A DNA stretch of 44,446 nt from a virus, in the IMG/VR virus record IMGVR_UViG_3300033571_011084, positions 1-44,446 of that record, one strand, 5' to 3'. The notes beneath the pieces were generated by a model. That model was not told the origin of the DNA. It worked only from the letters and a program-made list of their open reading frames with translations, and made no database searches. A program made the translations under genes and the position numbers. Shown here piece after piece: positions 1 through 44,446 of this stretch. How positions within the stretch are numbered: position 1 is the first letter of the stretch; each line of letters begins with the position of its first letter.

Positions 1-172
1 CGTTGATGATTGTAGTTTTGCCTGTTCCGTTACGGGCGCCAGAGTCATCACCTCCTAGATCTAGATTTTCACCTAAGACCAAGGTCAGCTGTCCACGGTC
101 AAAATCGATAGCCTGGGTTTGATTGCCCACACTCATAAAATTCTTAACTGTGAGATTCTTTATTTTAATCAT
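1..172 (-). CDS. 46: Recombination endonuclease subunit gp46 (SbcC/Rad50-like ATPase), 5' end only
   Basis: Partial gene; only the first 57 codons lie in the window and the rest continues past position 1. The N-terminus reads MIKIKNLTVKNFMSVGNQ, then a Walker A loop GARNGTGKTT preceded by a GENLDLGGDDS stretch, as expected for gp46/SbcC/Rad50 ATPases. In T4, gp46 and gp47 form a Rad50-Mre11-like complex that resects DNA ends for recombination-dependent replication and host DNA breakdown. The start codon (170-172) overlaps the gene 47 stop as ATGA, so the two are probably translationally coupled and made in matched amounts. The identification is firm despite the truncation, because both the P-loop and the gp47 neighbour agree. 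Confidence 0.9.
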   Translation of the reverse strand, partial: MIKIKNLTVKNFMSVGNQTQAIDFDRGQLTLVLGENLDLGGDDSGARNGTGKTTIIN

Positions 173-1179
173 AGTTCCTTGTAGATATCTAGAAGAAGGC
201 TTTTGTTGTAGCTGTCGCTTTCGATAGCATTGATTTGATTCATGACAATAGTGTCTACGCTTTCAAATTGAATATCTACGGCTATTTGGGTAGATTCGAC
301 CTCTACTTTTTCAGGTATCAGCATTAATTCTCGCAGACTGTACTGTGGAATAAACTGCTCTTTGATAAAGTTTGCTTCCTCGAAAGTAATAGGGAGGTCG
401 ATGGTTACACGACAGTGCATCTTATCTTTTAATAATCCTTCCGGATTGTCGATGATCTGACTTAACTTATAAGTTCTATAAACAGGTTGACCCGGCCAAG
501 TTTTGTATTCTGGCTTGGAACCCCACTCTAGGATCATCATTCCTCGATCGTCGTCTCCGGCATCTGCATAGTTGTGAGGGAATGCATTACCAATGTAGAC
601 AATATTGTTAGCCTGTTGACGTTTGTGAAAATGTCCAGTAAACACGTACTCTTGATTTACAAAGTGATTTCTTTGTAATTGACCGTGATCCGGCATCTGC
701 ACCATAGCGTTCATATAAAAGCTAGGTAATTCTAGATGACCGAAGATATAACGGCTTTTAATATTAGGAATATTTTTCCATTCGTCTGCTACTAACCAAG
801 GAAGTATGGTAACATCACCTTCTGTAAACGGGTCTTTGATAGGCACTACGTTAGGAAACAGACGCATAAATTCCACAGAGTTAATTTCTCGTTTGTCTTT
901 GTAGAATAGATCGTGATTACCTAAGATAAAATATACTCGTTCAAAGTTGGCACTGAGTCTTTCCAGGTTAGAAAGAGTATAGTTCATGGTGCTAACATCG
1001 GTCGTAGAACGATTATGATGCCAGTCACCTAGGAAGATCGCAGTTTCGCAACCCTCACGTTTGGCCTCTTCACAAAACCACTTAACAAATTCTTCACAAT
1101 CGATGTTATGTGTTCTGCTACCGCTCTTTAATCCAAAATGAATGTCTGTAAAACAGGCTGCTTTTTTAAATAAATTCAT
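169..1179 (-). CDS. 47: Recombination endonuclease subunit gp47 (SbcD/Mre11-like)
   Basis: A 336-residue calcineurin-like metallophosphoesterase, close in length to T4 gp47. The metal-binding motifs occur in order: TDIH (residues 11-14), GDWHHN (51-56), GNHD (87-90), GHLE (147-150) and GHFH (182-185). With gp46 it should form the phage Mre11/Rad50-type end-processing nuclease acting in recombination and replication. The start at 1179 is chosen because the first metal motif begins only about ten residues later, leaving no room for a later start. There is no clear ribosome binding site before it, and a good sigma70-type promoter sits so close upstream that the mRNA would be nearly leaderless. 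The gene reads leftward and overlaps gene 46 by four bases. Confidence 0.95.
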   Translation of the reverse strand: MNLFKKAACFTDIHFGLKSGSRTHNIDCEEFVKWFCEEAKREGCETAIFLGDWHHNRSTTDVSTMNYTLSNLERLSANFERVYFILGNHDLFYKDKREINSVEFMRLFPNVVPIKDPFTEGDVTILPWLVADEWKNIPNIKSRYIFGHLELPSFYMNAMVQMPDHGQLQRNHFVNQEYVFTGHFHKRQQANNIVYIGNAFPHNYADAGDDDRGMMILEWGSKPEYKTWPGQPVYRTYKLSQIIDNPEGLLKDKMHCRVTIDLPITFEEANFIKEQFIPQYSLRELMLIPEKVEVESTQIAVDIQFESVDTIVMNQINAIESDSYNKSLLLDIYKEL

Positions 1180-1187
1180 ATATGAGC

Positions 1188-1216
1188 ATTATACAGGTTG
1201 TAGTTTGTAAAATCAA
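1188..1216 (-). promoter_or_regulatory. sigma70-type promoter for genes 47-46
   Basis: Read on the minus strand, TTGATT (1211-1216, -35) and a perfect TATAAT (1188-1193, -10) are separated by exactly 17 bases. The predicted start of transcription is about 1181-1183, only a few bases before the gene 47 start codon at 1179. The -35 box overlaps the end of gene 55. This is a host-type promoter, unlike the ATAAATA late motifs found elsewhere in the window, which fits early or middle expression of a replication nuclease. It is predicted from sequence only. Confidence 0.55.
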
Positions 1217-2064
1217 TCCCAATCATTACCGCCGTCACTGCCAGAACTTACCGGCCCTGAACTCATTCCCGGTCCGCTATTTTGACGAGTCCAACTTGGA
1301 TTCATACCATTCATCTCCAGTATGTCATCTCTAATGTTTTGGTTACGTTTTTCGATGTTGATGATTCGCACGAATGAATTAGTAACGGCAGCAGTATAAT
1401 AAGCGAAAGGATTATCGGACTTACTTTCATCGAATTGTAAGCCTATCTGTGTTAGCTGTAGGATAGCCTGTCCACGCATTTCATCGTTATAAGTGTAACC
1501 TCTAACATTGCCTCGAGTGGCATATCGTTCGCATAATTTTAAAAACATACGAGCAAGATTGTCCGTCATCTTTCCATGGTCTTTTGAAAATTGGCCGTTG
1601 TTGACAGTACCTTTCCAGTGACTTTTTCCAACACAAATTAGATTATCATTTTCGTCAAACTTCCAATGTTGGAAAGGAGGAAAGTTTACTTTGTCGTGAC
1701 TGTCTGCGGTATTCTTCAATGTCTTTTTACGACCCGGAGCCAACGGTATATGATCAAAGGTCATCACACGAAATACTACATCTTGTTTTGAAACTTTTTT
1801 GTAATCTATTTCAAAGTCTTTAGCAGATGCTTTTTTCCCTGTGGCTGCTTGTGCTTGTTCGTGTGCTTGTTTACTGAGTTTAGATGCTCGATTACGTTTG
1901 GCTTCTGCGATTGTCCGTACATTGATCTTGCTTAGATTTGAAACTATAATATCGTAATCGGAATATTCCGGTTTTTCAAAAATGCAGTATGTGTTCTTGC
2001 TTAAATGTATTTCTCTTAATAGGTCTTTGTTTGTTAGATATTTTATTTTCGGTACAAGTGTCAT
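1213..2064 (-). CDS. 55: T4-type late-transcription sigma factor gp55
   Basis: A 283-residue protein whose C-terminal part (about residues 165-250) matches the sigma region 2-like core of T4 gp55, including NDEMRGQAILQLTQIGLQFD (193-212) and the following SKSDNPFAYYTAAVTNSF. It would bind host RNA polymerase core and direct it to late promoters of the TATAAATA type; such motifs occur in this window before the structural genes. T4 gp55 is about 185 residues, so this copy carries roughly 100 extra N-terminal residues with a basic Lys/Gln/Ala-rich stretch (about 55-85). The C-terminus is a Gly/Ser-rich tail ending in NDWD. The start is supported by AGGAG (minus strand, within 2074-2080). It is divergent from the baseplate operon across a 73-base gap; I see only a weak -10-like TATTAT (2090-2095, minus) for its own promoter. 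Confidence 0.88.
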   Translation of the reverse strand: MTLVPKIKYLTNKDLLREIHLSKNTYCIFEKPEYSDYDIIVSNLSKINVRTIAEAKRNRASKLSKQAHEQAQAATGKKASAKDFEIDYKKVSKQDVVFRVMTFDHIPLAPGRKKTLKNTADSHDKVNFPPFQHWKFDENDNLICVGKSHWKGTVNNGQFSKDHGKMTDNLARMFLKLCERYATRGNVRGYTYNDEMRGQAILQLTQIGLQFDESKSDNPFAYYTAAVTNSFVRIINIEKRNQNIRDDILEMNGMNPSWTRQNSGPGMSSGPVSSGSDGGNDWD

Positions 2065-2111
2065 AGTTTGAGGATCTCCTAATACTTATATAATAGCACA
2101 TTTTTAAAGAA

Positions 2112-2118
2112 ATAAATA
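2112..2118 (+). promoter_or_regulatory. T4-like late promoter (ATAAATA) for the tail-tip operon
   Basis: ATAAATA lies in the divergent gap between gene 55 and the baseplate genes, 20 bases before the ATG at 2138. With the usual late-promoter geometry transcription would begin near 2124, giving a leader of about 14 bases that contains the CGGAG ribosome binding site (2126-2130). The same motif-to-ATG distance recurs before two other genes in the window, which makes a chance match unlikely. Confidence 0.6.
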
Positions 2119-2137
2119 GACTATACGGAGATTTTTA

Positions 2138-3217
2138 ATGCCATTGTCTATAAATCCTTTATCCAAATTAGTTGCAACAGTGTCTTCTCAGATCTCTGCA
2201 GCTACAGCGACCGCCGACACATCTGCTGTATCAGAAAAATTTGGTTCCATTAAGGCAGACTTAAATGCTAAAGTAGGACAATTGAGCGGCGGAGTAAACA
2301 GTGGTTTAGGCCCGCTAGGCGGCCTACCCGGAGGACTTAAAAGCGGATTTGATTCAGCAGCTGGGGCTGCAAAAACAGCAATGGGGGGACTTAGCAATGT
2401 TGTACAAAGTTTTCCTTCGGCAGGAGAAATATCCACAAGGGCTGCAGAAATTGGACAATCTATAGATAAATTAGGTTTAGCTTCTGGCGGATTAGGCACA
2501 GGAATTAGAAATTTAGCATCTTCTATCTCTGGTGCAGCGGGTGTGCTTAACAATATATTAAGCCTAGGCCGAGGACGAAACCTCCCCAGCGGCGGCGAAC
2601 TTTTTAAACAAACAGGATCATTTGTTGCAGTTACACCAGGGACACAAGACGACTGGCGTGTTCGTATTAATTGTAATTTCGGTTTGTTTGGCAATGCGTT
2701 TGACAGACTAGTAGGTACTAACGGAGTTGTTTGGCCTTATACTCCTAATATCACAGTTTCGACTAAGGCGAATTATTCTACAATAGAGGTAGTTCATAAC
2801 AATCAGCCTTTTTATGGCTATAAGAATAGTCAAGTAGACGATATTACTATAAGCGGAGATTTTAGTTGTGAAACAGAAACTGATGCAGAGTACTGGATAG
2901 AAGCTACTACTTTTTTCAAGACTGCGACCAAGATGTTTTTTGGTTCTGGAGATAATGTCGGTAATCCTCCTGTGGTCTGCAACCTATCAGGATACGGATC
3001 AAGAATCTTTAATAATGTTCCAATTATTATAAAAAGTTTTTCAGTGACGTTGCCTAGCGACGTTAATTACATAAAATGTATGAAAGGAGGTAAACCTACT
3101 TGGGTTCCTGTTTTCAGCGAAATTTCAGTTGTAGTTTCACCGATCTACAATAGAACAAGATTGCGACAATTCGATCTAAAAAAATTCGCCAATGGCGAAA
3201 TTGTAGGATATATGTAA
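2138..3217 (+). CDS. Baseplate tail-tube cap/initiator protein (gp48/gp54-like)
   Basis: A 359-residue virion protein, close to T4 gp48 (about 364). The first ~160 residues are Ala/Gly/Ser-rich, low-complexity and probably helical. The rest is a compact beta-rich domain (about 175-359) with LVGTNGVVWPYTPNITVS, then YKNSQVDDITISGDF, FFKTATKMFFG and a C-terminal VVVSPIYNR. This style is seen in tail-tube-like caps of T4-related marine phages, which sit on the baseplate hub and start tube polymerisation. It directly precedes gp53 with a one-base gap and heads the late operon. Whether it corresponds to gp48 or gp54 cannot be settled by eye, because the two share the same fold. Confidence 0.65.
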   Translation: MPLSINPLSKLVATVSSQISAATATADTSAVSEKFGSIKADLNAKVGQLSGGVNSGLGPLGGLPGGLKSGFDSAAGAAKTAMGGLSNVVQSFPSAGEISTRAAEIGQSIDKLGLASGGLGTGIRNLASSISGAAGVLNNILSLGRGRNLPSGGELFKQTGSFVAVTPGTQDDWRVRINCNFGLFGNAFDRLVGTNGVVWPYTPNITVSTKANYSTIEVVHNNQPFYGYKNSQVDDITISGDFSCETETDAEYWIEATTFFKTATKMFFGSGDNVGNPPVVCNLSGYGSRIFNNVPIIIKSFSVTLPSDVNYIKCMKGGKPTWVPVFSEISVVVSPIYNRTRLRQFDLKKFANGEIVGYM

Positions 3218-3218
3218 T

Positions 3219-3518
3219 ATGGCCAACTATAAGAAATCGTCTCCTTGGTACAATACTAGGCAAAATAATTTCTATCTAGAACTTCTAGAAATTAGACCAG
3301 TTCCTGCAGAAAAAGATGATTTTCTTTACACAATAGAAAATCAATATAAGAATAGACCAGATTTATTAGCTTATGATCTATACGGTGATTCGAAACTTTG
3401 GTGGGTATTCACACAACGAAACCTAGAAGTATTGTCAGATCCTATTTTTGATTTTGAACCCGGAGTTAAAATTTTTTGTCCAAAAAAATCTAATCTTCAA
3501 AAATATCTAGGAGTCTAA
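3219..3518 (+). CDS. 53: Baseplate wedge subunit gp53 (LysM-like)
   Basis: A 99-residue protein with the gp53 hallmark RPDLLAYDLYGDSKLWWVFT (about residues 46-65), followed by a LysM-like end in which a proline-rich segment (DPIFDFEPGVKIFCP) closes the fold. In T4, gp53 joins the wedge and helps link neighbouring wedges around the hub. It is about half the length of T4 gp53 (196), consistent with keeping mainly the LysM-like core. It lies one base after the previous gene and one base before the next, in the baseplate operon. Confidence 0.82.
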   Translation: MANYKKSSPWYNTRQNNFYLELLEIRPVPAEKDDFLYTIENQYKNRPDLLAYDLYGDSKLWWVFTQRNLEVLSDPIFDFEPGVKIFCPKKSNLQKYLGV

Positions 3519-3519
3519 T

Positions 3520-5853
3520 ATGGCCATTAGAAACCTAGGAAGAGAAATAACAAATTATTTGAGACCAGATGGTTCACCGTCTGTTAGCAGCGTTCTAGAA
3601 AATATCACAGTTCCTCAAAATTCTGTATCTAGGACGACCGGAACAGTAGTTGCCGGAGCGACCATGGTTCCCGGAGTTGCATTTTTACAAGATAAAAATA
3701 AAACAGGATCGATGCCAGAAATAGGACAAAATTCTGCTCCAAGCGGTCCCCCTTTTTCAAATCCGTTAGAAAGATTTGCATCTTACACATATCTTTGGTC
3801 TATGGCCTGTTTGACTCCAAAACAATATAATGATCCTAGGAGTTATAGAGGCAATTCTTCTATGTGGCTAAATGAATCTTATACTAACAAAGACGGCAAA
3901 AAAACTCAGTCTTCTATAGTGTTTGCTTCTGCAGGAAGATTTGATGCTAATAGATCTAATACCGTAAACGGCCAACCTGAATATTATGTAGACAATTTTG
4001 TCATGAATACTTTTGTAGCAGCTACAGAAAAAACAGGAAATTCGAATGCCATAGCCTATAGTTTTGATATTATCGAACCTTACAGTATGGGTCTACTCTT
4101 ACAAAGTATGCAGACAGCGGCCATAAATGCTGGATGGCCTTCTTACTTAGATAATGCACCGTATCTGCTAAAATTAGAATTTGTAGGATATACCGATGAC
4201 GGAAAAATATTTGCAAGCTCAGATGCTCTCGCAAGATACTGGACAGTAAAACTTAAAAAAGTAAAATTTTCTGTAAATGAAGGCGGCAGTAGCTATAAGG
4301 TAGAATGTGTTCCGTATAGCCATCAAGGATTTTCAAACACTATAAATCAAAGTTTCAGTGACATTGCAATCACCGGTGACACCCTAAAAGAATTGTTAGT
4401 TACTGGCCCTAAAAGTCTTGCAACAGTGTTAAACACAAGAGAAAGAACAATTAAAGCAAAAGAGGGAGGAATACCTGACAAGTATGAAATTGTATTCCCT
4501 ACAGACGCTAGCGATAAGATAGGATTAGAACCAACCCAGAATGTTACTATCGATAAAGCGTCAGCCCCACCGACAATTATCAGTGAACAGAACATAGGAT
4601 CTAAATCTCAAGAACCTGCAAATTACGGTAACGGACCTTTGGGAGATATTAAGAACTCGATGGGATTTCAACCTACCTCGGGCGGAAATTATGTTAGTAA
4701 ATTAGAAGGTGATGTCCGAGACGAAAAAACAGGATTAGTGCAAAGAAATAAAATGACCATTGACCCGAAGATTAGGGAATTTAGATTTGCTCAAGGACAA
4801 ACATTGACAGAAATTATAACTCAATGTGTATTAAGTAGCGATTACGCTAAACGTGCTATAGATCCAAAATATCTCGATGAAACAGGCCACATCAATTGGT
4901 TTAGAATAGATGCTCAGATACAGTTATTAGATTTTGATCTTAAAAGAAATGACTATGCTAAAAGAATAATTTATAGACTAATACCGTTTAAAGTTCACAG
5001 CAGCATATTTAAAAATCCTACAGCAGCTCCGCCAGGATTTCAAGAGCTTCAAAAAATTATAGCCAAGCAATACAATTACATCTATACCGGATTAAACAAC
5101 GATCTGTTAAAATTTGATATTGACATTGACAATATGTTTTATACAGGCAGGCCGATTTCTCCGCCAAGTGAAACAGCTAATAATCAAAGTAGAGATTTAA
5201 ATGATGCTGCTAAAGATCCTAAAACAACAACAGAACTACAAGAGGGAGGAGCTCCGGGCGGCCTATCTAACACAGCAGGAGCCAAACCAGTTAAACCAGA
5301 TCCTGACGCCGGATTGCCTCCTGCGGTGGGAGGATCTAATGATGTGTCGACTGAGCGACGAGTAGCAGATGCCTTTCAAAATGCTTTCTTAAAAAATAGC
5401 GCAGATTTAATAAACTTAAACATAGAAATATTAGGAGATCCTTATTGGCTAGTAGACACAGGTCTAGGAAATTATATTGCAGATAAGGGACCAAATAGTC
5501 AAACAAATTCTGATCTTACGATGAATTACGAAGGCAGCGATGTATACGTATACATAACATTCAGAACTCCGATCGAACCTAATTTAGGAACCACAGGGCA
5601 AGGAGGATTATATAATTTTCCTAAAGGAGAAATAGTAAGTCCGTTCAGCGGAATTTATAAAGTCACTAAATGTGATAACAAATTTAGCGGCGGAATTTTT
5701 ACTCAAACAATTAGATGTATTAGAATGACAGGACAACCTCAAGATTACGTTGGTAAGGAAAGTATTATTAAAACACAAACTCTATTGTACAAAGAACCAG
5801 AGATTGAGAAAAAAGATCCTACTACATTTATATATGGATCGGAAGGTGAATAA
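3520..5853 (+). CDS. Large baseplate hub-type structural protein (possible gp27 equivalent)
   Basis: A 777-residue protein lying between gp53 and the gp5-like spike and sharing an ATAATG junction with the latter. N-terminal segments such as FDIIEPYSMGLLLQSMQTAA and YWTVKLKKVKFSVNEGG, and a C-terminal beta domain (DPYWLVDTGLGNY ... GIYKVTKCDNKFSGG ... TQTIRCIRMTG), resemble hub proteins on which the spike trimer sits. T4 gp27 is only 391 residues; the extra length here includes disordered Pro/Gly/Ser-rich linkers (about residues 340-400 and 545-615). The function is inferred from position beside gp5 and the fold-like pattern rather than from a clear family motif. It could alternatively be a structural protein specific to marine T4-like phages. 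Confidence 0.5.
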   Translation: MAIRNLGREITNYLRPDGSPSVSSVLENITVPQNSVSRTTGTVVAGATMVPGVAFLQDKNKTGSMPEIGQNSAPSGPPFSNPLERFASYTYLWSMACLTPKQYNDPRSYRGNSSMWLNESYTNKDGKKTQSSIVFASAGRFDANRSNTVNGQPEYYVDNFVMNTFVAATEKTGNSNAIAYSFDIIEPYSMGLLLQSMQTAAINAGWPSYLDNAPYLLKLEFVGYTDDGKIFASSDALARYWTVKLKKVKFSVNEGGSSYKVECVPYSHQGFSNTINQSFSDIAITGDTLKELLVTGPKSLATVLNTRERTIKAKEGGIPDKYEIVFPTDASDKIGLEPTQNVTIDKASAPPTIISEQNIGSKSQEPANYGNGPLGDIKNSMGFQPTSGGNYVSKLEGDVRDEKTGLVQRNKMTIDPKIREFRFAQGQTLTEIITQCVLSSDYAKRAIDPKYLDETGHINWFRIDAQIQLLDFDLKRNDYAKRIIYRLIPFKVHSSIFKNPTAAPPGFQELQKIIAKQYNYIYTGLNNDLLKFDIDIDNMFYTGRPISPPSETANNQSRDLNDAAKDPKTTTELQEGGAPGGLSNTAGAKPVKPDPDAGLPPAVGGSNDVSTERRVADAFQNAFLKNSADLINLNIEILGDPYWLVDTGLGNYIADKGPNSQTNSDLTMNYEGSDVYVYITFRTPIEPNLGTTGQGGLYNFPKGEIVSPFSGIYKVTKCDNKFSGGIFTQTIRCIRMTGQPQDYVGKESIIKTQTLLYKEPEIEKKDPTTFIYGSEGE

Positions 5854-8120
5854 TGCCTAGAGAAACTAGACCTTCAGCTGCTTCGTCAGCAAGAAAAAAT
5901 ATAGGCCCTGGGCCTTTTCTAGCCAAGGTAGTGGGCCATCTTGATCCTTCGTTTATGGGAGGATTACAGGTTACTCTTTTAAGAAGAGATGGCAATTTAA
6001 TCGGTGACGCTAATCAAACATATTCGGTGCATTTCGCCAGCCCTTTTTACGGAAGCACTGCATATGAATTTATGGGTGCAAATAAGACCGACTTTAACGA
6101 TACTCAAAAATCTTACGGAATGTGGTTCGTTCCTCCCGACGTTGGAGTGACTGTAATTTGTTTCTTTATCAACGGAGACCCGGCACAGGGATATTGGATG
6201 GGATGTGTACCGGGCCGATTTATGAATCATATGGTTCCAGCTATCGGTGCATCTGCCGATGTTGAGCTTACCGACGCAGATAAAGCAAGATTCAATACTA
6301 CACAGCCCTTGCCTGTAGGAGAAGTTAATCGATTAGCCAATACGTTAGATACTAATATGCAAATCGACAAAGTTAAGAAACCAGTACACCCGATAGTTGA
6401 GCGTTTTTTAGAACAGGGGTTGTTAGAGGACGATGTAAGAGGGCCAGCACAGAGCACTCCTAGAAGAAATATTCCAAATATGGTTTTCGGAATATCTACT
6501 CCTGGCCCTCTAGATCGTAGAGACGGAGCGATTAGAAAATCTATAGGTTTAAAACAAAGTCAAACACCTAGTCCGGTGCCAGTGAGTAGATTAGGAGGTA
6601 CACAATTAGTTTTTGATGACGGTGATGACACAGTTCAAAGAAAAAAACCTGCCGGGCAAGGTCCTAGAGAATACGCAGATGTATTAAACGGAGAAAAAGG
6701 CGACCCGACAATTCCAGCTAATGAATATTTTCGAGTAAGAACTAGAACTGGACATCAGATTCTTTTACATAACACCGAAGATTTAATTTACATAGCTAAT
6801 TCGAAAGGATCGACCTGGATAGAACTTACCAGCAACGGTAAGATAGATATCTATGCCGAAGACAGCGTAAGTGTCCATACAAAAAATGATTTTAATTTTT
6901 ATGCAGATAGAGATTTTAATCTTGAATGCGGAAGAAACGTTAATATAAAAGCTAAAGGAAGATTCAACGGAGATTTTTTACAGAACATACACCTAAGGTC
7001 AGGCCTAGATATGAAAGTATTTGTAGCTGAATCGTTAGATTATAAAGTCGGCACAGATACTAAATTTACCACAGGAAATAATCTAGATCTAGCTATAGGA
7101 GGTAATACAAAATTAACTTCCTTGGGAACCACTGATATATATTCTTCTTCTAGTCTTAAAGTTACTTCTGGAGCGACTATAGATGTCGGTGCTTCTGGAA
7201 AAATCGTTATTTCTGGTTCTAGAGTAGATATTAATGGACCTAAAGCAGCAACAGCAGCGCAGGCCACATCTGCGGCAACAGCTCCACCGTTAAGCACACA
7301 CGATAATTTTGTAACTGCTGTAGGTGTATGGGCCGAAAGCAAATATCAAGCCGGTACTGTTCCTAGCATAATGAAAAGAATTCCTATGCACGAGCCTTGG
7401 GCACTGCACGAAAGTAATGCACCCGAGCAAGTAAATCCTACCGCAACAGATCGAGAAGATGGCGGCGACTTACCGTCGGAACATCAAGCAGCTACAGATG
7501 CCAGTAAGGTTTCTGCATCCGCAGCCCACGTTGCAGAAATCAACGACTATGATGCGGTCAAACCAGATCCAGCTACCGGCAAACCATCATTTCCAGAGAG
7601 TATTGATATTCCGGCGGGCGGAGTTAATCTAACTGCTGATTACTTTGCACCTAGCAAATATGGAAAGCGTACAGCTGAAAATCTCAACACTTTAGATCCT
7701 TCAGTAAGAGTGGTATTCGCTAAAGCAATCAAGGCATTTATACAACAATATTTTAAAGATGGATGGGATATGAGCGTTTCAGAATGCCTGCGGCCTCTAG
7801 CACGAAGCAAGGCATTGTATGAAGCATACAAAGCCGGTACTGGACCTCAGGCAGCAAGTCCCGGAAACAGTTGGCACAATTATGGAGCCGCAGCAGATAT
7901 CTTGATCTATAAAGATGGTAAGTGGGATTCCTTGAATAAACTCGGAGCCTATACAGGTTTTGCACAACAATTTTTAAGACAGCAAGGAATCCATAACAAT
8001 GCAGGAGCTAACGACAGCGGACATTTTGTTCCTGTCCAAATGCCGGTGGGAGTTCCGTCTGCGGTCAAAAACGGATCTATTAAGATTTCGCAGATTATGT
8101 CCGGCGAAAAGAAAATATAA
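5853..8120 (+). CDS. 5: gp5-like tail spike with C-terminal M15 peptidase domain
   Basis: A 755-residue cell-puncturing spike with three parts. Residues about 18-125 form an OB-fold-like domain (FLAKVVGHLDPSFMGGLQVT ... GYWMGCVPGRF). Residues about 330-464 form a beta-helix rich in short repeats (IDIYAEDSVSVHTKNDFNFY and following), as in gp5/VgrG spikes. Residues about 618-740 match an M15 (VanY/Ala-Glu endopeptidase) domain: SWHNYGAAAD (673-682) gives the SxHxxGxAxD zinc motif and DSGHF supplies the last histidine (H724). T4 gp5 instead carries a lysozyme domain between the OB fold and the helix, so both the enzyme type and its position differ. It probably cuts peptidoglycan stem peptides during DNA entry. 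Zinc binding and activity are inferred from motifs. Confidence 0.85.
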   Translation: MPRETRPSAASSARKNIGPGPFLAKVVGHLDPSFMGGLQVTLLRRDGNLIGDANQTYSVHFASPFYGSTAYEFMGANKTDFNDTQKSYGMWFVPPDVGVTVICFFINGDPAQGYWMGCVPGRFMNHMVPAIGASADVELTDADKARFNTTQPLPVGEVNRLANTLDTNMQIDKVKKPVHPIVERFLEQGLLEDDVRGPAQSTPRRNIPNMVFGISTPGPLDRRDGAIRKSIGLKQSQTPSPVPVSRLGGTQLVFDDGDDTVQRKKPAGQGPREYADVLNGEKGDPTIPANEYFRVRTRTGHQILLHNTEDLIYIANSKGSTWIELTSNGKIDIYAEDSVSVHTKNDFNFYADRDFNLECGRNVNIKAKGRFNGDFLQNIHLRSGLDMKVFVAESLDYKVGTDTKFTTGNNLDLAIGGNTKLTSLGTTDIYSSSSLKVTSGATIDVGASGKIVISGSRVDINGPKAATAAQATSAATAPPLSTHDNFVTAVGVWAESKYQAGTVPSIMKRIPMHEPWALHESNAPEQVNPTATDREDGGDLPSEHQAATDASKVSASAAHVAEINDYDAVKPDPATGKPSFPESIDIPAGGVNLTADYFAPSKYGKRTAENLNTLDPSVRVVFAKAIKAFIQQYFKDGWDMSVSECLRPLARSKALYEAYKAGTGPQAASPGNSWHNYGAAADILIYKDGKWDSLNKLGAYTGFAQQFLRQQGIHNNAGANDSGHFVPVQMPVGVPSAVKNGSIKISQIMSGEKKI

Positions 8121-8132
8121 GCGAGAGACAAA

Positions 8133-8570
8133 ATGGCAAAATTATATAACACCCAGGTAGTAGCTAAAAACAAAGCCAGCGTAGGAGATCAAGACACCGG
8201 TTCTTTTACCTACAAAGGATTCAGTTCTCTCGAATCAAAAAGAGGATTTAAGCTCTACGATATAGATTTAGTAAAACAAGATATCATCAATCATTTCTAT
8301 ATAAGAAAAGGCGAAAAGCTAGAAAATCCAGAGTTTGGTACTATAATCTGGGATATGCTATTTGAAAATTTTACAGATGAAGTTAAGAGATTAATTTCAG
8401 AAGATGTTGAAACTATTATAAATTACGATCCGAGAATAGCGATTAATTCTATTCTAGTAGACGCCACAGATCAAGGAATAAGAATAGAGGCAGATATTGT
8501 TTATATTCCTTTTAATATTAATGAAAGAATGACTTTTGAGTTCGACAAAAATAACTCTATCATTAACTGA
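8133..8570 (+). CDS. 25: Baseplate wedge subunit gp25 (GPW/gp25 family)
   Basis: A 145-residue protein, near the 132 of T4 gp25. The conserved core is FYIRKGEKLENPEFGTIIWD followed by ENFTDEVKRLISEDVETII and NYDPRI, the pattern of the gp25/Mu W family. In the T4 baseplate, gp25 sits with gp6 and gp53 at the inner wedge and nucleates the sheath. It follows the spike gene after a 12-base gap containing GCGAGAG. Its stop codon falls inside the hairpin at 8563-8578. Confidence 0.92.
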   Translation: MAKLYNTQVVAKNKASVGDQDTGSFTYKGFSSLESKRGFKLYDIDLVKQDIINHFYIRKGEKLENPEFGTIIWDMLFENFTDEVKRLISEDVETIINYDPRIAINSILVDATDQGIRIEADIVYIPFNINERMTFEFDKNNSIIN

Positions 8571-8585
8571 CCAGTTAACTTTTTT
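8563..8585 (+). terminator. Probable intrinsic terminator after gene 25
   Basis: TTAACT (8563-8568) and AGTTAA (8573-8578) form a six-pair stem with a four-base GACC loop. A C and then six T residues (8580-8585) follow. The stem is A/T-rich and short, so termination is likely partial. A late-promoter-like motif follows three bases later, so this looks like a transcription-unit boundary. Confidence 0.45.
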
Positions 8586-8587
8586 GG

Positions 8588-8594
8588 GTAAATA
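8588..8594 (+). promoter_or_regulatory. Late-promoter-like motif (GTAAATA) for gp6 and the giant gene
   Basis: GTAAATA, one base off ATAAATA, lies in the 44-base gap between gene 25 and gene 6, directly after a T-run hairpin. It ends 21 bases before the gp6 ATG, the same distance as for the promoter at 33663. The expected leader contains GGGA (8604-8607) as a ribosome binding site. Confidence 0.5.
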
Positions 8595-8614
8595 CTGATA
8601 TATGGGACTTTAAG

Positions 8615-11600
8615 ATGTCAGCTACGTTAAGACAAACGAATTTAATTTTAAATCAAGATTGGAAAACTATCTATCAGACTTTTCAAAATGCTGATTTTAC
8701 TAGTTACGATTTTGAGAATTTAAGAAGGGTAATGATTACCTATCTAAGGGAAAATTATCCTGAAGATTTCAACGACTACATCGAGAGTTCTGAATATCTT
8801 GCTCTGATTGATGCTATAGCATTTATAGGTCAAAGTCTAGCTTTCCGGATAGATTTAGCCAGCAGAGAAAACTTTTTAGAATTAGCAGAAAAAAAAGAAA
8901 GCGTCCTGCGTTTAGCTAGGATGCTAAGTTATAATGCTAAAAGAAATATACCGGCCCAGGGATTATTAAAATTTGATACAGTTAGTACAACAGAAGATTT
9001 ATTAGACAGCAACGGAAGAAATCTGCAATCTCAAACTATTATATGGAATGACCCTACGAATATTAATTGGTTAGAGCAATTCATCTTAGTTCTAAATTCT
9101 GCTATGAGCGACAACACAGAATTTGGTCGAAGCCAGGGTCAAGCAACTATACAAAATATTCCGACTGAGCAGTATAGATTTAGAACCACATCAGGCGATG
9201 TACCTATTTTCACATTTTCTAAGACTGTAGCTGGTCGCACTATGGCATTTGAAATCTTAAGTACATCATTTGCAAATAGCGAATCGATATACGAAGAAGC
9301 ACCTGTTCCTGGAAATCAGTTTGGTTTTATATACAGAAACGACAGTAGAGGTGCTGCTAGCCCTAATACAGGATTTTTTGCATTGTTTAAACAAGGTAGT
9401 TTAGAACTAGCTGATTTCGCTATTACGGCACCAACTACTAATGAGAAGATCAGTGTAGACAGCGAAAATGTAAACAACGACGATATTTGGTTATTCAAGT
9501 TGAACAGCGACGGGTCCCCGCTGGAACAGTGGACCAAAGTCTCTGCATTGTTAGGAAGTAACATCGCTTATAACAGTACAGTAAATGATGTAAGAAATAT
9601 ATTTTCTGTAATAACAAAAAACAATGATCAAATAGATTTAATTTTTGGCGACGGAGTTTACGGAAATTTACCTAAAGGTACATTTAGAATTTTTTATAGA
9701 ATCAGCAACGGACTAACCTATGCAATAACACCGCCAGAAATGAGAGGAATAAATGTTTCTATTCCTTATAGAAACAAACAAGGGGTTGAACATACTTTAA
9801 CTGTTTCGATGAGTTTAAAATCCACAGTGAGTTCTGCTTCTTCGTCTGAAGACATTGACACTATAAGAAATAATGCTCCTGCGTTGTATTACACACAGAA
9901 CAGAATGATAACAGGTGAAGATTATAATCTAGCACCGTTAAGTGCATCTCAGGATATTGTAAAAGTTAAAGCAGTGAATAGAACGTCCAGCGGCATTTCT
10001 AGAAATTTTGATATTATTGATGCCAGCGGCAAATACAGTTCTGTAAATGTATTCGCCAGTGACGGATACATTTATAAACAAGACATTGAAAGAACAATAA
10101 GTTTTAAATTTTCTAATAGATTAGAAATAGTAAATTTTATAAGAAATGAGATTGAACCGGTGTTCAATGATACAGATGTCTACAATTTTTATTTTTCTAA
10201 ATTCACAAAAATAACATTTTCTGACACATTAACAGAATGGGTGCAATTAACTAACGATGTTAACAACAGCACAGGTTATTTTAGAAACAAAGACGACGAA
10301 ACTAAATTTAAAATAGGTACATATACCAGCAATACTTTAAAATATGCTAAAGTAGATAGTTTAATTAAATTTGTTGTGCCGCAGTCGACGGTTGTTGGCA
10401 AGAAATATGTTTTTTACGAAAATAAGCTAATTCTTGTTGACGAAACATCTCAGGATACAGATTATAGAAATTATATATGGACTAAAATAATCAAAGCTGT
10501 CGGCGACGGTACAAATGCAGATAGAGGAGCTTTGCCTAACGGTAGAGGTCCTATAGAGTTTAACGACATTATCCCGTCCAGAGCCATTGCCTCCCGCATA
10601 GTCCCTAAATTTGTTACGAATCTTTCAGTGCCATTAGAAAATGAAATAGTAAATTTAATGACCAATGGATTAAATTTTGGCTTGAGATATGATCAAATTG
10701 AGTCGTCGTGGAAAATTATTTCTGCAGCCAACCTTAATACTTTATCTGATTTTTCTCTTGGCAAGGCAGGAGATACTACAAGTAGCTCATTAGATTCGTC
10801 GTGGTTAATATCGTTTATAAAAGAAGGCAGTACATATATTGTAACTATTAGAGGTTTAGATTATATATTTGGGTCTAGGAGCCAAAACAGATTTTATTTA
10901 GATACAAATCAGAAAACTTTTGATTCTAATACTGGAAGATCTATTAAAGATAAAATAGTGGTTTTAAATATTAATACAGACAGTTCTAGAATTACTGAAT
11001 TAAAAAGAGATATAGATTTTGAAGTGTCTGATACAATACGTTATGAAGACGGATATCAAGCTCCTGATCAAATTAAAATTAAATTTTCTGATAATGACGA
11101 TGACGGAATAATCGATGACCCGGATTCTTTTGAATCTATTGTAGGCGAAGATTCTAATAGTTTCTTATTTTTCAAAGAAGTGATCGACGAAGCTGGAAAT
11201 CAAATATTTGAATTTATTGACACTACTGTAGAAAGCATATTAGTAAGAAATAACGAAGCAAACGAAAATCCAGACAACTACGATTTAGAACAATTAATTT
11301 ATTTTTCTGCTAGCACTGAAAACGTTATAAAACGTGTTGTTAGAACTAGCAATAATAATAGAACATTTCAGTTAGAACCTTCTTATATAGGAGCAGTGGG
11401 GAGAGATCATCTTAAATTTCAATACATTCACAATGCTAATGTTGATAGAAGAATAGATCCTAGTGTTAGTAATATTATAGATGTATATCTTTTAACTAGA
11501 GCATACGACACTAGTTTTAGAAATTATCTAGCAGGAGCAGTTGCCAAACCCGAACCTCCATCGAGCGAAAGTCTTAGAATTAGTTTTGGTTCTAATTTAA

Positions 11601-12046
11601 ATGCTATAAAATCGATCAGCGATGAGATTATATATCATCCTGTGAATTATAAGGTATTGTTTGGTTCAACAGCAGACACAAAATTTCAAGCAGTGTTCAA
11701 AGTAGTTAAGAATAGTGTAAGATCTGTCAATGATAATGATTTAAAAGTTAGGATAATAACTGCTATTAATGAATTTTTTGATGTTAATAATTGGGATTTC
11801 GGTGATAGATTTTATTTAGGCGAATTAATAACTTATATAACAAATACAGTATCGCCGGACATTAGCAATTTGGTTATATTACCTAAGCAATCTACTCAGG
11901 TATTTGGAAGTTTGTTTGAAATACAAAGTAGATCAGATGAAATTTTTGTTAGTGGAGCCACAGTTGACGATATAGAAATAGTCTCTAGTATTAATGCTAT
12001 AGAATTAAGAGCATCGCCTACTACGATTGTTAACAATACGAATTAA
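8615..12046 (+). CDS. 6: Baseplate wedge subunit gp6 (baseplate J-like)
   Basis: A 1143-residue wedge protein. The N-terminus (about residues 10-110, with VMITYLRENYPEDFNDYIES and LARMLSYNAKRNIPAQG) and the J-like motif FGDGVYGNLPKGTFRIFYR (344-362), followed by GEDYNLAPLSASQDIVKVKA (from about 434), identify the gp6/baseplate J family. In T4, gp6 dimers form the iris that joins wedges around the hub. T4 gp6 is 660 residues; the extra ~480 here lie mostly in the second half (about 480-950) and contain Asp/Asn-rich beta-type sequence. It lies 11 bases upstream of the giant gene. Confidence 0.88.
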   Translation: MSATLRQTNLILNQDWKTIYQTFQNADFTSYDFENLRRVMITYLRENYPEDFNDYIESSEYLALIDAIAFIGQSLAFRIDLASRENFLELAEKKESVLRLARMLSYNAKRNIPAQGLLKFDTVSTTEDLLDSNGRNLQSQTIIWNDPTNINWLEQFILVLNSAMSDNTEFGRSQGQATIQNIPTEQYRFRTTSGDVPIFTFSKTVAGRTMAFEILSTSFANSESIYEEAPVPGNQFGFIYRNDSRGAASPNTGFFALFKQGSLELADFAITAPTTNEKISVDSENVNNDDIWLFKLNSDGSPLEQWTKVSALLGSNIAYNSTVNDVRNIFSVITKNNDQIDLIFGDGVYGNLPKGTFRIFYRISNGLTYAITPPEMRGINVSIPYRNKQGVEHTLTVSMSLKSTVSSASSSEDIDTIRNNAPALYYTQNRMITGEDYNLAPLSASQDIVKVKAVNRTSSGISRNFDIIDASGKYSSVNVFASDGYIYKQDIERTISFKFSNRLEIVNFIRNEIEPVFNDTDVYNFYFSKFTKITFSDTLTEWVQLTNDVNNSTGYFRNKDDETKFKIGTYTSNTLKYAKVDSLIKFVVPQSTVVGKKYVFYENKLILVDETSQDTDYRNYIWTKIIKAVGDGTNADRGALPNGRGPIEFNDIIPSRAIASRIVPKFVTNLSVPLENEIVNLMTNGLNFGLRYDQIESSWKIISAANLNTLSDFSLGKAGDTTSSSLDSSWLISFIKEGSTYIVTIRGLDYIFGSRSQNRFYLDTNQKTFDSNTGRSIKDKIVVLNINTDSSRITELKRDIDFEVSDTIRYEDGYQAPDQIKIKFSDNDDDGIIDDPDSFESIVGEDSNSFLFFKEVIDEAGNQIFEFIDTTVESILVRNNEANENPDNYDLEQLIYFSASTENVIKRVVRTSNNNRTFQLEPSYIGAVGRDHLKFQYIHNANVDRRIDPSVSNIIDVYLLTRAYDTSFRNYLAGAVAKPEPPSSESLRISFGSNLNAIKSISDEIIYHPVNYKVLFGSTADTKFQAVFKVVKNSVRSVNDNDLKVRIITAINEFFDVNNWDFGDRFYLGELITYITNTVSPDISNLVILPKQSTQVFGSLFEIQSRSDEIFVSGATVDDIEIVSSINAIELRASPTTIVNNTN

Positions 12047-12057
12047 GGTAGAATTTA

Positions 12058-15000
12058 ATGAGTAAAAATGTTTTTCCAGATAGCCAATTACCTATTAGAA
12101 GATCTATAGACCTTCTGCCAACTGTTTTTCAAACCGACTCTAATGCTAAATTTTTAGGAGCCGTATTAGATCCTCTTATCCAGCCAGGAACACTGCAAAA
12201 AACAGTAGGCTATGTAGGTAGAAGATTTGGTAAGACGTATACCGGTAAAGATGTATATTTAGATAATGATCAAACTTTAAGATCTAGATATCAGTTAGAA
12301 CCCGGAGTAGTGGTAAGAAAAAATTCTGTTATCGAAAAATTCTACGATTATATCGATCTAAAAAATCAAATTAAATTTTTTAATAATACTGTAGAAACTG
12401 ATAATTTAATCACAGAATCGGATCATTATTCTTGGAATCCTCCTATCGATTGGGACAAATTTGTAAACTATAGAGAATATTATTGGGTACCAAGCGGACC
12501 TCCTAGCGTAAAAATTTCTGGTCAATCTCAGAACATTATCAGCACATACAAGGTAAAACAAGGCCTTGGTGAGAATTGGATTTTTACTCCTGACGGATTG
12601 TCAAATAATCCTACAATAACTTTATATAGAGGGCAAACCTATAATTTTAGTGTCTCTCTGCCAGGAGAGGGATTTTCAATAAGAACTAGTTATGACACTG
12701 GATCTTTAATTTATAATCCTATACTTCCTTACAATGCTAACCAACTGGCTGTGTACGACGGAAAGTTATGGAAGGCGAAAACTTTTATATCGCCTGCGGA
12801 CGGCAGTACCATAACATTTGAATCCCAAGATTGGGAATATATCGAAGATGTGTCTAACCAAAGCGTCTTTGATTATAACGAAGGCGTTACTAATAATAAT
12901 ATAGATATAGGAACAGTTACATTCGAAGTTCCTTTTAACTCTCCTGATGTATTGTTTTATCAAAGCACAGTACACCCAAATAGATTCGGAAGATTTATTA
13001 TAGCCGATGCTGACACTGCAACAAAGATTAATGTTACTAAAGAAATATTAGGTAAAAAAACCTATAAAAGTAGCAATGGTGTTGAATTCTCAAACGGGAT
13101 GACTGTTGAATTTATAGGTCAGGTATTTCCCGAAGAATATTCAAAAGATATTTGGTTGATCGAAGGAGTAGGATCTGCTATTACGTTAACGAAATTTACA
13201 GATCTAATAGTGCCTGTACTATCAAATAAAGTTCCGGAGGTTCTTTTTGATAATGCAGGATTTGATACTGATCCTTTTGACGATGCTAGTGAGTATCCTG
13301 GAGACAAAGATTATATTACTATTAATCGAGCTAGTCCCGATCTCAATCCTTGGAGCAGATACAATCGATGGTTCCATAGATCAGTTCTAGAATACGCCCA
13401 TAGAGTTAACGGCTCGGATTTTGATTCAGTAGAGACTCTCAGAGCAAAAAGACCTATTATAGAGTTTAATGCTGGATTACAGTTATTCAATCATGGTAAA
13501 GTTGCTAAACAAACAGTAGATTATATTGATACATTTACTGACGATATTTTTTCAAAAATCGAAGGAAGCAAGGGTTATAATATTGATGGTGAAGACCTTT
13601 TCGAAGGTGCAAGAATTTTAGTTGTAGCTGATAAAGATTCTTTAGCTAACAATAAAATTTACAGAGCTGAATTTATTCAGCATCCTGATACCGTAACCGG
13701 TCAGCGAAGAAAACAAATTACATTAAGAGAAACTGATGATACAATCTCTAATGTTGGCGAATCGATATTAATAAGTCGAGGAGTTGAAAATAGAGGAAAG
13801 ATGTATTATTACGACGGTACTAGTTGGAACGCTTGTCAAGATAAAATTTCCGTTCAGCAGGCTCCTTTATTTGATATTTTTAATGAAAACGAAGAAAGCT
13901 TTTCTGATCAAACAGCGTATGAAACTTCATCCTTCACTGGATCAAAAATTTTAAGTTACGCTGAAGGAAACAGCCCAGTAGATACAGAGCTAGGGTTTTC
14001 TATCTCTTATTTGAACATCAATAATGTAGGAGACATAGAATTTAATTTCAATTGGGATACTGAAAATTTTTCCTATTATATTCAGAGAGAAAGATTTATA
14101 AAAAATATTAATACTGGATTTCTACGAAATAACCTAACCGATACATATCATAATTGTTGGATCGAGACAGATAAAGAAATTTTACAGCCAATAATCGATA
14201 GTAAAATTATTGAAGAAAGTTCAAATAGTGTAACATTTAATACAGTACAATGGAACGAATTAGATACTGAAAATTATAAAATTATTTTTTATGTAAACGG
14301 TAAAAAAGTTTCTAGCGATAAAGTCGATGTGCTATCGGGTATTTCTAATCGAGGAGAATTTACTTTTGTAGACACATTAAATCAAAATGATGTCGTCAGC
14401 CTTAAATTGTACAGTAATATAATACCTGAAGAAGGGTACTACGAAATTCCCGTAGGATTAGAAAAAAATCCGTTAAATCAAGATCTTGAAAAATTCACAT
14501 TAGGTCAAGCAATAGATCATTTATCTACAGCTATTGAAATAGATGATAGGATCGTTGGAGATTATCCCGGATCAAGTAATCTAAGAGATTTAAACGATTA
14601 TCAAAATAAAACTAAAAGATTTATTAAACATTCTGGAATCACACCGTTAGCTATATCTTTATTGTGTGACAAAAAACTTAATCTTATTAAATCTATAGAA
14701 TATAATGAGCAATCTTATTCAGAATTTAAAAATAAATTTATTGAACTAATTTCTGATACTATCTACAACGATGATGCAGCAGAGTTTGTAGATCAAATAA
14801 TATCAGAAATGGGGAGAACTAAAACGTCAGCAAGTTCTTTTGTAGATTCTGATGTGATAGGGTCTGGAGCATTTACAGAAATCAGATATGTAGTAGATGA
14901 TCCCGGAATTAAAACATATACTCTATCAACACCTTTTGATTTAGAAACTGCAAGCAGAAAAGCTGTTTACATTTATATTAACGGGCAACAAAAAGTTGTC

Positions 15001-18000
15001 GGAAAAGATTATTATTTTAACAAATCTTTTTCGTTTGTTACAGTTAATGTCGATTTGCAAGAAAACGATCTGATTCAAATTAGAGAATACAATTCTACAA
15101 GTTATAATTTTGTCCCCCCTACTCCTACTAGTTTGGGTTTATATAAAAAATATCTACCTAGAAAATTTTTAGACGATACTTACGTTGAACCGGCATATGT
15201 TATTCAAGGCCACGATGGAAGTATTGTTAGGGCTTATAATGACTACAGAGATGATGTTATTTTAGAATTTGAATTAAGAATCTATAACAATATAAAAGTT
15301 CAATACGACTCTTCTCTATTTGATATAGATTTAACATTTTCGAGTTATTATGGCGGAGGAATTTTTGACAAAAGTCAAATAGATCCATTGTTGACTCAAG
15401 ATTTTTTAAAATGGGTTTCCGGAACTAACATTGATTATACCAATAATAATTATTTTGATTCTGAAAATAGCTTTACCTATACCTATAGTAATATGGCTGA
15501 TAAGCCAGGAAAGGTATCACTTCCTGGGTATTGGAGAGGAGTCTATAATTGGTTTTATGATTCATATAGACCTCACGTTCGCCCTTGGGAAATGCTAGGA
15601 TTTACTGAACAACCAGATTGGTGGGAATCTCAATACGGAGCTGCTCCGTATACTAACGGAAATTTGCTGTTGTGGGAAGATTTAGAAAATGGAGTTATTA
15701 GACAAGGCGATAGACAGGGAATTTACAGTAGATACAAAAGACCCGGTTTGACCAAACAAATTCCCGTAGACAACAACGGAAATCTATTAAGTCCTCTAGA
15801 TTCTTCATTAGCTAGCAATTTTGCCTTGATAAACAATCAAGGACCTTTTGTTTTAGGAGATGTTGGCCCTGTCGAATACGCTTGGAGAACCAGTTCAGAA
15901 TTTCCATTTGCAGTAGTCAAGGCTCTTTGTTTACTAAGGCCTTTCGAATATATTAATGCTTGTTTAGATTTTACAAGAATTAAAAAAAATATTTTAGATC
16001 AATATGTTCACTCAAATACTGATACTTTTATAAAACTAGAAGACATCGTTGTTCCTAAAGTGGGCGAAGATCAAACTTACGGTCTTATTTCTTTCTTGAT
16101 GGATTATGCTAGAAGTCTCGCCTTGACTGAATCATCTATTCAAGACATGATTGATAATATCGATGTTAATCTCAGCACGAGATTGTCTGGTTTTGTTGAT
16201 AAAAATCAGCAGAAATATCTTTTAGACAGCAAGTCTCCTAGTTCGACTTCGAGTAGTATTTTTGTTCCTCAAGAAAATTACGAAATTATTTTTAATACTA
16301 GTTCTCCTGTTTTTACACTTTCTTACAGCGGCGTCTTAGTAGAAAAATCTAATCGAGGATGGAAAATAAACGGATATGATAATCAGTTTCCTTATTTTAA
16401 TTATTACGAAGCTGTAAATTCTAATAACGACCCGTTACTATCAGTGGGGGGCGTCAGCGAAGACGTTCTTCGCTGGGAACAAGAAAAATTTTATGGTAAC
16501 GGTGTTTGCATAAGTTATCAAAATAATTTTTATCGAACTATAAAAAGTTTCAGAAGCGGATTAAATTTTAGCACTGAAAATCTTAAAGAGATCGCCGGTC
16601 CTTCTACGGTAGGTTCGATTACCGCATTCTATAGAAGAAATTTTAATCGTTTGCGTAAAAAAACTTTAACCTACGGAACAATTTTACCTACCATTCAAGC
16701 TGTAGTCGATTTTCTTTTTGGTTACGGTGAATTTTTAAAAGCCAATGGATTTGTTTTTGATGCTTATGATAAAGAAAACAAAGTTTCTCAAGATTGGTTA
16801 ACTTCGGCTAAAGAATTTATGTTTTGGACAAAACATAATTGGGAAGAGGGTGCAATTTTAAGTTTGAGTCCTTCTGCAGCTAAAATTAATATTAATATAG
16901 ATCTGGGCGTGGCCGATAATTTATTTGATAGTTTTTATCCTTATCAAATTTTACGTGCCGATGGAAAAGTCCTACAGCCTGCCTTTATAGATATTAAAAG
17001 AGATTTTCAAAATATCGTTATTTCAACAAACAATACAACTGACGGAATTTATTTCTTAAAAGCTTATTTTGTTCTTAAAGAACACGTTAGTATATTCTCT
17101 GATAGAACAGTTTTCAACGATGTCATTTATGATAAACCCACAGGGTATCGACAGGAAAGAATTAAAAGTAGAGGTTTTAGAACTGTTGACTGGGATGGTG
17201 ATTATACTAGCCCCGGTTTCTTATTCGACAATGTAAGTATCGAATCCTGGCAACCGTTCGTTGATTATAGATTAGGTGATATTGTAGCTTACAAATCTTT
17301 TAATTGGACTAGTCAATTTAATCAAAAAGGTACACAGTTGTTTGATGAATCTAAATGGACTAAATTAGATTCAACTCCTCAGAAACAGCTAGTTTCAAAT
17401 TTCGATTATAGAATTAATTTATTTGAAGATTATTATAATCTTGACGCCGAAGGACTAGGTACGACCCAGCGAGAGTTAGGCCGTCATTCGGTAGGATATC
17501 AGTCAAGAACTTATTTGCAAAATATTGCAGAAGATGAAATTACACAATTTCAGCTCTATCAAGGATTTATTAAAGAAAAGGGTACTAGCAACGCTATAAC
17601 TAAGATTTTTGATAAACTCAGTAAAACAGATGATGACAGCATAGTATTAAATGAAGAATGGGCCATCAGGACAGGTAGATTCGGTGGTATTAATGAACTG
17701 TTAGAAACCGAAATTCAAATTAATAAAATTAATTTTGAAGTTAATCCTCAAACTATTTTAGTAGTTGACGAACAACTCACCGATGTTAAAACAGATCAGA
17801 AATATAGAATTAATTCTAATAATATTACAAAAGCTGCTGAAGGATTTTTTACTACAAATATTAATCCTACAAAATATTACGAACCAAGTTCTAGACTTTC
17901 GGGTTATGTTAGACCTGATCAGGTTGATTTTGTTGTTAAAAATAAAAATGAAATTTTAGATTTAGATATAAATCTTGTAAAAGAAAACAATTATATATGG

Positions 18001-21000
18001 ATCACCTATGATGACCAAAGTTGGAATGTATTAAGATTTGAAAATCAACCTTTATTGATTATTGAATCTGTAGTCGAATTGCTTGACCTCGAAGTAGAAA
18101 TAAGATTCAACAGAGTTCACGATATACAAGAAAATGATATAGTAGGTTTAAGGAACATCATTGACTTAGAAGGATTCTTTTTTGTAAAGTCTAAAACAGC
18201 CAGATCGATTATAGTTGAAAAAAGAGAAGACAGTGATCAACCAGCTATTGATGATAGTGCCATACAAACAATAAACTTGTTAATATCGTCTCGAATTAAT
18301 AGTTATAATACTTTAGATCTTAGTGAAGTGGCAGCACTGAAAAAAGATACTAAATTATGGATAGATAATGATCAGAATGATCGATGGGAAGTAATTCAAA
18401 AACAAAAATCATATTCTTATAAAAATCTTATAGAATACGGTATTCAAGAACCTGTCGGTAGCGGTACAGCAGTTTTATATATTAATAGTTTAAAACAAAT
18501 TATTAGTAGTATGCCTGCTACTGGCTATCTTTATTCTTATGTAGAAACATCCAGAGGCTTAGAGCTTTATCAGATAATTCCTTCTCCTAGCGAATTTAGA
18601 AGTCAATTGTCTCGAGTATTCGGATCAGCAGTTGCAGCAACACCAGACGGTCAATTTTTAATTGTTGGATCACCTAATGCTAGTTACATAAAAAGTAAGT
18701 TTATGGGAGAATTTGATCCTAGACAGGATTATTTTGCTAGCGAAATAGTAATATATAACGGTAAACTGTGGAAGGCAATTACAGATGTTCCGGGAAATCT
18801 TTCCGCTCCGACCCTTGAACAGATACGAAATGGTGATGTTCCTGTAGATTCTTCATATATTAATATCTACTCAGTAGATTGGGAACCAGTAACAATAGTT
18901 GAAGCTAACTCTACTGGTAGATTGCCTGGTTATAATAATCAGGGAATGGTAACAATTTATAAATTTGAATCTAACAGGTGGATTGAATTCATTTCGATAG
19001 TTAGTCCTAGACCTGCTGCCGATGAATTATTCGGTAATGCGATTTCTGTAGGTCAAAGTGGAGACAAGTATTATCTATCTATTTCTGCACCTGGATCCTT
19101 AGAAAGTAGAGGCAGAGTTTATCTTTATGTTTATGATAACGAAACAGTGCAAGAAGTTGACAGTGCTTCTGTAGTAACTGCCGGTTCTGGATATTCAGTT
19201 TACGAAATTGCTGATGTTGAAATAGTTGAACCAGGATCTAATTATAATGTAGATTCTTCCGGAGTGATTTTATCTGTTAGTTATCTAGGACAAACAGCAA
19301 CTTTTTCTGCAACGGTTGACACTGAAACCCTAGTTCCCGGAGACGTCGATTTGTTGTTTCCGATTAAGACAGTAACTCCATTGGATAGAGGGTTATGGAA
19401 TATTCTTCCCGACGGTCCTTTAATAGCGACCGCCGACCCGACTTTTAGTTCAGACGGATCAACGCTAAGTTCAGGATGTATTTTAAGATTAACATTTAGA
19501 GAAATAGATGTTGGAGCATCGGTATTAACGGTTAATTATGAAGGACAGAGTGCTACATTTGCTGCTACTATTTCTGCAGGTGAAGTGATTTCAGTTGAAC
19601 CTATCAATAGAGGAAAGTTCACAACGATTCGTACCTCCCCTGCAAGTACTACAGTAGAACCTTCATACGGAACAGGGGCTACATTATCTATAGTGTATAG
19701 AGAAAGAGTAACCAAAGGGTGGAGACACTTAGAGGATATTAATTATAGAGGAGTATTTAATCCCAACGGAGGATATAATCCCTATACAGGAGCTTTCGAA
19801 ACAGCGAGTAATGTTAAATTTTATCCGGCCGGTAGTATAGTATGGTGGGATAACAAACTGTGGAAAGCATTGGTAGATACAGATTTAAGTGACGACGGAA
19901 GCTCCTTAGATTTAGGATTGAATGATTGGATCGAATTAGATGCTATATCTACCCAATGTTCACTGCCGACTAATGTTGCTTTAGGTGACGACGGGTCTAC
20001 TTTAGCAGAGGGACTATTAGACAAGAATCAAATAGCAGAATTGATTAAAGCTGGAGATCTGTTTGGATCTAGCCTAGCAATGAACAAAGATGGTAGTATT
20101 TTAGTTGTAGGATCTCCGAACAGCGACGGACAATTTTTTGTAAATTATAGAGGAGTGTGGAGTCAGTTCCAAGAATATACAGAGTCTGATGTAGTTCAAT
20201 ATGACGGAAATTATTATAGACTAATGGACACCTCCGAGCCCGGCCCAGTTGACTCGTCTATTGTAAGTAAAGGCGATGTCCCGGTTCCTGGGATAACAGA
20301 ATCTACGTTATCGAATTTAACGCCTTGGTTACATATTGAAAATCTTAGCACAGTTAGTTCTGGAAAAATTCATATCTATAAAAGAGATCAAAATGAAGTT
20401 TATAATTTGATTCAAGTTATTACTTCTGAAAATATAGAAAATTATAATAATACAGATTCTGGATTAGATATAGGAATTTATTCCGGAGATAAATTCGGGT
20501 TTAGTTTAGATTTAGATGAATCAGGATCTACCTTAGTAGTTTCAAGCCCAGATGCTGATAGCAATTTACAAAATCAAGGATCTGTGTACGTATTCTCAAC
20601 TACTGATTTAGATTCTCCTATATATAATCTCGATCAGAAAATTACCAGCTACGAATCTTATAATAACGAACAATTTGGATTTTCTGTCAGTGTTGATTAC
20701 AATGCTGAAAAAATTGTTGTAGGTGCTAAAAATGCTCCTTACAAAATTCCTGTGAGATTTGATATCTCGGTTGGAACCACTTTCGACGGTAATGCTACTA
20801 GTTTCAGTGAGCCACAAGGATACACTGGACAAACATATGTGTTTGAAAAGAAATCTAACATATATCTATTAGCAGAAAAATTAGAAGCTGATCTGCAAAA
20901 TGCCGAATCTTTTGGTTATAGTATTGATACCTTTGGTTCAGTGATCGTTGTAGGTTCTCCTAATTATAGAGCTCCTCTAGAAACCACAGGACAGATATTA

Positions 21001-24000
21001 AGTTCTCATCCAATAGGAATAACACGGATATTTAGAAAAGATCCTAACGTAAATTCTTGGAATACATTAGCTCAGCAAACACAGAAAGTTGATATCGATC
21101 TTCTAACTTCAATAGAAGTCTATGACGAAGTTACAAATACTAAATTAGCAGATGTTGACATAATAGATCATGCAAAATTAAAAATTTTAGGAATAGCTGA
21201 ACAAGAATTAAGTTTTAAAACAGTTTACGACCCTGCGGTTTATACTAATGGAACCGATGAACAGGTAGTAGATGAAACTACAGCATGGTTTGAAAAAAAT
21301 GTAGGCAAGTTGTGGTGGGATTTATCTGCTGTAAAATGGATAGATTATGAACAAGGCGATGATGTTTTTAGATCAGGAAATTGGAATGCCTTGGCATATG
21401 GATCGTCGATCGACATATACGAATGGGTCGAATCTCCGATACTACCTTCCGATTGGAGTGTACTTGCCGATACGAACGAGGGATTAGCCGAAGGAATTTC
21501 GGGACAACCTTTACATAATGATAATACTGTTTATAGTGTTAAAGAAATTTATAACGTAAACACAGGACAGTTAACTGGAACTAGATATTATTTCTGGGTT
21601 AAAAATAAATCATTATTGCCGAGCGACGTAATAGGAAGAAGACTACCTTCATCGGATGTAGCATCTTTGATTATTAATCCGTCGTTATCGGGATTACCGA
21701 TTGTAGCATTAATGGATTCTGATAAATTTTTAGCTTACAATTTTAATTCTTTATTAAAGAATGATAGTGCGTATCTAAATATTCAATATAGAAAAACTAA
21801 AAAATCCAATAATCTAAGCCACTCGGAATATATGTTGTTATCGGAAAATTTAATAGGCAGTATTCCGAATCAAGATATCGAAGCAAAATGGATTGATAGT
21901 TTAGTTGGATTTGATCAGGCCGGAAATTCTGTTCCGGATCCTAAAATTCCTGCAAAGCAACGATATGGTCTGTCTTTTAGACCAAGGCAGGGAATGTTTA
22001 AGGATAATAATAAGATTTTATCTATAATAATTGATAGAATTAACGAACATCTATTACTTCGTCCTTTTGCAGATACATTAAATTATCGAAATCTAAATTT
22101 AGTAGATTTGAAACCTGAACAAAGCTCAAATGTATTTGACGAAGAAGTAGAAAACTTTATCGATTTACAAAATGTCAATACCGTTAGAATTAAACAAGCT
22201 ATCCTGAACGTGAATATAGTAGATTCGGAAGTTGATACGATTGATATCGCAGATCCCGGATTTGGCTATAAGGTAGTTCCGCCAATTGAAATAGAAGGCG
22301 ACGGATCCGGAGCTAAAGCAGTATTAACGATAGACAACCAAGGAAGAATAAATTCCGTTACAGTTCTTTCTAAAGGAAAAAAATATACTTCGGCGATAGC
22401 AAAAGTAAGAAGTTATGCAGTTTTAGTAAACAGTGATGAAACCGCTAATAATTTCTGGAGTGTATATTCTTATGATAACATAAGAAAAGATTTCTTTAGA
22501 AGTGAATCTCAAGGATACGACACTACCAAATATTGGTCAAAGATCGACTGGTATGAAAAAGGATATTCTAAAACTTCTAGAATCGGCAAAGAAATAACAG
22601 CTCTCTATGAAGAAAGTTCTTTATCTATACAAGAAGGCGACTTATTAAAAATTAAAGAATTTGGAACAGGCGGCTGGGCATTAATTGTTAAAGTTAAAGA
22701 AGGCGAGGGCGATATTCTAACCAATTACAAATTAGTCGGAAGGCAAAATGGAACTATTGAGTTATCTACAAAATTATATAGTAAAGAATCTCAAGTATTA
22801 GGATTTGATGCAACTAGTTCTTATGACACGAGTGAATATGATTTATTGCCATCTTTAGAATTGAGAAATATTTTAAATGCAGTTAAACAAGATATTTTTA
22901 TAGAAGATTTAAGAAACGAGTGGAATAATTTATTCTTTATTTCATTAAGATATGCTTTCTCAGAGCAAGAATATATTGACTGGGCATTTAAGACAAGTTT
23001 CTTGAATGCAACTCATAATGTTGGATCTTTAGAGCAGAAAGTTAATTATAAAAATGATAGCCTAGATAGTTTTAGAAATTATGTAGAAGAAGTTAAACCA
23101 TATCGTACAACAATTAGGCAATATACAAGTAGATATACTAACGTTGATATAGATAACTCAGTGTTAACTGATTTTGATTTACCTCCGTCGTATTCCACAG
23201 CGAGCGGAAAAATTTTACCAATTAACAGCTCTTATGATTTAACAGATCAATATCCTTGGAAACATTGGAAAGATAATTTAGGATTTGAAATTAAAGAAAT
23301 TGTTATTTCTTCTAAAGGAGAAGGTTATACTACCGTACCTAAAGTATTAATAGAAGGTGACGGAGAAGGCGCAGAAGCTATAGCATTTATATCGAACAAA
23401 CAAGTAAGATCTATTAAGTTGATATCGGGTGGAAAAGGTTACACCAAAGCTCCTACAATTTCTTTAGTAGGAGGCAACGGATTTAACAATAACATTGCTA
23501 AAGCGGTAGCGATTTTAGGTGAATCTCCGATAAGAACTTTTGATGTGAGATTAAAATTTGATAGAATAAGTAGAAACGGAGTTTTATCTGAATTTAATTT
23601 TTCACAGACATTTGTTGCTACAACATCTTCGTCTATATTTGATTTAAAATATGCCCCTAACAAAAATAAAAGTAAGATATCAATTACGAGAAATGGGCAG
23701 ATTGTTTTTAATAATGAGTATGAAATTGTTTATTATACTTCTACAACAGACACTTATTCGTTGACCAAGGCTAAAATTAAATTTTTAATTCAACTTGAGC
23801 AAGGTGATTTAATCGATGTTGTTTATGAAAAATCTAATGAAATCTACGATAGTGTTAATAGAATAAATGCTTATTATAATCCTGCAGAAGGAATGAAAGG
23901 TAAAGTTGTTAGTCAATTAATGACAGGAATAGATTATGGTGGCGTCCAAATTCAAGGAACGACATTTGATGTCAGCGGCGGTTGGGATGCTCTGCCATGG

Positions 24001-26676
24001 TTTACTGATGGGTGGGATAGTGTAGAATCTAACAATGATTATCATTTTATTGTTCCTAGCTCCAATGACGGTAGTACCATAACGGTTTTATTACCGACTG
24101 CTCCTGCTGAGGGTCAGCGTGTGTCAATATATCTAAAACGTGCCGGATCTAAAGAATTAAGATCTATCGAGACATTAGATATAAATGGAAATCCGGTAGT
24201 AGTTTATGATGAAGCAGTTGCTGAACCGACTCCTATCAGAATTGACGATCCTTATTATGGAATGTACGATGGTAGCACAGTGATGCCTAATGGTAGAACC
24301 ACTGCCCCAGAAAATGCACTAATGCCTACATTTATCGGCGATGGAGAAAACAGAACAGTAGTGTTTGATGAGTACGGAATACAGACTTTCTCTGGCGATA
24401 CTTTAATATTTAGAAATTTTGAAAGTGATGGTACAGTTTCGATTAAAGATCCTAATCTTCTAGATACAGAAATTAGCGGAGGATCTTTTGCAGGAACTTG
24501 GACCGATAACCTAACAGGTTCTAATGTTGTGGCTGGTTCCTATTCAACTGCTCAGGGCACATTAGCACAAGATATTTCAATTGATGGAGGAAAATTAATA
24601 GATCCTGATCAAGTACCTGCCCCAGAAGAAAATGTTCCTGGACAGGTATTAGAAAGTCTTAGTATTAAAGTTTTTAATTCAACCTTTACTGGGGCATCTC
24701 CTATTAATTTAAGATTATATTTTGCTGATGGTACACAGAAGAATTTTGATATAGGATTACATATATTAGAAGGTGAATCCCTTGCTGTTTACGTAGATAA
24801 AGTCAAACAAGATTTTATTGAAACAAGCAGCATAATCTATAATATAAATTATTCGACTAATCAAATAGAATTTAACGATGCTCCAGTCGCTGGCTCGTTA
24901 ATTGAAATTATTTCGATCGGTGTTGGCGGCGTATCGATTTTAGATTATACCGAATTTACAGCAGACGGTGAAACTTCTCATTTCCTTACCAAGGCTAATT
25001 ACTCCGATACCCAATCAGTACTAGTCACTGTAGATGGTATTGAAGTAGATATTGGATTTGTTGAAAGTTCGACAGTTACAGAAACTTCAGGAAAGACTTT
25101 AGTAGAATTTGGGTCACGTCCAGAATTAAGTCAAGTCGTTAAGATTGTGGTATTAGGATCTTCTTTAGATACTGATAGTACTCAGCAATCTGTGATTCGA
25201 TCTAATCAACAGACATTCACTTATGACGGAAGCATTCGTCGATTTGATCTTGATAAGTTTGTAAACTTAACAAGAAATAGTTCTAGATCTGCTATGTTAG
25301 TGGAGGTCAATTCTGTACTTTTACAAGGAGTTGATACAGTAGTTCAGGTATACAATGGCACAAACAACACACTGACAGTAGGGGTAGATCCTATCGAAAT
25401 TTCCGGAACCATCACTTCTAATAACATTAAAGTTTTTATTAATAATGTAGAACAATCATTTTTAGTTGCTTGGACTTATAATGGTACTACTAGTGTAGTT
25501 ACAGTTTCAACCTCTTATCTTCAAATAGGTGATATAATCAAAGTTGAAACTGATGTAAGGTGCGAGTATAGCATTGTTAATAATGATATTGTAATAAGTG
25601 ATTCTGTAAGTTTAAATTCTGGAGATTCTATTACAGTAACATGGTTCAGCGAATACCCAACATTTGATATTATCAGTGATGAATATACTGGAGGTAAATC
25701 GATCTATCGATTATCTGCTCCTCCTATTAATTCTAGTTATGTCTGGGTTTACAAGAACGGTGTAAGATTAACTGGAAATAAAGATTATTCGGTATCGTTA
25801 CCTAGAGCAGTTTTATATCTAAATGATGAAACTACCGTATCGGATAAAATTAAAATCTTCCAATTTGGTAATAGGATTTATAAAAAATCTTCAGCATATC
25901 AGATATTCAAAGATATGTTGAACGTCTATTATTATAAGCGTTATTCGATCGATCGAAATGTCAAATTAGCTCAAGACTTAAATTATTATGATCAATCTAT
26001 AAAAGTAACTGATGCATCTAATCTTTCAATTCCGATAGCTTCGAGGAACATTCCTGGAATTATCGAAATCAACGGAGAAAAGATTGAATACTTGTCATTG
26101 AGCGGAAATACTTTATCTCAACTTAGAAGGGGAAGTTTTGGCACAGCTATTGCTACAGTGCATGAACAGGGCAGTCATGTAATTAATTTAGGATCTTCTG
26201 AGAATATACCTTATGTTGAATCTCAAGATAAAGATAATTTTATCAGTGACGGTAGTACGTTGTTAATAGGACCGTTACCTTATGTTCCTAGTAAATCAAC
26301 TAGAAATTCTTGGTTTAGAGATACTGGAATATCAGGTATTCCTAAAGAATACGGTCCGTGTGATCAGGTAGAAGTATTTGTAGGCGGTACAAGATTAAGA
26401 AAAGATCCTATCACAATCTATAAAGAAGAGTTAGGACCGTCAAGCCCGTTAGCCGATGAAACTATACAGGCAGAATTTAGTGTTGACGGAGACTCAAATT
26501 ACGTGAGACTTTCGGAGCCAGTAAAAGTAGGAACTAGAATCACAATAATTCGTAGAACCGGAAAATCTTGGTACGATCGAGGACAAACAACAGCGACAAC
26601 TGGGCAGAGTTTGTTAGAAAATAACACCTCGATCGCGATATTCTTGTCGCAAAAGACTACGGAGTTGCCCGAATAA
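12058..26676 (+). CDS. 7: Giant mosaic baseplate wedge protein (gp7-like N-terminus, fibre-like C-terminus), 4872 residues
   Basis: A single uninterrupted frame of 14.6 kb. It occupies the gp7 position right after gp6 and begins like gp7-type wedge proteins of T4-like marine phages (LPTVFQTDSNAKFLGAVLDP, then GRRFGKTYTGKDVYL). A Trp-rich block with RPWEMLGFTEQPDWWESQYG lies near residues 1175-1195. Visible modules: carbohydrate-binding (CBM5/12)-like units near 224-262, 1731-1771, 2218-2278, 2582-2628 and 2696-2761; six FG-GAP-like blades starting near F2188, F2325, F2669, F2813, F2873 and F2952; GxGY/GDGxGA repeats near 2372, 3395-3452 and 3747-3821; and a C-terminal fibre-type end (GTRITIIRRTGKSWYDRGQ). 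T4 gp7 is 1032 residues, so this is nearly five times longer and may also take over parts of gp8 or gp10. The gp7 call rests mainly on gene order and N-terminal style. Confidence 0.72.
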   Translation: MSKNVFPDSQLPIRRSIDLLPTVFQTDSNAKFLGAVLDPLIQPGTLQKTVGYVGRRFGKTYTGKDVYLDNDQTLRSRYQLEPGVVVRKNSVIEKFYDYIDLKNQIKFFNNTVETDNLITESDHYSWNPPIDWDKFVNYREYYWVPSGPPSVKISGQSQNIISTYKVKQGLGENWIFTPDGLSNNPTITLYRGQTYNFSVSLPGEGFSIRTSYDTGSLIYNPILPYNANQLAVYDGKLWKAKTFISPADGSTITFESQDWEYIEDVSNQSVFDYNEGVTNNNIDIGTVTFEVPFNSPDVLFYQSTVHPNRFGRFIIADADTATKINVTKEILGKKTYKSSNGVEFSNGMTVEFIGQVFPEEYSKDIWLIEGVGSAITLTKFTDLIVPVLSNKVPEVLFDNAGFDTDPFDDASEYPGDKDYITINRASPDLNPWSRYNRWFHRSVLEYAHRVNGSDFDSVETLRAKRPIIEFNAGLQLFNHGKVAKQTVDYIDTFTDDIFSKIEGSKGYNIDGEDLFEGARILVVADKDSLANNKIYRAEFIQHPDTVTGQRRKQITLRETDDTISNVGESILISRGVENRGKMYYYDGTSWNACQDKISVQQAPLFDIFNENEESFSDQTAYETSSFTGSKILSYAEGNSPVDTELGFSISYLNINNVGDIEFNFNWDTENFSYYIQRERFIKNINTGFLRNNLTDTYHNCWIETDKEILQPIIDSKIIEESSNSVTFNTVQWNELDTENYKIIFYVNGKKVSSDKVDVLSGISNRGEFTFVDTLNQNDVVSLKLYSNIIPEEGYYEIPVGLEKNPLNQDLEKFTLGQAIDHLSTAIEIDDRIVGDYPGSSNLRDLNDYQNKTKRFIKHSGITPLAISLLCDKKLNLIKSIEYNEQSYSEFKNKFIELISDTIYNDDAAEFVDQIISEMGRTKTSASSFVDSDVIGSGAFTEIRYVVDDPGIKTYTLSTPFDLETASRKAVYIYINGQQKVVGKDYYFNKSFSFVTVNVDLQENDLIQIREYNSTSYNFVPPTPTSLGLYKKYLPRKFLDDTYVEPAYVIQGHDGSIVRAYNDYRDDVILEFELRIYNNIKVQYDSSLFDIDLTFSSYYGGGIFDKSQIDPLLTQDFLKWVSGTNIDYTNNNYFDSENSFTYTYSNMADKPGKVSLPGYWRGVYNWFYDSYRPHVRPWEMLGFTEQPDWWESQYGAAPYTNGNLLLWEDLENGVIRQGDRQGIYSRYKRPGLTKQIPVDNNGNLLSPLDSSLASNFALINNQGPFVLGDVGPVEYAWRTSSEFPFAVVKALCLLRPFEYINACLDFTRIKKNILDQYVHSNTDTFIKLEDIVVPKVGEDQTYGLISFLMDYARSLALTESSIQDMIDNIDVNLSTRLSGFVDKNQQKYLLDSKSPSSTSSSIFVPQENYEIIFNTSSPVFTLSYSGVLVEKSNRGWKINGYDNQFPYFNYYEAVNSNNDPLLSVGGVSEDVLRWEQEKFYGNGVCISYQNNFYRTIKSFRSGLNFSTENLKEIAGPSTVGSITAFYRRNFNRLRKKTLTYGTILPTIQAVVDFLFGYGEFLKANGFVFDAYDKENKVSQDWLTSAKEFMFWTKHNWEEGAILSLSPSAAKININIDLGVADNLFDSFYPYQILRADGKVLQPAFIDIKRDFQNIVISTNNTTDGIYFLKAYFVLKEHVSIFSDRTVFNDVIYDKPTGYRQERIKSRGFRTVDWDGDYTSPGFLFDNVSIESWQPFVDYRLGDIVAYKSFNWTSQFNQKGTQLFDESKWTKLDSTPQKQLVSNFDYRINLFEDYYNLDAEGLGTTQRELGRHSVGYQSRTYLQNIAEDEITQFQLYQGFIKEKGTSNAITKIFDKLSKTDDDSIVLNEEWAIRTGRFGGINELLETEIQINKINFEVNPQTILVVDEQLTDVKTDQKYRINSNNITKAAEGFFTTNINPTKYYEPSSRLSGYVRPDQVDFVVKNKNEILDLDINLVKENNYIWITYDDQSWNVLRFENQPLLIIESVVELLDLEVEIRFNRVHDIQENDIVGLRNIIDLEGFFFVKSKTARSIIVEKREDSDQPAIDDSAIQTINLLISSRINSYNTLDLSEVAALKKDTKLWIDNDQNDRWEVIQKQKSYSYKNLIEYGIQEPVGSGTAVLYINSLKQIISSMPATGYLYSYVETSRGLELYQIIPSPSEFRSQLSRVFGSAVAATPDGQFLIVGSPNASYIKSKFMGEFDPRQDYFASEIVIYNGKLWKAITDVPGNLSAPTLEQIRNGDVPVDSSYINIYSVDWEPVTIVEANSTGRLPGYNNQGMVTIYKFESNRWIEFISIVSPRPAADELFGNAISVGQSGDKYYLSISAPGSLESRGRVYLYVYDNETVQEVDSASVVTAGSGYSVYEIADVEIVEPGSNYNVDSSGVILSVSYLGQTATFSATVDTETLVPGDVDLLFPIKTVTPLDRGLWNILPDGPLIATADPTFSSDGSTLSSGCILRLTFREIDVGASVLTVNYEGQSATFAATISAGEVISVEPINRGKFTTIRTSPASTTVEPSYGTGATLSIVYRERVTKGWRHLEDINYRGVFNPNGGYNPYTGAFETASNVKFYPAGSIVWWDNKLWKALVDTDLSDDGSSLDLGLNDWIELDAISTQCSLPTNVALGDDGSTLAEGLLDKNQIAELIKAGDLFGSSLAMNKDGSILVVGSPNSDGQFFVNYRGVWSQFQEYTESDVVQYDGNYYRLMDTSEPGPVDSSIVSKGDVPVPGITESTLSNLTPWLHIENLSTVSSGKIHIYKRDQNEVYNLIQVITSENIENYNNTDSGLDIGIYSGDKFGFSLDLDESGSTLVVSSPDADSNLQNQGSVYVFSTTDLDSPIYNLDQKITSYESYNNEQFGFSVSVDYNAEKIVVGAKNAPYKIPVRFDISVGTTFDGNATSFSEPQGYTGQTYVFEKKSNIYLLAEKLEADLQNAESFGYSIDTFGSVIVVGSPNYRAPLETTGQILSSHPIGITRIFRKDPNVNSWNTLAQQTQKVDIDLLTSIEVYDEVTNTKLADVDIIDHAKLKILGIAEQELSFKTVYDPAVYTNGTDEQVVDETTAWFEKNVGKLWWDLSAVKWIDYEQGDDVFRSGNWNALAYGSSIDIYEWVESPILPSDWSVLADTNEGLAEGISGQPLHNDNTVYSVKEIYNVNTGQLTGTRYYFWVKNKSLLPSDVIGRRLPSSDVASLIINPSLSGLPIVALMDSDKFLAYNFNSLLKNDSAYLNIQYRKTKKSNNLSHSEYMLLSENLIGSIPNQDIEAKWIDSLVGFDQAGNSVPDPKIPAKQRYGLSFRPRQGMFKDNNKILSIIIDRINEHLLLRPFADTLNYRNLNLVDLKPEQSSNVFDEEVENFIDLQNVNTVRIKQAILNVNIVDSEVDTIDIADPGFGYKVVPPIEIEGDGSGAKAVLTIDNQGRINSVTVLSKGKKYTSAIAKVRSYAVLVNSDETANNFWSVYSYDNIRKDFFRSESQGYDTTKYWSKIDWYEKGYSKTSRIGKEITALYEESSLSIQEGDLLKIKEFGTGGWALIVKVKEGEGDILTNYKLVGRQNGTIELSTKLYSKESQVLGFDATSSYDTSEYDLLPSLELRNILNAVKQDIFIEDLRNEWNNLFFISLRYAFSEQEYIDWAFKTSFLNATHNVGSLEQKVNYKNDSLDSFRNYVEEVKPYRTTIRQYTSRYTNVDIDNSVLTDFDLPPSYSTASGKILPINSSYDLTDQYPWKHWKDNLGFEIKEIVISSKGEGYTTVPKVLIEGDGEGAEAIAFISNKQVRSIKLISGGKGYTKAPTISLVGGNGFNNNIAKAVAILGESPIRTFDVRLKFDRISRNGVLSEFNFSQTFVATTSSSIFDLKYAPNKNKSKISITRNGQIVFNNEYEIVYYTSTTDTYSLTKAKIKFLIQLEQGDLIDVVYEKSNEIYDSVNRINAYYNPAEGMKGKVVSQLMTGIDYGGVQIQGTTFDVSGGWDALPWFTDGWDSVESNNDYHFIVPSSNDGSTITVLLPTAPAEGQRVSIYLKRAGSKELRSIETLDINGNPVVVYDEAVAEPTPIRIDDPYYGMYDGSTVMPNGRTTAPENALMPTFIGDGENRTVVFDEYGIQTFSGDTLIFRNFESDGTVSIKDPNLLDTEISGGSFAGTWTDNLTGSNVVAGSYSTAQGTLAQDISIDGGKLIDPDQVPAPEENVPGQVLESLSIKVFNSTFTGASPINLRLYFADGTQKNFDIGLHILEGESLAVYVDKVKQDFIETSSIIYNINYSTNQIEFNDAPVAGSLIEIISIGVGGVSILDYTEFTADGETSHFLTKANYSDTQSVLVTVDGIEVDIGFVESSTVTETSGKTLVEFGSRPELSQVVKIVVLGSSLDTDSTQQSVIRSNQQTFTYDGSIRRFDLDKFVNLTRNSSRSAMLVEVNSVLLQGVDTVVQVYNGTNNTLTVGVDPIEISGTITSNNIKVFINNVEQSFLVAWTYNGTTSVVTVSTSYLQIGDIIKVETDVRCEYSIVNNDIVISDSVSLNSGDSITVTWFSEYPTFDIISDEYTGGKSIYRLSAPPINSSYVWVYKNGVRLTGNKDYSVSLPRAVLYLNDETTVSDKIKIFQFGNRIYKKSSAYQIFKDMLNVYYYKRYSIDRNVKLAQDLNYYDQSIKVTDASNLSIPIASRNIPGIIEINGEKIEYLSLSGNTLSQLRRGSFGTAIATVHEQGSHVINLGSSENIPYVESQDKDNFISDGSTLLIGPLPYVPSKSTRNSWFRDTGISGIPKEYGPCDQVEVFVGGTRLRKDPITIYKEELGPSSPLADETIQAEFSVDGDSNYVRLSEPVKVGTRITIIRRTGKSWYDRGQTTATTGQSLLENNTSIAIFLSQKTTELPE
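12727..12846 (+). other. CBM5/12-like module 1 inside the giant protein
   Basis: Residues 224-262 show the pattern PYNANQLAVYDGKLWKAKTF then a spacer and WEYIED. The Tyr-x-x-x-(x)-x-V-Y-x-Gly-x-x-(Trp/Tyr)-x-Ala plus a late Trp is the signature of small chitin-binding-type modules. Four similar units follow at 17248-17370, 18709-18891, 19801-19941 and 20143-20340, and a degenerate one near 16470-16600. Carbohydrate binding is inferred from the aromatic pattern only. Confidence 0.5.
18619..21000 (+). repeat. FG-GAP-like beta-propeller region with inserted modules (giant protein residues 2188-2981)
   Basis: Six units start with FG and continue to a VVGSPN-type strand: FGSAVAATPDGQFLIVGSPN (2188), FGNAISVGQSGDKYYLSISA (2325), FGSSLAMNKDGSILVVGSPN (2669), FGFSLDLDESGSTLVVSSPD (2813), FGFSVSVDYNAEKIVVGAKN (2873) and FGYSIDTFGSVIVVGSPN (2952). 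The pattern matches integrin-alpha FG-GAP blades. Three CBM5/12-like units and GxGY repeats are inserted between the first blades, which explains the uneven spacing. The propeller fold is inferred. Confidence 0.6.
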
Positions 26677-26679
26677 ATA
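26673..26679 (+). promoter_or_regulatory. T4-like late promoter (ATAAATA) overlapping the stop of the giant gene
   Basis: ATAAATA includes the TAA stop (26674-26676) of the giant gene. Late transcription from here would start near 26685, after the ATG at 26684, so it can only serve the in-frame ATG at 26705. That ATG has AGAAGAGA (26692-26699) before it. This decides the start codon of the next gene. Confidence 0.55.
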
Positions 26680-26704
26680 CACTATGGATTTAGAAGAGAA
26701 CAAT

Positions 26705-27355
26705 ATGGAACAGCAGCCAATGCCAAAAAACATTCAAATTCCAGAAAAAAAGCCTAATGAGATCGGAGGATTTCATTACGAAGGGCATATCAAAATCTGG
26801 GACCCGGATACAAAAGAAGTATTAATCGATAAAAGAAACGCGATTCATTATGAAAATATGAGTATTGCTATGGTTAACAGTATTAGTAACCAGGGCAAAG
26901 GCTGGATTTATGAAATGGTATTTGGGTCAGGGGGAACAACAGTAGATCCTACGGGATTAATTTCGTATCTAACTCCCAATACTATCGGTACTAATACAGG
27001 ATTATATAATCAAACTTATAATAAAATAGTGGATCAAAATGCTACTGCAAATACAGATCCTGTTAGAAACAAAATGGAAGTTAGACATATTAGCGGTGCA
27101 ACTTATTCGGACGTGATTATAACTTGTTTACTAGATTACGGCGAGCCTGATGGTCAAGAAGCTTTTGATAATAGTCAAACATTATCGGGAGATTTTGTAT
27201 TTGATGAATTAGGATTAAAATCTTATGATCCGTCGGGTTCGGGAAAATTGTTAACTCATGTTGTGTTCCATCCTGTACAGAAAAGTTTGAACAGATTATT
27301 GCAGATTGATTATACAATCAGGATACAAAGTCTAACCGGTTTTAATGAGGTATAA
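26705..27355 (+). CDS. Virion structural protein of marine T4-like phage type (gp8-position)
   Basis: A 216-residue protein from the chosen start; an ATG at 26684 would add seven residues but lies at or before the expected transcription start. After a short polar N-terminus it reads GGFHYEGHIKIWDPDTKEVL then DKRNAIHYENMS, and ends with a beta-rich domain (FDELGLKS ... LLTHVVFHPVQKSLNRLLQI). I recognise the style as a conserved virion protein found beside the wedge and fibre genes of marine T4-like phages but cannot assign a T4 number with certainty. In T4 the gene after gp7 is gp8 (334 residues); this protein is shorter. It is followed after two bases by the first fibre gene. Confidence 0.6.
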   Translation: MEQQPMPKNIQIPEKKPNEIGGFHYEGHIKIWDPDTKEVLIDKRNAIHYENMSIAMVNSISNQGKGWIYEMVFGSGGTTVDPTGLISYLTPNTIGTNTGLYNQTYNKIVDQNATANTDPVRNKMEVRHISGATYSDVIITCLLDYGEPDGQEAFDNSQTLSGDFVFDELGLKSYDPSGSGKLLTHVVFHPVQKSLNRLLQIDYTIRIQSLTGFNEV

Positions 27356-27357
27356 CA

Positions 27358-29475
27358 ATGCCATATAATGTCAATTTTACTGATAGTGCAAAATTACCCA
27401 TTACCGTTAATGATAGCACTAACAATACGGAAACAAGTTTAACATTTCCAGGTAGAAACACCACAGGATACGGTCAAAACGTCGCTGAAAATTTTCTACA
27501 TCTCCTAGAAAATTTTGCCAATGCAAATAAACCAGAGAATCCAGTAGAAGGACAATTATATTTCAATACAAATAATAAAAGTTTAGAAATATACGATGGC
27601 ACTAATTGGAAAGCAGCCAGTAACATTCGAGTTGATAATAATGAACCTAGCCTCTCTTCGGCAGAAACTGGCGAATTGTGGGTAGATACAAATAATCAAC
27701 AACTTTATATTTTCAGTGGAGAACGTTGGATTTTAGTCGGACCTAACTTTTCAACAGGATTGAGAAGCGGTCCTCTAGTTGAACAGATTGTGGATAGTAC
27801 TAACCAAAATAAAGTCATTGTAACTTTTTATGTCGAGGACGAGCCTGTAATAATTGTTTCTAAGGATAGCTTCACTCCTAAGATTGCTATTACTGGTTTT
27901 ACAACAATTAAGTCTGGTGTAAATATTTCTTCCGTTAGTGATCTTGGATCGGGGGGATTTTCTCCTAAATTTTACGGTGCAGCATTAAACTCAGATTCTC
28001 TAAATGTGTTAGGATCAGAAATTCCTGCTACTAGGTTTTTAAGATCAGATGTTTTAAACACTACAGAACAAGGCTTTAATATTAAAAACAATCAAGGTCT
28101 AACACTAGGTGTTGACGGGACCTTTAGTTTAAGTGTTTCATCAGGTGCAGGAAAAATTTATAATTCTACAGCCGGCAGTAGTATTGATATACAAACCAAT
28201 CAAGATAATAGACCAGTAACTGTATTGAGAGTGATTGATAATAAAATTGCTATCAATAAAAATGTTCCGGACGAAGCACTAGATATCAGCGGAAATCTTA
28301 AAGTAGACGGATCCATAATTTTAACTTCTACAAATGAAAGTACTAATTTCAGTAACGGAACATTAAGAACCGCAGGAGGTATAGCAGTATCGAAAAATAT
28401 CTTAGTCGGAACAACGCTCAATGTTACGGGCATTACTACTACCAGTAATGTAAGACCATCTGTTACTGATACATATAATTTAGGACAAAGTTCCGATCTA
28501 AGATACAACGCCGTTTATACTAAAAATTTATATGCCCAGAACCTGTTTGGAATATTAACTGGAAATATTACCGGTAATGCTACAACAGCTACAAATTTAA
28601 AATTTCCAACTTTGTTTAAAACTACTGGAGCAGTAACTTCTACAGTAGAAACATTTACCGGTACTGAAGGATCTATAACTCTTGAAACAATATTAACCAG
28701 CGAAATAATTAGCGGTCAAACAAGGGCACCCGATGAAAGATATCCTTTAGACAAGAACGATGATTTATTAATTTTTAGATCTGCTCCTTCGACAACTGGA
28801 GGATCGACAGGTTTATTTAAAATTAGTAAGGAAGAATTTTTACAAGATGCAATTATACCTATTGGCGGTATTATTCCTTTTGCAGGAGAAGTCGTTCCTG
28901 CCGGCTATCTGTTATGCGATGGTAGAGAAGTTGAGATATCGAGATATCGAACTTTGTATAACATAATTGGAAATGCATACGGTGCTCCGTCGATAGGTTT
29001 TGAAACTTTTAAGCTTCCGGATCTTAGAGGTCGATTCGTTCTTGGTAGAGACGACATGGACAATAAGGATGACGGTGTTATTAGTGGATTAGTGCAGGCA
29101 GCACCTCCTGCTACTGGGCAAGTTGCAGGAAAGGTATCGGGACCGGCAGGAAGAGTGGAAGGTATTGAGGCACAAACTGTGGGAGGCACAGGAGGATCTT
29201 CAGACCAGATTCTAACAGTGGCCAATCTACCCGACCATGAACATGATATGGTTGGTTCTGCTGGTGAACAATATTATTCAACAAGAGCAGATAGTGCTGT
29301 TCCTACAGATATCGGATCTTTTTCTGGAAGAGGAGGCACAACACCTTCTCAAACACAGTATCTTCCTACAAGTGGAGGTATTAAAACTAGTGAAACTTTG
29401 TCAACAGCTTTTTCTACATTGAATCCGTTTTTGACATTAAATTTTATTATTAGATCAGGACCAACAGAATTCTAA
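27358..29475 (+). CDS. Tail fibre protein with C-terminal phage tail collar domain
   Basis: A 705-residue fibre. The N-terminal module (about 1-190) is shared with the next three fibres: GYGQNVAENFLHLLENFAN, then GQLYFNTNNKSLEIYDGTNW and GELWVDTNNQQLYIFSGERW. A shaft region has LTGNITGNATTATNL and similar Gly/Asn/Thr repeats. The end holds a tail collar domain (about 500-570): IGGIIPFAGEVVPAGYLLCD followed by FKLPDLRGRFVLGRDD, then a His-containing tip (LPDHEHDM). Tail collar domains occur in T4 gp12 and other receptor-contacting fibres, so this is a good candidate for a short-tail-fibre-like adhesin. The gene starts two bases after the preceding stop, with GAGG as ribosome binding site. Confidence 0.82.
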   Translation: MPYNVNFTDSAKLPITVNDSTNNTETSLTFPGRNTTGYGQNVAENFLHLLENFANANKPENPVEGQLYFNTNNKSLEIYDGTNWKAASNIRVDNNEPSLSSAETGELWVDTNNQQLYIFSGERWILVGPNFSTGLRSGPLVEQIVDSTNQNKVIVTFYVEDEPVIIVSKDSFTPKIAITGFTTIKSGVNISSVSDLGSGGFSPKFYGAALNSDSLNVLGSEIPATRFLRSDVLNTTEQGFNIKNNQGLTLGVDGTFSLSVSSGAGKIYNSTAGSSIDIQTNQDNRPVTVLRVIDNKIAINKNVPDEALDISGNLKVDGSIILTSTNESTNFSNGTLRTAGGIAVSKNILVGTTLNVTGITTTSNVRPSVTDTYNLGQSSDLRYNAVYTKNLYAQNLFGILTGNITGNATTATNLKFPTLFKTTGAVTSTVETFTGTEGSITLETILTSEIISGQTRAPDERYPLDKNDDLLIFRSAPSTTGGSTGLFKISKEEFLQDAIIPIGGIIPFAGEVVPAGYLLCDGREVEISRYRTLYNIIGNAYGAPSIGFETFKLPDLRGRFVLGRDDMDNKDDGVISGLVQAAPPATGQVAGKVSGPAGRVEGIEAQTVGGTGGSSDQILTVANLPDHEHDMVGSAGEQYYSTRADSAVPTDIGSFSGRGGTTPSQTQYLPTSGGIKTSETLSTAFSTLNPFLTLNFIIRSGPTEF

Positions 29476-29485
29476 GGTAAAGAAA

Positions 29486-31504
29486 ATGGCGTATACAATT
29501 AATAAAACTGACGGAACAATTTTAACTACTCTAGCTGACGGTCAGTTAGATAATGTAACTACCGATCTTACTCTTATAGGAAAAAATTATAGCGGGTTTG
29601 GAGATGCCTTAAATGAAAATTTTGTAAAATTATTAGAAAATTTTGCAGGTTCAGCTGTTCCGACAAATCCTATTAGAGGACAAATTTGGTTTGATACATC
29701 AGAATTTAAATTAAAAGTTTATAACGGATCTTCTTTTCAGCCAGTTTCTAGTGCTACTATATCCGATTCTCTCCCTACTGATATTGCTATAGGCGATTTA
29801 TTTTTTAATAGCACCGATAAGCAATTATATTTTTATGACGGCGTTAATCCTATATTGTTAGGTCCTGATTATTCCCAGAGTCAAGGATTAAGCGGATTAA
29901 AAGTTGTTAACGTATTAGATGATAGAAATCAAACTAGAATCGTTACACTTTTATATGTAAATGCTGTATTACTTGGCATCTTTTCAAAAGATACATTTAC
30001 ACCAAAAACAGAAATATCGGGATTTGGTAGAATTGAAATAATACCGGGATTTAATCAAGCAACCGCTGCCGGAATCAAATTTGCAGTCACCGCAACAAAT
30101 TCAGATAGATTAGGAAACCAACCAGCATCTTCATATGTTAGAAGTGATACAAGCGGATCCATCGAAGGCAACCTCAGTGTAAGAGATAATTTGCTAGTAG
30201 GAAGTGACGATCAGTTTCAACTAGTTGTAGATAATTCAAATGTACAAATGGCGAACATCGCCAATAATAAAAGTTTTAAAATAACTGTTAAGAAGGATCT
30301 AGAAGCTGAAGATGCTATAACTATTGATCCTATCACAAGAACTATCGGAATATATGATAACAATGCTTATATCAGTAGTCAAGTTAATATCGGCGGATCA
30401 TTATCCATAGCAGGAAACATTACTATTAATGGTACCCTTACAGTAAATGACGGAGATGTCACTATTGTAAAGACTACTGAATTAAATGTTGAAGATAAAT
30501 TAATTGTTTTGGCACAGACCGGTGACAGTAGTCTTAATAGGGACGAATATGCCGACGAGGGTGGTATAGTATTAAAAGGCGCTTATTTTGATGAAGAGGT
30601 TTCGAGTCCGACATATAATACTTGGGTATTAAAAGATCACATATTCCAATGGAGCAATTCGAACAAAGGTTCCTCAGGGACTAGAATGGCTCTAGCAGAC
30701 GATGCCTGGAATAGTTCCGAACATATAAATTTAGAAGCAGGAAAAGCATTTAAGATAAATGGAACTACTGTAATAGATGGTAGTAGTCTAGGACCAGGAA
30801 TTACCAGTATACCGGGGGTAACCAGTTTCGGACCTCAGATATTTGTTCAAATCGGTCCATCTGCAGGATCTCCGGTATTGAGATTAGAGCAAAATAGATT
30901 ATCTGCAGTCGCTACAAATTCTGATATACAAATTACTCCTAATGGTACAGGAAATATACAATTAAGACAGGTCACAGGATCTACTTATGGAACACAAACA
31001 AATGTAGGATTTCCTTTATTAAGGGGCGTTGCAACAACATCACAATCGGCACCTAGTCAAACTGGGGAATCACCATCTCTTATATCCGCTACAGAAAATA
31101 CAGAAGCCACCAACAAACAATATGTATTAAATTTTGTTAGAACTAGGTCATTGGTATTCAGTATGGATATTTCAGACGGCTTAACCAATGTCGGAATTGA
31201 AGGAATATTATCTACATTGGCTCCGATCACAGAATATGAAGTAGGGACTGTAGCACGAGTGTTATGTACATCATTAACAAACGCTAATTCTACAGCAGAT
31301 GTTGAATCAGCTAAATCTACATCGTTTACAAATTTCTTAACACCGCCTAGCGGATCACCGGGCACTTCGCCGGGAATATCGTCTGTTTCTTTCTCATCAG
31401 TTACTGTTCCTGCCCAGACTATCCAGGTTTCGCCTAGAACAGTTAAAACTTTTCAAATACAAATTGGTGTTGGTTGGAAATATATCAGTGAAACATTCGT
31501 ATAA
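29486..31504 (+). CDS. Tail fibre paralogue 2
   Basis: A 672-residue protein. Its first ~190 residues repeat the fibre N-terminal module: LIGKNYSGFGDALNENFVKL, IRGQIWFDTSEFKLKVYNG, GDLFFNSTDKQLYFYDG and SKDTFTPKTEISGFGRIE. The middle has the shaft-type run GGSLSIAGNITINGTLTVND and then VEDKLIVLAQTGDSS with EGGIVLKGAYF, a pattern common in fibres of marine T4-like phages. The C-terminus (TVKTFQIQIGVGWKYIS) is different from the other three paralogues, suggesting a different receptor tip or attachment role. AAGGTAAAG precedes the ATG. No catalytic motif is seen. Confidence 0.75.
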   Translation: MAYTINKTDGTILTTLADGQLDNVTTDLTLIGKNYSGFGDALNENFVKLLENFAGSAVPTNPIRGQIWFDTSEFKLKVYNGSSFQPVSSATISDSLPTDIAIGDLFFNSTDKQLYFYDGVNPILLGPDYSQSQGLSGLKVVNVLDDRNQTRIVTLLYVNAVLLGIFSKDTFTPKTEISGFGRIEIIPGFNQATAAGIKFAVTATNSDRLGNQPASSYVRSDTSGSIEGNLSVRDNLLVGSDDQFQLVVDNSNVQMANIANNKSFKITVKKDLEAEDAITIDPITRTIGIYDNNAYISSQVNIGGSLSIAGNITINGTLTVNDGDVTIVKTTELNVEDKLIVLAQTGDSSLNRDEYADEGGIVLKGAYFDEEVSSPTYNTWVLKDHIFQWSNSNKGSSGTRMALADDAWNSSEHINLEAGKAFKINGTTVIDGSSLGPGITSIPGVTSFGPQIFVQIGPSAGSPVLRLEQNRLSAVATNSDIQITPNGTGNIQLRQVTGSTYGTQTNVGFPLLRGVATTSQSAPSQTGESPSLISATENTEATNKQYVLNFVRTRSLVFSMDISDGLTNVGIEGILSTLAPITEYEVGTVARVLCTSLTNANSTADVESAKSTSFTNFLTPPSGSPGTSPGISSVSFSSVTVPAQTIQVSPRTVKTFQIQIGVGWKYISETFV

Positions 31505-31515
31505 TGGAGCGTTAG

Positions 31516-33648
31516 ATGGCTTATGTAATTAATAAATTCAACGGTGAAAGATTAACTGTTTTAGAAGACGGAACATTAGACAATTCTACAAGTTTAGGAC
31601 TTGTAGGAAGAAACTACACCGGTTACGGAGAAATACAAAATGAAAATTTTGTGTTCATTTTAGAAAATTTTGCTAACTCAACAGCACCTTCAAAACCTAT
31701 AACTGGACAGACTTGGTATAATACATCGACTAAAACATTGAATGTTTATAGTGGAACAGGATGGTCGCCCGCCGGCGGAGCTTCGGTCTCCGATACAGCA
31801 CCAAATTCAGCTGTAGACGCTGCCTCTACTAATCCTATTCCTGGGGCATTATGGTTTAAAAACAATACTAATCAGTTATATGTTTCAGATGGAGAGACAT
31901 GGAATCTTGTCGGACCAGATGCTATTGAGAATTTTGGAATAACAAAACTAGTAAGTAGATCTATCTCAGATGTTAATGGAGTACAACATCCTGCTGCACT
32001 TTTTTATAGCAATAATGAACCGATAGCTATCTATACAAGCGATTCGTTTACAATCAATACTTCGGAAAATTTGACTGGGTATACAGCTCTTGTAAGAGGT
32101 ATAAATCTAAAATCTGGAACAAATTTAAATGGAAATGTATTAGGTAATTCTACCAGCGCCACTAGATTAGAAAACTATGTGAACATTAATGGAATTCCTT
32201 TTGATGGTACTCAGAATATAAACATAAAATCTTCTACAGCTAATACCCTGTCAAGGGGAACATATCTTATAGGAAGTAATTTTGATGGTAGTTCTGCTAC
32301 TACTTGGTCAGTAGATGCATCATCGTCTAATATAATAGGAAAAGTAGTTGCTAGAGACACTTCTGGAAATTTTAGTGCAGGTACAGTCACAGCTGATCTT
32401 ATAGGAGATGTAACTGGAAATGTTACAGCTATTTCGGGAACCAGCAGATTCGATGTAATAGAAGCAAATACTTTTGTTGGAAATACTCTAACAGGAAATG
32501 CCAGAACTGCTTCGAGATTAGCTACACCGGTCACAATTAACGGAGTTTCTTTTGACGGCAGTGCAAATATTACGGTGTCTGCATCTGCCAATACTTTAAC
32601 AGGAAACACTATTCCGTCAAATGTATTTCAGTCTAGTTTAACCTCTGTAGGAACACTAGCTGACCTTAATGTAGGCGAATTTGGTATAAAAATTGGTAGT
32701 GGACAGCAATTAAAATTATATTTAGACAGTAATAATCCGACTATAGAGTCTACAGTTACAAGTGGCGGATTGAGTTTAGAAATTAATGATTCTCCAAAAA
32801 GTCAAAATAATCCTGCTGTCTCTTTTATCAGTTCTGCTCAGGCAGTTATATTAGGCGGCGATGATAATCCTGCATTCACTAAAACCAAAAGTGGTAATAT
32901 AAATTTAGGGTTACCTGATTTTAGATGGAATACTGTATATGCTACTGAATACCAAGGAAGCATATCAAGAGTCGGATCGTTGTATCCCACAGTGGGCGGA
33001 ACAACAATTACCGCTAATGCAGATTTTATTATAACAGGAAATCTTACTATACAAGGTACAACTTTATCAGTTAATTCAACTGTTGTAAATGTAGCAGATA
33101 AAACATTAACACTGGCATCCGGATCTCCAAGTTCTGCAGCAGCTGATCAATCGGGATTATTAATAGACGGATCCTTCGCTGAATTTTATTATAGAGCAAC
33201 AGGCGATAAATGGGTTTCAAATAAAGATATCGATGTAGGTGCCAATAAATTCCGAGGTAGAGCAACTTCGGCAGAATATGCCGACTTAGCTGAAAATTAT
33301 CTATCGGATAAAGCTTATGAGCCAGGAACAGTATTAGAATTTGGTGGCGAATTTGAAGTGACTTTAGCAGAGGACGAAACTAGAAGAGTTGCTGGTATTG
33401 TATCAACTAATCCTGGATATTTAATGAATTCTGAATGTAAAGGAAAATATGTTGTACCTATGGCGTTAGAAGGCCGTGTTCCTTGCAAAGTTAGAGGAAA
33501 AATACGTAAAGGTGATCTGCTTACTAGTGGAGGAAACGGGTATGCAAGACCATCAATAGATCCAAAAATTGGAACTATTGTAGGAAAAGCTCTTGAAGAT
33601 TTTGACGGCACAGAGGGAGTTATAGAAGTTGTTGTTTGTAAATTATAA
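31516..33648 (+). CDS. Tail fibre paralogue 3 with YADLAE-type C-terminal domain
   Basis: A 710-residue protein starting with the shared module (LVGRNYTGYGEIQNENFVFI, ITGQTWYNTSTKTLNVYSG). The shaft contains GDVTGNVTAIS, GNTLTGNARTASRLATPVTI and IITGNLTIQGTTLSVNSTV. The last ~125 residues (586-710) begin AEYADLAENYLSDKAYEPGT and continue through RRVAGIVSTNPGYLMN to GRVPCKVRGKIRKGDLL. This compact beta domain is shared with the next fibre (582 residues). It loosely resembles C-terminal chaperone or autoprocessing domains of other fibres, but I do not see evidence for proteolysis. GGAGCG is the likely ribosome binding site. Confidence 0.75.
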   Translation: MAYVINKFNGERLTVLEDGTLDNSTSLGLVGRNYTGYGEIQNENFVFILENFANSTAPSKPITGQTWYNTSTKTLNVYSGTGWSPAGGASVSDTAPNSAVDAASTNPIPGALWFKNNTNQLYVSDGETWNLVGPDAIENFGITKLVSRSISDVNGVQHPAALFYSNNEPIAIYTSDSFTINTSENLTGYTALVRGINLKSGTNLNGNVLGNSTSATRLENYVNINGIPFDGTQNINIKSSTANTLSRGTYLIGSNFDGSSATTWSVDASSSNIIGKVVARDTSGNFSAGTVTADLIGDVTGNVTAISGTSRFDVIEANTFVGNTLTGNARTASRLATPVTINGVSFDGSANITVSASANTLTGNTIPSNVFQSSLTSVGTLADLNVGEFGIKIGSGQQLKLYLDSNNPTIESTVTSGGLSLEINDSPKSQNNPAVSFISSAQAVILGGDDNPAFTKTKSGNINLGLPDFRWNTVYATEYQGSISRVGSLYPTVGGTTITANADFIITGNLTIQGTTLSVNSTVVNVADKTLTLASGSPSSAAADQSGLLIDGSFAEFYYRATGDKWVSNKDIDVGANKFRGRATSAEYADLAENYLSDKAYEPGTVLEFGGEFEVTLAEDETRRVAGIVSTNPGYLMNSECKGKYVVPMALEGRVPCKVRGKIRKGDLLTSGGNGYARPSIDPKIGTIVGKALEDFDGTEGVIEVVVCKL

Positions 33649-33662
33649 GAATAATTTAACAC

Positions 33663-33669
33663 ATAAATA
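33663..33669 (+). promoter_or_regulatory. T4-like late promoter (ATAAATA) before fibre paralogue 4
   Basis: ATAAATA in the 41-base gap after fibre paralogue 3 ends 21 bases before the ATG at 33690. The predicted leader contains CGGAG (33678-33682), the same ribosome binding site as behind the promoter at 2112. It gives the downstream fibre its own late transcript in addition to readthrough. Confidence 0.6.
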
Positions 33670-33689
33670 CTGAATATCGGAGTTTATAG

Positions 33690-35438
33690 ATGGCATATCA
33701 AGTTGATAAATTTAACGGCACTTTTTTGGTATCAGTCGATGATGGTACTATTGATACTACCACAGATCTAAGATTTGTAGGTAAAAATTATGCCGGATAC
33801 GGAGAGGTTCAAAATGAAAACTTCCTTCATTTGCTAGAAAATTTTGCTAATACTACAGCCCCGCCAAAAAGAATTACTGGTCAAATATGGTTCGATACAG
33901 GAAGTAAAAAGCTTAAATTTTTTGACGGTACTAGATTTAGAACTTCCAGCGGAGCAGAAATAGGAAGTACACCACCTACAGGTTTACAAACAGGAGATTT
34001 ATGGTTCGATACCAGTGCTGAGCAACTTTATACGTGGAATGGTACGGAATATATATTAATTGGCCCTGAAGCTAGTCCTACTACAGGTGAATCGGCAGCA
34101 GTTCAGGACACTGTAAAAGATGATGTTAATAACAATCATTCTATTTTAAAATTAGTTTCTGAAGGCGAAGTTGTTGCTATTTTAAGTGCTGATGCTTTTA
34201 GGCTGAATACATCTAATCCGATTACGGGTTTTCAAGATATAAAGAAAGGTATCAATCTAGTTAATACTAATGGTACTACAGGAGTTACCAGCACAGATCA
34301 TTATTTTTGGGGTACTGCTTCTAATGCTGCAAAATTAGGAGGTTTTTCCGCCTCGGATTTTGTAAGAGCTGGTGCTGCTACGTTTTCAACAGGTTTATCT
34401 GTAGCTGATTCGGGAATAACCATTGGCGATCAAAATGATTTAAGAATTTGGGTTGAAGACGGTAACAATGTTTTATTAGAAAATCAGCTCGGAGATAATA
34501 TAACATTTAGAATCAAGACTTCTGTAGATCTTGATGTTTTAAGAATAGGAGCCACAGGAGTATTTCCTGCAGCAGACGGAACGTTTAATTTAGGAACAAC
34601 AGGATCATCGTGGTTACAGGTCACAGCCTCTACATTTAATGGTGCATTAGTAGGAAACGTTACTGGAAATACAACAGGTATACACAAAGGAAATGTGTTA
34701 GCCAGTGATAATTCGGTAGCGTACAACGCAACAACAAAGGTTTATACTGGTAGTTTTTCTGGAAATTTAACCGGAAACGTTACAGGTAGTGTTACAGGAA
34801 CTGCAACATCTGCATCTACACTAGGAGGCATCAGCGCATCTGAGTCGGTGGTTGTTAGTACTATCCCAATTAGAAACTCTTCGGGAAATATTTTAGCTAA
34901 TCAGTTTGTTGGAACTACAGATAAGGCAGATCGATTAAGAATTAATGATGCTGCATCGGATACTGATCCAAACTACCGTTCAGCAAAGACTACCGCTACA
35001 GCCAATACTATCGCAGCTAGAGATGCGTCTGGAGATATATATGCTGTTAAGTTTAGAGGAACGGCAACAGCAGCAGAGTACGGAGATCTAGCAGAAAAAT
35101 ATCTTCCAGATCAGGATTATGAAGTAGGAACAGTTGTATCTGTGGGCGGCGAAAAAGAAATTACAGCATCTAAATTTGGAGATAGAGCTATCGGTGTTAT
35201 CTCGGAAAAACCAGCATACCTTATGAATGATGGATTAGTTGGCGGTGTTGCAGTGGCATTAAAAGGAAGGGTTCCTGTTAAAGTAGTAGGATCAATTAAA
35301 AAGGGAGATAGGCTGATAGCAGTCAACAATGGCGCGGCTCAAAAAGCTGCTTATCATTCTTATCCTGATGTTTTTGCCATAGCCCTAGAAACTAGCGATG
35401 AAGTACAACAAAGAATCATTGAATGTATTGTAATATAA
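33690..35438 (+). CDS. Tail fibre paralogue 4 with YGDLAE-type C-terminal domain
   Basis: A 582-residue protein with the shared N-terminal module (FVGKNYAGYGEVQNENFLHL, ITGQIWFDTGSKKLKFFDG, GDLWFDTSAEQLYTWNG). The shaft includes GALVGNVTGNTTGIHKGN and SGNLTGNVTGSVTGTATSAS. The C-terminal domain (462-582) starts AEYGDLAEKYLPDQDYEVGT and passes through RAIGVISEKPAYLMN and GRVPVKVVGSIKKGDRL, matching the end of the previous fibre. Both probably use this end for trimer folding or as a tip. It has its own late promoter, so its dosage may be set separately. Confidence 0.75.
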   Translation: MAYQVDKFNGTFLVSVDDGTIDTTTDLRFVGKNYAGYGEVQNENFLHLLENFANTTAPPKRITGQIWFDTGSKKLKFFDGTRFRTSSGAEIGSTPPTGLQTGDLWFDTSAEQLYTWNGTEYILIGPEASPTTGESAAVQDTVKDDVNNNHSILKLVSEGEVVAILSADAFRLNTSNPITGFQDIKKGINLVNTNGTTGVTSTDHYFWGTASNAAKLGGFSASDFVRAGAATFSTGLSVADSGITIGDQNDLRIWVEDGNNVLLENQLGDNITFRIKTSVDLDVLRIGATGVFPAADGTFNLGTTGSSWLQVTASTFNGALVGNVTGNTTGIHKGNVLASDNSVAYNATTKVYTGSFSGNLTGNVTGSVTGTATSASTLGGISASESVVVSTIPIRNSSGNILANQFVGTTDKADRLRINDAASDTDPNYRSAKTTATANTIAARDASGDIYAVKFRGTATAAEYGDLAEKYLPDQDYEVGTVVSVGGEKEITASKFGDRAIGVISEKPAYLMNDGLVGGVAVALKGRVPVKVVGSIKKGDRLIAVNNGAAQKAAYHSYPDVFAIALETSDEVQQRIIECIVI

Positions 35439-35450
35439 GGAATAATAAAA

Positions 35451-36470
35451 ATGGCATCAGTCGGATCAAGAATATCAGCAGCAGATTATAACGCTATCAG
35501 AAATAAAATTATAGCTGTTATGGGAACAGGGACAACCAACCCTACTACCGGATTGACTGATTATACATTTGGCTACGGTCAACAGTTGATGAGTTCTGCA
35601 GTGGCAGCAGGTCAAACTATTACCAGGTCTCAATTTGAACTTTTAAAAAGCGATATCCTTAATGCTAGATTACATCAAGATGGAACTAGTCCTACTGTTA
35701 CTACAGTAAACAGTGGAGATGTTATTAGATATGGTGCCACCCATCCAGTTACGCAGTACGATTCCTTAACCAATACTGCCATTGCTAATAAATTTAATCT
35801 TGGAACTGGTTACTTTAGTACAGTATCAATTAAAGACAGCGGTGGCGTTGATCTTCCAATGCCTATTACCAGAACGACTAGTTGGAGTTCTGCTGTTTCT
35901 TGCACCGTTACCGTTACTTTTCCTAGTTCCAATGCCATGCGTTATTTCTTTAACAGTGGCGGTAGGATAAATTTTAATAGTACAAGAACTGGAGGTGCTT
36001 CAACTTCTCAAAACAGTATATGGTCTAGTACTTTAACATCTGCCGGGACGCAAGGCTTAGGCGCGATCAGTAGTGGCAACCAAGGAGTTAATTTTTATAA
36101 TCTTACAACTACTGATCAAATTTGGTATTCTATTACATCTTCAGCACCGTATGCTTCAAACACATGGAGATTACGTGCTAGATTAGCAAGTGGTGTTGTG
36201 GGTAGTTCTTCGTTTACTGCGACACAGATTATTTTCACAGCAACTTGGTCTGACGGATATACAGATCCGGATGTATCAGCTGGGTTACCCGCTCTTACTA
36301 ATCCTCCCGGTGATGTAGTTGACGGAACTTTAAATTTAACAGTTACTCAAACTTATGCCGGAAGTACTGCTGGAATTAATTTATTACCTATAGTGACTCC
36401 TCCCGCCGTTCAACCAGTTTGGACGATTACTTTGCCTACATATAGCAATACATCAATCACCGGTTCATAA
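35451..36470 (+). CDS. Virion structural or fibre-associated protein
   Basis: A 339-residue protein rich in Ser, Thr, Gly and Asn. It starts with a helical segment (ISAADYNAIRNKI, then ITRSQFELLKSDILNARLHQ) and continues as beta-type sequence with MRYFFNSGGRINFN (163-176), a motif I know from fibre-associated proteins of marine T4-like phages. No enzyme motif is present. It closes the fibre block: it follows fibre paralogue 4 after 12 bases with TAAGGAA as ribosome binding site, and a strong hairpin follows its stop. A structural role is inferred from composition and position. Confidence 0.6.
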   Translation: MASVGSRISAADYNAIRNKIIAVMGTGTTNPTTGLTDYTFGYGQQLMSSAVAAGQTITRSQFELLKSDILNARLHQDGTSPTVTTVNSGDVIRYGATHPVTQYDSLTNTAIANKFNLGTGYFSTVSIKDSGGVDLPMPITRTTSWSSAVSCTVTVTFPSSNAMRYFFNSGGRINFNSTRTGGASTSQNSIWSSTLTSAGTQGLGAISSGNQGVNFYNLTTTDQIWYSITSSAPYASNTWRLRARLASGVVGSSSFTATQIIFTATWSDGYTDPDVSAGLPALTNPPGDVVDGTLNLTVTQTYAGSTAGINLLPIVTPPAVQPVWTITLPTYSNTSITGS

Positions 36471-36480
36471 TTCTTTGACC

Positions 36481-36520
36481 TTAATTTAAGTGGCACTAAA
36501 TAATGTGCTACTTTAATTAA
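36481..36520 (+). terminator. Long hairpin between the fibre block and the modification cassette
   Basis: Positions 36482-36496 pair with 36505-36519, extended to 36481 and 36520. The inner nine pairs are AAGTGGCAC with GTGCTACTT (one G-U), then one T-T mismatch and six or seven more A-T pairs. The loop is TAAATAAT (36497-36504). The stem is far stronger than expected by chance in this A/T-rich DNA. No long T-run follows, so it may act as a leaky terminator, an mRNA 3'-end stabiliser or a processing site. It lies exactly in the only sizeable gap (36471-36530) in this half of the window. Confidence 0.6.
36496..36502 (+). promoter_or_regulatory. Late-promoter-like motif (CTAAATA) in the hairpin loop
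   Basis: CTAAATA, one base off ATAAATA, forms most of the hairpin loop. Transcription starting about six bases downstream (near 36508) would begin inside the 3' arm, so such transcripts would lack the hairpin. AAGGG (36519-36523) is the ribosome binding site of the next gene. The motif is weaker than the perfect copies. Confidence 0.35.
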
Positions 36521-36530
36521 AGGGATAAGA

Positions 36531-36881
36531 ATGGATGAACGTCTTCGAAAAGCCTTAGATTTTTCTAATTTTAGGCACACATTTTCAATTCAACGAAAAA
36601 TTTTAAAAGAAAAAAATGAAGCTAGGCTTACCTATGGCTATAGCGGCGGTATATTTAAAATAGATATGTCGTTAATAACTTTTGTTGATATGCTTATCAA
36701 TAATGGCAGAAAAAACGATGTTCCTATTTTAGATTCTAATAATAATCCAATTTTGATTAATGATTTAGAAGATTTTAAAAATGAAATATTAGATAGATAT
36801 TTTACTTCTACTTTAGAATATTATAAAGAATATGAAAAAGTAAAGAAAACTCGTTCATTGGAAAAACTTTTAGAACTATGA
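36531..36881 (+). CDS. Conserved small phage protein of unknown function
   Basis: A 116-residue charged protein. The N-terminus reads DFSNFRHTFSIQRKILKEKN, then YSGGIFKIDMSLITFVDMLI, and it ends with a helical Lys/Glu-rich segment (LEYYKEYEKVKKTRSLEKLL). I recognise this style from small conserved proteins located after fibre genes in marine T4-like phages, without a known function. It leads the cassette of overlapping genes and overlaps the next gene as ATGA. AAGGG six to eight bases upstream supports the start. A role linked to fibres or to the following glycosyltransferases is inferred from position only. Confidence 0.55.
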   Translation: MDERLRKALDFSNFRHTFSIQRKILKEKNEARLTYGYSGGIFKIDMSLITFVDMLINNGRKNDVPILDSNNNPILINDLEDFKNEILDRYFTSTLEYYKEYEKVKKTRSLEKLLEL

Positions 36882-37738
36882 ATAACGGCGTACTAATTTT
36901 TGCTCATAACAGTCCTTTTATTGATTACGGCACACTGGCAATAATATCTGGAGGCCTAGCCAAAAAAAATCTTAAGGTACCTGCATCATTAGTGACAGAT
37001 AGCGGAACTTTATCATGGTTAAAAACGGCTGGATTAGAGAAAAAATTAAACGATGTTTTTGAAAAAATTATAGAAATAGAATACCCTTATACAGAAAACA
37101 CGAGAAAACTTTATGATGGATTCCATCATCAAACTGTACCGTTTTTAAATTCTAATAGATGCGATGCTTATTCTTTAAGCCCTTATGATAACACGTTATT
37201 AATAGATAGCGATTTTTTAATTTTCACTGATAGATTAAATGAATACTGGAATGTTGAATCCAGTGTGATGATTGGTGATTCTATAAATGACATCTTAGAA
37301 GATCGTCCGGGATATCTTGATAAAAGAATTTCTGAATCAAGTATTCCTTTATTGTGGGCCACTACGGTTATGTTTAAAAAAAATAAAGAAAGCGATTTTT
37401 TCTTTAAATTAGTAGAATTTATAAAATTAAATTATGTTTATTTTGCTGACCTTTTTAGATTTAATCCATCACAGTTTAGAAATGATATTGCCTTTAGTAT
37501 TGCCAAACATATATTGAGCGGTTATGAGATTGAAAACGTTTACAATCTTCCTCCTATAACTTCTGTTTTAGATAAAGATATTTTATTAGAAGTTGATAAT
37601 ACAGGAAAGATGATAATTTTAATGAATCCGCACGATGACGGAAACTATAAATCTGCAAAAATTTTAAACACTGATATTCATGTTATGAACAAACAAAGTA
37701 TTATCAGGAATAAAGATATGCTAATGGAATTAATATGA
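36878..37738 (+). CDS. GT8-like glycosyltransferase (GT-A fold), copy 1
   Basis: A 286-residue protein. It opens with GVLIFAHNSPFIDYGTLAII, a nucleotide-binding-type beta-alpha start, and has a DxD motif in DNTLLIDSDFLIFTD (D110, D112), the usual metal/nucleotide-sugar site of GT-A enzymes. The next gene has the same layout (GYLIFASNENIDY, LDADMLFLRD), so the two are tandem paralogues of a glycogenin/GT8-like group. The sugar donor and acceptor cannot be told from sequence. The gene overlaps both neighbours by four bases (ATGA), implying coupled translation. Confidence 0.55.
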   Translation: MNNGVLIFAHNSPFIDYGTLAIISGGLAKKNLKVPASLVTDSGTLSWLKTAGLEKKLNDVFEKIIEIEYPYTENTRKLYDGFHHQTVPFLNSNRCDAYSLSPYDNTLLIDSDFLIFTDRLNEYWNVESSVMIGDSINDILEDRPGYLDKRISESSIPLLWATTVMFKKNKESDFFFKLVEFIKLNYVYFADLFRFNPSQFRNDIAFSIAKHILSGYEIENVYNLPPITSVLDKDILLEVDNTGKMIILMNPHDDGNYKSAKILNTDIHVMNKQSIIRNKDMLMELI

Positions 37739-38580
37739 ACTTTGGTTATTTAATATTTGCTTCTAATGAAAATATAGATTATCTTAAAATGGCCTACGGC
37801 TTAGCCATCAGCATTAAAAATACTCAGAAAGAAGGGTACGATAAAGTAGCATTGGTAATAGATGATAAGTCAAAAGTTGAAAATCTCGCCTCTCCCTGGG
37901 TATTTGATACAGTTATAGAATGGAATCAAAAGACAGGATGGGATGGTCGTTCTTGGATGGACGATTTAACACCTTTTGAGAACACGGTATGTTTAGATGC
38001 AGATATGTTATTCTTAAGAGACTATAGTCATTGGATAGATTATTTTATTGAAAATAATATAGAATTATATCTACCAAATAAAAGTTATACATTTAGGAAT
38101 GATGTTGTAACGGATAACTTTTATAGAAGAACTTTTGAAAAAAATGGACTTCCTAATCTTTATAGTTTTTATACTTTTTTTAATAAAAATTCTGACTTGG
38201 CTAAAGAATTTTTTTCTTTAGGAAGATACATTATAGAAAATCCTATCGAGTTTTCGAACTTATTTTTAAGTAATCATATACCGAAGATTTTAGGTACTGA
38301 TGAAGCGTTTGCTTTAAGTGCAAAAATTTTAGATATATCCGACGAAATCAGTTATGATTTGAGTTTTCCTTGTATAACACATCTTAAGCCTAGAATACAA
38401 GATTGGTCATTTTCTTCAGATAAAGTTACAGATCACGTGGGATTTTATTTAAATGATCAAGGAAATTTAAAGATCGGAAATTTTCAACAAACAAATATTA
38501 TTCATTATGTTGAAAAAGATTTAATGACCGACGAGTATATAAGTCTTTTAGAGGATATTTTATGGTCCAAGAAACAGTAG
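37735..38580 (+). CDS. GT8-like glycosyltransferase (GT-A fold), copy 2
   Basis: A 281-residue paralogue of the preceding gene. It starts GYLIFASNENIDYLKMAYGL and carries the DxD motif within TVCLDADMLFLRD (D88, D90). A later LGTDEAFALSAKILD (about residues 188-202) and a CITHLKP segment fit the acceptor and metal-ligand region of GT-A enzymes. The core is better preserved than in copy 1. The acceptor could be a fibre protein, capsid protein or host glycan; nothing in the sequence decides. It overlaps the next gene by 19 bases. Confidence 0.6.
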   Translation: MNFGYLIFASNENIDYLKMAYGLAISIKNTQKEGYDKVALVIDDKSKVENLASPWVFDTVIEWNQKTGWDGRSWMDDLTPFENTVCLDADMLFLRDYSHWIDYFIENNIELYLPNKSYTFRNDVVTDNFYRRTFEKNGLPNLYSFYTFFNKNSDLAKEFFSLGRYIIENPIEFSNLFLSNHIPKILGTDEAFALSAKILDISDEISYDLSFPCITHLKPRIQDWSFSSDKVTDHVGFYLNDQGNLKIGNFQQTNIIHYVEKDLMTDEYISLLEDILWSKKQ

Positions 38581-39158
38581 TTGAAGATTATTTTGATTTA
38601 ACGGTAGATATTCCTGTCATAAAATACTATATTCGATTTGCTCTAGAATCGGGTGTAATTACAGAAGTTTTTCCTAGTTGGTCTAATATAACTGATAATG
38701 ACTGTCTGGAAATTGACGATGACCTAGCCGACGATCTCTTAACCGGAATTAAAACATTATCTTCTATTAGAATAGATACTAGTCAACTTCCTTTTAAAAT
38801 TTTAGAAAATCAAAATTACGATCTTGTGTTAAGTAAAATTGATAATGTGTTACATAGAGTAATTGAGAAGAAGTGGTCAAACATATCTAAACCTGATATT
38901 CAGATAATTTACGATAGAAAAGAAGAAGAACTTATTTTTAAAATTAACCCGTCGATAAAAGAAATGTCTTGGCCCGGCGAAAAAGAACTGATATTTTTAA
39001 TTACCGGCTATAATGATCCTAATAACTTAAAAGAGATGATTAGATTTTCTATAGACGAATTATCAGCATATCCTCAAAAATTTAAATTTAAATTGCGCAG
39101 CAAATTTAGTATTTTTACAAGAAGGTTGTTTTCTAATTATACTTTGGAAATTAAATGA
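38562..39158 (+). CDS. Uncharacterised protein in the modification cassette
   Basis: A 198-residue protein I do not recognise. It is acidic in the N-terminal half (IDDDLADDLLTGIKTL) and basic at the C-terminus (KFKFKLRSKFSIFTRRLF). The pattern is mixed alpha/beta, with a WPGEKELIFLITGYNDP segment near residues 138-154. No signal peptide or membrane span is visible. It starts inside the previous gene with GAGG (38551-38554) as a good ribosome binding site and ends in an ATGA overlap with the next glycosyltransferase. The tight coupling suggests it works with the flanking enzymes, possibly as an accessory or acceptor-binding protein, but this is a guess from position. Confidence 0.5.
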   Translation: MVQETVVEDYFDLTVDIPVIKYYIRFALESGVITEVFPSWSNITDNDCLEIDDDLADDLLTGIKTLSSIRIDTSQLPFKILENQNYDLVLSKIDNVLHRVIEKKWSNISKPDIQIIYDRKEEELIFKINPSIKEMSWPGEKELIFLITGYNDPNNLKEMIRFSIDELSAYPQKFKFKLRSKFSIFTRRLFSNYTLEIK

Positions 39159-40072
39159 AAATTATAGAATTCGATGTTATTTTTTTAAGCTATGATGAAC
39201 CTAACGCAGATTTGCATTATGCAGATCTGTGCAATAAGGTGCCTTGGGCAAAACGTGTCCACGGAGTGAAAGGTAGCGACCACGCACACAAAGCCGCCGC
39301 TGAAAAATCCGAGACGGATTGGTTTATAACTGTAGATGCCGACAATATTGTAGATCCTAAGTTCTTTAATATCGACTTAGATATGAATGATCCTAAGATT
39401 CGAGTCTATGGTTGGTGCGGTCGTAATGTTATCAACGGATTACGTTATGGCAATGGAGGATTAAAAATCTGGAAAAAAGATTTCGTCCTTAATATGAAAA
39501 CTCATGAAAATTCTGATAGCGATAGAGGACAGGTCGATTTCTGTTGGGAAGATGGTTATCGTAACTTTCCCTTAAGCTTCAGCGATAGCATTATCATCGG
39601 ATCGCCTTTTCAAGCATGGAGAGCAGGATTTCGTGAAGGTGTAAAAATGACACTGCTTGATGGTGTTAAGGTCCCTCCTTTAGAAATACAACAGAGAATA
39701 TGGTGGCACAATATACATAGATTGCGTATGTGGTCAACTGTCGGCAGTCACGAAGAAAACGGACTCTATGCAGTTTACGGAGCCAGACTAGGAACATGGA
39801 TGGCTAACTGTACAGATTGGAATTATGTAGATGTTAGAGATTTTGAGATCTTAAGAGATATCTGGAAACAATACGGCAAGCCTTATGAAGAAGTTAACGG
39901 TGATGGATTAATTGAAGCTACCAAAGACCTCGGAGAAAAAATCAAGTTAGGTCTAGGATTACATTGGCCATATCTAGATGCTGCTCAAAGCAAGTATACG
40001 CTAGATCTATATAACGAAACAATGAATTTAAACGACACATATTTTAAGATGCCCGTTCCCGCAAATGTATGA
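39155..40072 (+). CDS. GT2-like glycosyltransferase of phage type
   Basis: A 305-residue protein. The N-terminus FDVIFLSYDEPNADLHYADL is followed by AKRVHGVKGSDHAHKAAAEK and the DxD motif in WFITVDADNIVD (D61, D63), then NVINGLRYGNGGLKIWKKDF. This is the GT-A/GT2 arrangement and closely matches the C-terminal domain of the next gene (YDIVFISYNEPNADENW ... WIVDGDAEIVDEF ... NPINGLIYGYGGVKLL). The gene is visibly richer in G+C than the genes before it. It overlaps the previous gene by four bases and the next by eight. The transferase role is inferred; the substrate is unknown. Confidence 0.62.
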   Translation: MKIIEFDVIFLSYDEPNADLHYADLCNKVPWAKRVHGVKGSDHAHKAAAEKSETDWFITVDADNIVDPKFFNIDLDMNDPKIRVYGWCGRNVINGLRYGNGGLKIWKKDFVLNMKTHENSDSDRGQVDFCWEDGYRNFPLSFSDSIIIGSPFQAWRAGFREGVKMTLLDGVKVPPLEIQQRIWWHNIHRLRMWSTVGSHEENGLYAVYGARLGTWMANCTDWNYVDVRDFEILRDIWKQYGKPYEEVNGDGLIEATKDLGEKIKLGLGLHWPYLDAAQSKYTLDLYNETMNLNDTYFKMPVPANV

Positions 40073-42341
40073 TATTTTTTATGTTTCTAAAGATAATGGA
40101 TTTGATGACACTTGGAAGAAAATCAAATCTAAATATCCTATTGCACAACGATTGTCTAATGTTAAATCATATGAAAGTATACGTTCTCGAGCATTTACAA
40201 AAATGTTTTGGGTCATATGGGATGATCTAGAAATTAACGAAACTATTGATTTATTAGAATATAAAGTCTCAAAGTGGGACGATATGTATGTTCACGTTTT
40301 CAAAAATGGAGAACATTACGATGGTATTTGTTTATTTCCTAAATCAGAAAATATTTCTCAACGGGAATTTGATCATAGATTTTTTAATAATAAAAAAGAA
40401 ATAGCCATCGTAGCAAGCGTCCCTAAACCTTTCGACAAATTTTTCGTAAACTCTTACGACGAATATCTTTCAGCATTACAAAGTTCTTCTACTGAAATGT
40501 TTTGGGTTATATGGAAAGATGTTGATATTATAGAAGACTTTGGCTTTGATTATCAAGTACCGTCGTACAACAGAAATGTAGTCCATATATTTAAGAACGG
40601 TGATCATCACGACGGTATATGTTTATTTCCTAAATCTACAACAGTTTCGAGCAAAGAGTTTCAGCATCGATTTTTTTCAAATAAAAAAGAAATCGATATA
40701 CAAGCAAGTGCTCCTAAGCAATACAGTGTTTATTCCCCACTAACATATGACGAGTATTTAGATATTCAAGATGATATGTTTTGGCTAGTATGGCCAAATC
40801 TGTCAGTCATTGATCAAACAGTTTTTAACATATATTTTAGCCATCACAACTCTTACGATAGATCTGAACATCACATTTTTAAAAACAGATGTTATGATAA
40901 AGAAATGTTTGTCAATGGTATTATGTTATGCACTAAGAAAAAAACTATTTCAAAACGAGAGTTTGATATTAGATATCTAGTCGATAAAAAAGAACATGAC
41001 AGAGTAGTATCTAAATCTCAATATCCTATTTTAACAGCAAATACATATGATCAATATTTAGAAACTTTAAAAACTTCAAAAGATGATATGTTTTGGCTAG
41101 TATGGCCTAATATCAAAATGACAGATGAATCAGTTTTTGATCTATACTTTGATCCACGTGACGGCAAGTATGATCATGACAGATCTGAACATCACATTTT
41201 TAAAAACAGATGTTATGATAAAGAATCTTTTGTCAATGGCGTTATTTTATGCACTAAGAAAAAAACTATTTCAAAACGAGAGTTTGATATTAGATATCTA
41301 GTCGATAAAAAAGAACATGACAGGATAGTATCTAAATCTCAATACCCACTGGTTGAAATTTCTGAATATGATGATTATTTGTCTGCTCTAGAATCAGTCC
41401 AAGATGATATGTTTTGGGTATCCTATCCTGAAATAGAAATAATAGACGAATCAGTTTTCGATCTGTACTTTGACCCACGTGACGGCAAGTATGATTATGA
41501 TAGAAGTATTAATCATGTGTTCCTCCATCATTTTAAAGAAAAAGAACACACTTATAATGGTCTCATGTTAATGAGTAAAAACTCTCAGGTCGGAAAGAGA
41601 GAAATAGATTTTAGATATCTTATCAATAAAAAAGAACAAGAAATCATTGCGTCTCAACATAAACTATATGACATAGTGTTTATCAGTTACAATGAACCTA
41701 ACGCCGATGAGAATTGGAACAATCTTAAAGAAAAATATCCTCGTGCTAAACGAGTACACGGAGTTAAAGGAATCCATCAAGCTCACATTCGAGCAGCAGA
41801 AATTTGCTCTAGTGAAATGATATGGATAGTAGATGGAGATGCTGAAATAGTTGACGAATTTAGTTTTGATCATGTTGTTACGAGATATGAAAAGAATATA
41901 GTACATGTTTGGAGAAGTCAAAATCCTATTAACGGATTAATCTACGGTTATGGGGGCGTAAAACTGTTGCCACGCCATCTAACCTTAGCTATGGATGTAA
42001 ACAGTACTGATATGACTACATCGATTAGCGATCAGTTTATAGCTATGAAAGCAGTTTCGAATGTCACGGTGTTTAATACTGATCCATTCAATACATGGAA
42101 ATCAGCATTTAGAGAGTGTGCCAAACTTTCTGCTAAATTAATTAATAGACAGGATGATGATGAAACCAATGAACGATTAGTAGTATGGTGTAGTCAAGGC
42201 AAAGATAAACAATACGGAGAATATGCTATTGCAGGAGCTATCGCCGGAAGAGATTTTGGGTTATCTGCCAAAGATGATCAGACCCAGCTAGCTAAAATTA
42301 ATGACTTTGAATGGTTGAAACGGAAATTTGATGGAGTTTAA
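40065..42341 (+). CDS. Repeat-bearing GT2-like protein: five degenerate modules plus an intact glycosyltransferase domain
   Basis: A 758-residue protein. Five repeats start near residues 47, 145, 238, 342 and 449, each with MFW(V/L)(I/V/S)(W/Y)xx, a later HxFKN or HVF segment and a (K/R)EF or REI then (F/Y)(F/L).(N/D)KKE end. The C-terminal domain (535-758) has an intact DxD (D590, D592 in WIVDGDAEIVDEF) and matches the preceding gene. Each repeat aligns with the front of that domain, but where the domain has DGD the repeats have WDD, WKD, WPN, WPN and YPE. So they look like decayed, non-catalytic copies kept as structural or binding modules. Repeats 3 to 5 are very similar at DNA level. There is no clear ribosome binding site, so coupling to the previous gene is likely. 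Confidence 0.6.
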   Translation: MYDIFYVSKDNGFDDTWKKIKSKYPIAQRLSNVKSYESIRSRAFTKMFWVIWDDLEINETIDLLEYKVSKWDDMYVHVFKNGEHYDGICLFPKSENISQREFDHRFFNNKKEIAIVASVPKPFDKFFVNSYDEYLSALQSSSTEMFWVIWKDVDIIEDFGFDYQVPSYNRNVVHIFKNGDHHDGICLFPKSTTVSSKEFQHRFFSNKKEIDIQASAPKQYSVYSPLTYDEYLDIQDDMFWLVWPNLSVIDQTVFNIYFSHHNSYDRSEHHIFKNRCYDKEMFVNGIMLCTKKKTISKREFDIRYLVDKKEHDRVVSKSQYPILTANTYDQYLETLKTSKDDMFWLVWPNIKMTDESVFDLYFDPRDGKYDHDRSEHHIFKNRCYDKESFVNGVILCTKKKTISKREFDIRYLVDKKEHDRIVSKSQYPLVEISEYDDYLSALESVQDDMFWVSYPEIEIIDESVFDLYFDPRDGKYDYDRSINHVFLHHFKEKEHTYNGLMLMSKNSQVGKREIDFRYLINKKEQEIIASQHKLYDIVFISYNEPNADENWNNLKEKYPRAKRVHGVKGIHQAHIRAAEICSSEMIWIVDGDAEIVDEFSFDHVVTRYEKNIVHVWRSQNPINGLIYGYGGVKLLPRHLTLAMDVNSTDMTTSISDQFIAMKAVSNVTVFNTDPFNTWKSAFRECAKLSAKLINRQDDDETNERLVVWCSQGKDKQYGEYAIAGAIAGRDFGLSAKDDQTQLAKINDFEWLKRKFDGV
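40861..41503 (+). repeat. Recent tandem duplication inside the repeat-bearing gene
   Basis: The stretch 40861-41027 recurs at 41182-41348 with only a few base changes, an offset of 321 bases (107 codons). The stretch 41130-41182 recurs at 41451-41503 with the same 321-base offset. The intact reading frame across both copies shows the duplication was tolerated and kept in frame. Repeats 1 and 2 are much more diverged. Confidence 0.85.
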
Positions 42342-43758
42342 TAGGAACATAAAAGGAAATGGATTAAGAAAAATTGATGGTAGATATCAATCGAGATATC
42401 TACTTGACGCTGAATACGTTCATCAACAATTAAACAAAATTAGTAATAGTTTTTGTTTAGCTAAGTGGTTCAATGTCAGTATACATATTCCTACAGGTCG
42501 TACACATAGTTGTTATCATCCTAGAAGTCACGTAATACCAAATGAAGAAATTAAAATCGATGTAAGTGCATTGCATAATACGAAATATAAAAAAAGCCAA
42601 AGACAATTAATGTTAGAAGGAGTTCGTCCCAAGGAATGTGAATTTTGTTGGCAGATAGAAGACAGCGGTTCACAACTCAGTGACAGAGCATATAGAAGTA
42701 AAGATGTTTGGGAACCAGAACTTATTGAAGAAGCTTTAACAGTCGGAGCCAGCGGCAATGCCAATCCTAGATATGTTGAGGTAAATTTTAATCAGGCCTG
42801 CAATTTTAAATGTAGTTATTGTAGTCCTCATCTTAGCACTGCCTGGATGGATGAGATTAAAAAATGCGGTCCTTATAAATTGTCTGACAGGATTCATAAT
42901 GATACAAGATGGATCGAAAGCGAAGTTCCGATCAATAACGGTCCCGATAATCCTTATCTTTTAGCATTCTGGGAATGGTTGCCACAAATTTATCCTACGC
43001 TACAAACTTTCCGTATGACTGGCGGTGAGCCGTTGATGGACAAAAACACTTTTAGAATGTTTGACTACGTTAAATTAAATCCTAAGAAAGATTTACATTT
43101 GAGTATTACAAGTAATTGCTGCCCTCCAGGTGAGCAATGGTCTAAGTTTATGACCGGTCTAAAAGAAATTACAGATGCGGATGCTATAGATCATTTTATG
43201 TTATTTTGCAGTTTAGACAGTTGGGGCAAGCAGGCAGAATATATACGTAACGGAATGGATTTTAATTTACTTTATAAAAATGTTTGTGATTATTTACAAA
43301 ATTCAGATAAGCATAGTCTTACATTTATAATTACTTTTAATTCATTAAGTTATACAGGATTTTACAACTATATTGAAAATATTTTAAATTTGAGAAAACA
43401 ATATAATGTAAATCGTCAATTAGTTTGGTTCGATGTTCCGCAATTAATAGATCCGGATTTTTTAAATCCTAAATTAATTCCTGAATTAATTCCTGAATTA
43501 GAAAAAACTATTGAATTTATGAAACGAAATCCTGAAACACGATGGAACGAATTTAAAGGTTTCAGTGATTTTGAAATTAGTAAAGTTCAAAGATTAATTG
43601 ATTGGATAAAATCAGATACAGGATTTAATAAAAATTTAGCAATGGAAAATTTTTATATGTTTTTTAGTCAGCACGATAAACGTAGAAACACAAATTTTTT
43701 GGAAGCGTTTCCGGAATTAGAAAATTTTTGGAAGGAATGTAAGAATAGTGTCACGTAA
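42331..43758 (+). CDS. Radical SAM protein (possible twitch-type auxiliary cluster)
   Basis: A 475-residue protein. The core motif is CNFKCSYC (C157, C161, C164; CxxxCxxC), which binds the SAM-cleaving [4Fe-4S] cluster, with GGEPL (231-235) after it. The N-terminal region has more cysteines (THSCYHP, then KECEFCWQIEDSGSQLSDR), arranged as in phage radical SAM proteins with an auxiliary cluster in a twitch/SPASM-like domain. Such enzymes modify peptides, sugars or nucleotides by radical chemistry; the substrate here is unknown. The ATG at 42331 is chosen over a TTG directly before it. The gene overlaps the previous by 11 bases and the next by 11. Confidence 0.78.
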   Translation: MEFNRNIKGNGLRKIDGRYQSRYLLDAEYVHQQLNKISNSFCLAKWFNVSIHIPTGRTHSCYHPRSHVIPNEEIKIDVSALHNTKYKKSQRQLMLEGVRPKECEFCWQIEDSGSQLSDRAYRSKDVWEPELIEEALTVGASGNANPRYVEVNFNQACNFKCSYCSPHLSTAWMDEIKKCGPYKLSDRIHNDTRWIESEVPINNGPDNPYLLAFWEWLPQIYPTLQTFRMTGGEPLMDKNTFRMFDYVKLNPKKDLHLSITSNCCPPGEQWSKFMTGLKEITDADAIDHFMLFCSLDSWGKQAEYIRNGMDFNLLYKNVCDYLQNSDKHSLTFIITFNSLSYTGFYNYIENILNLRKQYNVNRQLVWFDVPQLIDPDFLNPKLIPELIPELEKTIEFMKRNPETRWNEFKGFSDFEISKVQRLIDWIKSDTGFNKNLAMENFYMFFSQHDKRRNTNFLEAFPELENFWKECKNSVT

Positions 43759-44446
43759 ACTTTATATTTTTGGAGATAGTTTTTCAACAAGTTACGAACA
43801 GCCGTCTTTGATTCAAAGGATTTTTGAAAATATTAGATTACATGCAAAACAGCTATCATGGATAGAACAACTTTCTCGAAAATATAAAGTAAGAAATTTT
43901 TCAAAAGGCGGCTACAGTAATTCTCATATTTTTTTAAAATTTGTTGAAAACATTGATAGTATAAGTAGCAACGATTTTGTTATTATTGGATGGTCAGATG
44001 TAACACGACCTTATGCAAATGTAAAAATGAACAACGAGTTAAGAAAATTGTATACGGAACATTTTTACAATTATAGGTTGCATGGCGAACAAACTAAACT
44101 GTATATGGCAAGGGTGAAAGAACTTCTTATTGAACGAAATATACCTCATTTGATTTTTTGGGCATTCCCTAGTGAGTATACTAACGGTTCTTCTCGGTCT
44201 TGTCGAATTCTTGAAGAATATATTTACTATGATAATTTTGCAAATGAAATCCGCCCTGCGCTAATATATTTTTCAAGAATGGAATTAGACCCCACTCTTA
44301 GTCCACAAGAGATTATTAAGATATTGGAAGATGATTCAAGACCCAATCATTTAGGCGAATGGTGCATTCATGATGAATTATTTAAAATAGTAGTAGATGT
44401 AATAGACGGAAAGTTATCCGGAATGATAGATTTAAAACAAAGGTTA
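43748..44446 (+). CDS. SGNH/GDSL-type hydrolase, 3' end outside the window
   Basis: An open frame of 233 codons that runs off the window end, starting with GTG inside the radical SAM gene; AAGGA lies 10 to 15 bases upstream. An ATG at 43738 is in frame with an immediate stop and cannot be used. The protein begins SRKLYIFGDSFSTSYEQPS, giving the block I GDS motif with the nucleophilic serine. NFSKGGYSNSHI and VIIGWSDVTRP resemble blocks II and III, and DDSRPNHLGEW supplies the block V Asp-His pair. Members act as esterases or acetylhydrolases and some as acyltransferases. In this cassette it could deacylate or acetylate a glycan; this is inferred from context. Confidence 0.65.
   Translation, partial: MSRKLYIFGDSFSTSYEQPSLIQRIFENIRLHAKQLSWIEQLSRKYKVRNFSKGGYSNSHIFLKFVENIDSISSNDFVIIGWSDVTRPYANVKMNNELRKLYTEHFYNYRLHGEQTKLYMARVKELLIERNIPHLIFWAFPSEYTNGSSRSCRILEEYIYYDNFANEIRPALIYFSRMELDPTLSPQEIIKILEDDSRPNHLGEWCIHDELFKIVVDVIDGKLSGMIDLKQRL

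Follow-up and report, generated by a model that had tools for sequence, protein, structure and literature searches.

The locus described here raises the question of why a phage would carry a row of overlapping glycosyltransferase-like genes, with a radical SAM enzyme and an SGNH-like hydrolase, directly beside its tail-fibre genes. The window, 44,446 nucleotides long, is the whole of IMG/VR record IMGVR_UViG_3300033571_011084, which is itself fragmentary. All eight ORFs of the overlapping run proposed in the original prediction were found at 36531-44446, with lengths of 116, 286, 281, 198, 305, 758, 476 and at least 233 amino acids in gene order, and the overlaps between neighbours, put at 4 to 19 nt, measured 4, 4, 19, 4, 8, 14 and 11 nt. 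The ORFs are real, but eight is not the gene count of the cassette: a fibre gene stands at its start and about ten more genes lie downstream, the window stopping inside the cassette with the last ORF cut by the contig end.

From the baseplate genes to the cassette, all genes lie on one strand, with intergenic gaps of at most 60 nt. An upstream protein of 4872 aa matches giant virion/baseplate families of PHROGs, and four more fibre-like genes occupy 27358-35438, including one in the same-strand run (33690-35438, plus strand) that encodes a fibre with a Peptidase_G2 intramolecular-chaperone domain (PF11962, 28.5 bits). The cassette thus adjoins the tail fibres within the structural region. No T4-type late promoter (TATAAATA) was present in the window, so that the timing of expression cannot be inferred, and sigma-70-like sites were no commoner there than expected by chance.

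The conserved unit begins one gene earlier than had been noted, at a Ser/Thr-rich fibre gene (35451-36470, plus strand) recognized by its ORF, composition and synteny. Its product of 339 aa, the probable acceptor, contains 28% Ser+Thr (34.5% Ser+Thr+Asn) and was the most Ser/Thr-rich and least charged among the eight virion proteins compared; family searches with it returned nothing useful. The order fibre-o1-GT8a-GT8b-(o4)-o5 was observed in all 51 testable contigs fetched by o5, and fibre, o1 and GT8a lay upstream of GT8b in all 49 testable contigs fetched by GT8b. When contigs were fetched with distant fibre proteins, i.e., not with enzymes, the same fibre-to-o5 order was seen in 68 out of 69; the lone exception (L327) had a far longer fibre (1284 aa), and its downstream module may sit outside the fetched sequence. 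Among distant contigs with a readable order, 11 out of 11 agreed, down to about 25-35% identity, and a twelfth (L173) lacked only the fibre match. In a scan of a bacterial collection, o1, GT8a and GT8b co-occurred in the same 13 loci, two of which (L101 and L257) overlap on one contig. Because this gene order recurs in 51/51, 49/49 and 68/69 contigs, the arrangement is not due to chance. Scattering of these genes among relatives had been named as evidence against the prediction, and the reverse was seen, the genes being always together and in order. Carriers of the block are large uncultured phages from lakes and the sea.

The enzymes of the block were characterized by motifs, profiles and predicted structures. 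For GT8b (37735-38580, plus strand), two residues of a DxD-like motif, D88 and D90, were invariant across 20 relatives in the alignment. Its AF2 model (pLDDT 80, pTM 0.84) matched the GT8 structure 3tzt in Foldseek (E 3.3e-7) and many further GT8 structures, with best matches including LARGE1, xyloside xylosyltransferase 1 and glycogenin, which act on glycoproteins; GT8b is thus a predicted transferase with a GT8-type GT-A fold. The preceding GT8a gene (36878-37738, plus strand) has an invariant D110 and D112 pair, also DxD-like, across 20 relatives, and its product appears GT8-like from its profile relationship to GT8b (hhalign probability 97) and from weak glycogenin matches (E about 0.2) that span the DxD region. 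Sequence-profile searches of the PDB with GT8b, o5 and o5/o6 returned nothing.

The o5 gene (39155-40072, plus strand) encodes a putative GT-A-like glycosyltransferase with an invariant VDADN motif, and is the most conserved enzyme gene of the cassette. An initial reading of its constraint (pN/pS 0.12) came from loci picked by o5 similarity, and its extreme degree was not upheld: with loci chosen by GT8b added, the mean distance of o5 was 0.22 versus 0.32-0.58 for the others, i.e., still the lowest, although less extremely so. Its homolog o6 (40065-42341, plus strand; 758 aa) consists of five degenerate GT-A-like units in tandem, followed by a single DxD-bearing GT-A-like C-terminal domain at about 41650-42341. 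Within o6, a recent tandem duplication (40857-41347, plus strand) comprises 170-nt copies that are 94% identical and spaced 321 nt apart. The AF2 model of o6 (pLDDT 84, pTM 0.57) matched GT-A folds in Foldseek with low TM scores (at most 0.17 over the whole query). Family searches with o5 and o6 yielded nothing useful, and the predicted GT-A assignment of both draws on the o6 model together with o5-o6 homology. Both have bacterial relatives, those from Dyadobacter lying in a glycan-type gene cluster. Non-transferase folds, also named beforehand as counter-evidence, were not what was obtained, as both modelled proteins (GT8b and o6) gave GT-A folds.

Two small genes of the block matched no family in family-profile searches. 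The first, o1 (36531-36881, plus strand; 116 aa), is always located between the fibre gene and GT8a and encodes a candidate chaperone or adaptor. The second, o4 (38562-39158, plus strand; 198 aa), evolves fast (mean column identity 53%, mean distance 0.58) and occupies the same slot in most relatives.

Downstream, rSAM1 (42328-43758, plus strand) is firmly assigned by sequence to the radical SAM family NF033640 (N_Twi_rSAM), with a score of 308 bits against a curated cut-off of 170, a CxxxCxxC motif (CNFKCSYC) at residue 158 and N-terminal Cys. Its matches in cultured phages were limited to Vibrio phages at 22-23% identity, and no named substrate was found for the family. The last gene (43748-44446, plus strand; truncated where the contig stops, its L002 version having 237 aa) encodes a putative accessory SGNH-like hydrolase, so classified from a GDSF motif at residue 9 and a PNHLG motif near residue 200; it had no family match in Pfam, PHROGs or NCBIfam. 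This gene was present in 12 of the 80 loci fetched by o5, some of which end short of its position. Extension of the contig, as had been proposed, was achieved with a near-identical contig (L002/G001), which continues the cassette by about ten genes, including four further radical SAM genes, a second SGNH-like gene and a UDP-sugar dehydrogenase gene. In G001, opposite-strand genes close the cassette, and no gp14 was recognized in the remaining 11 kb. None of the proteins of the extended cassette had a membrane-like segment, and none was recognized as a flippase, polymerase or lipid-linked initiating transferase. In most of the contigs tested, the cassette contained between three and five radical SAM genes.

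Synteny and folds support the proposal that GT-A-type enzymes and a radical SAM enzyme are produced together next to the fibres, and a block so linked to a fibre gene suggests that the phage sugar-coats its own fibres. We estimate a probability of about 0.55 that the fibre is glycosylated by cytoplasmic enzymes ahead of assembly and that radical SAM and SGNH enzymes tailor its glycan. Besides the fixed block and the GT8b matches, this reading draws on the lack of membrane-like segments, the high Ser/Thr content and low charge of the fibre, the single-strand run of genes from the baseplate onward and the glycan-type cluster around the Dyadobacter relatives of o5/o6. The fibre encoded at 35451-36470, and perhaps the neighbouring fibres, would be made in the host cytoplasm along with o1 and the transferases. 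There, GT8a, GT8b, o5 and o6 would act as soluble, nucleotide-sugar-dependent enzymes, assembling an oligosaccharide step by step on Ser/Thr (or Asn), with sugar added before the fibre enters the virion. Proteins o1 and o4 might serve in acceptor presentation or folding, and the o6 repeats could be decayed copies of a transferase core, possibly acting as acceptor-binding modules. The radical SAM, SGNH-like and UDP-sugar dehydrogenase enzymes would make or tailor unusual sugars, as an accessory part that varies between phages. The benefit to the phage may lie in adsorption, stability or hiding of the fibre.

The original prediction saw no clear counterpart among known phage pathways; however, the host recognition cluster described for pelagimyophages has radical SAM cassettes, GT8 enzymes and UDP-glucose dehydrogenase next to tail fibres (PMC7029224). 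This cluster, also present in cyanomyophages, is described as large and non-syntenic and lies between VrlC and the neck gene gp14 (PMC7029224). Like the present locus, it is an aquatic myophage island that adjoins tail fibres and carries GT8 along with other glycosyltransferases, but here an ordered core that includes a specific fibre gene is kept across distant contigs, and neither the o6 repeat protein nor a fibre-o1 linkage appears in the passages of its description that were consulted (PMC7029224). Hypervariable, non-syntenic content would be expected of such a cluster, whereas in the present contigs the core order was fixed and only accessory genes varied; in G001, the cassette ends at opposite-strand genes, with no gp14 recognized in the remaining 11 kb.

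The other function originally proposed, a change of the host surface, is less favoured than virion or fibre glycosylation, given that the conserved unit includes the fibre gene. The enzymes would then alter host LPS/O-antigen or capsule against superinfection or re-adsorption of progeny, and would adjoin the fibre since the same receptor is concerned. We consider this doubtful, although such a role has been proposed for the pelagimyophage cluster with the genes named above (PMC7029224) and for the polymorphic glycosyltransferase clusters of jumbo cyanophages (PMC7824862). The UDP-sugar dehydrogenase, the bacterial relatives of o5/o6 in glycan clusters and the variable accessory part also agree with it, whereas the fixed association of the core with a fibre gene is unlike the sporadic cyanophage clusters, and membrane proteins, flippases and lipid-linked initiation enzymes are all absent from the extended cassette. 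Peripheral transferases of host O-antigen are likewise soluble, so the missing membrane segments are not decisive. Enzymes matched to a fibre-specific receptor would moreover predict correlated divergence of fibre and transferases, and no co-evolution beyond linkage was found (partial correlations of fibre with GT8a and GT8b of 0.03 and 0.04). This result, together with the separate history of o5, leaves matched fibre-enzyme specificity unsupported, and the linkage may reflect a common position in a host-recognition island.

A different acceptor, whether another virion protein or a host protein, or a peptide chemistry is less probable again: radical SAM enzymes might modify fibre side chains that are then glycosylated, or sugar might be added to the giant baseplate protein or to o4. 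For sugar tailoring alone, three to five radical SAM genes are many, and o4 is small, fast-evolving and inside the block; however, no named substrate was found for NF033640, and neither o4 nor any other protein stood out as an acceptor. A role apart from glycan coats, in DNA modification, small-molecule biosynthesis or anti-defence, is very improbable. Phage glycosyltransferases can modify DNA, viperins are radical SAM enzymes, and a weak viperin-like match (30 bits) was obtained across the radical SAM core, but this match extends over no more than about 115 residues and its score is far lower than that for NF033640, the remaining proteins match no defence family, and the cassette lies among late structural genes rather than replication genes.

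Parallels for fibre glycosylation exist in other systems. To our knowledge, virion glycosylation in mycobacteriophages involves different genes, with neither a fibre-linked multi-enzyme cassette nor a radical SAM enzyme. Phage-encoded glycosyltransferases have been linked there to glycosylation of the capsid and tail tube (Freeman et al. 2023, as cited in PMC12619734). Islands of serine-rich-repeat adhesins (Fap1) similarly link an adhesin gene to a row of transferases adding sugars stepwise, and the Fap1 pathway functions when reconstructed in E. coli (PMC5207161); the analogy stops there, as they have other transferases, export machinery in place of virion assembly, and no radical SAM enzyme. 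The multidomain A111/114R glycosyltransferase of chlorovirus PBCV-1 is thought to glycosylate a virion protein without host organelles (PMC7826918), but it has a eukaryotic host and several catalytic domains, whereas o6 has one DxD-bearing domain plus degenerate units.

In its broadest form, our reading is of a widespread, ordered fibre/o1/GT8a/GT8b/o4/o5 module with radical SAM tailoring that glycosylates the fibre in the cytoplasm, is frequent among uncultured myophages of fresh waters and the sea, was not found in a search of 50,697 phage records and was possibly borrowed by a Bdellovibrionales bacterium; we place this at slightly below even odds. If true, many aquatic phages coat their receptor-binding fibres with sugar through a dedicated enzyme line, and their host range and adsorption would have to be read differently from sequence. 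It would also offer a defined acceptor-enzyme set for rebuilding in E. coli and substrates for the NF033640 family, and would open to a two-way test the accepted assumption that glycosyltransferases of host recognition clusters act on host LPS.

The same gene set, sought elsewhere as the original prediction proposed, was found in uncultured contigs but was absent from the cultured phages searched: tblastn against the 50,697 phage records gave no match for o5 (queried with the window version and two distant versions), o6, GT8a, GT8b or the fibre. The only non-phage-looking copy (L101, Bdellovibrionales) is terminal on a metagenome contig that has pheS/pheT and other housekeeping genes; GC drops from about 0.45 to 0.37 toward the module, and GT8a was absent from 290 other genomes of the phylum. 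This copy may be a chimeric contig or a prophage remnant and is not used as key evidence. The T4 core, to which the cassette had originally been compared, is a poor yardstick, as the nearest cultured relatives of the baseplate proteins, at about 35%, are those of jumbo phages (Atu_ph07, Phosso, SCTP-2, PA5oct and Munch). T4-type baseplate proteins and a late sigma factor resembling gp55 are nevertheless present.

The eight open reading frames (ORFs) of the cassette (36531-44446, + strand) were confirmed in the window, on a single strand with overlaps of 4-19 nt. Directly preceded by a gene encoding a Ser/Thr-rich 339-aa protein (the fibre; 35451-36470, +), they comprise o1 (36531-36881), the GT8-like glycosyltransferase genes GT8a (36878-37738) and GT8b (37735-38580), o4 (38562-39158), the GT-A-like o5 (39155-40072) and o6 (40065-42341), the radical SAM gene rSAM1 (42328-43758), and an SGNH-like gene (43748-44446). 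The window record is linear (44,446 bases) and its end falls within this last ORF. In contig IMGVR_UViG_3300032322_001460 (67,941 bases), whose proteins are 100% identical to those of the window across the shared cassette, the SGNH-like protein is full length (237 aa). The extension holds four further radical SAM genes, a second SGNH-like gene, a gene for a 397-aa protein without a family match, an isochorismatase-like gene (assigned by reading the sequence), and one for a UDP-glucose/GDP-mannose dehydrogenase-family protein. Gene overlaps run from downstream of the fibre as far as the 397-aa gene; one opposite-strand gene separates the latter from the last two cassette genes, and the cassette ends where genes switch to the other strand.

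Invariant DxD-type residues were present in each of the o5, GT8b, and GT8a alignments. A GT8b model built from a 20-sequence alignment (pLDDT 80, pTM 0.84) matched GT8 structures, xyloside xylosyltransferase 1, LARGE1, UGGT, and glycogenin in Foldseek. Profile comparison showed GT8a to be a homologue of GT8b (probability 97 in hhalign); the best PDB profile matches of GT8a, to glycogenin, were weak and spanned the DxD region. The o5 protein shares about 31% identity with the C-terminal domain of o6. rSAM1 scored 308 bits against NF033640 (cut-off 170), and nine large related contigs each contained 4 to 18 matches to this family, some below the cut-off.

Gene order was conserved starting at the fibre. 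Among the matches listed by tblastn for the 80 loci nearest by o5, the order was fibre-o1-GT8a-GT8b-o4-o5-o6-rSAM, with accessory differences. Fibre membership was tested with loci fetched by o5, by GT8b, and by two distant marine fibre proteins. The fibre, o1, GT8a, GT8b, and o4 lay upstream of o5 in all 51 testable contigs, and the fibre, o1, and GT8a upstream of GT8b in 49 out of 49. With the two marine fibres (35 of 80 and 34 of 46 loci testable), o1, GT8a, GT8b, and o5 followed downstream in that order in 68 out of 69 cases; matching of o4 was weaker, and the L158-type group gave no o4 match. The same order recurred at about 25-50% identity in contigs from the bacterial collection, which are probably phage contigs binned into genomes, since most carry phage fibres. 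Eleven of them (one Bdellovibrionales contig, L101, counted once) had the fibre, o1, GT8a, and GT8b in order, with o5 next wherever the contig reached its position; in locus L173, the sole missing element was a fibre match. Some loci are mutually related (L099 with L170; L158, L161, and L169), so lineages are fewer than contigs. GT8a sequences formed 47 clusters at 70% identity. Because the loci are homologous and only best matches were kept, the counts should not be taken as independent trials; what carries weight is that the order persists at deep divergence.

Within the module, mean amino-acid distances were 0.22 for o5, 0.32 for GT8b, 0.38 for o1, 0.43 for GT8a, and 0.58 for o4 (pooled loci from the o5 and GT8b selections). 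Compared with three large contigs, o5 was 88-91% identical, a level resembling that of RNase H-type and GTP-cyclohydrolase-like genes, versus 29-65% for its left-hand neighbours; its pN/pS of 0.12 is biased low, as loci were picked by o5. Distances of o5 were uncorrelated with those of other genes (rho -0.08 to 0.27), and o5 has therefore probably been exchanged in place. Correlations of fibre divergence with that of GT8a and GT8b disappeared after controlling for neighbours.

The o6 protein of the window consists of five transferase-core-like units without the DxD pair, followed by one C-terminal unit retaining it. Its model (pLDDT 84, pTM 0.57) matched GT-A enzymes at low TM-scores, including K4 chondroitin polymerase, RmlT, polypeptide GalNAc-transferase, and WrtF; a search of viral structure libraries gave strong matches along its length to just two proteins, both uncharacterised and from uncultured phages. 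All but one of 56 non-identical relatives (439-973 aa) had 3-8 units. Among them, 52 instances of the D(G/A)D motif were counted (VDGDA 44, VDADA 5, IDGDA 3), about one per protein, with WPEI, WDDV, and similar instead in the remaining units; in the window it occurs in the C-terminal unit only. Two tandem 170-nt copies in the window's o6 (40857-41347; 321-nt spacing) are 94% identical, and copy number is thus changing now, through ongoing expansion and contraction of a decayed transferase unit.

A profile scan of the genome collection with o5/o6 yielded 79 loci, many of them from Streptomyces, which commonly hold a distant relative of the o5/o6 domain (about 35%). In the two Streptomyces loci examined (L111 and L137), a GT4-like gene lay directly upstream of this relative; the one relative tested, from L137, had no Pfam or NCBIfam family. 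Rhodobacterales were also found, as was Dyadobacter, with two transferase-domain proteins (Pfam Glyco_tranf_2_4; weak Glyco_trans_1_4) within a glycan-type cluster. In Bdellovibrionota locus L108, o5-like, o6-like, and NF033640-like genes occur together. The full fibre-to-o5 order follows pheT in the Bdellovibrionales metagenome contig (L101; G010:C21 127060-139884), as a chromosomal copy, a prophage remnant, or a chimera. There, housekeeping genes precede fibre-o1-GT8a-GT8b-o5 and radical SAM genes.

Aquatic myophages are already known, from a pelagimyophage study (PMC7029224), to have glycan-gene islands next to their fibres that include radical SAM genes, and a marine T4-like genome has 12 radical SAM genes (PMC5332604). 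In the open-access literature searched, no description was found of the ordered fibre-containing module, its spread, or the o6 repeat architecture. PMC7029224 and a jumbo cyanophage study (PMC7824862) read similar islands as altering the host surface, which for the cassette enzymes we consider the less likely reading. The best fit is a cytoplasmic protein acceptor, with glycosylation of the fibre (probability about 0.55), because the fibre-enzyme block is fixed and the enzymes are soluble, no export or lipid-linked machinery was found, the fibre is Ser/Thr-rich and uncharged, and the cassette is placed in a same-strand run of structural genes. Other acceptors or other chemistry take up the probability left by these two readings.

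The T4-type late promoter TATAAATA was absent from the window, versus 9.6 occurrences expected from shuffles (sd 3.3), a shortfall suggesting that a functional site is avoided. The near-identical 67,941-base contig had two occurrences, lying 8 nt and 35 nt upstream of the starts of genes on the opposite strand. This contig also encodes a 355-aa GT-B-like protein (L082, 1201-2268), 76-78% conserved across three contigs and without a PHROGs match; its gene sits among replication and nucleotide genes, and it is possibly DNA- or nucleotide-related. In a related 281,658-base contig with 18 NF033640 matches overall, a second, radical SAM-rich island lies at 230-262 kb (L095-L097), with genes reading like oxygenases and an amidinotransferase.
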